64,000 bases of DNA, from NCBI GenBank assembly GCA_029834535.1, contig JAQMWT010000342.1, positions 47,064 to 111,063 on the forward strand, written 5' to 3'. The notes under the pieces were generated by a model. It had not been told where the DNA came from and ran no database searches. It worked only from the letters and a program-made list of their open reading frames with translations. This stretch comes from Chrysophaeum taylorii (Eukaryota; Sar; Pelagophyceae; Pelagomonadales; Pelagomonadaceae). The position numbers were made by a program, and so were the translations under genes. Below are positions 1-64,000 of this stretch, piece after piece (positions within the stretch are counted from its first letter, which is position 1; every line of letters starts with the position of its first letter).

Positions 1-878
1 CGCTTCGCGTCGAGTGTGCTTATGGCGCTGGCATCGCGAGCGTTCGCGTGACAACGCAGCGTGTGCGAGCATCTCGTTTGTCATCGCCGACTTGGTTGTC
101 ATCCCGCATCAGTTTCGCCGGTGGTGGTGAGAGCATTGTCGTCTTTGGTTTCGGTCGTGGCTGGTGTCTCACTAGGGATTTGCGCCGTTGTGTTCCGCGT
201 CCTTGCATTGTGATCCTCGTATTCAGTGGACGTAGGTGCACGCTTCGCAAACCTCATGAGGGTTCCTTTCCGGGAGCAAGCGTCACCCGCCGTCCTCGAT
301 CGCAACCAATGGTTAGCGATCATAGGGTTAGGGCTTGTGTTGTGGCTAGCACCACCCAGACATTTACCTCCTTCATGCCCCCTACACACACCCCCCTCTT
401 AGCAGTCGACATTTAAAGACAGACATTTACCTCCTTCATGCCCCCCACACACACCCCCCTCTTAGCAGTCGACATTTAAAGACAGACATTTTCCTCGTAC
501 TAACAACTCCCGCACCCAAATAAAAATGTGAACAATCATCCGGACAAAAAAATAAAATCGCGAAAGCGATTAGCGCGCACAAACATCCCGAAATTTTGTA
601 TTTGTACTAACAATTACGTCCGTTTCGGCGTCCGTTGTGAATACTTTTCAGTATGTGAGGACACCGGACACTCTAATCAGCGTGCACGAAGCCGGGGCTC
701 AACTCGGGGTTAGCACGAAGAGTGTACATGGTGAGCGTGGCGTACGAAACCTAAACCCCACAAATTTGTGTGTTGTTTTTTACTGGAAAAAAAACGAAAA
801 AAGAACAGGTTTAAACTACCCCTGTAAAAAAGCTTACCAGTCGACCTTTAAAGATACCCTTGTAAAAAACCGAGAGGT
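1..878. other. Upstream region of the OPR gene, no supported gene
   Basis: I see no convincing gene here; short ORFs run on both strands without recognisable protein features. Two tandem copies of a roughly 63-bp unit (about 358-486) contain the sequence ctcttagcagtcgacattta, the same block that forms the 5' end of the PIF1-derived repeats near 38.95, 59.78, 61.03 and 62.36 kb, here on the minus strand. A related scrap (cagtcgacctttaaaga) occurs near 838-854. Confidence 0.5.
358..486 (-). repeat. 5'-end fragments of the Helitron-like repeat, two tandem copies
   Basis: Two head-to-tail copies of a unit of about 63 bp, each with a C-rich tract (cacacacccccctcttagc) followed by agtcgacatttaaagac. 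The same block sits at the 5' end of larger PIF1-helicase-derived repeats elsewhere in the window. No helicase-coding part is present here. Confidence 0.7.
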
Positions 879-3800
879 ATGGTACTCAGGAGGAACTACA
901 TTTGTAGAGCAGCCGTCCGTCCTCAACGGTCCTTTGTGTTTAAACGGACCTCAGCGAGTTTTTTACGGACGATGAAGCGCGCACATGAAAAAAAAAGGCG
1001 CCGTAACGACGATCGAAAGAACAGGCACGTCGACGAACCATCACCTCGCGGTCGACGGATGGCCGACCCTCTGCGCTGCGATGATGCCCGTCCTCGACGA
1101 GGATGGGACGGGCGGCCGCCGTCAGCACTCAGGAAGCGACGCGCGGACTCGCCATCACCCTCCTACGAGCGCCACCAAAAAGGGCCAAAGCCGTCGTCGT
1201 CGTGGCTTCACGAAGCTGCTGGTCGAAGTCGAGACGACCGGCGGCGCGATCCAAATCGAGACCGTTCGCCGATTCGACGACGAATCCCCGACCACGCGGC
1301 AAACAACCAGCGGAGCCGCGAGGACAACGACGGTCGAGGCTTGCCGCACCGTTCTCGGTCTCCAAAGCGAAGACGACCTGGCACGCACGACCACTGGCGG
1401 CGCGACGGTGGTCAGAGAGACTGGCGCCGTTCTCAGCGGCCGGCGCGACGACGAGGGGGTGAGACTCACCGCGCTGGGCATTGCCTCTACTCCGAAGGTC
1501 GCGGCGCCGACACTCCCTCGAGCCACGCGCTAACCAGCAGCGCCGAGGCACCACGATGGCAACAAATAAAGTGGGGGAAGCAGATGACGGACCGCGGTGC
1601 GACTCCCGAAACGATTCTCTCACTCGTTGCGGCTCGTGGCGACGAATTCAGCGCTCGCAACTTGGCGACTGCCGCACACCGTGTTGCCAAGTTTGGAGGC
1701 CGAAACCGCGATGTGCAGCGCGATCCCCGTGTGATGGACCTCGCGAACGCTTGTCGACGCTGCATAAGATTATTCGATCCTCGGGGGCTTGCCAACACAG
1801 CATGGGCCTTCGCGACGGCGCGCCTTCAGGTACCCGAGCTCTTCGCGGCGATCGCCGGCGCGGCTTCATCGCGGCTTGGCGAGTTCAATCCCCAGGAGCT
1901 CGCCAACACCGCGTGGGCCTTCGCGACGGCGCGCATCGAGGCACCTGAGCTCTTCACGGCGATCGCCGGCGTGGCTTCATCGCGGCTTGGCGAGTTCAAG
2001 CCGCAGGAGCTCGCCAACACCGCGTGGGCCTTCGCGACGGCGCGCATCGAGGCACCCGAGCTCTTCGCGGCGACCGCCGGCGCGGCTTCATCGCGGCTGG
2101 GTGAGTTCAAGCCGCAGAACTTCGCCAACACGGCGTGGGCCTTCGCGACGGCGCGCATCGAGGCACCCGAACTCTTCGCGGCGATCTCCGGCGCGGCTTC
2201 ATCGCGGCTTGGCGAGTTCAATCCCCAGGAGCTCGCCAACACGGCGTGGGCCTTCGCGACGGCGCGCATCGAGGCACCTGAGCTCTTCGCGGCGATCCCC
2301 GGCGCGGCTTCGTCTCGGCTTGGCGAGTTCAACCCGCAGGACCTCGCCAATACGGTGTGGGCCTTCGCGACGGCGCGCATCGAGGCACCTGAGCTCTTCG
2401 CGGCGATCGCCGGCGCGGCTTCATCGCGGTTTGGCAAGTTCAATCCCCAGAACCTCGCCAGCACGGCGTGGGCCTTCGCGACGGCGCGCATCGAGGCACC
2501 TGAGCTCTTCGCGGCGATCGCCGGCACGGCTTCATCTCGGCTTGGCGAGTTCAACCCGCAGGACCTCGCCAATACGGCGTGGGCCTTCGCGACGGCGCGC
2601 ATCGAGGCACCCGAGCTCTTCGCGGCGATCGCCGGCGCGGCTTCATCGCGGCTGGGTGAGTTCAATTCGCAGAACATCGCCAACACGGCGTGGGCCTTCG
2701 CGACGGCGCGCATCGAGGCACCCGAGCTCTTCGCGGCGATCGCCGGCGCGGCTTCATCGCGGCTTGGCGAGTTTAATCCTCAGGACCTCGTCAACACGGC
2801 GTGGGCCTTCGCGACGGCGCGCATCGACGCACCCGAGCTCTTCGCGGCGATCGCCGGCGCGGCTTCGTCTCGTCCTGGCGAGTTCAACCCTCAGGGGCTA
2901 TCCAACACGGCGTGGGCCTTCGCGACGGCGCGCATCGAGGCACCTGAGCTCTTCGCGGCGATCGCCGGCGCGGCGTCATCGCGGCTGGGTGAGTTCAACC
3001 CGCAGGACCTCGCCAATACGGTGTGGGCCTTCGCGACGGCGCGCATCGAGGCACCTGAGCTCTTCGCGGCGATCTCCGGCGCGGCTTCATCGCGGCTTGG
3101 CGAGTTCAATCCCCAGGAGCTCGCCAACACGGCGTGGGCCTTCGCGACCGCGCGCATCGAGGCACCTGAGCTCTTCGCGGCGATCGCCGGCACGGCTTCA
3201 TCTCGGCTTGGCGAGTTCAACCCGCAGGACCTCGCCAATACGGCGTGGGCCTTCGCGACGGCGCGCATCGAGGCACCCGAGCTCTTCGCGGCGATCGCCG
3301 GCGCGGCTTCATCGCGGCTGGGTGAGTTCAATTCGCAGAACATCGCCAACACGGCGTGGGCCTTCGCGACGGCGCGCATCGAGGCACCCGAGCTCTTCGC
3401 GGCGATCGCCGGCGCGGCTTCATCGCGGCTTGGCGAGTTTAATCCTCAGGACCTCGTCAACACGGCGTGGGCCTTCGCGACGGCGCGCATCGACGCACCC
3501 GAGCTCTTCGCGGCGATCGCCGGCGCGGCTTCGTCTCGTCCTGGCGAGTTCAACCCTCAGGGGCTATCCAACACGGCGTGGGCCTTCGCGACGGCGCGCA
3601 TCGAGGCACCTGAGCTCTTCGCGGCGATCGCCGGCGCGGCGTCATCGCGGCTGGGTGAGTTCAACCCGCAGGACCTCGCCAATACGGTGTGGGCCTTCGC
3701 GACGGCGCGCATCGAGGCACCTGAGCTCTTCGCGGCGATCTCCGGCGCGGCTTCATCGCGGCTTGGCGAGTTCAATCCCCAGGAGCTCGCCAACACGGCG

Positions 3801-6008
3801 TGGGCCTTCGCGACCGCGCGCATCGAGGCACCTGAGCTCTTCGCGGCGATCGCCGGCACGGCTTCATCTCGGCTTGGCGAGTTCAACCCGCAGGACCTCG
3901 CCAATACGGCGTGGGCCTTCGCGACGGCGCGCATCGAGGCACCCGAGCTCTTCGCGGCGATCGCCGGCGCGGCTTCGTCTCGGCTTGGCGAGTTCAACCC
4001 GCAGGACCTCGCCAATACGGTGTGGGCCTTCGCGACGGCGCGCATCGAGGCACCTGAGCTCTTCGCGGCGATCGCCGGCGCGGCTTCATCGCGGTTTGGC
4101 AAGTTCAATCCCCAGAACCTCGCCAGCACGGCGTGGGCCTTCGCGACGGCGCGCATCGAGGCACCTGAGCTCTTCGCGGCGATCGCCGGCACGGCTTCAT
4201 CTCGGCTTGGCGAGTTCAACCCGCAGGACCTCGCCAATACGGCGTGGGCCTTCGCGACGGCGCGCATCGAGGCACCCGAGCTCTTCGCGGCGATCGCCGG
4301 CGCGGCTTCATCGCGGCTGGGTGAGTTCAATTCGCAGAACATCGCCAACACGGCGTGGGCCTTCGCGACGGCGCGCATCGAGGCACCCGAGCTCTTCGCG
4401 GCGATCGCCGGCGCGGCTTCATCGCGGCTTGGCGAGTTTAATCCTCAGGACCTCGTCAACACGGCGTGGGCCTTCGCGACGGCGCGCATCGACGCACCCG
4501 AGCTCTTCGCGGCGATCGCCGGCGCGGCTTCGTCTCGTCCTGGCGAGTTCAACCCTCAGGGGCTATCCAACACGGCGTGGGCCTTCGCGACGGCGCGCAT
4601 CGAGGCACCTGAGCTCTTCGCGGCGATCGCCGGCGCGGCGTCATCGCGGCTGGGTGAGTTCAACCCGCAGGACCTCGCCAATACGGTGTGGGCCTTCGCG
4701 ACGGCGCGCATCGAGGCACCTGAGCTCTTCGCGGCGATCTCCGGCGCGGCTTCATCGCGGCTTGGCGAGTTCAATCCCCAGGAGCTCGCCAACACGGCGT
4801 GGGCCTTCGCGACCGCGCGCATCGAGGCACCTGAGCTCTTCGCGGCGATCCCCGGGGCGGCTTCGTCTCGGCTTGGCGAGTTCAACCCGCAGGACCTCGC
4901 CAATACGGTGTGGGCCTTCGCGACGGCGCGCATCGAGGCACCTGAGCTCTTCGCGGCGATCGCCGGCGCGGCTTCATCGCGGCTTGGCGAGTTCAAGCCC
5001 CAGGAGCTCGCCAACACGGCGTGGGCCTTCGCGACGGCGCGCATCGAGGCACCTCAGCTCTTCGCGGCAATCGCCGCCGCGGATTCATCGCGGATTGGCG
5101 AGTTCAAGCCCCAGGACCTCGCCAACACGGCGTGGGCCTTCGCGACGGCGCGCATCGACGCACCCGAGCTCTTCGCGGCGATCGCCGGCGCGGCTTCGTC
5201 TCGGCTTGGCGAGTTCAACCCTCAGGGGCTTGCCAACACGGCGTGGGCCTTCGCGACAGCGCGCATCGAGGCGCCTGAGCTTTTTGACGCGATTACCTTG
5301 GCAGCCCGGTCACAGCTGGGCAAATTCAATCATCGGGGACTTGCTAGCACGGCGTGGGCCTTCGCGACGGCGGGCATCGAGGCACCTGAGCTTTTTGACG
5401 CGATTACCTTGGCAGCCCGGTCACGGCTGGGCGAATTCAATCCTCAGGATCTTGCCAACACATCTTGGGCATTTGCCTGCGTCGACTGGAAAAAGGACCC
5501 CGAGTTTTTCACCGAGCTCGCTTACTTCGCTGTCACAGATCTCGGTGCCCTCAATGATCGTGAACTGTCGCAGCTCCACCTTGCTTCGTTGCATTTTCGC
5601 CTCGAGTGGCCCGACCAGAGCTCCCCGCTGTCAAACCACCAGGAGATGCTCCAGGTGGCGTTTCAACGTCAGGACCCCATACCGTCCCAGCTCCAACGCG
5701 ACGTTGCGACCGCGCTCGACCGAGTTGGCTGGATGCACGTCTTCGAGCACGTGACCGAAGAGGGACTGTCGCTTGACATGGCTCAACCCGACACCAAGCG
5801 CGCGGTCGAAGTCGACGGGCCACACCACTACCTCAAGAGAACGAAGGTTGAGGACGGGCCTACGCGCTTCAAGTCCCGACTGCTACGGCGGCTTGGCTGG
5901 GACGTATTCCACATTTCGTTCTTTGAGTGGGCCGCCCTCGACGGCGAGCGAGAACAGGACTCTTTTCTCCGGGGCAAGCTGCAAATAATGCTATCAGCAC
6001 CAGCGTAG
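879..6008 (+). CDS. Octotricopeptide-repeat (OPR) protein with C-terminal RAP domain
   Basis: Single 1709-residue ORF. Residues 1-31 are rich in Arg with no acidic residues, which would suit a mitochondrial or plastid targeting peptide. Residues about 32-230 are basic and SR/RD-rich. From residue 304 about 34 tandem 37-residue repeats follow, each with the core NTAWAFATARIEAPELF, ending near residue 1560. The C-terminus (about residues 1630-1705) is a RAP domain, with the features VEVDGPHHY, a spaced basic helix, and LGWDVFHISFFEW, a nuclease-like fold. OPR/RAP proteins of algae and protists bind organelle RNA and direct its processing, stability or translation; that role is inferred from family. 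Repeats are nearly identical at DNA level, so the gene is evolving by unequal exchange. A downstream in-frame ATG at 972 would remove the putative presequence. Upstream exons cannot be excluded. Confidence 0.88.
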   Translation: MVLRRNYICRAAVRPQRSFVFKRTSASFLRTMKRAHEKKRRRNDDRKNRHVDEPSPRGRRMADPLRCDDARPRRGWDGRPPSALRKRRADSPSPSYERHQKGPKPSSSWLHEAAGRSRDDRRRDPNRDRSPIRRRIPDHAANNQRSREDNDGRGLPHRSRSPKRRRPGTHDHWRRDGGQRDWRRSQRPARRRGGETHRAGHCLYSEGRGADTPSSHALTSSAEAPRWQQIKWGKQMTDRGATPETILSLVAARGDEFSARNLATAAHRVAKFGGRNRDVQRDPRVMDLANACRRCIRLFDPRGLANTAWAFATARLQVPELFAAIAGAASSRLGEFNPQELANTAWAFATARIEAPELFTAIAGVASSRLGEFKPQELANTAWAFATARIEAPELFAATAGAASSRLGEFKPQNFANTAWAFATARIEAPELFAAISGAASSRLGEFNPQELANTAWAFATARIEAPELFAAIPGAASSRLGEFNPQDLANTVWAFATARIEAPELFAAIAGAASSRFGKFNPQNLASTAWAFATARIEAPELFAAIAGTASSRLGEFNPQDLANTAWAFATARIEAPELFAAIAGAASSRLGEFNSQNIANTAWAFATARIEAPELFAAIAGAASSRLGEFNPQDLVNTAWAFATARIDAPELFAAIAGAASSRPGEFNPQGLSNTAWAFATARIEAPELFAAIAGAASSRLGEFNPQDLANTVWAFATARIEAPELFAAISGAASSRLGEFNPQELANTAWAFATARIEAPELFAAIAGTASSRLGEFNPQDLANTAWAFATARIEAPELFAAIAGAASSRLGEFNSQNIANTAWAFATARIEAPELFAAIAGAASSRLGEFNPQDLVNTAWAFATARIDAPELFAAIAGAASSRPGEFNPQGLSNTAWAFATARIEAPELFAAIAGAASSRLGEFNPQDLANTVWAFATARIEAPELFAAISGAASSRLGEFNPQELANTAWAFATARIEAPELFAAIAGTASSRLGEFNPQDLANTAWAFATARIEAPELFAAIAGAASSRLGEFNPQDLANTVWAFATARIEAPELFAAIAGAASSRFGKFNPQNLASTAWAFATARIEAPELFAAIAGTASSRLGEFNPQDLANTAWAFATARIEAPELFAAIAGAASSRLGEFNSQNIANTAWAFATARIEAPELFAAIAGAASSRLGEFNPQDLVNTAWAFATARIDAPELFAAIAGAASSRPGEFNPQGLSNTAWAFATARIEAPELFAAIAGAASSRLGEFNPQDLANTVWAFATARIEAPELFAAISGAASSRLGEFNPQELANTAWAFATARIEAPELFAAIPGAASSRLGEFNPQDLANTVWAFATARIEAPELFAAIAGAASSRLGEFKPQELANTAWAFATARIEAPQLFAAIAAADSSRIGEFKPQDLANTAWAFATARIDAPELFAAIAGAASSRLGEFNPQGLANTAWAFATARIEAPELFDAITLAARSQLGKFNHRGLASTAWAFATAGIEAPELFDAITLAARSRLGEFNPQDLANTSWAFACVDWKKDPEFFTELAYFAVTDLGALNDRELSQLHLASLHFRLEWPDQSSPLSNHQEMLQVAFQRQDPIPSQLQRDVATALDRVGWMHVFEHVTEEGLSLDMAQPDTKRAVEVDGPHHYLKRTKVEDGPTRFKSRLLRRLGWDVFHISFFEWAALDGEREQDSFLRGKLQIMLSAPA
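2454..4784 (+). repeat. Higher-order 666-bp tandem repeats inside the OPR gene
   Basis: The basic OPR unit is 111 bp. Six consecutive units form a 666-bp block that recurs nearly base for base at 2454-3119, 3120-3785 and 4119-4784; a 333-bp half-block separates the second and third copies. The period preserves the reading frame. Variant residues (IANT, LVNT, RPGEF, LSNT, AISG, AIAGT) recur in the same order in each block, which shows block duplication and not unit-by-unit conversion. Confidence 0.9.
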
Positions 6009-6107
6009 TAATTGATTCCTTCCAAAGATTCGTTGTCATCACCTTCCCTTCCGCGTTTGTTCATTCTCCCGGCTTCTCGAGCCTAAATGATGGTTGCAAT
6101 AATTACC

Positions 6108-8838
6108 AACGTTGGGAATTCACTTCAGCAAGTGAACGTGAACCACTTCACCAGCCACGCAATATTGGTGAAGTGATTTGAAGTGAACACGTCACCCTAC
6201 GTGGCCATCGTGAACCTTTGTGAAGTGAACGCCACTTTTTTTTTTTTTTAACGCCAGCGCCGGTCCCTGCCGCGCCCCGTCAGTCCCGTGCCCCCCGCGC
6301 GCTATTGCCTAGGTCTGGTGCTCTTAGATTCATTCGCGTTTCGGGACGAAGGAGGAGTTGGTGGATGGGGTTCGGTGTTTCTTACTTTAGGCGATGTGAG
6401 CGACCTCGGATCGTCGTCTGGTTCTTCCTCATCAACCTCCATCTCCAAAGAGTCTCGGGGATGGTGCTCTCGGCGTTTTTGAACTCGGTCTCGTGTCCGA
6501 GGTCCCTGTACTTAATCCGGGCCGCCGCAATGAAGAAATTCGTGTTCATGCGCAGTAGGGCAACTTTGTCCGTCTCGTCCGCGCTGAGCAACGTGTTTCC
6601 CTCAGTCAGGACAAGATTTCCAATGCTCAGGCAGCGCTCACAGTAGCTCTGCGCGCCATGTGTACCAATTGAAAAAAACCCTTAGAGGAGGCTCTCGCCA
6701 TGTCCGGAAGGAAGGAACCCATACTGCTCCTTGGTGAGCGGTCGATACAGCTTTCCAACGTCGAGCACAGCCAGATCTGTGAAGCCGACTTCATCCTTCT
6801 TCTCAAGTTCAGGATAATGCTCTTTCCAGTTGAGCGATCTCGACAGCCTGATGATCCATTGAGTGAAGACCTGTTCAAACTCCACATTGAAATCTGGTTC
6901 TCAGGCATAGCAAAAGAAGGCACGTCGCCACTAATGTCGTCGTCCCAAGCATCGTCGGGTGCGTCGAGTGCCGCCAAGAGACTGCGGGCAGGCACAGGCT
7001 CGGAGGGCGGCGCAGGCTCGGAGGAAGTCTTTGCCTTTTCGTGGTGGAGTGCAGTCCGTGCGTAAATCACATATTCTTCCTTGAGCAACTTCCTGGCCCG
7101 AGCTCTCTGATTGGACGACAGGTGCCGGCAGTTGATAGTCCGAAAGTCAAGAAGGAAGGCAATCAGCTCGCGATCGTTGAATTCGTAGTCGAAGTGACGC
7201 ACGTAGTTTTCATTATTCCCGCAAAACCGACGCTCACATTCGAGAATAGCCCGCTCAAGACAGATTTTGCCGGTCTCGCTGAGGTCGTCAACATCGACAG
7301 TCTTACGTGGCATGGATTTCAAAGTTATGTTCGGGCGAACAATGACTTCTAGCGTCCCAGCTCGCAGAGACTCGATCATGTTGTGCTTGATCAATGCGGC
7401 GCGCGCCCCCAGGTATAAGTGTTCATGTTGCACGAAAACAACGGCCGCATCCGTTATAGCAAAAATCGCCTCGAATTCAGCCAACACCACCCATTGCTCA
7501 TCACTGATTGTCCAGGGGAGTCCAATGTTGGTAGCCGTGTACAGTTTGAGCACGCGGTGCATACGCAGCAAGGAACGAATAAGTTGGTATCGCGCCCGGA
7601 ACCTCGTCTTATTGAGGTCGAGCTTGAGCTTCGGCGATTTATTTCCCCGGCTGTAATGGCAAAAGCGCATGCAGATCCTTCAAAAGTGTGCCACCGTAAG
7701 AAAAGTACTTGGCTCCATCGTGGGCACTGTTCTGCAGCTCCTGGCCAGCTGGGAATGGATTGTTCACCTGCTTGCCTCTGGATCGTGTCAAGTCGCCACA
7801 TGCCGCTGCCGAGATCTTTGAGATATCATGCATGTCACACACGCTTGGACGTCAACAAAAAATTCTTCGGCGACGCCAATTGCAGCCCGGCCTCGTGAAC
7901 AATGGTTGCGGCCGCGAAATCGATATCGATTCTCGCACGCTCCGCGACCACAGAACGGAGCAGAGAAGCCGTGCCGGAATCGGTTCCGTCGTCAGCTGGA
8001 ACGAGGCCCACGCGGGAACACCGCCTCAACGCCACTCCAATCGGGCCAGATGAAGGATAGGCCAATGGCCTGTCGCTTGAACTTATCCTTCCTTGAGTGT
8101 CCCGCCGTCATGCAGTACCTGGGCGAATGGAGTGCCGAAAGCCGCCGCTTCATAAATAACACTCCGTAACGACGTGCTTCAAGATTCGAACAACAAAACA
8201 ATGATATTCAGCGTCCACCCATTCGAACAGCGCCTTTCGAGTCATGAACGAGGGCGCTTGCCTTTTCCGCCGCCACCGCCGCGGTAATACTACGCCTCAA
8301 TTATTTGGTTGCGATGATCTTCGTCGTCAGTCAAAGGTGCGCTTGGAAAAAATCCGCTGCGACGTGTACGCGTAGTGCCGAGCCGAGAACGCCATCATCA
8401 GGGAAGAGTGCTTTGCCTGGCTGGGCATGGCCATGAAGTATCTCGTAATATCCGATTTACCCATCGAGGCTGCTGCCACAACGCCCACGGCCGTCATAAA
8501 AAACGCCCTCCTTTTCTTGGTCTGTCTTCTGTTTCTTGGTGAGCTGTCAACACGTCCCAGCTCGTCGAATCCTCCTCCTCCGGATGCGCAGCCTTGAAGT
8601 GGGCCGGCCCCAAGGGGGCTTGGTCGTCTGTCTGCCACGTGCCTTTCTTGAAGTCTCTCGTCACCACCTTCAGGCGCTCCCAGCACCGGATACACACATG
8701 CGTCGTCGCCTTCCCACTGGTCAGTCAACGCGGTGGCTGGTCAGGATGATTTTCCTTCAGTCGACGCACGCAGTCCCACCACCACATTTTGGGACGAAAA
8801 TTTTCGGTGAAGTGAAGTGAAGCGAATTCCCAACGCTG
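6108..8838 (-). mobile_element. hAT-superfamily DNA transposon with TIRs and 8-bp TSD
   Basis: Terminal inverted repeats begin CARCGTTGGGAATTC followed by (A/G)CTTC at both ends (6108 onward and the complement of 8838 backward). The element is flanked by a perfect 8-bp direct repeat ATAATTAC (6100-6107 and 8839-8846), the duplication length expected for hAT. It is 2731 bp long. Inside, on the minus strand, lie a BED-like zinc finger, a central transposase region and the hAT dimerisation motif, in broken frames. The nearly intact TIRs and TSD imply a fairly recent insertion of a defective copy. Confidence 0.88.
6385..8728 (-). pseudogene. hAT transposase, frame-broken
   Basis: Order on the minus strand: a BED-type finger near 8700-8590 (CIRC followed by HFKAAH), a middle part near 7840-7640, a 347-residue ORF (7670-6627) with typical hAT helical sequence, and the C-terminal dimerisation region at about 6645-6530 containing CERCLSIGNLVLTEGN and LLRMN, the equivalent of the SERxFS...L..N signature. 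These pieces lie in at least three frames, so no single protein can be made without correction. hAT transposases cut and paste DNA with a DDE/RNase H fold in the nucleus. The ORF at 8728 may hold the original start. Frame breaks could be mutations or assembly indels. Confidence 0.8.
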
Positions 8839-8846
8839 ATAATTAC

Positions 8847-9900
8847 AATAACAACCAACTTGAAGGCGCCGCCTCCCAGCGCGCGGCAGCCTTCGCTATG
8901 TGGTTGGTTCTGCCGACTACGACGGGCCTTCCCCATTAAACTTTCCTCGAAAGTCGTCGCTTAGATTGGCGAGGCGTCCTCCACCCGTTCGATCGCGCGT
9001 TCTAGCCGTGGTTGGCGTGGTCGCTGGAGCTTGGCCGCAAAACTCGTCGCGGCGCCATCGGCGATGTGGTGGCCCCAGAGCAGCTCTCGACGCTAAGAAG
9101 AAGGCGGCGTGGCACTCGAGATGACGGAGCTCCGAGGTCTCGTTTAACGGTCTCGTTTAACGGTCTTGTTTAACGGTCTCGTTTAACGTCGCCGACGAAG
9201 TGCATAGACTGCCCCACATCGAACGTGCGACGCATGCCGCGACACCAGGAGCGTGGTCTCCGGATCATTGGCGTCAGTAGAGCAGCAGCGACGTGGTGGA
9301 TCGTGGACAGTCAACGGTTTTGCCCGTATCTCGAGGAGGAACTTCGACCTCGTCGTAGAAGGCCTCGTACTCGGCGGTCGCGACGAGTTGTGGCGATGTT
9401 TGGGAACGAACTACTTGGCGCCGGCCACGACATCTCATCCGTGAGACTCAGTGGACGTCTCATGTCGGTTTGATCAAGGACGTTCGATTCGATGATGCCG
9501 TCCGTTCTTCGAATAATAATTGAAGTCCTGCGCGCGTCGTCAATTGCTTTTTTTTTGGGGGTTTTACGACGACGAGTGAGCATCTCTCTTCAGCCTTGGG
9601 CGCCATCCTTGACGCGCCGAGTGGATTTTCATCAAAAAAGTGGCGAATATTGAAAAAAAAAACGAATTTTTTTTTTTTTTTATATGGGGAAATCGCAATT
9701 AGGGGAAGGGCGGATTAGATAGATCCAACTATTCCGTGCTTTAATTAGAGCTTCACCACGACTTATTTTAGTTGGGGCAACGTCGATGGCTTAGTTTGAT
9801 TCAAATGATATCAAACTACTTTAAGCCCAAGTGGTTCAAACTAAGCTGGTGCGTTTTGGGACGTGCACCAAAATAACCCGCACCCTAGTAGTTTTTTCGT
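8847..9900. other. Intergenic region, no supported gene
   Basis: No recognisable protein. It holds four tandem 13-bp units ggtctcgtttaac (9136-9187, one with a single change) and homopolymer runs near 9648-9680, after which the sequence becomes AT-rich. Short ORFs near 9225-9583 on both strands have no features. Confidence 0.5.
9136..9187 (+). repeat. 13-bp tandem repeat, four copies
   Basis: Four contiguous copies of ggtctcgtttaac, the third reading ggtcttgtttaac. No nearby gene suggests a function. Confidence 0.8.
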
Positions 9901-10324
9901 GCCGTGCCACCCGTCGTCACATCCGCACGGCACGGCGAAACCGTGCCGCCCCAAAAGCTGCATGACGCAGGTCACAGAAGTTATGTACTAAACTCGCTAG
10001 GCCGCCCACGCGCACTTGTTATAGGTCTTCGGGTGGTGGCTCTCCGTTCGGTTCCGAGGGGATCTCCGACGTTTTCTCGAGGCGCCCTCCGCGCAGGAGA
10101 TATCCGTACTGCGCGCGGGCTTATTCGATGGACTCGCGATTCATGCGGGATACGACGAGAATGTCGTGTTCTTCGCATAGTCTTCGGACGCGACGATGAG
10201 CGGCATCGCGCATTAACCCTAACGATTGTCCGGGAAAAAACCTAGTACGTGTTGTATTAGTACAAGTTGCAGGAGGTCGACACGCGACAACGTAGCCTGT
10301 TCGCGAGGTTGACAGGTCAGGGAG

Positions 10325-10492
10325 GTGTGGGAGCGCCATGGAGGCACGGCGGGAGTCTCTCGGGTCTACGATGGAGTTCGGGACAGCGACAAAGACGATA
10401 TTCAGCTAGCGTTCGAGAAAATGAATGAAGACCGGAGGAAAAGGCCCGTTAGGAGGACAGGCAAGTCTCGCGACTGCACCGACACTTCGAGG
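10325..10492 (+). other. Left part of a locus split by the copia insertion
   Basis: A short open stretch (includes the residues DIQLAFEKMNEDRRKRP) runs directly into the copia LTR. The counterpart on the other side of the element begins at 24237. The last five bases, cgagg (10488-10492), resemble the first five after the element, cgaag. I cannot assign a family. Confidence 0.3.
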
Positions 10493-10903
10493 TGGAGAGA
10501 TTTGACCCTCTCCGGGTACTACATGGTAGAGACTGCGTGCAGTCTTAGGCGTGTACAGACCATTCCGCTTGTCACATGCTACTACGCAAGGTAGGGATTT
10601 AAGCCCTAACTCCTTAAGGACATTAGGTCCCATAGAAGCGTTTACACTGACAACGAGGAACGAAGCCTCTGTTAATTAAACAGAACACCCCGTACCTGAC
10701 GGTACGCACCTGGAGGGAGGCCTACTCCATGTTGGAAGAGAGCTTCAGACTGGGTTCTTCATAGTCGTGAAAAGTATAATTGCGGAAGGGGTAAGGAAGG
10801 AAGGGAGGAACGAGAGAAAGCCGTATTACGGAGAGAAAACCCTCGTGTAGAGATAGGTGTGAAATGTTCCAGTGTCGCACACATAATAGTGTAGTTCTCT
10901 GGA
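10493..10903 (-). repeat. 3' LTR of copia A
   Basis: 411 bp, about 98.5% identical by eye to the copy at 23813-24223. It begins TGGAGAGATTTGACC on the plus strand and ends GTAG(T/C)TCTCTGGA. The ends are not the usual TG...CA in both directions. It is followed inward by the polypurine tract. Confidence 0.93.
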
Positions 10904-10912
10904 CCCCCTCAA
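10904..10912 (-). promoter_or_regulatory. Polypurine tract of copia A
   Basis: On the minus strand TTGAGGGGG lies directly against the 3' LTR, the position of the plus-strand primer in LTR retrotransposons. The same tract abuts the LTR of copia C at 62810-62818. Confidence 0.75.
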
Positions 10913-11022
10913 CGTGTGAAAACGGTTTATGCATTTCAGACGTTCTTGAAGCGGAACTTAAATGCAATGTACATGAGAACAGTGAACAGTGGAACAAACA
11001 ACAACAGAACAGGACAAATTAA

Positions 11023-13456
11023 TTATGACGTCGAGCGTGTTGTGATGTTGCGCAAAGAAGCAGTATCGGTATCCACAACATCAGATGTGTGGTCCAATTC
11101 ATCCTCGCTATTATCGTCCAGTTCCTTTAACTCTGGAGAAGACGAATTATGATCATCGGAGGATAGATCGTTAGCAGTGTTGGTATTGTGCGTAGTCATT
11201 GCATCACTCAAGGTGACCAAGGGTGACATAACAGACGAAAGGAAAGACATAGCAGCATCTGGTGTAAGAGCGTGTAGATCCAATGCAGGAATAACACGAT
11301 CATGTGCATCAGACATAGCTGTGTGGAGGTCATGAGCTGCTGCGTCGATTAGAACTCGCTGTGCTTCATTATACGTATCTGGAGGGAGCTGTCCAATAGA
11401 CGAGATAAGCGACCGAGAAATGATATGGACAAATACAGCAGAGGTCGGGATTATATGGTGTTCTGATGCATTTGAACTAACTAACTAACTAACTTCAGAC
11501 CTCTCCCGAGCATGGGAGCCAGGCCGGACCGACAGGAGCCAGTCCGGAATCACGGGCCTGTAGACGAGGAGCGCCGAAAGGTCGGTCGGCGGAGAGTGAC
11601 CATCAAGCTTGTCACCATGCGACGAGGAGACCGCGATGTGACTGACAACCAACTCGTCGATAACCTTCCGTCTTCGCCCCCCGGCCATACCCCGTCCCAC
11701 TGCGAACGTTCCCGCTGCCAACCGGCCCGCCCGGGAGGCGAATAGGTGCCAAGCTACGCCGGGAGGGCGGATGCCCTCGCAAGGCTCAGGATTCATGAGG
11801 CACCGTCCTCCATCGCAACCGCAGTCGGCGATCAGGGTAAGGGTAATATTTTGAAGACTTGACAAAATGTTATCTAACAAAGAAACATGTTTAATGTTTC
11901 TCGGTCACTTGAGTATTAAGGGTTTCGTAGGTTTCTTGTATCTGTGTGAGAGAAGTTAGAGCAAGCGATAGTTGGTGTTCTCGTGCCATCAATTGCTGTT
12001 CGGTGTTAGTGAGACGTAAGGATAAAGACCGAGTCTGTTCTTTTAATTGGTGTAAGGATTCAGCCATATTGTCGTTAGCTTTATCTGGCGTGGGCTCAGC
12101 GGGTGGATTATCGATCGGCGCTGGTGACACATCTTCAGAAGGGGTATTATTATTAAAGGTATCAATGATATGGGATGGGTAGCCAACTTGGATTAACACG
12201 TTTTTAAATGCTAGTTGTTGATTAGGTGGAAGTTGGCAAAAGCAGTTTAGCATTGGCGGTACCGTCTCGGAAGAATTTGCGTCAAGTTGATGAGAAACAT
12301 CGTTAACAAGGCGTTCGATGAGCACGTTAAGTAACTCCTCAGGATTGGTAACTACGCAGGTTTTATCTTCCACAGATTGTAACAAAGACCAAGCTGCTAC
12401 AAGAATCTCAAGATTTACACTCGAAATGAAGGGCAGCTGCAATAAGAGCATGGTGTTAGCGTCAGGGTTGACGAGAATTTTAGAAGCATCAACGTTGCGG
12501 GATGTTGCAGTCTGCATGATGGCCTCTTTGAGCAGCTTGTTAATAGCAATGGACTTTCCAAGACGGAGGATTATGGCCCTTATGTGGGCAGCTGGATCAT
12601 TATAACAAGAGAGTTGGAAGGGCTGCTGATTATTGCGAATTAACGCTATCCCATGATTCGACAAGTTACACATCACACAAATCAACAAAAAGAAAGGGCG
12701 CGGTACATCGAAGCAGTGCGATGCATGTTGCTCAGACGCGAGATGATCCTCAATAATTTGGCGAATCCTGTCAGTTTTAAGCTCATCTTCAGTACAGATG
12801 ATGAGCACGAGGGGTGTGCCCGGCATCTCAGTTTTGTTATAGCACTTTGTACACGCCACATGTACTTTGACAACCCCTTTAATGGGTGGAAAGCGGTGAA
12901 AGCGAATACCTTCATTAGGAGATATAGCGGGGGCATTCCGAATGCGCTTTGCTTTGACGCACAGCAATGAACTAAGATATTGGATGTCGCACACAAAGTC
13001 TGTCTGTTGTGCTTCGGTAAGCAGCTGCTGCACAGACTTAAGCCAACACTGAGGATTCTTACGCTGAGGGATGAGAAAGTTCGGCGGGGATGCACCAAGG
13101 GCGGATGTGTTCCCTGACATCATCGCAAGTGCGTCAAATTTGCAATGTTTAGGCAGGAAATACTCAGACTTTGATGGTTGCGATTTAGACGGTTGTTGGA
13201 CAGTTGCCTTGGGTGCCTTTGGCGTAATGGGCGTAGATTGATGTCCTTGAGCCACCGACAAATAGGTTTGATGCTTCCGATTAGGGGAACTAGTCGGTGC
13301 AACGCTTGGAGTTAGAGCATTAAAAGGTGGGGATAGTGACGGTGCACCACCACGACCACGGTTCAGGGTAGAATGGCGCCGGCTCGCAGCATCTTTGTTT
13401 TTAGTGGGATTCATCGTAAAAAGAATATCCACATCACATCTTCCATTGCATTTCAC
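11023..13456 (-). CDS. Extra 3' ORF of copia A (unknown function), split by a SINE
   Basis: Lies between RNase H and the 3' LTR, where most copia elements have no gene. The first part (13456-11891, 521 residues) starts with a basic Pro/Ser/Thr-rich region, then a Cys/His cluster (CTKCYN ... HLASEQH ... CVMC) that could bind metal, then an acidic Pro-rich linker and a heptad-rich segment likely to form a coiled coil. The reading continues after the SINE at 11477-11841 into 11464-11023, with an acidic Ser-rich tail ending NITTRSTS. The uninterrupted homologous C-terminal half in copia C (63945-63100) confirms that both pieces belong to one protein. No family is recognised; a second nucleic-acid-binding or structural protein is one guess. 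It has no obvious signal peptide or membrane span, so I do not call it an envelope. Confidence 0.75.
11477..11841 (-). mobile_element. SINE-like element, full-length copy 1
   Basis: About 365 bp, nearly identical (around four differences) to the copy at 15826-16185. On its own strand it starts CTTACCCTGATCGCCGACTG and ends GGTCTGAAG(TTAG)n. It interrupts the copia 3' ORF: copia C has the uninterrupted sequence. The target duplication is imperfect (tgatgcatttgaa against taatattttgaa). No tRNA-type A or B box is evident to me. An ORF of about 103 residues runs through both full copies. Confidence 0.85.
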
Positions 13457-13530
13457 ATTTTAGCGAGCCAGTATTCCTTTGCATAGCAGGGTTAGTTTAA
13501 AGTCATTTCGGACATAATGAAGGGTAAGGA

Positions 13531-15822
13531 TTAACTATCTTGTTGAGCTATGGGTTGTTGTAAGCCGAGTAACGTGCGAAATCTGCTGAAGAGCGGAGCT
13601 CCAAAGGGTTTAGTAAATCCATCGGCGATATTTTGGGTACCGGAAACATGATGTAGACGTATACGTTTTAACCGTACGTAGTCGCGAATACGGAACCAGC
13701 GTGTGCTGATAGCTTTAGCCTTAGTCGCACTGTCGGGATTGTTGGAAAGATGAATAGCAGAGGCCGAATCTCCAAGTATGGGACTGTTACGTATGAACGA
13801 CATGTCCGATGGGAGGGGATTGTCGTGAGCATCATAGTCTAGTAGCAAGTCTTTCCCTGAAGGTTGGCGGAGATAGAAGTGAGGATTTATAGCGAATGCC
13901 ATTTCTGTTAACAATTTGCGTAACCAGACCACATCATCGGCACACATATAAAGGGCGATAAGTTCACTCTCATGCGTAGAAGTAGCTGCAATAGGCTGCA
14001 ACTTAGACTTCCAAGTGATGAGAGAACCAAACAAAAAGATAGCGTAACCGGTTGTAGATTTGCGGTCTTGTTCATAAGAGGGTGCATTATCGGCATCGAC
14101 GAACGCGACCAGTGGATCAAAATTACCTGAATTAACTTGTTCTTTAGTGTAATCCGACATGGTGGCCATGTCAGTACGATTACCGATAAGAAGCCGAAGA
14201 TGGTCCATTAGAGCGGAAGAACCAGAGTAGTACCAGAGGCGAAGATTACGATTTTCGGGCTTGCGCAAGTAGCGGAGCGTTCCTGTTAGTACTTGAACAT
14301 GTAGAAATGCTGGATTATGCATTCCTCGAGAGCAACGACTAAGACTTTGTGATAGATCGGGGCGACGGGCCAATTGGACAAACGTGAGCTTGCCGAGTAG
14401 AGTAGAGAAGGTATGAAGGATGAACTTGTCCATATCAGAAGATGGCTCTCCAGTTTTATACGTGGTTGATGGTGACATCGGTGTGGAAGTGGGACGTAAC
14501 TGCATTAAAATGGGGTACTCTTCGAACAATGCATCAAGTTTAGCCTGACAGTCCAGTGATATAGAACCATCAGTTGTACGCGTTATGCGCATGCCTAGGA
14601 GAGTATGGACTTCCTCGAAGGTGTCGCCTGAGTATTCCTTTTTTAGAGCTTGCTGGAACTCACGACGTAGAGTTTCCGAAGTGCAAGTAATGACGACGTC
14701 GTCTACTGAGAGCGTGCAAATTTGAAATGTAGCGTCAGCTTGGACTTTAGCGTAAATGCATGTGTCTGTTCGAAATCGTGTATAGCCTAATGAATCAAAG
14801 AAGGCGTTTATGGTTTGATTCCAAAGGGCAGGGCTCTGACGTAATCCATAGAGAGATTTAAGTAGCTTTGGGAGACGACGGCCTTGGTATTTAGTATCTT
14901 GGGGATCGAGAAGGTAAATGCCTTGTGGCTGTTTGACATAGGACCAGGCGTGCTTTATGTTTAATGTACTGACCAGCAGCGTTGGTTTTTATACGTAGGA
15001 CGAGACGGGTGTCAATAGGCTTCGAGTTGACCATTGGCAGCGCTAGTTTAAAGCAACCAAACTTAACAATATCAAAAATCTCTTTGGAGATGGCAGCGAT
15101 GTAAGCTTCGCGATCAGCGTCTGAAAGACCATTGAGGCAGTTCAACTCATATTCATCAATTTTGATATCTTTGGCTAGAATCTTGTATTCGTCGGGACCA
15201 ACAGTGCTTGGTTCATGAGTCGTCGTCAGATGAGTAATCGCGTAAGAAGCGACATTATCGTGCAGATGAGCGTGATCGGGATCTTCGACGAGTTGAACAA
15301 CTAGTAGAGGAGCATCACCAAGGTGGGCCTCAATGTAATGCGATTGCACGGTGATATAGTCTTCGATAGCGGAGAGATGAGGCTCGGAGGCACCATAAGA
15401 AGCGTCATTATGACCCAAAGTGGAGTGGGGCGTGAACAAAGCATAAACATATTGAGCGGGAGGAACTTGAAAGGCGTGAGCATGTTCAGAAATTAAATGA
15501 ACGAGAGCTTGAGGAAGGTGAAAGTCTGTAAGGTTGACGTCGTCGCAGAAGTGATGAACGTGAGGAGCGTCAGGCGATGGGTGGCTATGGCTCCTATGAC
15601 ACATAACTGAAGAGGACTGTGAAATCGCTTGGTGCACTTGGTGATGAAGTGATGGTGTAAATTTCCCCTCTGGAGGTATAGCCGTCCAGTGGATGCCATG
15701 AGCAAGATGAAGGGAGTGGAGGGTGGGGTCGCAGAAAGTGATGTACTGCTTGGAGAGGTCATACTTGAAGTCGGCAAGCGTACCACCGGCTTGTTTATAA
15801 GCGGCAACAGTAGGCGAGGCAA
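13531..15822 (-). pseudogene. Copia A reverse transcriptase / RNase H
   Basis: N-terminal RT part lies at 15822-14960 and includes the typical lead-in to KARLVL. The sequence then jumps to YVKQPQGIYLLD, LYGLRQSPALWN and the catalytic box SVDD (LSVDDVVI, equivalent to YVDD) at about 14950-14600. RNase H follows at 14592-13531 with DADNAP, KSTTGY, THESELIAL, LGDSASAI and HVSGTQNIADGFTKP, all standard copia signatures. Between KARLVL and YVKQPQG the region that normally holds the first catalytic aspartate (about 60 residues) is absent, and the frame changes there, so this RT should be inactive. RT copies the RNA genome into DNA inside the particle; RNase H removes the RNA strand. Confidence 0.9.
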
Positions 15823-15825
15823 GAC

Positions 15826-16185
15826 TAACTAACTAACTTCAGACCTCTCCCGAGCATGGGAGCCAGGCCGGACCGACAGGAGCCAGTCCGGAATCACGGG
15901 CCTGTAGACGAGGAGCGCCGAAAGGTCGGTCGGCGGAGAGTGACCATCAAGCTTGTCGCCATGCGACGAGGAGACCGCGATGTGACTGACAACCAACTCG
16001 TCGATAACCTTCCGTCTTCGCCCCCCGGCCATACCCCGTCCCACTGCGAACGTTCCGGCTGCCAACCGGCCCGCCCGGGAGGCGAATAGGTGCCAACCTA
16101 CGCCGGGAGGGCGGATGCCCTCGCAAGGCTCAGGATTCATGAGGCACCGTCCTCCATCGCAACCACAGTCGGCGATCAGGGTAAG
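15826..16185 (-). mobile_element. SINE-like element, full-length copy 2, with 13-bp TSD
   Basis: 360 bp inserted in the copia region between integrase and RT. It is flanked by a perfect 13-bp duplication GGCGAGGCAAGAC (15813-15825 and 16186-16198). On its own strand it ends in (TTAG)3, the tail typical of elements mobilised by target-primed reverse transcription. It is nearly identical to copy 1, so both insertions are young. Confidence 0.92.
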
Positions 16186-16198
16186 GGCGAGGCAAGAC

Positions 16199-16543
16199 GA
16201 GTAAGAACATCCTTGAGATTGGTTTTGCGACGAGGTTGAGGGTGATGAGGACCACGGGCGAGACGTAGGACATCCTGGGAATAGAGAGACCGATAAGATA
16301 GTAAAAGTGGCAAAGTGCTGGAAGACACTTCAGATGTAGGTGTGGTGGCGGAAGGAGCGGGTGCAGAAGGAGCTGGAGCACAGGCGGGAGCGGGAGAAGG
16401 AGCATGGAGATGAGAAGAAGGAGTCCCCCTCTCATGGTCAGTATCGGTAGGCATAGCATTCCCCCTCTGCGCCGCATCATTGGGGGTGCTGTGAACAGAG
16501 AAGGGAATGTCGGGTGAAGGTGCGGGAGGAGGATGCTGTTCAT
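16199..16543 (-). CDS. Copia A linker between integrase and RT, with PxDAxQRG motif
   Basis: Pro/Ser/Ala-rich spacer translated in the frame that reads TPNDAAQRGN (about 16490-16458) followed by long PAPSAPAPS-type sequence and then NLKDVLTRLAS, where the SINE interrupts. After the SINE the same theme continues into the RT N-terminus. The PNDAAQRG peptide recurs at the Gag/protease junction and at the equivalent site of copia B, so it may be a processing site. Such low-complexity spacers are common between integrase and RT of copia elements. Confidence 0.6.
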
Positions 16544-16599
16544 AATCAGGAGGAGATTTAGAAATAAGATGAGGAAAAGTCAGTATAGAGGAAACACGG

Positions 16600-17371
16600 A
16601 CTTGACCGTTTTCAAGGGTTTATAACGTTAGCACCACATAAGTAGATGTAGGGACGACATCGGGGTTCATATTTATGAAATTCGTTAGGTTCCAAATGCA
16701 GATAACAAACAGAACCAAAAGGTTTGAGGTAGTCCTGTTGGGGAACATTACATTGATCTAACAAAACGGGAACATTACATTGATCTAACAAAACTTGTTG
16801 GGGGCTTAGGACTTTATTGTAAATACGTTCGAGGGAAACGTAAGGGAGGCCCACGGGTAGTGTGGTGCCGGATCTGTTAGGGGGTGACCTTTAGAGGACA
16901 CATTAAGCATATGCCGGAGTCGTGTAGACGCGGCAGTGGCTATGTGACCAACAGCGGCATCTACTTCATGATTAAAGACATGTAAGTAAGGGGGGAACGC
17001 GGACATGTTAATACCATGTTCCACTCGAAAGGGGGTTGTAACATGCTGAGATAAATAGGGTTTAAAGGAATCACAATAGATTTGTTTTAGTTGTACATGA
17101 ACATAAGTAGAGCAAAAATTGCGGACAAACTCAAGGGCGTTACAAAATTCTGGAGTTAGTGCTACGACAAAAGTACACTAACAGAAATGAGACACTTGAA
17201 AACAATGATATGTCGAAAGGATCCCCAGGCTTCACAAGGTTGAAATTTTTTTTTCGAATGATGGTAGCTTGACAAGGTGGTGTGGATGAGGAAAGCGTTT
17301 TTTATGAATCGTACAATCCACACAGAACTTACGGTAGGGTACGTCAGATGGGTGGTGTCCAGGACTGGCAA
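16600..17371 (-). pseudogene. Copia A integrase core, degenerate
   Basis: Recognisable in pieces: a start FQPCEAWGSF, a middle IYCDSFKPYL that may hold the second catalytic aspartate, FPPYLHVFNHEVDAAVGHI at the position of the third catalytic residue, and the C-terminal copia signature LKPFGSVCYLHLEP then KYEPRCRPYIYL. The residue where copia integrases carry Glu is Asp here (HEVD); copia B has Glu at that site (HEVE). A stop near 17162 and frame changes break the gene. A 23-base direct duplication (gaacattacattgatctaacaaa) occurs near 16743-16795. Confidence 0.75.
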
Positions 17372-18671
17372 TAACCTGAACAGCTTTTATAGCTTGAGAA
17401 TCACTAGAATGGTGGATGTTGTGAAAATTGGTAGCTCGTTGTTGCGCATCTCGAAATGCAAGGGTGCCCCTGGCATGAACTTTCTTATCGAAGGGTGCAT
17501 GCTTCTCATGGAGCTGTCTTGGCGTTATAAGAGGAATTTGTTTTTCTTTAGTAGGAGATGATATATCTGCGGATGAGGTGTTAGAGAGGAAGACACGAGC
17601 TACTGAATCGAGATGAAAAGATGGAAGTTCGTGGTTAGAAAGTTCGTGGTTAGAAGCAAGATTATCACAACATGAGAGTTTTTTATTGGAGATGTAGAAC
17701 ATTGTAATGGAACTCTGGTGTAATAATAAGGATGTATCTGTTGGGAATATATTTGTGAAGAAGGTTGACCTATAGTTTTTGGTTAGAGAGGCATGATCAG
17801 GGTCAAACGATGGTGATAGCGTTAATTTACGCAAGTCATAGACAAGCTGACACAAATGTTTATAAATTATATGATATGTTCCAGCTGGAATAGCATTAGC
17901 GATTATATCACAGCATAGGTCCGGGGACAAAGACAAAAGAAAATTGATTTGGTACGCTGTGAAGTTATTGGCGCGTGCCAATTCGCGAGTTGAGTAGTGT
18001 CGAATGCGATCGAGTCGTGGATCGTACACCAGCATATTAGCAAATCCACGAATGGTAGGAGTGGGAGTGTATATAGAGTGAACTTTGGCACCCATCTTCC
18101 TATCGCTTGATGTTATAAAGCCCAAATATCTGCTTTGGGACAAATGCATGTCACTTAAAGCAAATATTTTGTCGATAAATTCGAGACGATTTTCCTGAGG
18201 GTAGAAGACAAAAGAATCGTGAAATACAGGAGAGGTATAGGAAACCAGTGCTTCTACTAGACGACGCGTGTCTTGATTTTCATTATTATGATGGTATGCT
18301 TGGCAAAGCCAAAGAAAATCGGTAACTGGTTCGAGAGAAGCAGTCTCATCGATTCCGGCATCATGTGTTAGGAAGGTGTAGGTTTCGCAAAAAGCATTTA
18401 TATGTGCCTGGTATTTAGAAGAGGAGTTAGAAACTGTTATGTCTCCGCCTGTATGTCTTCCACCAGTGATGTAAATGATGGATGAAGTAGAGGATTTATT
18501 TAAGAATAACCTGTGAGATGGTTGGTTAGATTCGATAGTTGTAATACGAAAGGACACAGGTAAAGTGATGGATTTGGGGAATAATCGTCCCATAATATTA
18601 TAGAGGAGCACAAAGGCTTTGAGTTCAATAGGGGATCTCATGCAAGCAAGTTTTTTTCTTGAATTAGTCAA
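17232..18671 (-). CDS. Copia A: C-terminal half of C5 DNA methyltransferase plus integrase zinc-binding domain
   Basis: 479-residue ORF in a different frame from the upstream half, overlapping it by 4 nt. Residues 1-200 correspond to the target-recognition region. Residues about 203-234 carry motif IX: TPTIRGF, then RHYSTRELAR, matching the R..T.RE.AR..F block of C5 methyltransferases. Residues 259-262 read NAIP, motif X (usually GNAVP), followed by a helix. Residues about 415-453 hold the copia integrase zinc-binding domain: H417, H421, C450 and C453 (FCVDC). So the methyltransferase lies directly upstream of integrase in what should be one polyprotein. The start codon given by the ORF is probably not a true start; the frame change near 18670 is either a mutation, an assembly indel or a frameshift site. 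Confidence 0.85.
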   Translation of the reverse strand: MTNSRKKLACMRSPIELKAFVLLYNIMGRLFPKSITLPVSFRITTIESNQPSHRLFLNKSSTSSIIYITGGRHTGGDITVSNSSSKYQAHINAFCETYTFLTHDAGIDETASLEPVTDFLWLCQAYHHNNENQDTRRLVEALVSYTSPVFHDSFVFYPQENRLEFIDKIFALSDMHLSQSRYLGFITSSDRKMGAKVHSIYTPTPTIRGFANMLVYDPRLDRIRHYSTRELARANNFTAYQINFLLSLSPDLCCDIIANAIPAGTYHIIYKHLCQLVYDLRKLTLSPSFDPDHASLTKNYRSTFFTNIFPTDTSLLLHQSSITMFYISNKKLSCCDNLASNHELSNHELPSFHLDSVARVFLSNTSSADISSPTKEKQIPLITPRQLHEKHAPFDKKVHARGTLAFRDAQQRATNFHNIHHSSDSQAIKAVQVIASPGHHPSDVPYRKFCVDCTIHKKRFPHPHHLVKLPSFEKKISTL

Positions 18672-19555
18672 GAATCCCAGGCGAAAGTTAGAAATGCATC
18701 TTGACTGGGATGTTCGACTGTTTTATTAGAGTGCAGACGAAGGAACAGCATAGTTAAGGTTTCAAGCTCAGTCACAGTTAAGCGCACGGATCCTGTACGA
18801 CTGAAAATATTGTAGGTTTTAGGTGTGGACGCAAATGGTATGTCAGGAAAGACCTGCGTCCAAGGTTCGTCGACTATTAACTTGCGACTGATGGAATTAG
18901 CGTGGTCTGCAATGTCCAGAAAGGAAGTGACTCGTTTATTAGACCATGAAAGTAGATCAAGAGGGCCGGTGTTACATTTACGTGCAACGAGGATCCATCT
19001 TTCTCTGGCTTGATAATCTCCACATAGATAGCATGGAAATCGGTCACATATGTCCACCGTATAGTGCATCGTTGAGAAGATGAGGTTAGCAACTCGTATA
19101 TGATCTTCATACGATACGGAGTGTGGTGGTGTCATTTCCATGAAAAGAACAAGCGGCTTTAAAAGCTCAAGTACACTTAGAGCACTTGGAAACAAGGAAT
19201 CATCCATATCGCGCTCGAAGGTGGAAATGGATCTCCCATTGATTATGTTGCAATTTTTGCATGGTGATGTCAATTCCACTATGTCAGTGTAATATCGTGC
19301 ACGTTCAACGTCCAATGCTCGATGGAGATATGTCAAAAACTTAGGTAGGGATGGGAAAACTTCGATGGAATTACCAAAACGTCTTCGTAGCATGTGCGTG
19401 ATATCGTCGTCGCTCTCAACAAGAACTTTAACGTTGATGTTGATTTGCAAGTCATTAGAAGCGCAAGCTAAGAATGCAGGAGTGGACATCCCAGAGCAAA
19501 GCAGAGTTACAGTAGGTGTTCGTGGGCTAGGAGATGAAGTTACTGTATGAAGCAA
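18668..19555 (-). CDS. Copia A: N-terminal half of C5-cytosine DNA methyltransferase
   Basis: 295 residues. Motif I (S-adenosylmethionine binding) is TVTLLCSGMSTPAF at residues 15-28; an acidic motif II residue is E47 in LVESDD. Motif IV is TSPCKNCNIINGR with the catalytic Cys at C99. Motif VI is FMEMT (E140), where ENV is usual. Motif VIII is YQARERW (Q182, R184, R186), the QxRxR block. Spacings match C5 methyltransferases. The enzyme transfers methyl from S-adenosylmethionine to cytosine C5 in DNA. It sits between protease and integrase of a copia element, in the same orientation, and its C-terminal half follows in the next frame. The Asn of ENV is lost, so activity is uncertain; the catalytic Cys and the QxRxR arginines are present. 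The coding frame may extend upstream of this Met. Confidence 0.87.
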   Translation of the reverse strand: MLHTVTSSPSPRTPTVTLLCSGMSTPAFLACASNDLQININVKVLVESDDDITHMLRRRFGNSIEVFPSLPKFLTYLHRALDVERARYYTDIVELTSPCKNCNIINGRSISTFERDMDDSLFPSALSVLELLKPLVLFMEMTPPHSVSYEDHIRVANLIFSTMHYTVDICDRFPCYLCGDYQARERWILVARKCNTGPLDLLSWSNKRVTSFLDIADHANSISRKLIVDEPWTQVFPDIPFASTPKTYNIFSRTGSVRLTVTELETLTMLFLRLHSNKTVEHPSQDAFLTFAWDS

Positions 19556-19693
19556 ACGTGTGGTAACCTTGCGTCATACGGGAGGTGGGAAATGCTTGCG
19601 TATGTAAGGCAGCTGCGAATGCATTGACTCCAAGATGGTTTTAAGCCATGGGACGTAAATTACTCGTTCCATGAGGGTGGAATATAGTTTAAG

Positions 19694-20722
19694 CACAAGT
19701 GCAGGCCAGTAAGTTCACCTACTCCCAATCTCTAACCCCAGTAAGTTCACCTGGTCCCAGTAAGTTCACCTAGTCCCAATCTCTAACCCCAGTAAATTCG
19801 GCGTAAGCCCACTCGTGCTCACACCCACTCGCCCCACTCTCCTTCGAGCTCGTCGCTCTCACCCCCGCCAATCTAAGCTGCTTTGATCCGCAGACGCCGC
19901 CAGCCTTTGAGTTTACTCTAAAAGCCCCAGTAAGTTCACACTTGGTCTCAGTAAGTTCACCTGGTCACTAAGTTCACCTAGTCCCAATCTCTAACCCCAG
20001 TAAGTTCACCTGGTCCCAGTAAGTTAACCTATAGTGCGCGTGTAGACGCTGGGAGGGGGTTTATCAGTATTGCGCAGCACGTGTGGAGTAGGGTGGAGTC
20101 GTCGACCAAGAAGAGGATATCCTCGGGGTTGCCGATCGACAGAGAGCCACGTAGAGCTGGACGTGGCAGAAGACGGGCTTCGCCAAGAGGATGCCGACCT
20201 CGCGGGGCGTCTGGCCCTGGCTCTTGGTGATCGTTTGGCGTCGGCGGGCCTTAAGGGATACAGGCTGGAGGAGCCTCGGTGACAACGACACGATCGATCA
20301 TGTATCTGGTACCGTTGCAGTGGCCGTGCGACGGGTCGAGGTTGCGAAGACTTTGAGCTCGCGATCAAAGTCAGCATGCCGTTGGTTGTCAGGGAGTTCA
20401 AAACTCGACTCTTGAGAGCGAGGCGTCGTCTTCCGACCCAACCTAGTCGGCCGAAAAGAACTCCGACGCCTCGTCTCCGGGAAAAAAAGGCCGAGGTCAT
20501 GCGCACGTTGTCAGCATCGACAACATCGTTTCGACGGGGCGAGAGAATGGCGCGCTGAAAGAGCCGCCGCGGGTCGTGGAAATAGTCTGCGAGGTCGCCG
20601 TAGACGGCTTGGGAGGATCACTGTCTGGCTCTCGCGCCTACCTGATCCTTACTCTCGCTCCTACCTGATCCTTACCCTAAATCGAGGGACAGACAAACAA
20701 ACAAACATCTGTCGATTAGTAG
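19694..20722 (-). mobile_element. PIF1-helicase-derived Helitron-like repeat, copy i
   Basis: About 1 kb inserted between copia gag/protease and the methyltransferase. On the minus strand it starts CTACTAATCGACAGATG and ends GGCCTGCACTTGTG, flanked by TTAAG on both sides (19689-19693, 20723-20727). The interior (20640-20040) is a degenerate C-terminal piece of a PIF1-type helicase: RAILTPRRNDV, EFLNSL, CNGTRYM, TITKSQGQT and PVFCHVQLYVALCRS in shifting frames. The 3' third is a minisatellite of AGTAAGTTCACCTGGTCCC-like units. Confidence 0.8.
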
Positions 20723-20734
20723 TTAAGATTTCGC

Positions 20735-23338
20735 GTTGTTCGTTAAAAGCACATAGTCTGAACTGTAGTGAGCGAAGTTCCATTTTACGCGCTTTTGCTT
20801 GTTGTAGCGAATAAATTGGTAGAGTTGGCAACAGGTTACTGAGTCTAAACAAAGTAATCATGACATTATCATCGATTTTACTCTGGATAGATGATTGTCC
20901 TTTAAATTCAACTCCATAAAGATGTATACCAAGTTTATCTTCTCCCCATTGTGTCATACTAATGATGCGCAGATCGGGATCGTTATGGTCGTTTTGCTTG
21001 GGTAGGAAAAGCGCAACGTCTAGCTTTACATATCCCACATTTGGATGCTTTGGGAGAGCGGGAATGACCGTCCTTATAATCATAGCATGTGTGATATTCT
21101 GCGTATCCGTAGCAGTCTGGATAGCAGGTGATAAGGACTCGGGTAGCTTTACGATGTGGATAGGATCAGCATAACGTTTAAAGTTAATTACATGTTGAGA
21201 CGCACATATGTCAGCATATCCTGGCGTAGTCATTAGCGGCAAATTGTACTCGTTGTACAGTTTAAGCATTGTTGCATAACAGGCATGTGTTGAGCTTTGA
21301 CCAAACACGTACTGTGTCATGAAACTTTGCGTTTGTTCGGAAGGCACAACGACGAGTGCAAAACCAGTGTTTAATTTTGGTAGCAACACAGGGGGATCTG
21401 TACCATCTTCATTGGTTAAATTACTGGGGAGCTCTGAGTGCGAAGAAGTTTCCCGAGCTTGACGACGAACAATAGCATTCTGAGCTTTAGCATTTATGTG
21501 CTGCAGTAGCGGCTGAGGGATGTTATCGATTTCATCATTTTTAATTGACAGGAAAGTGTGGAACATTTTCTCTGTATCAGCAGTCCCCCTCTGCTCCGCA
21601 TCACTGGGGGATGCTTCCGGGGCAGATGTTTCAGTTTGATACTTTTCTTCTGAAACACGAGATTCCTTATCGGCTTCTAAGAGGTTCACAATGGTATTGG
21701 ACATAGTATCAACTCGAGATAAGTAGAGATGAACTTGGGTGGCTTCATCAGGATCTAAGGACTGTGTCGAAGCTTGAGAAGCGGTTGTCCAGAGGGTACT
21801 CAATAAGCTTTTCATTTCCTCCTGTACCATTTTAGAGTCGGTGGAAGGATTGGGATTCGCTTCCTGCAATTTACCAAACAGGTGGCGAAGACGATCAACT
21901 TGATAAGTAGCCCGGTCCATAAGAGACATATTAGAGCGTGCATTACGGTTAGAGGAAGATGAGTAGACAGGACGATCGAAGCTGGTACCTTTGACGTTAT
22001 AATTTGAAGGTGAACGATAGTACGACGTGTCACGGGGTGAGATTGTCGATGCTTTATCTTTTGCATTACGAAGCTTACGAGCGTTGAAGCCAGACTGTCC
22101 AGCTACAGTAGCTAACAACGAGTAAGCGTTGTTTAGAGAATCGTGGGATTGATGAATAGTATCCATCAATAATACCTTAGGTGGCTTGGTAGCGGTAGTA
22201 CCAGGGATGTAAGGGATCCAGGAAGCGGGTTTATCCAAGCGTCGGTTAGAGGAAAACTTTGTTTCATTGTATATCTTTAACAAGAACTCCAATAACGGAC
22301 GAACGTCGTTAGGATCAACTAGCTTTAACAATTCGGGATCGTGACTCGAGTTGTTCCCAGAGCGTGTCTCGTAGAGTTTACACCATTCCAATAACGATTG
22401 AGAATAGCGCTCGTGATCCGAGGGATTAGCATATAGACGGTAGATCTCCTCGTGAGCTTTAAGAGTGATTATGGAGTTATTAAATTGGATTGATGCTCCA
22501 TCATTATTTAATTGCTTTGCCTGAGATTGAAAGGCAGGCAGTTGTTCGACAAATACATGGGCATACAAATTTACATTTAGAGACATTCGATTAAACTGAG
22601 ATTTAATCTCCGTTACATCTGTACAAGACACTGTCTCATAGTAATGATAGGCTAAAAGCATTACAGCAGGTAATTTATTGGGATGTGCAGGGATTGCATA
22701 AATTTTCTTTAGTTGAGGCCACATAGCGAGAGCGAGCTTTTCCTGGGACTCGAGGTTAAAGAATATGTACGAAAAACCAGCATAAGTTTCGCAGTGTTCG
22801 AACCAATCGGCATTAGAGAGACCTGTAAAGGACATGTTAGTTAAAGATGAATCATACACAATTGATTTAGGGAATCGGGTATCTAATAAACTGAGGACAC
22901 GTTTGACATCCTTATTTAATTCATGACGGACGAGGTTGTACGACTCTTGGTAGTAAAGTCGTTTAAGGTTGTTACGGGCATCAACCGTTAGTTGATGGGA
23001 AGAGTTGACGTGACAAGTCTTTAAATATTCGGGCATGGCATCTTCATCAGGTAAGTTTAAATCATTAATTTGTTCAGCTTTCCATTGAGCGAAGATAATA
23101 TCAACTTCTTGTTCAAGAATTGATTATATTCCGGAGCATTCCTGGTGTAAGCTTCATATGAATCAAAGCAGAATAACGCGTCCACATATGGACTTGTCAT
23201 ATGCCTGCGAAGCGTTTCGATTTGTAAGCTCACCTTAGTTGAATTATCTTGGAAACGTAATCCTGCGTTAATCTTATCAACGAGGATTTGTTCTTGTTTG
23301 TAGATATCAGTGGTAGATATTGTTTTTTGTTTTGACAT
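20735..23338 (-). pseudogene. Copia A gag and protease
   Basis: Starts at the ATG at 23338 (MSKQKTISTTDIYKQ). A frame change near 23110 splits it from a 791-residue ORF (23036-20661) that continues the protein. The N-terminal part is alpha-helical capsid-like sequence; no CCHC zinc knuckle is visible. SPSDAEQRG lies about 21620-21580. Near 21216-21180 the sequence YADICASQHVIN matches the copia aspartic protease active site (DSGAS.H), with Ile-Cys replacing Ser-Gly. The last residues of the ORF come from the inserted Helitron-like repeat, so the natural end is lost. Gag forms the particle and protease matures the polyprotein. Confidence 0.8.
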
Positions 23339-23797
23339 GATTGTGACCTATTAAGAGATAGGTTATAGGATTGATAGACATATTCGACACATAAGAGTGA
23401 GGGGTTTCTCGAGTGCGGGTAATATGTACAGTACACTATTTTAAGCGTGGGCTTATTTACAAGACCAAACAAATCAACATGCTATTTAAAAACAGGATGA
23501 CTTGAGACTGAAGAATCGAGCAGTCAGTCTTTTGTTGGGGAATAGAAGGAAAAACCCGTACAAGTTTCCGCGGCTTGTATAGGGAAAATTTTAATTTTAT
23601 TAGCTATGCGAGTGCATATGACCAGTGACCGACCCAACTCGGTCACAAACCAAATTAACTGGTGGGCATATACCGTCACATAACAAATATGTACAGTAGA
23701 CCACCGCCAAACACATTGTCGCATTGTACTCGTGATCAGGCGCAAATTGATCACTCCATTTATACGTACAACGCAGTTGGGCTGACACACCTACGCA

Positions 23798-23812
23798 CCT
23801 GGGCCCATAACC
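23798..23812 (-). promoter_or_regulatory. Primer-binding site matching the anticodon arm of initiator tRNA-Met
   Basis: The plus strand reads CCTGGGCCCATAACC directly against the 5' LTR. Fourteen of these bases are the anticodon stem-loop of eukaryotic initiator tRNA-Met (CTGGGCCCATAACC). The minus-strand RNA would therefore pair with the anticodon arm and not the 3' CCA end, as in Drosophila copia, which uses a tRNA half as primer. A slightly altered version (with three extra bases) is beside the LTR at 25511. Confidence 0.8.
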
Positions 23813-24223
23813 TGGAGAGATTTGACCCTCTCCGGGTACTACATGGTAGAGACTGCGTGCAGTCTTAGGCGTGTACAGACCATTCCGCTTGTCACATGCC
23901 ACTACACAAGGTAGGGATTTAAGCCCTAACTCCTTAAGGACATTAGGTCCCATAGAAGCCTTCACACTGACAACGAGGAACGAAGCCTCTGTTAATTAAA
24001 CAGAACACCCCGTACCTGACGGTACGCACCTGGAGGGAGGCCTACTCCATGTTGGAAGAGAGCTTCAGACTGGGTTCTTCATAGTCGTGAAAAGTATAAT
24101 TGCGGAAGGGGTAAGGAAGGAAGGGAGGAACGAGAGAAAGCCGTATTACGGAGAGAAAACCCTCGTGTAGAGATATGTGTGAAATGTTCCAGTGTCGCAC
24201 ACATAATAGTGTAGCTCTCTGGA
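23813..24223 (-). repeat. 5' LTR of copia A
   Basis: 411 bp, matching 10493-10903. At its outer end the last 13 bases, gtagctctctgga, are duplicated (24224-24236) before the flanking DNA begins. Confidence 0.93.
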
Positions 24224-24236
24224 GTAGCTCTCTGGA

Positions 24237-24717
24237 CGAAGGCCGCGAAGGCCGCGAGCCGCGGAAATTGGCTCATCTGAGGGAGATCGCCCACGAGGTG
24301 ACCGTGGGGAATGGCTTCAAATCAAAGCGGGACTTTCAGTTTAAACGTCCTCGAGGAAGCCGAGAAAGACGGCCACCTTCTCGAGAGCTCTAGGTCCACA
24401 AAGCGGCGGATGGACCTTGTCTGCAAGGTCAAAGGCTGCGAGTTCTTGCGCGTCTTCCAGGTGCCACGCGGGTGTGACGGGCCCGCCGGCACGTGCACGG
24501 CCGCCGTACCTTCATTTCTGGGGATTTCATGCCAACTGCCACCCAGGCCAAGTCCAACTATACGGCCAAGCATCTTGAAAGTATTCTCAAGGACGCCGTC
24601 CTAGCATCATCCATCGAGGGCCTGCAAGGCGGCAACCGCATGAAGAAGACCGAGATCGAAGTCACGAGCAAGGTACTCACAGCCACCCCGCTGGGAACCC
24701 AGACAGCAGCGACTTAA
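24237..24717 (+). pseudogene. Right part of the locus split by copia A; unassigned protein fragments
   Basis: Three overlapping frames hold protein-like stretches: a charged segment (EGREGREPRKLAHLREI), then VCKVKGCEFLRVFQVPR with a C..xxGC pair, then SNYTAKHLESILKDAVL and a stop at 24717. The Cys-rich segment might be part of a transposase zinc finger (for example Mutator-like), but I cannot show it. The left part of the same locus is at 10325-10492. Confidence 0.3.
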
Positions 24718-25089
24718 CTGTGACCTATTTATTTAGCTTAATTTGATGCATCGCAAAGCTAAGTTAGAATCAACTCAAGGGTTAGTATCATGCACCAACT
24801 AAGTGGTTCCAACAAATAAGTAAAAAAAAATGATGTAACTAAGACCTTATTGCTCTATCTTAGTCAATAGTTTGCTCTACTTAAGTAGCATCTAACTAAG
24901 TTTCTGAATTAAGCCAATATGGAGCAAATTAAGCTAAAATGAGCCCACTTAAGCCAATGTCGTTGCTCTAATTGCGACGACCCCTAATAATATTATAAAG
25001 CGAATTATTTTCTGGTCCGTTTAAAAAAGCTTGATGTCCGGGGGAACACGACGATCTCGTCCGCGGCAAAATGGGGTCGGCTGCGGCCT
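24718..25089. other. AT-rich intergenic region
   Basis: No gene. Contains many ctaagt/aagcttaa-like words and ends near 24972 with ctaattgcga, which is the inverted counterpart of tcgcaattag at about 9690. Together they could be the remnants of a transposon that surrounded the locus before copia A entered. Confidence 0.35.
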
Positions 25090-25831
25090 AATACCGCTCC
25101 TTGAATGATAGGGCGCTGGTGGGTTGGAGGTATCCTGTTCGGTGACTAAAGTCGACTGTGGAGTGTTCGAACGAATGGAAACCGATATGAAAGAAGGGTT
25201 CGCACGTAATGTGAACTATGATTAATTGCAGCGTGGGCTTATGTACGAGACCAAACAGTTCACCATGCCAGATAAAAAACCCGCGCATGTGTTCCGCAAC
25301 ATGCGATGGAAAAGGTTAGTTTTATTAAGTTTTATTAAATCACACGAGTGCACCCGTGACCGACCCAAATTAAATAGTGGGCAGGCACCAATGAAAAATA
25401 TGTACAGTAGACCAACACTTTTTTGTCTTGTAATCAGGCGTGAACTGATCACTTCAAGCGCACAAAACAAATGGACTAGCACACCTACGCGTTCTGGGCC
25501 CATAATAACCTGGAGAGGTTTGACCCTCTCCGGGTATATGGTAGAGACCGCGTGCGGTCTTAGGCGTGTACAGACCATTTCGCTTGTCACGTCTTACTAC
25601 ACAAGGTACGGATTAAGCTCCTCACTTCTCCAGGGATCCCGGTGAAGCTTTATTTCTTTCACAATGACAACGAGGCACAGAGCTACTGCTATTTAAACAA
25701 CAGACTCTGGTCCTTACGGCGCGCAAGGTGGATTTCTCCTGTCAGGAAGAAAGCACTAGTCTAGGTAGGTTGAAAGCGGAAGGAGAAGGGGATGAGTGAA
25801 AGCCGTATTAATTGGGAGAGAAAACCTTCAT
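25090..25831 (-). mobile_element. Truncated copia 5' end (LTR plus leader)
   Basis: LTR sequence at 25511-25831 is clearly related to but more diverged than the copia A LTRs. Left of it lies a leader matching 23400-23812, including ctgggcccat and the words GLVHKPTL. The gag ORF is missing, and the outer end of the LTR is replaced from about 25832 by a Helitron-like repeat. Confidence 0.75.
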
Positions 25832-26603
25832 GAGGGGGGGGGTGTGTTTGGGGGGCATTTTGTCCCCGATTCAGGGTAAGGATCAGGTAGGCGCACGAGC
25901 CGACATTGATCCTCCTCCAAGGCGTCTACGGCGACCTCGCAGACTGTTTCCACGACCCGCGGCGGCTCTTTTTAGCCAGCGCGCCATTCTCACGCCCCGT
26001 CGAAACGATGTTGTCGATGCTGACAACGCGCGCATGAATGACCGCGGCCTTTTTTTCCCGGAGACGAGGCGTCGGAGTTCTTTTCGGCCGACTAGGTTGG
26101 GTCTTTTGGAAGACGATGGCTCGCTCTTTCCAGTCGTCGAGTTTTCGACTCCCCGACAACCAACGGCATGCTGACTTTGATCGCGAGCTTAAAAAAGTCT
26201 TCGCAACCTCGACCCGTCGCACGGCCACTGCAACGGTACCAGATACGTGATCGATCGCGTCGTTGTCACCGAGGCTCCTCCAACCTGGATCCCTTAAGGC
26301 CCGCCGACGCCAAACGATCACGAAGATCCAGGGCCAGACGCCCCGCGAGGTCGGCGCCCTCTTGCCCACAAGCCCGTCTTCTGCCACGTCCAGCTCTCCG
26401 TGGCTCTCTGTCGAGTAGGCAACCCCGAGGATATCCTCTTCTTGGTCGACGACTCCACCCTACTCCACACGTGCTGCGCAATACCGATAAGCCCCCCTCC
26501 CGGCGTCTACACGCGCACTAGAGGTGAACTTACTGGGACCAGACCTGAACTACTTACTGGGGTTAGAGATTGTGACTAGGTGAACTTACTGGCCTGCACT
26601 TGT
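25832..26603 (+). mobile_element. PIF1-helicase-derived Helitron-like repeat, copy ii
   Basis: Plus-strand copy that cuts the LTR at 25832. It has a G-rich 5' tract, then gggtaaggatcaggtagg, the helicase remnant (about 25900-26450, with RAILTPRRNDV and TNGMLTLIASL) and a 3' end GGCCTGCACTTGTAG. The 5' terminal CTACTAATCG block seen in copies i, iv and vi is absent. Confidence 0.78.
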
Positions 26604-26709
26604 AGTCTCACTAATTAAGGATGAAGCTGATGTCAATGGCGCTTCACCATCTAAAGTGAGTCAATCATCTCTTCAAAATATCACAACAACAAGATACCTA
26701 AAAGACTAG

Positions 26710-27560
26710 ACAAGTGCAGGCCAAAGTAAATTGACCTGGTCCCATCTCTAGCCCCACATTCACCTGGTCCCTACCCCACAAAGTTTCGCTGACTTCGACA
26801 CTGTCCTCACTCGGACCCTTCAAGTGCAGGCCAGTAAGGCCACTTGGAACCAAAGCTAACCCCCAGTAGTTCAGCCCCTCGTCCTTCAACAAGGGCGTTT
26901 CACTTCTTCGATCTCTGTGCAAGACGCATGAAAAAAAAATGCGGTGTGCTGCGGGAGAGAGGGCGGCTACCCGAGAACCTCGCCGACAGTGCGCGCGTAG
27001 ACGCCGGGAGGGGGCTTATCGGTATTGCGCAGCACGTATGGGAGTCGTCGACCCTGAAGAGGATAGCCTCGGCGGGGTTGCCGACTCGACAGGGAGCCAC
27101 CACGTATACGCTGGCCGTGGCAGAAGACGGGCAAGAGGACGTCGGTCCTGTCTGGCCCTTGTTGATCGTTTGGCGTCGGCGGAACTTAAAGGGATACTGT
27201 GGTTGTTGGAGGTTTGACACGATGATGATGTATCGGGTGGGTGCCGTTGCAGCGGCCGTGACAAGAGACTCTCGCGCTCAGAGTCAGCATGCCGTTGGTT
27301 GTCAGGGAGTTGAAAACTCGACGACTGGAAAGAGCGAGGCATCGTCTTCCAAAAAGACCCAACCTAGTCGGCCGAAAAGAACTCCGACGCCTCGTCTCCG
27401 GGAAAAAAATGCCGCGGTCATTCATGCGCGCGTTGTCAGCATCGACAAAACATCGTTTCGACGGCGCGTGAGAATGGCGCGCTGGCTAAAAAGAGCCGCC
27501 GCGGGTCGTGGAAAGAGGATCAGCCTACCTAAGCCTAACCCGGAGGTTGTCTCTCGGCAC
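26710..27560 (-). mobile_element. PIF1-helicase-derived Helitron-like repeat, copy iii
   Basis: Minus-strand copy. Its helicase remnant is more diverged; it reads FKFRRRQTINK, an alignment with FKxRRRQxxxxTINKSQG of PIF1/Helitron helicases. Two 3' ends (caagtgcaggcc at 26711 and 26821 on the plus strand) suggest two overlapping or nested fragments. Confidence 0.72.
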
Positions 27561-27781
27561 CGCGGTTAGGCTAACGGCTTGCCGTCCCCCCTTACACCCT
27601 CTCGTTCCAGCGCTCTCCCCCCACTCACTCTAATATGATCATCGGGACCTTTGAGAATACTCCTAAACCCTAGACCACCACCGTGTCCACCACCACCACC
27701 AGACCAGACGACGAAAAATCACTCGTCGCCTGGATTGTGTTGCTTCCACCCACATCAAAGAAGCAGCCACGCGCCACCTGT

Positions 27782-29320
27782 TTATGCTTTTTTGAGGATG
27801 CGGTCGATGTGGGCGAATACGGGGTCCATCGCCGGAATGGGGGCGTTGGCCGGGGGGTCGGGGTGGTCTTCGAGCCATTTTCTGCAGTGTTTTTTCGTGG
27901 CGACGTGGAGGGGGGCGTATCGCGCGTTGAGGTGACCGAGGCGCGCGATGTCGATCAAAAGATTCGCGAGGCGAACGTAATGCTTATCATCATCATCATC
28001 ATCGCTAACCCTTTTTTCGGCGGCGCTCGAGACGAGGTTCCAAAGGCCGTACCGGGACCGCGGTAATTCGATCTCCTCGTCAACCCCCAAACACACGACT
28101 TTCCAGTTGTTTCGCGTTGTTGTTATCTTTGCGCGGAAGCTGTCTTCGGGGGCGTAAACAACGTAAGAATTTTTTTTGAGTTCCACGATTTCGCACGGAA
28201 TTGATTTTCGTAAACTCTCGAAATCAGAAAAAAAATCTTCTTTAACTTTAAATTCTCGAAGAGATTTTGGACCAATCACTTTCCTCAGCTTCGCGAGGGT
28301 TTCGTCCTTGCGGCGCCGGAGACCGGCGCAGAGTTTGGGAATCCGAGAGACGTCGCCCGTCGTCGCCATATCCAAAACTTTTTGCGCAACCAATTCGTGA
28401 GTCCGGAGAGTCGTTAACGACGCCGAGACCCACGCGTCCAACGGCCCTCCCCTCAGCGCTTCGAGCTTTGGGATCACGTCTCGCGGCAGCGACGTGGTAA
28501 ACCATTCCAGAAGCTCGCGGTGTTCGGCGAGCACTCTGTCTCTCTCTTCGTTTTGTCGTCTCGCTTCTTCGTTTCGCTTTTGGATTCGAATTTCTTCTTT
28601 TTTTCGCTCCTCGAGTTCGCGTCTCCGCGCGTCCTCTCTCTCTTTAGCTTCTCTTTCAGCCTCCAAGCGCGCGACTTTTGCGCGCTCGGCCTCGCGCTCG
28701 GCCTCTCGTCGAGCCACCCAGCGCCTCCGCTCTTCCTCTTCCTGTCTCTCGACTTCCTTTTGTCTTTCTTGTCTCTCGCGCTCTTCGCGCTCTTGACGTT
28801 CGCGCTCCTGATGATGTCTCTCGACTTCCTTTTGTCTTTCTTGACGTTCGCGCTCTTCGCGCTCTTGACGTTCGCGCTCCTGATGATGTCTCTCGACTTC
28901 CTTTTGTCTTTCTTGACGTTCGCGCTCTTCGCGCTCTTGACGTTCGCGCTCCTGATGATGTCTCTCGACTTCCTTTTGTCTTTCTTGACGTTCGCGCTCT
29001 TCGCGCTCTTGACGTTCGCGCTCCTGATGATGTCTCTCGACTTCCTTTTGTCTTTCTTGACGTTCGCGCTCTTCGCGCTCTTGACGTTCGCGCTCAAGCT
29101 GCTCCTGCTGCGGCGCCTGGTCTGTCCTCGCACGCTTGGCCGGGGGCTGGCCCGCGGCAGCCGCAGCCTTTGCCATTCGCTTTTCGATTCGTCGGCGATA
29201 ATCCTCAAAATTTCCTTTCGATCTATCGAACATTTCCCGCTCGAAGGTCCGCGCCGTCTCGAGCTGCGTCTCCGGCGCCACGCCCTGCAGCTCCCCGAGC
29301 CGCCTCGCGATCTCGGCAAC
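27782..29320 (-). CDS. KIX-like domain protein with long charged coiled coil (last exon)
   Basis: The exon opens after a plausible acceptor (ttttag) at 29320 and stops at 27782, about 512 residues. Residues about 20-55 (TARTFEREMFDRSKGNFEDY followed by RRRIEKRM) follow the second half of the KIX fold of mediator/CBP-type proteins (A..FE..xF..S...DY...I..KM). A Lys/Ala stretch leads to KRARTD, a possible nuclear signal, then roughly 120 residues of Glu/Arg-rich repeats built on a 24-residue (72-bp) unit, which should form a long charged helix. The final 240 residues are non-repetitive, unassigned sequence. An upstream exon ending near 29430 (donor GTAAGG) is possible. KIX domains bind activator peptides in the nucleus; that role is inference. 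Confidence 0.6.
   Translation of the reverse strand, partial: VAEIARRLGELQGVAPETQLETARTFEREMFDRSKGNFEDYRRRIEKRMAKAAAAAGQPPAKRARTDQAPQQEQLERERQEREERERQERQKEVERHHQERERQEREERERQERQKEVERHHQERERQEREERERQERQKEVERHHQERERQEREERERQERQKEVERHHQERERQEREERERQERQKEVERQEEEERRRWVARREAEREAERAKVARLEAEREAKEREDARRRELEERKKEEIRIQKRNEEARRQNEERDRVLAEHRELLEWFTTSLPRDVIPKLEALRGGPLDAWVSASLTTLRTHELVAQKVLDMATTGDVSRIPKLCAGLRRRKDETLAKLRKVIGPKSLREFKVKEDFFSDFESLRKSIPCEIVELKKNSYVVYAPEDSFRAKITTTRNNWKVVCLGVDEEIELPRSRYGLWNLVSSAAEKRVSDDDDDDKHYVRLANLLIDIARLGHLNARYAPLHVATKKHCRKWLEDHPDPPANAPIPAMDPVFAHIDRILKKA
28796..29100 (-). repeat. 72-bp tandem repeats encoding charged helix
   Basis: About four copies of a 72-bp unit, nearly identical. 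Because the period is a multiple of three and lacks stops, several frames on both strands stay open through it, which creates large spurious ORFs. Confidence 0.9.
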
Positions 29321-29629
29321 CTAAAACGGACCGCCTCAAAAATACGCTAAACACGCAACCCACCATCGTCGACCGCGCATCCATTATTATCCTAAACCCC
29401 CGTCACAACTATTTTGCCTTACCCTCGACGAGTTTTTTATGGTGGTGGTGAGCTTGCGAAGCGAGTCGCGTAGGTCTGCGGCATGGGCAACCCCCCCCCC
29501 GTGACCGAACCGACCGCCGCTTTTTTGTAGAAAGAGATCCTAAGACACCGCGGCGATACGCAAGGAGATAGCGACGCGCGGCCTCGAGAGCAACAAGCGG
29601 ACATCGGTGGACACCAGACGTATTATTAC

Positions 29630-29839
29630 GTGGTCTGCGCGAGACGGATAATCGCCCCATTCTGGAGTGATCCCAAAATCTTCTCTCCGAGAGGGAGCGC
29701 GTCTTTGATAATAATCGACTCGGGGTCGTCGAGTCAAAACGCGAAACTCGACGACGACCCCCTCGAGAAGAAAATGCGAGAGGCAACGCGAACGCGTGCC
29801 GTTACGCCTGCATTAAAAACTCGCACTACCGTAAGTGAA
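29630..29839 (+). CDS. Possible exon of an unassigned gene
   Basis: Open stretch with protein-like composition (IIAPFWSDPKIFSPRG, then an acidic/basic helix) followed by a good donor GTAAGTG at 29831. The surrounding 29330-29630 shows no other gene. Family unknown; the call rests on composition and the donor only. Confidence 0.3.
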
Positions 29840-30029
29840 CACCTCCTCATCCTCCTCCTCGAGCATCTCGAAAACCCCGCCCCGCCGCAAGATCTCCCCA
29901 GGAGCTGCTGCTGCCGCACCGTCGAGCACTGTACGAGAATTTAAGTCGGCAAATAATACAAGCTGCGGCGCGAAGGGATGTCAAGACATATCGAGAGCCT
30001 CGCTCCGGAAGATCGCTGACACCAAACCT

Positions 30030-30260
30030 AGTCATCATCAAAATACGAGTCTCAAATATGACAAGTTTGATGTGATTATTATTGTTCGAAATTTGATCAC
30101 ACCAAATTGAATGAAGTTTGATCACAAAAGAGCTATACAAGTTTTGTCACTTGTATTGATTGCGCAAACTCAAGTTTGATCCCGCGAGTTTGATCACAAC
30201 GTTTTTTCATCAACGATGTTACAAGTTTGGTCACAAAGCCTCCTCCAAGTTTGAACCATA
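30030..30260. repeat. AT-rich cluster of AAGTTTGATCACA-like words
   Basis: About seven related words (aagtttgatgtg, aatttgatcacac, aagtttgatcaca, agtttgatccc, gtttgatcaca, aagtttggtcaca, aagtttgaacc) in 200 bp. Could be binding sites, a decayed element end or a diverged minisatellite. Confidence 0.55.
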
Positions 30261-30444
30261 CTCACGCGCATCAACAACATGCGAACACTCGCAGAACAAC
30301 ATCCACAAACACGTAAGACAGCGCTGATACCGCGCTGTTTCGTCGTCGCCCGCCCAACTTTATTCATTCGGATGCGCCTTATTATTAGTTCTCGATGTTT
30401 ATAACACACTACAGCGAACGATCCCGGTTCGTCATCTCGCGCCT

Positions 30445-30837
30445 TTATTGTTGCAAATGTCTATCAAACGCCGAAAAGAAGAGCCGCCCGACTTGCCCTC
30501 CATCATAAAACCCTCGATGAGGGGACCGACGCGGCCTCGTGCTTCGCGGCGCGATAGCCGGATCTTTTTTTGTCGGCACGAAGGTTCCGAGAGCAGGTGT
30601 GCCTTTTACAACAACACGCGCGACGACAGTATTGTCTACTCGCACATCACGACGAGCAGCACGCGCATAAAAGCTGTAGCCTCGTATCTTGAAATTGGAC
30701 GACAACGCTGTCGCGCTGCTGTTGTTAACCACGTTGTTGTTGTACGCGCCGTCTAAAAACTTGCCGCCCGTGTCGAACATCAGATGCTGCTGCAAGTCGG
30801 CCTCGCCAACACGCGTGCTGAACTTGGCATTTATAGG
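30445..30837 (-). CDS. Hypothetical protein
   Basis: Minus-strand ORF of about 125 residues with a globular first half (KFSTRVGEADLQQHLMFDTG, then NNNVVNNSSATAL and KIRGYSFYARAARR) and a basic C-terminus. It opens just upstream of the Met at 30795. No family recognised. The ORF upstream (31194-30838) is on the same strand and could be a preceding exon. Confidence 0.35.
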   Translation of the reverse strand, partial: PINAKFSTRVGEADLQQHLMFDTGGKFLDGAYNNNVVNNSSATALSSNFKIRGYSFYARAARRDVRVDNTVVARVVVKGTPALGTFVPTKKDPAIAPRSTRPRRSPHRGFYDGGQVGRLFFSAFDRHLQQ

Positions 30838-31194
30838 TTAGGTCGAGTATAGTAGAGCCTCGTGTTTGCACGCTCTGAGCTGCGACAGCGCACGCCGCGA
30901 TCTCTCGTAGTCGTTTACCTTCGTCAGGGCACGCTTAGACTTGTTGTTTTCTTTCTCGGCGTCGTGGGTCAACCGACGTCGGCGGTGTTTAACACCACCA
31001 CGCGACCCGAGCGACGACGACGACGAACCCCCCGCATCGATACCGTCCTCCTCGTCGTTCGTTTCAAAGTCGAAGGACGCTCCGGAGTCAGTCACAGCGC
31101 GACGACATGCACAACCGAGCTGAAAGCTTGAGCACGGCGGCGGGCCTTGTTTTTTTGTCACGACGAACCGTATGTTTGGTCTCTCAAAGTACAA
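30838..31194 (-). CDS. Hypothetical acidic/basic protein
   Basis: 118 residues: SFDFETNDEEDG, a Ser run, then a basic helix (KHRRRRLTHDAEKENNKSKR) and a second helix. The basic-then-helical layout recalls a bZIP-like segment but no leucine zipper is clear. It ends one codon before the next minus-strand ORF. Confidence 0.3.
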   Translation of the reverse strand: MYFERPNIRFVVTKKQGPPPCSSFQLGCACRRAVTDSGASFDFETNDEEDGIDAGGSSSSSLGSRGGVKHRRRRLTHDAEKENNKSKRALTKVNDYERSRRALSQLRACKHEALLYST

Positions 31195-31226
31195 GTTTAG
31201 TCAATCCACATACGGATTGACTAAAC
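31195..31226. repeat. Perfect 13-bp inverted repeat
   Basis: Arms GTTTAGTCAATCC (31195-31207) and its complement (31214-31226) separated by 6 bases. A further partial copy follows to 31242, and aagcttattcga (31246 on) is inverted near 32944-32955. Confidence 0.75.
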
Positions 31227-31616
31227 AATACGGATTGACCAAACTTACAAGCTTATTCGAGGATACCCCCACGATGGTCCAGAAAAATTACCCCCCCCCC
31301 CCCCCGGCCCGCCCGCAGTGAGAGGGTCGAACGAGGCGTCGAACGGAGCCTCAAGCCACCCGGGGGGAGCGCATTTGCGATTTCTAGCTGCTGTGATGAC
31401 CATATCATGAATATATCTGGTTTCGACATAAAAATCGTCCATGTTGCTGCTGAGGCTTGGACCTCCGATCGGGAGCCCCCGACCGAGGGTTCGTTGTGCT
31501 GAAGAGGAGAGCGCGCCAAGTGCCGGCCTTTTTTGCCTGTAGTCCACCAAAGTTAAATCGCGTTAATTACCCGCCTTTGGTTGAAAAACTAGCCCTCTCG
31601 AAGAGAAGAGAAGGGG

Positions 31617-32600
31617 TTGTCGCCAGCTCATTTTTTCAGTATGTTCGAGACGGATAACATAAACGGGAAGTTCAATATGAGTCTGGCCACATGGCTGGCG
31701 CTCGACGAAGGTGGCGTAATCGATTTGAATCGAGAGCTGATCGCGATACTTGCGTCGCTCTTGTACGCTGTGGTGGCCTCGGGAGAGTACAGCTTCACGC
31801 GCACGCTCCTGCACGGTTTGTATGAGGCCTCCGGAGACGGGCCGCCGATCCCAGGGATCGATCGGGCGATAGAGCGATGATCAACACGCAAGCCGCGCGC
31901 GCAAGTTCTTCGTCATCATTGACAAGGACGAGAAGAGGGTGGGGAAAGGCAAGGCGACGGTGGTTCGGAGCTCGACGCTGTACGACACAAAAGAGGAGGC
32001 CGCTGCAGCAGCGAGGGACAACTTTCGGCGGAAGCACGAGCCGCGGGCGTACAAGCGCAAGCCTGCGGGCGCGCCGGTTGCCTCGGAGGAGAGACGGCGA
32101 AGAGGCCGCCGAAGCTGGTGGCCGCGTCGTCGCCGCCGCTGAAGAAGGCCAAGTTCGCGCCGGCCTTTGTGGGACCGAAACGGGTGCTCGTCGTGCCGTC
32201 GGAGACACAGCTCGCTGGGCCGGCCTCTCCAGAACAAGAACTCGCAAGGATGATGAGTTCATCGACTCAAAAACTCGCCGCCGAGGATCTTGCCAAGTGC
32301 TTGCAGCGCGCCCAGAGAAAGCGGAAGACGAGGCACTTTTCGAGGAGGAACGTGGCGTACGTTTCACGCGGTACTCGCGGACGGCCCGCGAGTACTATAG
32401 CTCGTCTACCGCGCCGAGAATGGAGGCAAAGACGAGATCGCCCATTTTTCTCGCGATCGATCGAAACCCAGCACCACGCCCAGAAGCTCAAGCGGACTGC
32501 CGGTATCCATCGCACCATCCCCCAGTCTGATGAACTGCAGCGCGCCAGCAACAGCGCCATGGACTCTAGTACTACCGAATAAATTCGTAGTAGACCGCTG
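31617..32600 (+). CDS. Hypothetical gene, frame-broken or multi-exon
   Basis: Protein-like blocks follow each other on the plus strand in different frames: 31641-31880 (MFETDNINGKFNMSLATWLA, ending IDRAIER), 31893-32100 (KFFVIIDKDEKRVGKGKATV with a helical AAAAARDNFRRK), 32118-32330 (SPPLKKAKFAPAFVGPKRVL, EQELARMM) and 32320-32470 (EDEALFEEERGVRFTRY). Together they look like one gene with frame changes; no splice sites convincingly join them. No family recognised. Confidence 0.35.
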
Positions 32601-32706
32601 GACAGTGTCGCGATATGTCCGAGAGGAGGGTGCCCCGCACACTTACTTCAGAGCCGCTTAGTCCGCGTCGAAATCCGGGGGTAATATAATATCTCGGGCC
32701 ATTTTA

Positions 32707-32898
32707 TTATCCGTACCGCAGGCTGCGACCGAAGACAGATTTTGAGCCTCGATGGAGGACTAAAAGAGGGCTCGCGTCGCTCTGCCGAGTCGCCCGAGAC
32801 CACTTGTACCTTCACGGACTGCGCAAGGGGACGTTGTTTCGACGGGTGTGGCCGGGCGACACGCGGGTTTCGGTCGGCGCGATTAAACGCGATTTTTT
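32707..32898 (+). CDS. Hypothetical small coding block
   Basis: Reads RRLRPKTDFEPRWRTKRG and then LCRVARDHLYLHGLRKGTLF before a run of T. Composition suggests coding, but start and end are not clear and no family is recognised. Confidence 0.25.
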
Positions 32899-33107
32899 TT
32901 TTTTTTTTTTGCGCAAACTGAAAGTGGGTTTCTTATGTAAGGTCGAATAAGCTTACTAAGTGACCAAACTTATTGAGGGTTTACAGGCGGGTCGACACCC
33001 GACACTGCAAAAATTACCCGGTCTTTCGAAACTCAGGCTACCAGAGCAAAGCCGAAGGTGGCGAAGCGCCCCAAGACAGCATGGAAGGAGCCTGGGCGGG
33101 CCCCTAT

Positions 33108-33151
<44 letters not shown>

Positions 33152-33152
33152 G
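33108..33152 (+). repeat. (GACA)n microsatellite
   Basis: About eleven uninterrupted copies of gaca. It sits in a protein-like but unresolved region (33030-33340). Confidence 0.95.
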
Positions 33153-33339
33153 CCCCGGAGAAGCGGCAGCGAGAAAAAAACGGCTCCTTAGAAGCGAGTT
33201 TTCAACAAGAAAACGGCTGCGTTGGAGACAGTCGGAAAAGAAACGCCAGCAGCAGCAGAAAGTTTTTCTTCGCGGAGGGAGGGAGGCCTTAGCGTATTGC
33301 GAGAAGGAAGGAGTAGGGGCCAAGAAGGAAGTGCATGAC

Positions 33340-34320
33340 TGACTGACCACCCCGAGTGGATTGAGCTCATCATCATCACCTGGAGACGACGGCTCGACTG
33401 AAGGAAAAACGTTTTGTTTGATGAAAGAGCCGCCGCGACGCGCGCTCCAACTCGGACCGGATGGTGCTCGCGCCGAAGGAGGAGCAGGCGCCTGTGAAAT
33501 GGATTGTTGTGAGCAACGAGGCCCGCGCCAAGCTGCGAAGAAGAGATTGGAGTCAACAAAGTGCGCCAGCCATATTTTAGTCCTCAATCGTCGTCGACTT
33601 CTTCAGAATCGGCGCGGCTGTGGACGCGAGAAAGTCCCGGTCAACAACAACAACGCCAACTACAAACTTGTGTGCAGCTCATGGAAGAATTATTCATAGG
33701 TTTCTTCGCCCGCAACTCGCACCGGATCAGCACGAAGATGATCGAGCAAAATAGTAATCGAGCCGAAGTGCGGCGAACTGCGACGAGAGATAGTCGGACG
33801 TACTTGGCGGGAAATGAATTATCCACGGAGTCACTTCGCGCCAAGGCCGCGGGGATTATATTATGGACGAGCACGGCGCCATATCGGTCGGATCCCCGCC
33901 TTGTCTCCCGAACCTCGACGAGACGCCCCAGTTGTTTTTTTCGTGGACTACGCCGACAACAAAGAGAACGCCGAGACCATGTTTGGTGCCGGCAACAAGA
34001 ATGGTGACGTCTGCTGCTGGGCCGAGGCCTACGACTCCCGCGAGTGCAAAACACTGTCGCGTGATGTGCCGGGGCCCTGCGCGGGCTGCGATTCATTTAT
34101 ACGAGGCTTTTTTTTTTCTCGGCGGCATGCTTCGCGACGCGTGGCGGGGCTGCAAGGACGGCCGCGTCTCTCGACAACTTAAAGGAAGAGAAAGACAAAA
34201 GAAGAGAAGGCCAAAGACGACCGCAAAGGAAGAAGAATACGATGGAGCAAAATCGAAAAGAGCAGACGGGAGAAACAGAAATAAGAGAGGCGCAAATATC
34301 AATTAATAACTCGCTCTCGA
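33340..34320 (+). other. Unresolved region with possible exons
   Basis: Plus-strand blocks of coding-like composition, for example MDEHGAISVGSPPCLPNLDE from 33863 and a Cys-rich stretch near 33980-34100, switch frames. No protein family is recognised and no reliable gene model can be drawn. Confidence 0.3.
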
Positions 34321-34431
34321 GTGACTGATTTTTTTTCGTTGTTGTAAAGCAGTGAACAACAACAGGTCGTCCTCGAGTGTGTGTCTCTGTTCCCTCTGAA
34401 TGAATGCCGAGGTGAGCGGATTAATCGATCA

Positions 34432-35944
34432 CTAGAGGTTGCGCCGCCGACCGCAGCGCGGACACTTCCTCGTCGCCGTCCGTAGCTCTTCGCGAAAGAC
34501 GACGTCAACAACAACAGCATCGGCGGAAGGTGTGTTGTCGGGATTGTTGTTGACGTCGTCGATGGGAGAAGGTGCGCGGTGGTGAGCAACCAATAACCGC
34601 ACGACGTCGAAGTGACGTCCGAAGGTCGCGATAGTGATGGGCGCGTGTCCAGATATGTGAGCCCGATCGACGTTCGCGCCGCGCGAGAGCAAGAGTCGGA
34701 CGATAGCGAGGTGGCCTTGCCCGCTCGCATTGAGAAGCGGCGAGCCACCACGGTCATCGGTCGAGTCGACATCAGCGCCGTGCGAGAGCAGGAGCTTCGC
34801 GACGTCGAGTCGACCTGAACGACACGCGATACAAAGCGGCGAGATCCGATCGTTTTTGGTTCGCGCTAGCGCCGTTCGAGAGCAGAAAACTCACGACCTC
34901 GACGTGGCCTTGTTGCCAAGCTATGAAAAGCGAGGATGCCCCATCGTTCGCGACCTGATGGACGTCGGCGCTCGAGTAGCAACCTCGCGGCGGCAATTCG
35001 AGAGCCCTGACAAGCAGCGAAAAGCGAAGACGTCCCGCAGACGGTCAAGCGGTTGACGTCAGCGCAAGTTGTTTCAAGCAGCAGCCGCACGATTTCGACG
35101 TGACCGTTCTGGCTCGCGAGGACGAGCGGCGTGCAGCCCTCGTCGGTAACTTTGTTGACCTTAGCGCCGCGCGAGAGTAACAATCGGGCAATGGCGACGC
35201 GACCCCATTGGCTAGCCGCGTGCAATGGAGACATGTGGTCGTTATTCCTGGTCGCGTGGACGTTAGCGCCCTTCGAGAGAAGAAACTTGGCGACGTCGAC
35301 GTGCCCATCCTGACAAGATACGTAAAGCGAGGATGCCCCATCGTTCGCGACCTGATCGATTTCGGCGCCGTGCTCTCGAGTAGCAACCTCGCAACGGCGA
35401 CGTGACCACAATTACTGGCTGCGAAAAGCGAAGAAAATCCGACGACGGTCGCGCGGTTAACGTCGGCGCGACTCGTCTCGAGCAAAAGCAGTCGCACGAT
35501 TTCGACGTGACCGTTCTGGCTCGCGAGGATGAGCGGCGTGGAGCCCTTGTCGGTAACTTTGTTGACCTTGGCGCCGCGCGAGAGTAATAATCGGACGACG
35601 GCGACGCGACCCGAATTGCTAGCAGCGTGCGACGCCGCCTCGTTCTCGCGGGTTGACTGGTTCACGTCAGCGCTGTGCTCGAGCAGCAACCTCGCCATGT
35701 CGATGTGGCCCAGCCGACACGCGGCGATAAGGGGGAATTCGCCATCGATGGCGACAAGGGTGACGTCGGCGCCGCGTGAAATCAAAATCCGGGCGATAGC
35801 AACGTTGCCGGAAACGCTCACTAAGTGCAGGGGGGCGATGCCACCGTCGCTCACATCGTTCACGTCGCACCCACGCGACACCAGCTGACGCACGGCACCC
35901 AAGTCACCCCTCCAGCAAGCTCTGGCAAGGCTCATCATCTTCAT
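34432..35944 (-). pseudogene. Ankyrin-repeat protein, three frame breaks
   Basis: Starts with ATG at 35944 (MKMMSLARACWRGDLGAVRQ) and ends at a stop at 34432. At least 12 ankyrin repeats can be read, with typical G.TPL..A...GH...V..LL..GA units. The frame changes at about 35375 (two extra bases), 34975 (about five bases missing) and 34850, each time the repeats resume in another frame. The C-terminus ends CPRCGRRRNL after an acidic stretch. Ankyrin arrays mediate protein binding. Either a decaying gene or assembly indels. Confidence 0.8.
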
Positions 35945-36006
35945 CGCCAAGAGAGAGAGAGAGAGAGAGAGACACCTCTTTATGTATTCGGCTCCGTGCG
36001 CTAACC

Positions 36007-36630
36007 CTATTCTGATTTTCTTATACGGGCGTAGATTGATACTTTTAAATGCCCAACATTGTGGCAACAAAAGCTCGTTCGACCATAAACCCCGAGTTTG
36101 AGTCTGGGGGTTGTCTTGTTTGAGTTTTGAACCGGAGTTTCTTTCGTTCGTTCGGACCTCCGAGAGGGGGTCGGTCCTCTTGGGCTGTCCTTGCAGGTGC
36201 AAATGACTCGCCCGTATGACTTATGTACACTATGCCTGAAGGAAGTGTCCAATCTCGTCGCCCGACGTTCCGCCGGCAGTTGGAAGCCAGTCAACTCGGA
36301 CGGCAGCCGATACGCGAAGGGACTGTTCCTGTCCTCTCGCCACACTTTTTCGTGTGCCATCACCATATTTCTAGTCAGCGAGACGTTATCCTCCCGCGCA
36401 TAGAATTGACGCGTCGATCGCGCGATGGGAGGAGTGTTGCGCTCGAGACGCGCAGCCTCTCTTTGTCGTTCTATTTTGGCGTCTTCGAACTCACGTCCTC
36501 GGAGCGGTACACGAGTTTGCTGTACTCGCGGGCGACGCGACGCGACGCGAGAGAGCCGCCGCGCGAGGCGGAAGGTTTTTGGGGGCAATGCTGGAGAAGA
36601 CGCGCTCACGTCGTCGGCGCGCCATCTCAC
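36007..36630 (-). CDS. Hypothetical basic protein
   Basis: 207-residue ORF; the middle reads like a real protein (EFEDAKIERQREAARLER, YAREDNVSLTRNMVMAHEKV, SPFAYRLPSELTGFQLP). No family recognised. It lies just upstream (minus strand) of the ankyrin gene and could belong to a separate transcript. Confidence 0.35.
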   Translation of the reverse strand: MRWRADDVSASSPALPPKTFRLARRLSRVASRRPRVQQTRVPLRGREFEDAKIERQREAARLERNTPPIARSTRQFYAREDNVSLTRNMVMAHEKVWREDRNSPFAYRLPSELTGFQLPAERRATRLDTSFRHSVHKSYGRVICTCKDSPRGPTPSRRSERTKETPVQNSNKTTPRLKLGVYGRTSFCCHNVGHLKVSIYARIRKSE

Positions 36631-36659
36631 TTTCTATTCCGGTCTTATTTATGTCGGCG

Positions 36660-39545
36660 GTAGTGCTGCTTTGACTTTAACCCCAGCCATACTCAACGCC
36701 ATCGCTCCGGGTGGCATTTCGGCGAGCGACAAGGGTATGGTTGCGGTCTGGGCAATTGAACCCCGAGGATCTCCTTGGTTCCCGGAACGACGTCGCCGAG
36801 AACTTTTCTTCGAGCTGGCCACTGACCGAGTGATGCGCGTCCCAACGTTGAGTGGTCGACTTCAATTAGGAACTGGTGACGAAGGAACCTAATCTCCACG
36901 ACATCGAAGACGTCCTCGACCTGAAGAAGAAAAGTGTCCCAGAAGCCTAGGTGCTGCTGCTTCCCAACCTTGAACATCTAAAGAGACGGGAACCACTCGA
37001 CGCTCAGATAGGAAGACCTTAACAAAGGGGGCTTGATTGTCGGATCGATCGCGGGGTCGTTGTCGCCGTCTTCTTCGTCGTTGAGCGGTTTTGTAGGCGC
37101 CAACAGTAGAAGCTGTAAGTAGCCGAGCAGTGATGGAGGCCATAGCTTTTTGTTGGTTGGGTCGCCGCGAGGTTATGTCGCGAGAACAGGGCTCTGTAGG
37201 ATGGTAAGAGAGGTGGCGGCGAGAGAGGATGGTCGTCGACAGTTGGAGGAGCTGACTGAGACGAGGACGGATGCGGGTTTAGACGGAGGTGAAGGAGTGG
37301 TCTGAGATTTTTTGATTTCCCCTCTGCAACGCATCATCGGGGGGGTCATCACCTCGATTCGGCGTTATGTCGACTGAGCATCACGTGGAGGACCATCTTC
37401 GGGGTTAAGTATTGAACGCTTGATCATGTACGCGAAGATGTGCTTTGAGGAAACGCGAAGTAGCCGGTTCTCTGGGTTGAGACCAACATCCGCCAGATGA
37501 TCGACGCGTGGAGATACGAGTGGGTTTTGAGCGTTTGCGCACCAGAGGTAAGTAATTACTTACTTAAATAATTATACCTGCGGCGGCGTGAAGGTTCGTA
37601 TTTGTGGTGTTCATGCTGAGGCTCTAAGAGGAAACAACAAACATTCGCCACCAAAAAAAAAAATTTTGAGAAGGCGTTCGAGGGTAGCATTCGGAAGAGG
37701 ACTGAATTGTCTGGATCACAGCCCAAGGAAAATGAATGGCCGGCTCAACAATTTTAGCACCCTCGCGGTAGTGAGCATTGAGGTGGTTACGAAGACGGGC
37801 AGAGGAGGCAGAGGCAATGAAGCCTATACTGTGTTCTACCTCATGATTAAACGGTAAGGGGGAAAAGTGATGAGGTCAATGGTTAAGTACAAGTGCAGGC
37901 CAGTAAGTTCACCTAGTCCCAATCTCTAACCCCCGTAAGTTCACCTGGTCCCAGTAAGTTTCATATAAGTTCACCTGGTCAGTAAGTTCACCTAGCTCAC
38001 ACCCACTCCTTTGAGCTCGTCGCTCTCCCCTCCGCCAATCTAAGCTGCTTTGATCCGCACGCGCCGCCAACCTTTGAGTTTACTCTAAAAGCCCTTTACT
38101 CTAAAACCCCCAGCAAGTTCACCTCGCCCCAGTAAGTTCACCTGGTCACTAAATTCACCTAGTCCCAATCTCAAACCCCAGTAAGTAAGTTCACCTGGTC
38201 CCAGTAAGATCACCTACAGTGCGCGTGTAGACCATGGGAGGGGGCTTATCGGTCGGTATTGCGCAGCACGTGTGGGGTAGGGTGGAGTCGTCGACTCAGA
38301 AGAGGATATCCTCGGGGTTGCCGATCGACAGAGAGCCACGTAGAGCTGGACGTGGCAGAAGACGGGCTTGTGGGCAAGAGGACGCCGACCTCGCGGGGCG
38401 TCTGCGCCCTTGCTCTTGTTGATCGTTTGGCGTCGGCGGGGCTTAAGGGATACAGGTTGGAGGAGCCTCGGTGACAACGACACAATCGATCATGTATCTG
38501 GTACCGTTGAAGTAGCCGTGCGACGGACCGAGGTTGCGAAGACTTTAAGCTCGCGCTCAAAGTCAGCATGCCGTTGGTTGTCAGGGAGTCGAAAACTCGA
38601 CTGTAAAGAGCGAGGCGTCGTCCTCCGACCCAACCTAGTCGGCCGAAAAGAACTCCGACGCCTCGTCTCCGGGAAAAAAAGGCCGCGGTCATGCGCGCGG
38701 CGTTGTCAGCATCGACAACATCGTTTCGACGGGGCGTGAGAATGGCGCGCCGAAAGAGCCGCCGCGGGTCGTGGAAATAGTCTGCGAGGCCGCCGTAGAC
38801 GGCTTCCTGGCTCGTGGGCCTACCTGATCCTTACCCTAAATCGGGGGACCGACTAGTCTAGGTCCCGCGTACTTATCTCCGCCCGTCAGGCACATCCCTC
38901 CTACCCCACAAACCCACCCACGTCCATCGTGCCCCCCCCACACACCCCCCTCTTAGCAGTCGACATTTAAAGACAAACAAACAGACCCACATCCGTCATT
39001 CTCCCCACACACACCCCCCTCTTAGCAGTCGACATTTAAAGACAAACAAACAGACAGACAAACAGACAAACATCTGTCGATTAGTAGTAAGGATGGTCGA
39101 AAAGAGTAGACCGTCGTGGACATTTTTAAAGTTGGATTCTGCAGAAACCATGCAGGAAGTCCGGCGCTCGCGTGACTTCAGTCGCATTGGTTGTGCGCTT
39201 AAAGTACGTCAGCATGAATTTTTTGAAAACTTGAAATATATGGGTAAAGCCACCCCATTCAGAGGGAATGGTGACACAGCCTCCGTCGCATGCCCAGACA
39301 CTTCGCCTGGCTGGTGAGTCTGTTCGAAGTTGGGCTTGGTAGGATTGAGATGGGCATATGGCGGTGACGCTTATTGCGACAAATGCAATCGATACAAATA
39401 TCCCGATATGGGATGTCCGAAGCTGTAAATCCAGGACGTGCAAGTACATCAGGGGCTTTCTTTTGCTGCAACATTGTCAGGGCAGTGATGAGTAAGATGG
39501 AAACGGTTGGCCCGCTCTTTCGCATTCTGATGGTTCTCCACTGTG
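36660..39545 (-). mobile_element. Copia relic B: integrase and linker fragments
   Basis: Minus-strand fragments match copia A in order: integrase zinc-binding part (DIPYRDICIDCICRNKRH at about 39430), integrase start (QPGEVSGHATEA), then after the Helitron-like repeat FPPYRLNHEVEHSIGFI with the third catalytic Glu, HHKYEP, and a linker with PPDDALQRGN near 37345-37315. LTRs, gag, methyltransferase and RNase H are not visible in this stretch. Sequence similarity to copia A is at protein level, so B is a different or older lineage. Confidence 0.72.
37888..39087 (-). mobile_element. PIF1-helicase-derived Helitron-like repeat, copy iv
   Basis: About 1.2 kb, the most complete minus-strand copy. 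5' end CTACTAATCGACAGATG, then G-rich blocks containing ctttaaatgtcgactgct twice, gggtaaggatcagg, the helicase remnant (RRRQTINKSKG, PVFCHVQLYVALCRS) and a 3' minisatellite ending GGCCTGCACTTGTA. It splits the integrase of copia B; TAAG is present on both sides. Confidence 0.82.
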
Positions 39546-39904
39546 CCGTGCGGTAGAACCCAATGCGAAAAATCGACTTTGCAGGTATGCGCTTTTTCCT
39601 ACGTGCGCAGAATTTTAAAGCTCTGTATGTGGATCCAAGGAGGGTACGTCTTCATCGTCGTTAGAGTCGGCGTCAGCATGCTCATCCTCATTTGAGACTG
39701 CCGAAGTATATGACTCGCGCGGAAAAGAAAATGGAAATCTCTGGAAATGAAATCTTCCAGACATTTCCAGAATCTTCCGAAGGCCTTCTCAGAGGCTGGA
39801 AAAGTGCGTCAAATCATGAATATTAGTGAGGTTCCGCAGGGCTGAAACCCTGAAAAAAAAATCGAACGGTCATTCAACGACTCTAAAACGGCTACGTAAC
39901 GGCT

Positions 39905-40447
39905 CTACAAATTTATCCAAAATGTGTCAGCACAGAAAATTTGCTTTCAATGTCGACCCTTTCGATAACTTCAACCAAAAAATGCTTCAACAAAAGCAGC
40001 GGTTGGCAACGGCGGGCGTCGTGATACGGTTTGAGATGTTCTTCGCGTCTAAGTTGTCGTTCAGCAGCAGCAGCCACCTGGCGGACCCGAAGATCAAGGA
40101 GACCTTCGTCCGCAACTGGGTGGTGGCCTTCGACCCGTTCAACGCGAGGAAGGACACGACGAAGATGTGGGGTGACTGACTTGTGCGCGGAGTTCACCAA
40201 GGCCACCAACATGGGCGTGACCAAGCCGACGTACGAGAAAAAGATTAAGTGGTTGATCAAGGAGCGGATCAAGGCTGCTCTCGCCGAGCAGGCGGAGGCG
40301 AAGGACACGGGCAACAATGACAAGGAGGACGTGAGCGAGTACGAGCGCGTGCTGGACAAGATGCGGTCCAGTTTCATGGCCGTAGACATGGCAGTTTCAT
40401 GGAGGAAGGTGGCGACGTGGAAGAAGAAGAACTTGCCGCCGCATTGC
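39905..40447 (+). pseudogene. Possible partner ORF of a Harbinger-like transposon
   Basis: Two coding-like blocks: 39919-40179 (FAFNVDPFDNFNQKML, KIKETFVRNWVVAFDPF) and, after a one-base frame change near 40183, 40190-40447 (LCAEFTKATNMGVTKPTYEK, then a Lys/Ala/Glu helix). It is divergent from and partly overlaps the transposase remnant. Harbinger elements commonly carry a second Myb-like DNA-binding gene, but the Trp pattern here is weak, so this is only a suggestion. Confidence 0.35.
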
Positions 40448-41010
40448 TGAAGGCCCATCTTGTGATGTTCTTCTTCTTGAAGTCGTCGTCGACAAAGGCG
40501 AAGTAGCGGAGCACATCACCGAAAAAAAGCCCATTCATTCTACGGGGACGCGGATCCGAGCCAAGAGATAGTTGAACCGCGTTGCAGCATCGGTGGGGAA
40601 AACAAACGCCCTTGAAAGGAGTGTGGAGGACGTCGTTGCGCGTGTAGCCCAGATCGCCGAACATGATGTACTGGACCCCGTCCAGAACAGCTCTAAGTCG
40701 AAACTCCTCCACAATACCTGCTTCCTGTCGCCGACGTCAACAATCCTGTCGAGATCGAGAATGGTGGACGAGCTTCTCGAAGCTCTCCGGCTCGAAGAAG
40801 CGGAAACGGGAGTAGAACTCCTCGCGGGACAACGGCGGCTGCAGGTTGGCTCCATAGTGTCGCTCGAGGCGGCGCCGTAGAGAACAGGCTCGTGCATGCG
40901 TCGCTTCCCATCGCAAGCGAACTTCGGCGCCGCGATTCGAGGCCGCGATTCGAAAGCCCGTCTAGTCCGCACGCAGCTCCCTCAACTTCCTCATGTGCCG
41001 GTAAATGAAG
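40374..41010 (-). pseudogene. PIF/Harbinger-type (DDE_4) transposase remnant
   Basis: Reads FYSRFRFFEPESFEKLVHHS, typical of the N-terminal region, then VQYIMFGDLGYTRNDVL (the GDxxY aspartate block), PFKG, and FNYLLARIRVPVEW (the N..LS..R..VE.xFG block with the catalytic Glu). The region that normally carries the first aspartate is missing between the first two, and frames change at least twice. The element is therefore internally deleted. Confidence 0.65.
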
Positions 41011-41282
41011 AAATCCATGTCGTTCTCCTCCTCAATTGCTTCAATCAACAAGAAGGTAAGTCGCCTCCACCTTTCCCCGTTCAGCCCCCGTCATGCGCCG
41101 TCTCACCCTCGGCAGCGGCCTTGCCACATTGTAGGACGCCGCAGGGCGACGCGCGTCGCTTTGTGAAGGTTGCGGCGGATTGTGCGCGCCATATTTGTTC
41201 TCAAGTACTTGCGTAACCGCACACGTGTCACGCTTTTCGGGGCGTTTTCGGAAAAGCAACGGACTATAACGAACTAACGAAC

Positions 41283-41311
41283 TAACTTCGGACCTCTCCC
41301 CGAAGCCCCAA
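41283..41311 (-). mobile_element. 3' tip of the SINE-like element
   Basis: Plus strand gaactaacgaactaacttcg gacctctcccc matches the 3' end of the SINE with a slightly changed tail. Only about 17 bases of body remain. No clear TSD. Confidence 0.5.
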
Positions 41312-41757
41312 AGTGACATTTCGTGTCAAAGTCCCCAAGAAAAAAAAAAAAGAAAAAGTCGCGGGTGTACTTGTAGTAGACGCGAGCCGAGTGTTCTTGA
41401 AGAAACACAGGTATCTTCCAGTTTGGCTCGAAATTATTTTCAAAATATTTATTTTAGATTTTTTCGAGATTTTACCAGACAAAAAATTTTGTTCTGAGCG
41501 AAGTATACCTTATGATTGTTTTTTTTTTTTCGAATGGATTAATACCCAAAAGTTGGCAAAACAGGATATTTGGGAATCTCAACATCGCGAAGGGCAGGAG
41601 AAAGTTGAACAGCAACTACATTGCGGACTTCATCTCTTACCCTCAGCGGATAATCAATTTTTACCCTATTCTCTTCGTCATCTCATCCTTTCGCTCGATG
41701 ATTCGTAGGCAGTCATGAAGCAAATGATCAAGACAATGTTGGGGTGGATGTTGGGGT

Positions 41758-41833
41758 GGTCCGACGAGCAGACGGCGGTCTCGTCCGACGAGCGGAAGGT
41801 GGTCTCGTCCGACGAGCGGAAGGTGGTCTCGTC
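41758..41833 (+). repeat. 24-bp tandem repeat
   Basis: Units of tctcgtccgacgagcggaag followed by gtgg, about three copies, the first diverged. Confidence 0.8.
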
Positions 41834-41859
41834 CCGGTCCGCGGTCAGGAGCAATTGGA

Positions 41860-42381
41860 GATAGTCCTCGCCGCCGCCGTCCGACAAAATGCATGCATTC
41901 GTGCTCCAGTACGTACGCCCACGAAAGCATCCGCAAAAACAAGGAGGTCGTCCTCGCCGCCGTCCAACAATACGGAAGAGCAATCGAGTACATCAAGGTA
42001 AAGTCCATCGAGGACAAGTCATATTCGTATTCACTACCATCATGGGCAATTCAGAGCCTCGTCACGTTCGCTGGTGCCGAAATTGAGAAATGTTTCAATT
42101 TTCCCACCACCGATGTGAGAGGACTATTTTTTTGGAGATATGATCCGAAACTTAGGACGAGCGCTCTTCGTGGATTCACGAAAGATGAGTCCAAAAACCC
42201 ATATCCTTCTCCGGAAGATCAGATCTGTGGAGAAAGCTTGTTGGAAGACTGGAAAGAAAGACGTAGTGCGGTCAAAAAATGGTTATGGGACGATGGGTAC
42301 CGTGCGTCCGCAAGAATGCACGGCTTGTCGTGTCGACGTGGCGATCGACGAGGAAAAAAAATATGGTCATTTGGCACTTAA
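41860..42381 (+). CDS. DUF4116-like protein fragment
   Basis: From about 41893 the ORF reads ESIRKNKEVVLAAVQQYGRA, the core of the DUF4116 repeat (D.EVVLAAV.Q.G.AL.YA), and an earlier partial repeat (VLAAAVRQNA) lies just upstream in another frame. The rest (to 42381) is mixed helical sequence ending CRRGDRRGKKIWSFGT. DUF4116 repeats are common in protists and giant viruses, function unknown. Confidence 0.5.
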   Translation, partial: DSPRRRRPTKCMHSCSSTYAHESIRKNKEVVLAAVQQYGRAIEYIKVKSIEDKSYSYSLPSWAIQSLVTFAGAEIEKCFNFPTTDVRGLFFWRYDPKLRTSALRGFTKDESKNPYPSPEDQICGESLLEDWKERRSAVKKWLWDDGYRASARMHGLSCRRGDRRGKKIWSFGT

Positions 42382-42411
42382 AAAAATCAGGAAAATCAAA
42401 AGCGAGGAGAA

Positions 42412-43027
42412 GTGAACCAACACGCAGATACGAGTGTGGATTCGCCGCCTATCTATTATCAATCTGGCAGACGAAACAAGATGCCGCTGCAAAATACTAT
42501 TGATCACACGACTGAGGTGAAAGTGCGAATACTTTCTATGAACCTGAGCTATTATCCAACTGATCGTCACAATCTCCATTTTCAATTCTGGCCCAATGCA
42601 GCAGCTTTTTGCCACGAATCTATCGAGAATCAGCCTCTCGACCGTTCAAAAGTCAAAGTCCACACGAACGACGTGGCTCAGCTAACTACGCGATGTCGAC
42701 AACCTTTTTTCGTGCAAATATTTTTGTCGTTGGTGCGATTCTTTCCGTTGCCAAGTGGGGACGCGTAACTAGACAGAGTTGTCAAGAATGTAGTATATTA
42801 CCGAATCAAACGTGTACCGGAGGATGTACCACGAAACAACGACATCGAGGAAATAGAATGTTCGAATTAGATTCGATGAACGAGGGATTCGCATGGTTGT
42901 TCTTTCTGTTGTTTTCGTTCTTCGTTCATCTTTGGGATCCTCGTTCCCTACAAATACCGCCCAAATTTTGGGTTTCGTGGGTGAACCCTGATCCAAATAA
43001 ACGCGCTTCCAAGACTCACGACGCTTA
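42412..43027 (+). other. Unresolved region, possible exons
   Basis: Plus-strand blocks of coding-like composition, including a hydrophobic segment (AWLFFLLFSFFVHLW) near 42890-42935 and a Cys-rich part (SCQECSILPNQTCTGGC) near 42780. No family recognised. Confidence 0.3.
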
Positions 43028-43319
43028 GACTTATAGATCTACATTATAAGATCTAATCGACCAACCCGCCTTCAAAATTAAACTTAAACGGGTTAAAATT
43101 ACCAAAATTTTGCGCCCTATTTCTCATCGTTGCCAGTTGCGGTAGAGAGGACGGTGCCTTGCGATCGGTTTGTCCTCTCGGTGCTCAGACTGCTTCGAGC
43201 TCGACGGTTTCGAACAAAAACGCCGGTCTTCCGCCACTCTTGCCGCCCGCATTCAACATGCGCCTCGACATACAAGACCGCGCGCCGCTACCGTAGCAAG
43301 AGGCCGACGCAGGTTCCCG

Positions 43320-45030
43320 TTGATGGTACTGTCGTCGCTGTTGTCGCCACGTCGGATGATAATCATACCGCCGAGCAGCAGCAGCAGCAGACTGGTGACC
43401 GAAATCACCGCGCGGCGAAGTATTTTTGCGCAGGACTCTTTTTGCATCGGACGAGAGACTGGCCAAATCCTTCCGAACCCGGGTGACAATGCTCGTCAAC
43501 AACCTCCGCAGCACGGAGGGGGCCAGCCCCCAGATGTTACCGCCGACGATGGCGAACTGAGAGACATTCGACAAGGCACTTTTTTTGACGAATCATCACG
43601 AAAGAGCACTCGTCGATGGCGAGGTCATCGGGTCCACCGAGACCCGCGTGGAGGGTCGACGCCGAACACCTCCGAAATAAGCCTTCGAGACAAACGTATA
43701 CGACAAGGTACGTGCACCAGCTCATGAAACTACCCGCGCTCAGACGCTCGCGCTCGCGGCAGCAGCTCGAACAGTGGAGCACCGAGCCCGAAGTGGTGCG
43801 CGTCCGCACCGGGTGAGTCTTGGTTGCTCTCGCGGTATTCAACGCTCGCGGATGATGATTGTCTCGCGTAGCGCAGGCGCGACCGCGACGACGCTCGAGG
43901 ATGTCGGACACCATATTCTAAAAACTCGACTTCCGTGTCACGCCCTCACGTCGATCGCGTTGATTATCGTCTTACAACTCTCGCAGCGTCTCATATCGGT
44001 AGTTGCGCCAATATTGCTTCCCACTCTTCCGGGTCCAGCGGCGAGTCGAATGCTCCATCGACTCCATAAGAAGCCTCAAGCCCCGGTCGTGATACAACGG
44101 CGTCTCGTGGGACGGTGCAAGCTCCACCATACCGGGACTGTTTCGCGAAAGGCGCGAGCGCGGGCCGATCGTCGAGGTGTTGATCTACAAAAAAAATTGT
44201 CCTTCAAAACAACGACGACGACAACAACTTGAATATTCTCGAGATGATGCTTTTTTGGTGGTCGTCGTTGTTGTTGTTGTCGTCGGTTTATTGCTTCTTT
44301 TTGGCCCCAACTTTTTCGAAATTCACATAATAGCTTCGCTCTCGCGCGGATTTCATCCCGAACGATCCGAGCGTTCGAGGCCGCGCAGATCCTCGTCGCG
44401 ATCCTCGAGGTCTGCGAAAAATCAGGTGGATAGAAAGGTGGAAGTGGTGTACGCGTTCGCTGGATCGGTTCGACGACCGTACGCCCAAGCTCGAGCTTGG
44501 ACTCATAAATTCGGGGGGAATGGTCACCTTCAAAAAAAAAAAAACCGGCCGCCTTCGGCGACGACAGCCCCAAAGTGAAGTCGCCCGATTTTATTTTATC
44601 AAATCGACCCGCGCCGGCGTCCCGCCTTTCGCTGCAACGATTCGCCTTTGACGCATATCCTTGTCGCTTGCTCCGGTTTGTTGCTGATCTCGTCGCGTTG
44701 CCAAAATCTCTGTCGTTCTTCCAATTTTACCGTTGTTACCTCGACGACGAGATCGACACTCTTGTGATTTACATTCTCCCGGAGACATGCATTTCAACAA
44801 CGTTCCGCAATCGTTGCGAACTTTTTCAGGAGTTTAAACAACGTAACGTCATCATCTGCCGTTTTATTTCTAGCTTTTGTGTTTTCGGCTCATTATTCCA
44901 GCAGGAAGCACGAGAAGCAGCAGCAATTGAATTATAAGCCGCGGGCGAAGTCCGGCGCGATTGGAGGAAAAAGAAGCGCATCAATTGGAAAGTCGGGCTC
45001 CTCCAAAAAAGAAGAAATCTCGAGGCAAAA
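43320..45030 (+). pseudogene. Paralogous block 1 (related to 51720-54757)
   Basis: Shares a long series of near-identical segments, in the same order, with the block at 51.7-54.7 kb: the start around tggtactgtcgtcg, the segment encoding LEQWSTEPEV before a donor GTGAGT, gcgcgggccgatcgtcgagg, the intron-like (gtt)n stretch, and ttccagcaggaagcacgaga near the end. Frames are badly broken here. It lacks a readable Myb segment. Likely an older, decayed duplicate. Confidence 0.6.
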
Positions 45031-45289
45031 AATAACACCGCGAAGAAGCCCGCCCGCCCGCCCGCCCGTCGTCTCGAAGAAGAAGAAGAAGAAGTTATCG
45101 TATGATGTCTCGCGGTGTCTATACGTACGAAAAGGCACTCGTCATCCTCGCAGAGTCTCAAGTTGCAAGATCTCGAAGGAGGCAAAGGACGAGCTCTAGT
45201 TCAAAAACTTGGCGGCCAGGCGTGTTTCCCGAGTCGTCGACGTAATATCGCGAAGCGTGGATTAATTAAACCGGAAGGACGTCAATTGA

Positions 45290-47470
45290 CCGCCTACAAC
45301 AAAACGGCGCCGGCGACTCTATGAGATAGCCGGGGTCGCACCGCCGGTGCCTCAGCCTTAGCCAACGTCAAGGCACGCTCTGCTGCGATGGACAAAAAAA
45401 ATCGATCGACACTCTTGGTTCCTTGAGGTATTACTTCGTCACACCTCCACGGTAACCCCCTCATGGTCAACGACCCGCCGCTGACACTAACCACGGGGGG
45501 ATCGACCCCCTCGTCTTTGGTGGCGTCCGCACCCACGCGGAGCAGTACCTCGACCAGGTCATCATCATAAAATTGGACAAACGCAACGCCTTCTTCAAGG
45601 AGCTTAAGCGTCGGACCGCCGTCGTGGACAAAGTCGCGCCGCGCCAACACTAAGCTTCGAGCGCCTTCGGCCACTTCGTGTTCGAGCAATTACGGCCGGC
45701 ATCCTGGGTGGCGGCACTTCATGGCCCCACCAAAATCGCTCGCGCCCCCTTCGACTCTCAAGAAGGCGGCCAGCAAGGCGACCCCACCAACCCACCGGCC
45801 TATTGCCCGGCAACGAACGACGACGCCGCGCGGGCCGTCGACGCCAGCTTACGCTCGCGTGCCGGCTACGCACGATTTTCGGCATTGGACGCCGGCGTCA
45901 TCTCAGGTTCCCCTCGTGAGGTTGTGTCGACGCCCTCCCGCAGTACGCCCATGACATCCAAGCTAGTGGCGAGGACCTCCTCCTCGACGCGCGCGTAGCG
46001 TTCTCTCCGACGCTTGGCCTTCTTTTTGATCACTCGGATGTCCAACGCGACGTCCAACAGGACGGCACCCGCACTCTTGGTGGTGGTATTAATCCCCGTT
46101 GTCGCCGACAATCTACGGTGTGCCCCCCGGATACGCCGGAGATGCCTACGCTACCTGACGATCAGGTTATAGCTACGCGATGACCACCGTTCGCACCAAG
46201 CTCCGGAACGAACGAACGAACGTCTCTCTCCACTGCATGTACTAATCTTTGGGTCGCTACTGCATCGCCCCGCGCATGGACTATACCTCGCGCAGCACTG
46301 CTATCCCACCAATGCCTCGAGCGCCGCTTCGACAATGCCGTCCTCAACTTCGTGACCGCAGCACTTGGCGCTGACCCGCGTCAGGTTTTTGACTCCACCA
46401 CCGACATGGTCCTCCAACCGCCTCCGGCTTCCTGCTCGGAGGAATGGGGGTGGCGGCATTCGCTCCTGCGTCGACGACCTCAGCCCCGCCGCCGCCGCCG
46501 CCTTTGTTGTTGACACGACGGCCCAAGCCCTTCCACACCTCGTCGACCTTGGCGATCCTACGGAGCCGTCGAGGTCCCTGGCTACCTCACCCGCCACCTC
46601 TTTTCGCGCAGGTAACGACGAGTTTGCACCGTTGGCACCACCTCCTCGCATCCGGTTGCCGCCGCCTGGGGCGATGAGCACTCGAGAGACTGCGCGGGAC
46701 GGACGGACGGACGGACTTCGGGCTGATCTCCGTACCACGCTGGCTTCCCACGGCGGCGCTGGTTCCGACGACCCCGCCAACGTTCATCTCGTCGACGGTC
46801 CTCTCTCCCACCACCACGAATTCGTCTCCATGGGCGTCCTCGTCGACCCCACCATCTCGACACCCGTGCTCTAACTCCAGCGTGCTCTAACCTCCCAGCT
46901 CGGGCCACTGCACTCCAGCGACTTGCGGCCACCCTTCCTATCACCGATGCTCTTCGAGTAGCGGCGTCCTCGCTTCTCGACGACCATTTTCATCATCATC
47001 ATCGTGGCCCAGCTCCGCCCTTCAAATCCCCAACCGCTGCTGGGCTGAGACGTGTGCCCAATACTTTGGGGGCTAACAACCCCTCTCTCTCCAGCTTGTT
47101 CGGGCCGAAGGTTTGCACTCGCATATTCTGGGCACTGATTTCGTTCTCGACGCTCGCGGCAAGGTGCTTCTCGCGCAGGCCCCAACCTTGTCAACCGCGG
47201 AGGAGCGCGGACCACCACCTGGCACGACAGCCTGCTCGAGTGCGTCCTCTGCATCGTCAAAGAGGCCGGCATCCCAGCCCTGTAAAACCGAGGTTTTCGG
47301 CATCTTTGCTGACGTCGTCGCCCCTACCATCCGCGCGCGCCTCTACGGCCGGTACCGATACCGAGGAGGCAATCTCGCCCGACGCCAAGTCGTCGTCCCA
47401 GACATCCTCCTCACCCTGCTCGACAACAATGAGCAACTCTACGACATCAAAACCCGAGTCACATGCACGG
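45290..47470 (+). pseudogene. LINE-type reverse transcriptase with C-terminal nuclease-like domain
   Basis: Frame-broken plus-strand element. RT block A is IIKLDKRNAFFKEL near 45570 (K.D..NAF), block B is SQEGGQQGDP near 45755. Downstream come thumb-like sequence near 46300-46460 (FDNAVLNFVTAALGAD) and, after more breaks, the C-terminal domain at about 47110-47460: FGIFADVVAPTIR, LYGRYR, then VVPDIL ... LYDIKT. PD followed by DxK at this spacing fits a PD-(D/E)XK restriction-like nuclease, as found in early-branching LINEs. The same domain is at 62175-61801. Confidence 0.6.
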
Positions 47471-47503
47471 GGTTCGTTCGTTCGTTCGTTCGTTCGTTCG
47501 TTC
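47471..47503 (+). repeat. (TTCG)n microsatellite
   Basis: About eight copies of ttcg just after the nuclease-like domain. Confidence 0.9.
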
Positions 47504-48177
47504 TATACCGCTCGGGTGGTGTCGTGTAAAGTCGAGACTGCCCGGGCTGAAAATTTAGTGATTCTAGTGGTTGCAACCTCGTGCCTTACACGACGACTAT
47601 GTTAACAACTGGGAAGAGTTTTTTTTGAGGGTTATTTTGGTGGTTTGATCGTCGTCGTCGTCTTTGAAAAAGTTTTTTTTTTCATCGATTTGGATGATCT
47701 CAGACTTGAAGAACTTCTTGAGGATCCATGCGTGGCCGTATTTGATTCTTCGAGCACACTTCTCAAATTAATTCCCTGTTCGTGCGCAGGGTCGCGAGCA
47801 TATGTCCAGCTCCTCGTCGCTCAGGAGGGTGGTGCAACACCCCTCGGTCCTAACGACGTTGGCAGCTAAGATGATGCGCTCGCAGAAGCTCTCAGCAGGC
47901 AGGCAGGCAGCACGCCGATATTGATTGATTGATTGATTGTTTACCCTTCGAACCTCGTGCCGTGACGTCTGGAAGGAGGCTAGTTACCTTCGATACCCCG
48001 CGCGTAGAGAGCTTGCCGACGTCGAGCATCATCATCCTAGGCAGGTCCAAGAGCACAGGGATTGTTGAGACTCGGGAGAAATTTTGCCTCTCCGAAATAT
48101 TTTCTCGATTTTCTCGAAAAAAAATTGCAACCCTTACCCTGATCGAATATCGCGCGGGACATCCACCCTCTCATCTC
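47504..48177. other. Upstream region of the DHHC gene
   Basis: No separate gene recognised. The DHHC reading frame is open from 47929 but this 5' part (to 48177) looks less protein-like and may be leader or intron. Tetranucleotide gatt repeats sit at about 47920-47938. Confidence 0.4.
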
Positions 48178-48810
48178 ATGCCTTCGCGCGAAAAACTGGA
48201 TGTCGAGGAGCCCGGAAGGGAGGAGGACGGCGAGTTCGCGACCGGGAACCGGAGCGACGAGCCCACGGACCTCTGCGACCCGAATCTAGGGCGAGCGATG
48301 TGCTGTTTTCCATCCGTTGGGAACATGACGGTCATTTTGTGGCGGCGGGGGTCGCCGGTGTTTGTGGTAGGCCCCTATTGGACGATGCTCGTCTGCGTGA
48401 CCTTACCTCTCGCCGTCGTGGGGCCTCTGTTTGTCGCGATCTTCTGGTGCGCCCGGCTCCACATCGCAGTTCAAGTCACTTACGGAATGCTCGTCGCCGC
48501 GTTAGCTCTCGCTCTCGCGTCGACGGCTTTTAGAGACCCGGGATTATTGCGGCGCCACTCGGCCGCCCCCGCCTCGACATGGACCTGGAACGACCAGGCG
48601 AGGAGCTTCAAACCGCCGGGTGCGAGATACTGTCCGTGGTGTGACGCAATTTTTGAGAATTTTGATCATACGTGTCCGTGGGTTGGGACGGCCGTTGCCA
48701 AACGGAACCTCCGCTCCTTCAAGCTCTTCGTCGCGCTCCTCCAGCTCCTCGCCTACTACACTGCGGCGGTCTTCGTTCTCGGCGCCCTCCACGTCGCCGA
48801 CCGCAACTAA
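48178..48810 (+). CDS. DHHC-family palmitoyltransferase-like protein with DHTC core
   Basis: From the ATG at 48178 the protein has an acidic N-terminus, two hydrophobic segments (about residues 57-80 and 85-112), the cysteine-rich domain, and a third hydrophobic segment near the C-terminus; the reading stops at 48810. The domain reads RYCPWCDAIFENFDHTCPWV then RNLRSFKLF. Canonical proteins have DHHC; here it is DHTC, and the second Cys pair of the zinc sites and the NC of WVxNC are missing. S-acyltransferases attach palmitate to membrane proteins. Only the cysteine of the core remains, so activity is uncertain. Expected fourth membrane span is absent, so a 3' exon is probably missing from this ORF. 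Confidence 0.7.
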   Translation: MPSREKLDVEEPGREEDGEFATGNRSDEPTDLCDPNLGRAMCCFPSVGNMTVILWRRGSPVFVVGPYWTMLVCVTLPLAVVGPLFVAIFWCARLHIAVQVTYGMLVAALALALASTAFRDPGLLRRHSAAPASTWTWNDQARSFKPPGARYCPWCDAIFENFDHTCPWVGTAVAKRNLRSFKLFVALLQLLAYYTAAVFVLGALHVADRN

Positions 48811-49076
48811 TAATCATAACAACAACATATTCTATTCTTTTCGAAGAAAATAACCGACTTCGACGATGCAGTAAGTGGAGATACCAGCTCTCCCCGACTC
48901 TCTTTTTTTTGGGGGGGTGCACCGACTGATGTGTCGTTTTCGAAGGAAGGGAGGTCCCAACAACTCCGAGAACAATGATGTCTTTGACCGACTAATCATT
49001 TTCATCGACTCGGTGCCGCCGCCGAACCAGTAGTGGCGGTCGCAGGGTCGACGATCCGACGGTCGCCTTGCCTCGC

Positions 49077-49108
<32 letters not shown>

Positions 49109-49630
49109 AACATTCCCCGCCAAGTCGGGGTGACAGCTTGACGATGGCCTCGGGCTTGTCCTCGCAACCACTTGCAATGATTGACTCGACGCAACTTGAG
49201 GAGAACATGCGCCGCACGCGGTAGCCGCAGTGCCCGTCGCCCACCGCGTGCTACGATCCTAAACCAAGGGGGCGGTTCCGAAGCCGCGACGTCGTTCCGA
49301 AGCCTGTAGTGAGTGCGACGACGCCAAGAGGTCGCCCGTTCGCACCGAACAGAGCGTCGCGTCGGCTTCCGCAGGACGGAGGACAATTCCTTGGGGCCAA
49401 GAGCGACCGGACCTCGCCCGGGATTTATCGCCGAAGAAGGCGCCGAGTCCACACAAATTGCTTGCTTGGAATTTTCACATCAGTCACGTCTAGGTGGTCA
49501 CAACTACAATCGGGTCGGTACTTCTGACACGAGTTTTTACCGAATCCCCTTTAGCAACGGCTAGCTATAGCTATCAACAGGCCTTCGTTCCAAAACCTCG
49601 CATCTATTGCGGCAACGAATTCAGCAATAA
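48811..49630. other. Intergenic or intronic region with (CAA)n
   Basis: No gene recognised. A (CAA)n microsatellite lies at about 49076-49109. Several short ORFs on both strands have no features. Confidence 0.5.
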
Positions 49631-49632
49631 TA

Positions 49633-50366
49633 ATGAATAATACTTTGAGGATGATGTATGCGACGTCACGCATGCTTGGCGATGTTGTCGTTGTTTTCGT
49701 GCTTCGCCAACTCGGCTGGGCTGTATCTCAAAAAAAGTGCCGAGGCTCCCGCGACGCGTATTCTCGCGTGAGCCGCGGGTCTACTGTTTACGCCGCGGGT
49801 CTGTTGTTACACCGTGTCCCGGGCTCCAGCGCGTCCCGCCACCATCGTCTGATTTCGCTCTCCGCGTCGTCGCGACACCTTTCGCCCTTCTGCTGCTGCT
49901 GTGTTCGCATCGATCCACAACCACTCGTGCCTCGGGCGATCGCGCTCGTCGACGACACCCTCGGCCTGATCGCGATCGCCGTGGTCGAGGCCATGCACTC
50001 AACCAAGCTCCACGGCGACTACGAGATCCTGTACGTCCACGCCTTCGTCGCGCGCGCGGACTTGAGGAAGCGGCTCTCAAGAAGCTCGGCGAGAATAATT
50101 TCGGCGTCGAATTCATTCGATGTGTCTATTTTACGTCCGACTATCAACCGTCTACGCGCTTGCTTGGCTCAACATCGTCAACCCCCCTTTTTCTTTCTTT
50201 CTTTCTTTCGGGCGCGCGTTTCATCGCGGCGCTGCTCGATCTCGCGGCCTTCTACTCGTTCCATAGCATGATCTTCGCCGCGACGCGAGATAAGGAGCGT
50301 GCCACGATCTGGATCGCGAACGAACGAGGCCGCGCATTTCAACGAAAAAAAAGTTTGTCTCTCTGA
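49633..50366 (+). CDS. Hypothetical membrane-associated protein, probably multi-exon
   Basis: Coding-like stretches in two frames: VPRAIALVDDTLGLIAIAVV to ILYVHAFVARADL (49930-50062) and LEEAALKKLGENNFGVEFIR (50062-50120), then ARFIAALLDLAAFYSFHSMI (50215-50275) ending at 50366. The hydrophobic helices suggest membrane contact. No family recognised. Confidence 0.35.
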
Positions 50367-50377
50367 TCGTTCTCCAG

Positions 50378-50402
50378 GGAGAGGTCTGAAGTTAGTTAGT
50401 TA
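50378..50402 (+). mobile_element. Extremely 5'-truncated SINE copy with 9-bp TSD
   Basis: Only ggagaggtctgaag plus (TTAG)n remains, flanked by perfect 9-bp repeats GTTCTCCAG (50369-50377, 50403-50411). This is direct evidence of a dead-on-arrival insertion by the same mechanism as the full-length copies. Confidence 0.75.
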
Positions 50403-50489
50403 GTTCTCCAGAACTCGTACAACTTTTCCGCCGGGTCCTCCAAACCCCTCCGCGTCCTAGAATCGATCGCGTCTGTTCAATCATCACCC

Positions 50490-51710
50490 GTTGTTACCTC
50501 GCAGGAAAACCAATCTCCGATCATCTTTGCCGCCGACGACTCGACGACGCCGCCGATGGGCTACTCTATTAAGACCACGCTGCGAGCCAAAAACTGGACC
50601 GAGCTCTCTGCGCGCGCCTCCTCCGAATCTTCCAAAGCTTCGACGACAGTTCCGGAGATTCGTGCGTATCCGCCGTGACCGCGCAGCTCGCCCGTTACAC
50701 ATCAGGGGCCCTGCGCGACAAGTTCCCGATCCACCACAATTTCGAGGCCGCGCGTCGAGGACGTTATGAAGTCGGTCGTCGAGGCCGCGTCGTCGACTCG
50801 TGAGGCCGCGCGCGCGCTGCTGCCGCCAAGAAACGTGCCAACGAAGGCGTCAGCCAAACCGACCCGTCTCGCGCGAACCCGGCCCTAACGCCCAAGTACG
50901 ACCCGAACGCCCCCGCGGCGTCTTCGTCTACGTCGTCGACGGACGCCGCGCGCGCCTGCTCACCGAGGTACGGTCACACTCTTTCGTTTCGCACAAAAGA
51001 TCGATCGATCGATCTCCCCGCAGCTACAAATGCGTGAGCACTCGTCGATCTTTCTTCTGCGACTTTCTGTTTTGTTTTTCTTGTGCATAGTTGCGCGGCT
51101 CCAAGAGATGGGCTTTGTCGTCGTCGAGAAAACCATCACCCGCGAGGAGTGCTACGTCGGCCCCGACGGCATCGCCTATCCTTCTGTTGTCGAAGCCGCT
51201 ACCGTCGTCGGCGCACCGCAGACCGTCTTCGGGCTCTTCATCGTCCTCGCCCACTACACTTTGATGCCGCGCGCGCGAACGAGCTCGAGCTGTTACCACT
51301 TGCTCGCGAGCAACAGCAGATCCGTTCGACCATCAGAAGCGCGATCGTCCGTGCCTCCGCCGGACAGACCAACGACTCGAGGAATCTTTTGTGTCTCATA
51401 GATTCCCAGCGTCAGGTCCTTGTCGTTTTCGCATTTACTCTCCAATCCCAACGTAGGCATCATCTGCGGCGAGCCGCCCCCGAGGGCGGGCGGGCGGGAA
51501 AGGCGAGTTCTTCGCGTCCTCGGCGTACCTCGTCGAGACGTATACGAACGCCCCCGGCCGCGGATTGTGCTCGAACGGCGCCCACATCTCCTGCCTCAAC
51601 TACTACACGCGGTTCAATTTGATTCCGGGGATGCGACCGGGCGGTCGGCGCCATGTTCTGCTCCGTACTTTGTCAAGTCCGCGGCCTTTGCTTGAAGATT
51701 TGGAGATCGT
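50490..51710 (+). CDS. Hypothetical multi-exon gene
   Basis: Protein-like blocks: ARLLRIFQSFDDSSGDSCVS then VTAQLARYTSGALRDKFPIH (50610-50740), VEDVMKSVVEAASSTREAAR (50755-50815), then a likely donor GTACGG at 50969 and acceptor at 51091, EMGFVVVEKTITREECYVGP to VLAHYTLM (51107-51263), and SSAYLVETYTNAPGRGLCSN then ISCLNYYTRFNLIPGMR (51510-51640). The frames do not join cleanly. Family unknown. Confidence 0.4.
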
Positions 51711-51719
51711 CCACCACCG

Positions 51720-53375
51720 TTGGTACTGTCGTCGTCGCCATGTCGGATGATGATGAGGAGGAGGCCGCCCGAGCCGCAGCAGCAACAAAGGGTGAAGTCG
51801 CCGCGCAGAACCGCCACGAGTCGAACGCCGGCGAACCAGTTGCGTTGGACGCACGCTCCGAGAGCATCGAGATGGACCAGTTCCTTCCGGACCCAGCAGA
51901 GGACGCTCTTGCGAACACTTGTCAACAAACTCCACGACAGACACGGGCCGGCCACGTTGGAACTAAATGTTGGTACTGCCGCCGTCGAGTCGCTCGACGC
52001 ACAACGTACGCGCGACCAGCTCCCAGCGCACCCCGAGTTGGCCGAGCGACTTCACGGCGTCGACGACGTCCACGCAGCTCGCGAAGATCGACGAATCGCA
52101 AACGAGCCGCCGATGGGCTACGAACGTCCTCGCGCGGCGATGGCAGACGTAGAAGACCTTCCCGACAGACAACTCGGAATTTTGAGCACGACGACGACGA
52201 CGGCAAAGACTCTGACGCCGAAAAAGACGAGGACGAGGAGTACGTCGACAACAAGGAAGAAGAAAAAGAGAAAGTGACTAGGCGCGCTCGTACCTGGGTA
52301 CGCTGGACTTCGAATGAGCACGAGACTCTCGTTGTTGCCGTCCAAAAATACGACGCAAAGAACTGGAAATTGGTGGTGCAGCAACAACTGCGAATCAGAG
52401 TAGCCATCACTACAACAGAACCTACAAAGCCGAATACGTATCGCAGCCCGAGGCAGACCTCGAGGCACGGTACGACGAGAGGCTTTGCAGATCGTTAAGT
52501 GCGACGCGTGGAATCACGTTTACGATCTCGAAGGAGGGACGTGGGAACTTCCGTCCGGTATCGACTCCGACGTGCCGATTCACCAACTCGGTCTCGAGGA
52601 CTTCCCTCGATGCCAATTTTGCCTTCGAAGCGGAAGAGCTGACGCGCAACGAGTCGGAGGAGGAGACGATGGTGGACTACGTACGAGATCGTGTCATTGG
52701 ACGTCGGCGAGAGTTCGACATGTACGAGACATACGTTGGAGCCCAGCAAGCTTTCGAGGACGCCGTCGTCGAAGCAGTGCTCGCGATGCACCGTCTCTGC
52801 CGCCCCGACGGCTCGTACCGCTCGGACGACGACTTCGAACCAACGCATGGTGGTCAAGAGGAGAAGGACCACTCGTCGACACTCTCTCCGGAGTCCGTGG
52901 ACAAGGTCATCCGCATCAATCAAACTACGGGCGACGTCCACCGAGATCCGCGAACGGGTTTCCGACGTACGCGAACAACGCGAGCGCGACTCGTCATCAT
53001 CATCATCATCGATGGTCAGCGCGGAGAAGCATTCATCCTCCGAAACACTCGAAGACCTCGTCCCGAACCAGCTCGTCGTCTGGCGCCGGTGGGTCGACAC
53101 CGAACACCTCCGGAAGAAAGAAGCCTTCGAGAAAAGATCCTGCTGGAAATCGCGTCAAGGTCTAACCAAAGAGTCCGCCTCCATTTTTGTACTCGAGCTC
53201 TCCTTCGTAAAACCACCAGCAGGCCGCGTGGGCTCGCGCTCAGACGCTCACGCTTGCGGCGGCGCGGCATCAGCTCGAACAACAACAGTGGAGCATCGAG
53301 CCCGAAGTTGCGAGCGTCCTCGAGCTCACGGCACCTGGCGAGTCTTGGTTGCTCTCAGCATTTGAGGTGTTCAAC
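51720..53375 (+). CDS. Myb/SANT-like protein, frame-broken (paralogous block 2)
   Basis: Begins with an acidic segment (MSDDDEEEAARAAAATKGEV at 51740), then LNVGTAAVESLDAQRTRDQL in another frame, an Asp/Glu-rich stretch, and WVRWTSNEHETLVVAVQKYD then AKNWKLV at about 52300-52385, matching the first half of a Myb/SANT helix-turn-helix (W..E...L..AV.KY...NW). Downstream come QQAFEDAVVEAVLAMHRLC (52745-52800) and LEQQQWSIEPEVASVLEL, ending near 53385. At least three frame changes. A DNA- or chromatin-binding role is inferred from the Myb-like part only. Confidence 0.5.
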
Positions 53376-54757
53376 ACTCGCGGATGATTGATCTCGTGTA
53401 TCGCAGGCGCAACCGCAACGCTCGAGGAGGATGTCGGACACCATGGCCGCGTTGCTATTCTAGCACTCGACGCTTGCTGATGATTCGTGTCGTCGCGCTC
53501 CGCAGGTGTTGCCTCACGTCGCTCGCGTTGTTTATCGTCAACAACTCGCGCAGCGTCTCACAATCATCAGTAGTTTCTAAGATTGCTGCCCATATTCGAC
53601 CATCTTCCAACCACGCAGGGGCTGTGGCGATCGCGAACGTTGATGAGTGTGGCTCGACAACGAACTCTGCGACTTCGACTATGGATATAAGGAGCCTCGA
53701 GTCCCGGACGCGCTACAACGTGGGACCGCAAGCTTCAGAAGTGGACCATACCGGGACTCTTTCGCGGCGAAAAGCGTGTGCTGGAGCGCGGGCCGATCGT
53801 CGAGGTGTTGATCTACGTCGTCGAGAAGATCGTCCTCGACAACAACAACAACCCGCGTCTTGAATGAATCTCGAGATGATGATGATTTTTTGGGCGCGTT
53901 GTTAGTGGTTGTTGTTGTTGCCAGATTCTGTGTCGCTCTATTGCTTCTTTGGCCCTAACTTTTTCGACGTCCACGTAGCTTCTCTCGCGCGGATTCATCC
54001 CGAACGATCCGAGGAGCGTACTCGAGGCCCTGCAGATCATCGTCGCGATCCTCGAGGTTTGCAGCACTAAACAGACACCGACGACGGATCGGTTCGACGA
54101 CCGTACGCCCAAGGACCTTGGGGTAGCAGCAGTATGGCAAGCTTTTCTACTGGCCGGCGTACGGCTTCAGCAACTTTTCCCGCGCCAACGACAGCCTCGC
54201 GGTCTTCCGATTTTATCAAATCGATTTGGCCCGCGCGGCGTCCCGTCTTCCATGCCAACGATCAATATTTGACGCACATCGTCTCTGTTCACAGATCATC
54301 TTCGCTTGCTCGGGCTGCTGCTGCTGCCCGTGTGTTTAAGTGCTGCTCGAGAAACTTCCGTCGTCGTATCTAATTTTTCAACGTTTGCGTAGATATCTCG
54401 AGCTCGTTCGATCCCGCCGTGCGCAACGAGGTCGATCGCGCGCGACTCTTGTGATTCACATACTAGCGGAGTCTTCATCGACAATCAACCCGCGATCGAT
54501 TCATTATTATTCTTCTGCGGGCAAAATCGCTAAGTTTTCTCCAGTTCAGACAACGTCGTGCGCGCGTCATCATCGAGGAGAGGTAAATAAGACTTCAAAA
54601 ACGGTGTCGTGTGTTATATCTTGTGCTACTTCATTCCAGCACACCGCGCAGGAAGCACGAGAAGCAGCACCTCTTGAAGCAGAATGGCGCGGGCGAAGTC
54701 CGACGCAACGGGAGAGTGACGAGGAACGGCATCAATTTATTGGAGCGTCAGCCTCTC
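53376..54757 (+). other. Downstream part of paralogous block 2
   Basis: Continues the similarity to 43800-45030. Contains exon-like pieces with splice-like borders, for example an acceptor before LLSRGFIPNDPRSVLEALQI near 53980-54058. The block is cut at 54758 by a 5'-truncated Helitron-like repeat. No family recognised. Confidence 0.4.
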
Positions 54758-55346
54758 CAAAAAATCGATCGTGTCGTTGTCACCGAGGCTCCTCCAACCT
54801 GTATCGCTTAAGGCCCGCCTACGCCAAACGATCAACAAGAGCCAGGGCGCAGACGCCCCGCGAGGTCGGCGTCCTCTTGCCCACAAGCCCGTCTTCTGTC
54901 ACCACGTCCAGCTGCTCTACGTGGCTCTCTGTCGATCGACATCCCCGACGACTCCACCCTAGCCCACACGTGCTGCGCAATATCGACCGATAAGCCCCCT
55001 CCCGGCGTCTAGACGCACACTATAAGTGAACTTACTGGGGCCACGTGAACTTACTGGGGTTTGAGATTGGGACTAGGTGAATATAGTGACCAGGTGAACT
55101 TACTGGGACCAGGTGAACATACTGGGGTTTTTAGAGTAAAGGGTTTTTAGAGTAAACTCAAAGGTTGGCGGCGCGTGCGGATCAAAGCAGCTTAGATTGG
55201 CGGAGGCGAGAGCGACGAGCTCAAAGGAGTTGGTGTGAGCTAGGTGAACTTACTGACCAGGTGAACTTGTACGAAACTTACTGGGACCAGGTGAACTTAC
55301 TGGGGTTAGAGATTGGGACTAGGTGAACTTACCGGCCTGCACTTGT
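54758..55346 (+). mobile_element. PIF1-helicase-derived Helitron-like repeat, copy v (5' truncated)
   Basis: Starts inside the helicase remnant (tcgatcgtgtcgttgtcacc) and runs through TINKSQGA, LCRS and the minisatellite to GGCCTGCACTTGTT. The 5' half is missing. Confidence 0.8.
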
Positions 55347-55379
55347 TTACTCCTAAACCCTCGCCGTCACGCCGCCCGC

Positions 55380-56733
55380 GCGTGTGCCGACCTCGATTTC
55401 GATCCGGCTTTCATCGCTGGGGGGACCGGTCGCCTGTGCGGTCCTCCTCCGCATGCTCAGCCGCTCTCCAGCCATGGGCGGCACAGTGTGCGGCTTCTGC
55501 GAGCCGCTCGCGCCCTTTTTGCTGGGGCGTAATAACTCCTTCGACGACGACGCAGCCAACATGAGCTCGCGCTTCGCGACCCTTGCGGCGTCCCAACCAA
55601 CGTCCTTGCTGGCCCGCGCCAGGCGGACGCCAGGAGGCCTGACGAGGGCCCATTGGCCGCGCCAGTGCAATGCGCGGGCATTGACACATCAGCCGGAGCC
55701 CCGTACGTGAAGAGGTACAGCGGGTCGCGAAGAGACAACGCGAGGCTCTTCGCGTCGAGCACCTTCAGGCGGACCTTCGTGCTCTCCCTGCGCGTGACGT
55801 CCGCAAGGTGGTGTCCTTCCTATGCGCCGACGACAAGCTAGCTCTCCACCGCCGGGGTGGCTTCCTCGCGATATCTGGCATTCTCGAACAGCGACTTCCC
55901 GCCGGAAGTCGTTGTGGCAACTTCCTCTTCGGGCTGCCGTTGCCGGCCTGCGTACCGCTGTCCGGGGCGTGGCATTCTTGGCGACAGACACCCAGCGGGT
56001 TCTCGACAACCCGTACGGCAACGTCTTGCTCGCGGACAATCGCGCTCGGTCAACCGCAACGGAGCTCGGTCCTGCGTATGCACGACGACTCGGTGCATTA
56101 CGTGTTGAGTGGCCTCGTATGCGCGAAGGGGGCGTCCGATACACGGTCGAGCCCTCGGGCTTGTTGTTCTGGAATTGCGTTGCCCACCCCTCGCCCGACG
56201 TTCTTTCCGTTCTTTCGAGTCCGCGTCGAGGCCCGTTCCTGACTTTTCAATCGCGGAGCCACCGGGAACGACGCCTACTCCGGGTGGTCTCCGCCGAGGG
56301 CAAAAAAAAACGATCGTCTTGGTATCCGACCACTAACGTCGATCGCCGCCGCGAATTATGGCAGCACCCCGAGCCCGGTCGACAAGGAACGGGCCAACGA
56401 CATCAAAAAAATCCGTCGCGCAGCACGCTGCGTACGCCGACAGGAAATGAAATTCTGCGACCCGGCAGCCTCGCGGGGTCCGTTCCGGGACCGCCTCTCG
56501 GAGTTTGGACCCCGAGTGCGTGCGTGCTGGGGTTTGTAGTTGGTAATTTCGCGGAGGGTAGTGACAATCTACGTGGTCTCCTCTACCGCGTTGCCCGTCA
56601 AATTGGCATCAACACTCTCATTCCCGCCTCTACGATGGCGTATCTCCATCACGACGAGCGCGGTTCTCTGGGAGTTAGTTCCCGGGGGCTGCTACTGGAT
56701 GCCCTGCACTGTCGGGGCGTAGCCCCCCGCTGA
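55380..56733 (+). CDS. Hypothetical multi-exon gene
   Basis: Coding-like pieces: 55695-55900 (KRQREALRVEHLQADLRALP followed by ARDVRKVVSFLCADDKLALH), which resembles an F-box-type start (LP...V..FL...D), then AAVAGLRTAVRGVAFLATDT, RVLDNPYGNVLLADNRARS and LGALRVEWPRM (55935-56120), and VGNFAEGSDNLRGLLYRVAR near 56540. Joining needs a frame change near 55905. Family not established. Confidence 0.35.
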
Positions 56734-56739
56734 AAAAAA

Positions 56740-57644
56740 CCATCGTCGTAGGAAAAGAAGATTCAACCCCTTGAGCCCGAGTTTCTTTCTTGCGACTGTC
56801 GAGTTTTGTCGGAGGATACCGCCTCGACAGTACCACACCTTTTTTTTGAATGAAACCTGGAGTCTCAGCTGCGGAAGCCGTGCTGTCGAAACGACCGTGC
56901 ATATATATATATATCGCCAGTCGTCGTTTTGGGTCGGCCGTTAAACCACCTCTTTCCAATACTACTACGAAGCCAGGCTCGCGTAATTCTTATTTACACT
57001 ACTAATCACGCGCAAACTAACTCTGTGTCCTCCACCGAGCTGGTCATGTCTTTCGAGGACAGACGCAAAGACAAAACCTGTTGCTGCACCTGCTATTCCT
57101 CCTACCGGGAAGGAGAGTCATATTGTTGTCGGACGCCGCCAACATGGCCAACGTCGACCTCGTGCTCCGCGTCAGTGGTGCTCAAAAAAATTGGTACCAA
57201 TCACATACGCCTTTGTTGTTGTTGCCGGAGCCGAAGAGAAACAAAAACTACCTGAAGTAAGCGAAGAAAGAGCTGGTGACTCCCGCTGCCTCAAGAATAG
57301 AGCACGCGTCGTCGCGGTCGTCACCCCCAAGCGCAAAGAGAGATGTTCTTCGAGGCATCCAGGAGGTGCACCCGTGCGGCATATCACGAGCGTCTGTCGA
57401 GTCAACAAGATCCAAGCAAGCGGCGGCGGAAGTACTGGTGGTTCACGACCGCCACCAGGGGCGAGAAGAAGGACTTTGTATCAAAACAATTTGTTGAAAT
57501 GCTTGCCACCACCACCACCACCACCACCACCACCACCACCACCAAGCTTTGCCGGGATTGAAAAAAATATATCCGAATGGTAGACTGCGCGCGACTCAAA
57601 GACGCGTGATATGATGACTCGTGATTGACTCACCCGGCGGCGCG
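56740..57644. other. Region without a clear gene; possible exon and (CAC)n
   Basis: A possible plus-strand exon near 57110-57255 ends before GTAAGCG. An AT dinucleotide run lies near 56902-56914 and a (CAC)n microsatellite at about 57498-57543. No family recognised. Confidence 0.4.
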
Positions 57645-59666
57645 CTAGGCGTCTTCTTCTCGACGTCGCGGCCAGAAGAGGAATTTGCCAATCTTGTAGT
57701 TCTTGGCGATGTTTTTGACTTTTTTTGTCACCTCTTCGAGAATATCAACAAGACACCAATACTTGACCTCGACGTGCCGATTGATCAGGTCCTCGTACTC
57801 GGGGGGTATGGTGCACCTCGGCGGCAACGGAGGAAAGTAGAGGAAGACCAAGGTGGCCTTGAAGGTCTCCTTGCCGCGAACAGTCTGCCACTGGCCTTGG
57901 CCGCACATTTCCACGGCGCCGATACCTTCGAGGAGGCGCAGCACCGCTTCCGATTCGAGCTCATTATTCTGCGCGCCGTCGACGTTGAACCATAAAGTCG
58001 GACCGTAAGCAAAGTCGATGAATACCGGAAACTTTCTGCTTGGGCTCACGTACATCAATCCGTCGTTGTCGTGATTTTTAAGCGCTTTCAAAAACCGTTC
58101 GGTCCCTCGATAATTCGTCACCGTGCGTCCAAGTTCGAGAGCGTCTAGAGGACGTCCCGGCTCCCAGTCGGAGGGCAGCACGGAGAGCACGAAGGTGCAG
58201 ACATCATGGCGAAACGTGGGGAAAAAAAGAGTCGAGGAATGATTCGTGGGCGCTGGAGCTCCTCGACGACAAATGGGTGGATTGAGAGCCGGGCAAGCTC
58301 GCATCGACTCGATGACATAGATCGTGTGCCTGTCCCGCCACGTCGGCGTCGTCAAAGCGCCGCCGCCAGGGGTCGGAGCGATGGTGAAGCAAACCGACGA
58401 GATTTCTTTTTTCGCATAAAAACCCAGTACGTCGGCGACAGAATTCTCGCTCGTGCAATGATGCTCCCCAACGGTTCTTTCGGCGACAGCCTTGATACTT
58501 TGGGCGCGTCCGAGGAAAGCGTCTTCGCTGAACACGTACCGAGGCGCGCAGCCCACCAGCAGCGCCCGCTGCAAGATTTCTTTTTTCTTGCTTTCGAGCG
58601 AGTCGAACGTCTTTCCGGGGGCCGTATTCGCGGTCCAGAGCGTCGGTATCATGGCGCACAACTCCTCCTTGGTCGGCGGTCCGGTGAAGAGGACGATCTT
58701 GTCCTTGTTCGCATTCTTGTAATGCTGCTCCTCGTCGGTCGGAGCGAATTTTATGGTGCGGCACCTGGCCATGTCCTCGTAGTGTCCATTTTTGGGCGGG
58801 TCTATGAGTACGAACGCCTCGGGGTCTCTCGAGACGTTCGTATGGCGCCACGTCCACGCGTCCTGCCGCGTCCACACTTCGTATTTGCCCTCGTTGTTGG
58901 GTCTGAAGAGGATGATCTCGGACTCCTTGAATCCAACGCGCATCACGGTCTTATTTGCCGCTAGCAGCTCTTGCATGGCAAAAAACATCGAGCCGCGCGT
59001 CTTTCCGGTGCCAGGGTCGCCAACGACGATGACGTTCCTGCGGTTGTTGGTGGCTTCGATCGCGTGCCGCGCCACCGAGCGCTGCTCGATTCGAGTGATC
59101 ACGGCCTTATTCTTTGAATCCTGCGAGTCGTTGTCGATCGCGATCGACGGTTCTTGCACCAGCACGCCGTGCCCGGCGTGTTGCACTTTCTCGTGTAACC
59201 CCTCCGCATCCCAATTGTCCTCCAGCGCGCAGCATGTCTGGCGCAACTCGACGACCTCGGCGGCGAACTGGTCGAGGTCGTCGCGGCGATTCCACCAGGT
59301 TGAAGGATCTCGCCTGCGGTGAGGTTGTTGCTTCTCTCGAACCGCGAGACACAACAACAACAACAACAACAACAACAAGTCGTTTTGATGGCGCGCCAAA
59401 TTCTATCGAGAACCGTGCCGAGTATTTCAACCACACACTCACAGCGCAAGCATCAGCGCCTCTGCTTCAGCGCGGAGCCCAGCGATGACCTTCGAGACCC
59501 GCTCGCACCTCGCAGCGTAGAAATCTTTGTCAACGGGATCATCGGTTGCTGCCTTGAACTTGGCTGTCCACTCCTCGCGCTTCTGCTCCTTCTCAGCGAT
59601 CTCCCTCCGCACAATCTCGAGCTCGGAAGAAACTCTCGTACTATCGTCGTGCGACCTCTTGGACAT
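57645..59666 (-). CDS. P-loop NTPase resembling CRN/RHS-type proteins, two exons
   Basis: Exon 1 is 59666-59443 (MSKRSHDDSTRVSSE, then a charged helix), intron 59442-59314 (129 bp, GTGAGT...CCGCAG), exon 2 59313-57645; the join keeps the frame and gives 630 residues. The intron contains the (CAA)n run, which otherwise reads as a false poly-Leu N-terminus. Near residue 150-160 VVGDPGTGKTRGS is a Walker A motif; AFVLIDPPKN about 65 residues later is Walker B-like, and VLFTGPPTKEE may be a sensor segment. This layout (helical N-terminus, ATPase, long C-terminal region) resembles trypanosome RHS and Crinkler-type NTPases seen in many protists. The assignment to that family is by pattern only. Confidence 0.72.
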
Positions 59667-59746
59667 TTTTCGGGGGGCGCGTCTCTCTCGAGCATCATCC
59701 CAAATGACTCAACGGACTTGAGGATTTTTATCTTCCTTCCTCCTTA

Positions 59747-60982
59747 CTACTAATCGACAGATGTTTGTCTGTCTGTCTTTAAATGTCGACTGCTAAGAGG
59801 GGGGTGCGTGTGGGGAGCATGAAGGATGTGGGTGGGTTTGTGGGGTATGAGGGATGTGCCTGACGGGCGGAGATAAGTTTGTCTGTCTGTCTTTAAATGT
59901 CGACTGCTAAGAGGGGTCTGTCCTAACTACTAATCGACAGCTAAGAGGGGGGTGTGTGTGGGGAGCATGAAGGATGTGGGTGGGTTTGTGGGGTATGAGG
60001 GTGTCCCTCGATTTAGGGTAAGGATCAGGTAGGCCCGCGAGCCAGGCAGGCATTGATCCTCCAAGCCGCCTACGGCGACCTCGCAGACTGTTTCCACGAC
60101 CCGCGGCGGCTCTTTCAGCGCGCCATTCTCACGCCCCGTCGAAACGATGTTGTCGATGCTGACAACGCGCGCATGACCGCGGCCTTTTTTTCCCGGAGAC
60201 GAGGCGTCGGAGTTCTTTTCGGCCGACTAGGTTGGGTCGGAAGACGACGCCTCGCTCTCAAGAGTCGAGTTTTGAACTCCCTGACAACCAACGGAATGCT
60301 GACTTTGATCGCGAGCTTAAAGTCTTCGCAACCTCGACCCGTCGCACGGCCACTGCAACGGTACCAGATACATGATCGATCGTGTCGTTGTCACCGAGGC
60401 TCCTCCAACCTGTATCCCTTAAGGCCCGCCGACGCCAAACGATCACCGAGAGCCAGGGCCAGACGCCCCGCGAGGTCGGCGTCCTCTTGGCGAAGCCCGT
60501 CTTCTGCCACGTCCAGCTCGACGTGGCTCTCTGTCGATCGGTAACCCCGAGGATATCCTCTTCTTGGTCGACGACTCCACCCTACTCCACACGTGCTCCG
60601 CAATACCGATAAGCCCCCTCCCGGCGTCTACGCACGCAATGTAGGTGAACTTACTGGGACCAGGTGAACTTACTGGGGTTTGAGATTGGGACTAGGTGAA
60701 TATAGTGACCAGGTGAACTTATTGGGATTAGGTGAACTTACTGGGGGTTTTAGAGTAAACTCAAAGGTCAGCGGCGTGTGCGGATCAAAGCAGCTTAGAT
60801 TGGCGGAGGCGAGAGCGACGAGCTCGAAGGAGTGGGTGTGAGCACGAGTGGGTTTGCGCCGAACTTACTGGGGTTAGAGATTTGGACTAGGTGAGCTTAA
60901 TGACCAGGTGATCTTACTGGGACCAGGTGAACTTGCTGGGGTTAAAGATTGGGACTAGGTGAACTTATTGGCCAGCACTTGT
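59747..60982 (+). mobile_element. PIF1-helicase-derived Helitron-like repeat, copy vi (most complete)
   Basis: 1236 bp. It starts CTACTAATCGACAGATG, has G-rich blocks with ctttaaatgtcgactgct, gggtaaggatcagg at 60015, the helicase remnant (RAILTPRRNDVVDADNARM at about 60117-60173, NSLTTNGM, CNGTRYM, SQGQT, PVFCHVQLDVALCRS at 60496-60540) and the 3' minisatellite, ending GGCCAGCACTTGT. Flanks are CCTTA and CTTTA. PIF1-type helicases unwind DNA; Helitrons carry one fused to a Rep nuclease, which is absent here. Confidence 0.85.
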
Positions 60983-60987
60983 CTTTA

Positions 60988-61150
60988 CTACTAATTGGCA
61001 GGTGTTTGTTTGTTTGTTTGTTTGTTTGTCTTTAAAGGTCGACTGCTAAGAGGGGGGTGTGTGTGTGGTGCATGAAGGATGTGGGTGGTTTTGTGGGGTA
61101 GGAGGGATGTGCCTGACGGGCGGAGATAAGTATGCGGGACCTAGTCGGGG
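60988..61150 (+). repeat. 5'-end fragment of a Helitron-like repeat
   Basis: CTACTAATTGGCAGGTG, (gttt)n, ctttaaaggtcgactgct and gcgggacctag, directly after copy vi with only CTTTA between. Confidence 0.75.
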
Positions 61151-61174
61151 TCATCGCCGAGTCGTGGGGCAGGC

Positions 61175-62345
61175 GAAGAGAGTGTGGCGGTTACTACAGC
61201 TTTATGTAGCGAGAAGTGTATGGTCCAAATAGGCTAGCCCGGAGAAGCCGCCCATACACACTTTTATACCGCTATAGAGAGGACGGGCCCCGCCCGGAGG
61301 TCGTACGCATGCTGCCGCCGGACGTATGTGCGACGAAGGGTGACGTCCTGCTGGGATCGGGCGGCCTGGGCGGGGCTCCCCGAGGCGGCGACATGGGTGA
61401 GGGCGGTGAGGGCACAGCGAGCCCGGCCTAATGCGCTGGCGATCCCCCACTCACGGTAGATGCGGCGAGTTTGGGCCGCCTTTGCCTCTGTGAAGTTGGC
61501 GCAGCCGCTTGCCACCCAGGTTCGCGCAGCGATGCGCTCTGCGCATGTTTGGGCGAGGGCGTGGCACGCCGCGCTGGCCTCACCGAAGGCACCAAAGACG
61601 AGGCCGGCGACGGTCCCGTAGCTACGTAGCCGCTGTTCGACAGGGCCCAAGAAGCCAGGCGGTGGTGCTGTACCCGGCTGGGGGATGATGGCGTCGATGC
61701 CGCGGGCGTGAGCGAGGTATTCGGAGTGGACTTGCGCTGCGCGCCGATCGACAGGCGACGGGTGGGAGGGATGGAGGGCGTGGGCGGTGTATAACGAACC
61801 CTAAGCGAGGGTTTTGGTGTCGTAGAGTTGCTCCTTGTTGTCGAGCGTGGTGAGGATGTCTGGGACGACTTGACGTCGGGCGAGATTGCCTCGGTACCGG
61901 CCGTAGAGGCGCGTGCGAATGGTAGGGGCGACGACGTCAGCAAAAATGCCGAAAACCTCGGACAGGGCTGGGATGCCGGCCGCTTCGGTGGTGGAGAGGA
62001 CGCACTCGAGCTGGCCGTCATGCCAGGTGGTCCGCGCTCCTCCGCGGTTGACAAGGTTGGCCTGCGTGATAAGCACCTTGCCGTGAGCGTCGAGAACGAC
62101 GTCAGTGCCCAGAATGCGAGTGCCCACGAGGCCCAAACAAGCTGGAGAGGGGTAGCCAAAGTACTGGGCACACATCTCAGCCCAGCAGCGGTTGGGGATT
62201 TGAAGGCCAGAGCTGGGCCACGAGCTGATGAACGTGGTCGAGAAGCGATCCCATGAGGACGCCGCTACTCGAAGTGCTTCGGTGATGGGAAGGGTGGCCG
62301 CAAGGCGCTGGAGTGCAGCTGTCTCGCGCTGGGAGGTTAGAGCAC
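61175..62345 (-). pseudogene. LINE C-terminal region with PD-(D/E)XK-like nuclease
   Basis: Minus-strand relative of 46870-47470 and its missing 3' part. It reads RILGTDVVLDAHGKVLITQ, VFGIFADVVAPTIR, VVPDILTTLDNKEQLYDTKT (the PD...DxK core at about 61880-61810), then in shifted frames YGTVAGLVFGAFGEASAACH and EWGIASALGRARCALTALT to the end. No RT part is present; the upstream end meets a Helitron-like fragment at 62346. Confidence 0.6.
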
Positions 62346-62407
62346 GCAGGTGTTTTGTTTGTCTTTAAAGGTCGACTGCTAAGAGGGGGGTGTGTGGGTG
62401 GTGCATG
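62346..62407 (+). repeat. 5'-end fragment of a Helitron-like repeat
   Basis: Contains gtttgtctttaaaggtcgac tgctaagagg; it lies between the LINE fragment and the copia C LTR. Confidence 0.7.
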
Positions 62408-62809
62408 TGGAGAGATTTGACCCTCTCCGGGTACATGGTAGAGACTGCGTGCAGTCTTAGGTGCGTACATACCATTCCGCTTGCCACATGCTACTACACA
62501 AGGTAGGGCATTAAGTCCTAACTCCTTAAGGACATTAGGTCCCATGGAAGCGTTTACACTGACAACGAGGAACGAAGCCTCTGTTAATTAAACAGACAAC
62601 CCCGTACCTGACGGTACGCACCTGGAGGCCTACTCTATGTTGGAAAAGAGCTTCAGACTGGGTTCTTCATAGTCATGAAAGATAAAAGGGTGGAAGGGTA
62701 AGGGCAAAGGAAGAAAGAGGGAGAGCCGTATTACGGAGAGAAAATCCTCGTGTAGAGATAGGTGTGAAAATGTTCCAGTGTCGCACACATAATAGTGTAG
62801 CTCTCTGGA
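62408..62809 (-). repeat. 3' LTR of copia C
   Basis: 402 bp, close to the copia A LTRs, beginning TGGAGAGATTTGACC and ending TAGCTCTCTGGA, followed by the polypurine tract (62810-62818). Confidence 0.9.
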
Positions 62810-62884
62810 CCCCCTCAACGTGTGGAAACGGTTTATGCATTTCAGGCGTTCTTGAGGCGGAACTTGTGCAATATACATGAAAAC

Positions 62885-63050
62885 CAGTCACATCGTGGTC
62901 TCCTCGTCGCATGGCGACAAGCTTTATGGTCACTCTCCGCAGACCGACCTTTCGGCGCTCCTCGTCTACAGGCCCGTGATTCCGGACTGGCTCCTGTCGG
63001 TCCGGCCTGGCTCCCATGCTCGGGAGAGGTCTGAAGTTAGTTTAGTTAGT
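62885..63050 (+). mobile_element. 5'-truncated SINE copy with 13-bp TSD
   Basis: About 166 bp of the SINE 3' half ending in TTAG repeats, flanked by TATACATGAAAAC (62872-62884 and 63051-63063). Copia A has the empty site at about 10970. Confidence 0.9.
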
Positions 63051-63099
63051 TATACATGAAAACAGTGGACAATGGAACAAACAACAACAGAACAATTAA

Positions 63100-63945
63100 T
63101 TATGATGTCGAACGTGTTGTAATGTTACGCAAAGAAGCTGTATCAGTATCCACATCAGATGTATGGTCCAATTCATCTTCGCTATTATCATCCAGTTCCT
63201 TTAACTCCGGAGAAGATGAACTATGAACATCAGATGGTGGGTCGTTAGTAGTGTTTGTATGTTGCGTAGTCATTGCATCACTCAAGGTAACCAAGGGTGA
63301 TATGACAGATGAAAGGAAAGACATAGCAGAGTCGGGTGTAAGAGCGTGTAGATCCAATGCAGGAATGACACGATCATTTGCATCAGACATAGCTGCATGG
63401 AGATGATGAGCTGCTGCGTCGATTTGAACTTGCTGAGCCTCATTATACGTATCTGGAGGGAGCTGTCCAATAGATGAGATAAGTGACCGAGAAATGATAT
63501 GGACAAATACAGCAGAGGACGGGATTATGATGTCCTGATGCATCTGAAGACTTGACAAGATGTTGTCTAATAGAGACACATGCTTGATGTTCTCAATCAC
63601 CTGGGTGTTTAAATTTTCGTAAGTCTCTTGCATCTGTGTGAGAGATGTTAATGCAAGCGATAGTTGTTGATCTTGCGCCATCAATTGCTGTTCGATATTA
63701 GTGAGACGCAAGGATAAAGACCGAACCTCTTCTTTTAATTGATGTAAAGATTCAGTCATATTATCGTTAGTTTTATCTAGCGTGGGTTCAGCGGAGGGAT
63801 TGTCGATCGGCGCTGGTGAAACATCTTCAGAAGAAGTATCATCTGAAAAGACATCACTTATGTCCGAAGGGTAGCCAACCTGGATTAGCACATTTTTAAA
63901 GGCAGCTTGCTGTACAGGTGATAGTTGACGAAAATAATTAAGCAT
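63100..63945 (-). CDS. Extra 3' ORF of copia C (partial in its N-terminal part)
   Basis: 281 residues shown; the frame comes in from beyond the window. Closely similar to the C-terminal half of the copia A 3' ORF, but without the SINE, so it gives the intact reading: acidic Pro-rich linker, coiled-coil heptads, a helical region and the acidic tail ending NITTRSTS. Its preservation in two copies argues that the ORF is a functional part of the family. Confidence 0.8.
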   Translation of the reverse strand: MLNYFRQLSPVQQAAFKNVLIQVGYPSDISDVFSDDTSSEDVSPAPIDNPSAEPTLDKTNDNMTESLHQLKEEVRSLSLRLTNIEQQLMAQDQQLSLALTSLTQMQETYENLNTQVIENIKHVSLLDNILSSLQMHQDIIIPSSAVFVHIISRSLISSIGQLPPDTYNEAQQVQIDAAAHHLHAAMSDANDRVIPALDLHALTPDSAMSFLSSVISPLVTLSDAMTTQHTNTTNDPPSDVHSSSSPELKELDDNSEDELDHTSDVDTDTASLRNITTRSTS

Positions 63946-64000
63946 TGGCGGTAACGTCTCCGAGGAGATTGCGTTAAATTGGTGGGAAACATCATCAACG

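Follow-up and report, generated by a model that had tools for sequence, protein, structure and literature searches.

Evidence for a diverged C5-methyltransferase-like domain at the start of Pol in a copia retrotransposon family

The element and its layout

The window, i.e. the whole stretch of 64,000 nucleotides analysed here, holds a Ty1/copia element that spans ~10493-24223 on the minus strand and is bounded by LTRs 98.5% alike. Its features are as follows, in the order in which the element is read.

23813-24223, minus strand: 5' LTR, with 98.5% identity to 10493-10903 across 411 bases
23799-23812, minus strand: PBS-like sequence GGTTATGGGCCCAG, directly inside the 5' LTR
20664-23123, minus strand: gag/protease ORF of 820 aa, its protease assigned by eye
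19689-20655, unstranded: probable repeat insertion breaking the gag/protease frame, judged from its other copies in the window
19574-19576, minus strand: TGA separating gag/protease from Pol, its 13-base context shared across loci of the family
18698-19573, minus strand: putative catalytic part of the methyltransferase, with motifs I-VIII and ~90 residues past VIII
18695-18698, minus strand: frame change in the window copy, where the loci L035 and L036 have a single frame
18096-18695, minus strand: insert of ~200 aa between motifs VIII and IX, at the position of a target recognition domain
17850-18095, minus strand: part with motifs IX and X (STRELAR and NAIPAG), its low end approximate
17313-17426, minus strand: integrase zinc-finger-like H..H..C..C (FHNIHH ... 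FCVDC)
16185-17312, minus strand: integrase (INT) region and the sequence after it, in the frame of 17235-18722, which stop codons interrupt in the window copy
15824-16187, unstranded: 364-base repeat inserted between INT and reverse transcriptase (RT), with a second copy at 11480-11843
14939-15832, minus strand: segment preceding and entering RT, with 81% identity to the Pol of L036
13534-14940, minus strand: RT and copia-type RNase H, assigned by motifs and by a match to the RNase H of a sister family
11480-11843, unstranded: second copy of the 364-base repeat
10493-10903, minus strand: 3' LTR, with a G-rich polypurine-like tract before it

The 5' LTR may reach 24236 through a tandem duplication of 13 bases. 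The flanks, CTTCG on the side of the 5' LTR and CCTCG at the other end, differ by one mismatch in a comparison by eye and form a possible imperfect 5-bp target-site duplication. The PBS-like sequence resembles what we take to be the complement of the anticodon arm of initiator tRNA-Met; of the seven genomic sites that match it two were inspected, and ARAGORN predicted a tRNA at neither. The gag/protease ORF has a protease-like ADICASQHV at 21189-21215, again assigned by eye, and in Pfam at E<=1 it matches SKA1 alone (E=0.39), which we consider to be due to chance. The RT motif LSVDDVV lies at 14692-14712 and the RNase H motif AFVDAD at 14089-14106, and the RNase H of the sister family matches the window copy at 13558-14394. 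The domain order INT, RT, RNase H is the copia order, both in the window copy and in L036, whose frame ends early in RT.

The window copy, which we read as it stands with its frames unrepaired, is a dead, recent insertion. It is broken since the methyltransferase motifs are split over two ORFs of different frames, at 18671-19573 (301 aa) and 17235-18722 (496 aa), and its defects are the frame change near 18695, stops in and after INT, the two 364-base repeats and the repeat at 19689-20655. The insertion of the 364-base repeat at 11480-11843 is supported by a related copy at the end of the window, which aligns on either side of 11477-11851 and lacks the repeat. The near-identical LTRs suggest that the window copy is young. 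An incomplete related copia piece was also observed in the window at ~37386-39468, with no methyltransferase match.

Methyltransferase motifs and their conservation

The earlier note had read six C5-methyltransferase motifs in order in a copia element, with EMT at the position of motif VI. We located all of them in that order on the minus strand, as listed below.

19490-19513, minus strand: motif I, TVTLLCSG
19247-19267, minus strand: motif IV, SPCKNCN
19121-19141, minus strand: motif VI position, MEMTPPH
18998-19021, minus strand: motif VIII, GDYQARER
17973-17999, minus strand: motif IX, HYSTRELAR
17880-17906, minus strand: motif X, IIANAIPAG

Their placement after gag/protease and before the integrase zinc finger, inside matching LTRs (98.5%, 411 bases), was likewise borne out. 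The window copy has many relatives in its own genome (70.8 Mb, 697 contigs), with at least 131 matches to the 301-aa ORF (131 of 1051 candidates scored) and at least 88 to the 496-aa ORF (86 of 1370 candidates scored). The assembly possibly has duplicate contigs, as C25 and C521 give the same match at the same coordinates. Two full loci of the family, L035 (1184 aa) and L036 (1464 aa), hold the methyltransferase, the insert, motifs IX-X, the zinc finger and INT in one open frame. The Pol of L036 matches rve (E=0.011), SH3_retrovirus (E=9.1e-5) and RVT_2 (E=0.0069) in Pfam, all short of the cut-off.

The key residues are retained among copies of ~76% identity. We entered 39 loci in the residue counts, two of them lacking the I-VIII stretch. 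The motif I Gly, motif II Glu, catalytic Cys and QxRxR are each present in 37/37 alignable loci, and the motif IV Pro in 36/37. At motif VI the window family has EMT where ENV is the rule, with the Glu in 35/37 loci (the exceptions being one stop and one Gly). Motif IX keeps its Arg in 34 of 35 loci and its Glu in 33 of 35, and the Asn and Pro of motif X are found in 33/33.

The Pol frame starts past a TGA that continues the gag/protease frame in register. The 13-base string around this TGA is present in 23 of the 25 distinct loci with upstream sequence, L024 and L034 being those without it. The TGA is in frame with Pol in 21 loci; in L010 the gag frame is shifted upstream of the TGA, and in L027 the TGA is out of frame with Pol.

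A sister copia family with a recognizable methyltransferase

A PF00145 search of the genome gave at least 57 matches, all above the cut-off (123 of 474 candidates scored). Among the loci inspected, L001 and L002 are host-type genes, and L003-L008, L037 and L038 belong to a sister copia family (family B), which has at least 82 genome matches, some being fragments of one copy (73 of 789 candidates scored). In L037, gag (900-2633) and Pol (2597-8452) overlap in different frames, and the Pol frame of 1952 aa holds a protease-like DGGA (by eye), the methyltransferase, the zinc finger, INT and RT. Its Pfam matches are PF00145 (E=1.1e-7) and RVT_2 (E=1.6e-38), both above the cut-off, and rve (E=0.0061), which is under it. 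The sole NCBIfam match of this Pol, to RNase J (E=0.068), is at chance level.

Several comparisons place the domain of family B among the cytosine methyltransferases. The TIGR00675 dcm model matches L003 (E=4.9e-11) and L007 (E=2.8e-8), under the strict cut-off of the model. The best PDB matches of the family alignment are nine sequences, all cytosine methyltransferases (E 0.017-0.46), and L037 matches a phage methyltransferase with E=6e-6, the same virus appearing in two records. Against a C5-methyltransferase profile the I-VIII part gives P=5.3e-12 and the IX-X part P=0.049 in hhalign. Pairwise z is mostly 3.1 to 14 versus phage enzymes and 1.3 to 2.5 versus L001/L002. Motif VI is ENV in this family, with Glu and Asn each in 10/13 loci; the catalytic Cys is kept in 12/13 and the Pro in 11/13.

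Homology of the domain in the window family

On the METHYLTRANSFERASE question, single sequences of the window family fall short of the Pfam cut-off. The ORF 18671-19573 has no Pfam match at E<=10 and neither window ORF has one at E<=1; PF00145 is touched by two of nine aligned family members (best E=0.012), with no other Pfam family at E<=10. No NCBIfam model matched the window ORF or the L036 Pol. The family profile gave five matches in the PDB at E<=10, with no methyltransferase among them. A match of the p53 core domain to the insert region (residues 287-349, E=0.59) was judged to be chance. The ~200-aa insert had no match in the reference methyltransferases, and for the 301-aa window ORF alone AlphaFold gave an unusable model, with a mean pLDDT of 35.8.

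The comparison of profiles gave a signal beyond chance. The I-VIII profile of the window family matches a reference profile, built from 11 phage C5-methyltransferases and the host genes L001 and L002, with P=2.3e-5, probability 76 and score 42.4 in hhalign, over 199 columns with the motifs in register. The same score under 100 column shuffles is 14.7+-2.8 with a maximum of 24.8, and P is 0.23-0.47 when the linker, zinc finger or INT from these proteins is set against the reference profile. The IX-X part gives P=0.0043 with probability 8, a value taken without a shuffle null. Pairwise z versus the 13 single references is mixed, about -1 to 7. The earlier note had proposed a search against a C5-methyltransferase profile as a check; the family profile matches such a profile (P=2.3e-5), and the window ORFs match no Pfam model.

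The two families are related to each other through their Pol. A single pair gives blastp E=3e-22, collinear from before IX/X past INT and calculated without composition correction. Their z values are 3.4-5 for I-VIII, 5.8 for IX-X, 1.4-2.3 for the zinc-finger segment and 22-27 for INT, with none for the insert. Direct hhalign links the INT regions (P=6.4e-10) and found no match for I-VIII (score 14.9, null 13.2+-2.1), the insert or IX-X (P=0.34); an early profile comparison of both families across ~600 columns also gave no match. A single capture before the family split is plausible, and not more than that because direct hhalign links INT but not I-VIII, the insert or IX-X. Protein searches with both families, part of them limited to proteins whose length is 0.55-1.75 times that of Pol, gave no relatives at E<=0.001, and no relatives were found in viral contigs scanned with family B and the host enzyme L001.

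Selection and CpG signal

We calculated dN/dS between open-frame copies, and the window-family methyltransferase is under purifying selection. For pairs with dS>0.3 the median dN/dS is 0.056 in I-VIII (240 pairs, the segment running ~90 residues past VIII), 0.137 in the insert (214 pairs), 0.088 in IX-X (75 pairs), 0.117 in the segment after IX-X (60 pairs) and 0.016 in INT (4 pairs), where many dS are near saturation (up to ~3) and the pairs are non-independent. The set has 33 rows, three of which repeat a locus (L029=L009; L032 and L035=L020), and it is tilted to younger copies because a locus was kept only if its open frame at motif I had 250 aa or more. In the sister family (10 rows, including L053 with a shifted stretch) the values are 0.173 for I-VIII (41 pairs), 0.135 for the insert (16 pairs) and 0.147 for IX-X (2 pairs), I-VIII being not below the insert here.

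The CpG observed/expected ratio is 0.89-1.02 in four element loci versus 1.26-1.50 in three host-gene loci, two of which adjoin and all of which have higher G+C. In the window family C-T differences amount to 0.083 at CG versus 0.048-0.064 at other C (246 non-independent pairs). Family B is unlike it in this respect, with 0.150 at CT above 0.106 at CG (21 pairs). The CpG pattern fits CG methylation of the elements by the host or by the element. The depletion is mild, and host methylation alone could produce the same.

The host genome

One gene of the genome codes for a chlorophyll-binding protein (PF00504); its best matches among solved structures are the VCPI, PCPI, FCP and acpPCI antenna proteins of red-lineage plastids. 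The genome also encodes a plastid RuBisCO large subunit, presumably of the red type. Both point to a host that is probably an ochrophyte-like alga. The host gene L002 extends into L070, where SNF2 and helicase domains are found, i.e. PF00145 and SNF2 are combined. DNMT5 is described as a methyltransferase with SNF2/helicase domains in the excerpts of PMC12344493 and PMC10538959 used here, and by its domain make-up L002/L070 is a putative DNMT5-like gene.

Proposed role of the methyltransferase

Our data support the view that the region is a diverged C5-methyltransferase-like domain integral to copia Pol, because the profile score beats the shuffle null, dN/dS is low and the sister family passes Pfam with the same order. 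The claim of the earlier note that the copia element encodes a C5-methyltransferase finds its support in these three lines. Our computations show the architecture, the homology in statistical terms through profiles, purifying selection on the domain and the retention of its catalytic residues.

We lean towards the interpretation that this copia Pol opens with a C5-methyltransferase, is made by UGA readthrough, and that the enzyme methylates the element cDNA or the DNA of the new site. The enzymatic activity, its substrate, the readthrough and any advantage for the element are what we infer here. Pol would run from the methyltransferase (I-VIII, the ~200-aa insert, IX-X) through the zinc finger, integrase and reverse transcriptase to RNase H, and would be made via readthrough of the conserved UGA behind gag/protease. 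As Pol would arise in this way, the methyltransferase would be packaged together with reverse transcriptase and integrase. It may act on cytosines of the double-stranded element cDNA, or on DNA at the new site, so that the new copy would pass to host methylation upkeep, the DNMT5-like gene being present. Methylation maintained by the host may conceal the copy from defences against unmethylated DNA, or curb its damage.

A fuller history is possible but doubtful, in which an algal copia lineage acquired a bacterial- or phage-type C5-methyltransferase before the known families split, placed it as the first Pol domain after a stop that is read through and preserved its activity, with new copies arriving self-methylated.

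We find it unlikely that the domain, a methyltransferase by descent, is now a part of Pol that binds DNA or RNA without catalysis and serves, for instance, target choice, cDNA handling or RNA packaging. The replacement of ENV by EMT and the large distance of the window family from the reference enzymes would suit such a loss, but the Cys and QxRxR are kept in 37/37 loci and the Glu in 35/37, and dN/dS of I-VIII is below that of the insert in the window family. We would give somewhat less credit to an enzyme that methylates RNA, i.e. the element RNA or the tRNA primer, instead of DNA. Its place in Pol beside cDNA-handling enzymes and the mild CpG depletion in the elements speak for DNA, while C5-methyltransferase folds include tRNA methyltransferases (DNMT2, in the excerpt of PMC12344493) and an RNA role was proposed for LINE-borne enzymes (in that of PMC5890265). 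It is improbable that the enzyme works mainly on host DNA, either the chromatin at chosen target sites or other elements: the three host-gene loci examined are not CpG-depleted, though the copy number is high, host-wide effects are discussed in the same excerpt of PMC5890265, and the present data do not tell such action from self-methylation. Motif likeness by chance in an unrelated Pol spacer, to which the window copy without a Pfam match and the family without a PDB methyltransferase match might point, is hardly credible and already disfavoured, as the profile score lies far outside 100 shuffles and the sister family has a clear methyltransferase at the same place.

Returning to the favoured interpretation of an active DNA methyltransferase in Pol, cytosine methylation is a main brake on transposons, and the element may itself write the mark that hosts use for its silencing. 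Since the carried methyltransferase stays under purifying selection, our data suggest that the element can profit from methylation. A 71-Mb genome with two diverged families offers material for testing the role of the enzyme in retrotransposition.

Comparison with known systems

Among stramenopile algae, the copia-like CoDi elements of diatoms are controlled by methylation from the host DNMT5 (PMC9998398); a methyltransferase domain is not mentioned for them in the excerpt used here, unlike the copia families of this genome. We found no mention of stramenopile retrotransposons bearing a methyltransferase in the excerpts of PMC9998398 and PMC10538959, and among the matches listed by our literature searches, with most subscription journals outside them, there was no report of a stramenopile copia element with a methyltransferase.

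The precedents that the earlier note named from dinoflagellates and charophytes are real and, in the excerpts of PMC5890265 used here, concern LINE, DIRS and Gypsy elements. DNMTs are carried under purifying selection by LINE and DIRS elements of Symbiodinium and Gypsy elements of Klebsormidium, and retrotransposon DNMTs are capable of de novo CG methylation (PMC5890265). SymbioDIRS-Dnmt3 and SymbioLINE-Dnmt resemble our case in that hundreds of element-borne C5-methyltransferases are found in an alga, whereas they use DIRS or LINE machinery and the element here is LTR/copia with an rve-type integrase. KnitGypsy-Dnmt3 of Klebsormidium nitens is similar in having the methyltransferase within the Pol frame of an LTR element with its catalytic residues kept, at Ka/Ks < 0.2; it differs by its Gypsy domain set and its DNMT3 clade, where we have the copia order and an unplaced, diverged methyltransferase. 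A 2025 study (PMC12344493), which credits the 2018 paper, names LTR Copia and DIRS elements, in streptophytes and dinoflagellates, as bearers of DNMT3, Copia being a carrier there as well. Its hosts differ from ours, which is apparently an ochrophyte, and family B is dcm-like.

With what appears to be a third lineage, and with another retrotransposon class, methyltransferase capture would be a recurrent event. As far as our searches show, what is new in comparison with these systems is a host that seems to be a red-plastid alga, the position of the domain in copia Pol, the two diverged families and the conserved UGA before the domain.

Expression of Pol

In the window family, i.e. the genomic relatives of the element under study, Pol may be expressed through readthrough of a stop codon, as the sequence of the junction suggests: gag/protease and Pol lie in one frame and are separated by a TGA followed by C, both in the window (19574-19576) and at window-family loci. 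The sister family, the second copia family with a methyltransferase in Pol, has overlapping frames at this junction, unlike the same-frame TGA of the window family.

Repeats and other copia sequences in the window

Two repeats were found inserted in the element. The first is 364 bases long, and the second, of up to ~1 kb, has several copies in both orientations across the window, one of them sitting in the gag/protease of the element. The window also carries pieces of other copia elements.

11480-11843: 364-base repeat, copy 1, within the element, same orientation as copy 2
15824-16187: 364-base repeat, copy 2, within the element, same orientation as copy 1
62885-63050: 364-base repeat, partial copy near the window end, reverse orientation
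19689-20655, 25873-26588, 37883-38805, 54764-55346 and 60015-60985: copies of the ~1-kb repeat
62407-64000: a related element, represented by its LTR and the sequence next to it, reaching the window end, ~81-90% identical to the element under study
37386-39468: a different copia family, present as truncated pieces, with integrase (INT) pieces ~55-57% identical to those of the element and a repeat inserted within

An ORF at 35045-36220 resembles ankyrin repeats, as judged by eye.

Genome assembly and host genes

The contig pairs C25/C521 and C10/C297 of the same genome (G000) gave equal-scoring matches whose coordinates on the two contigs are identical or almost so, which suggests that they are duplicate contigs in the assembly.

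Host-type methyltransferases are also encoded in this genome. Locus L001 carries a stand-alone C5-methyltransferase gene (1498-2577, 360 aa, PF00145 E=4.1e-19) adjoining a gene for a chlorophyll-binding protein, and loci L002 and L070 (contig C621) carry a host gene combining C5-methyltransferase and SNF2 domains, which is DNMT5-like.
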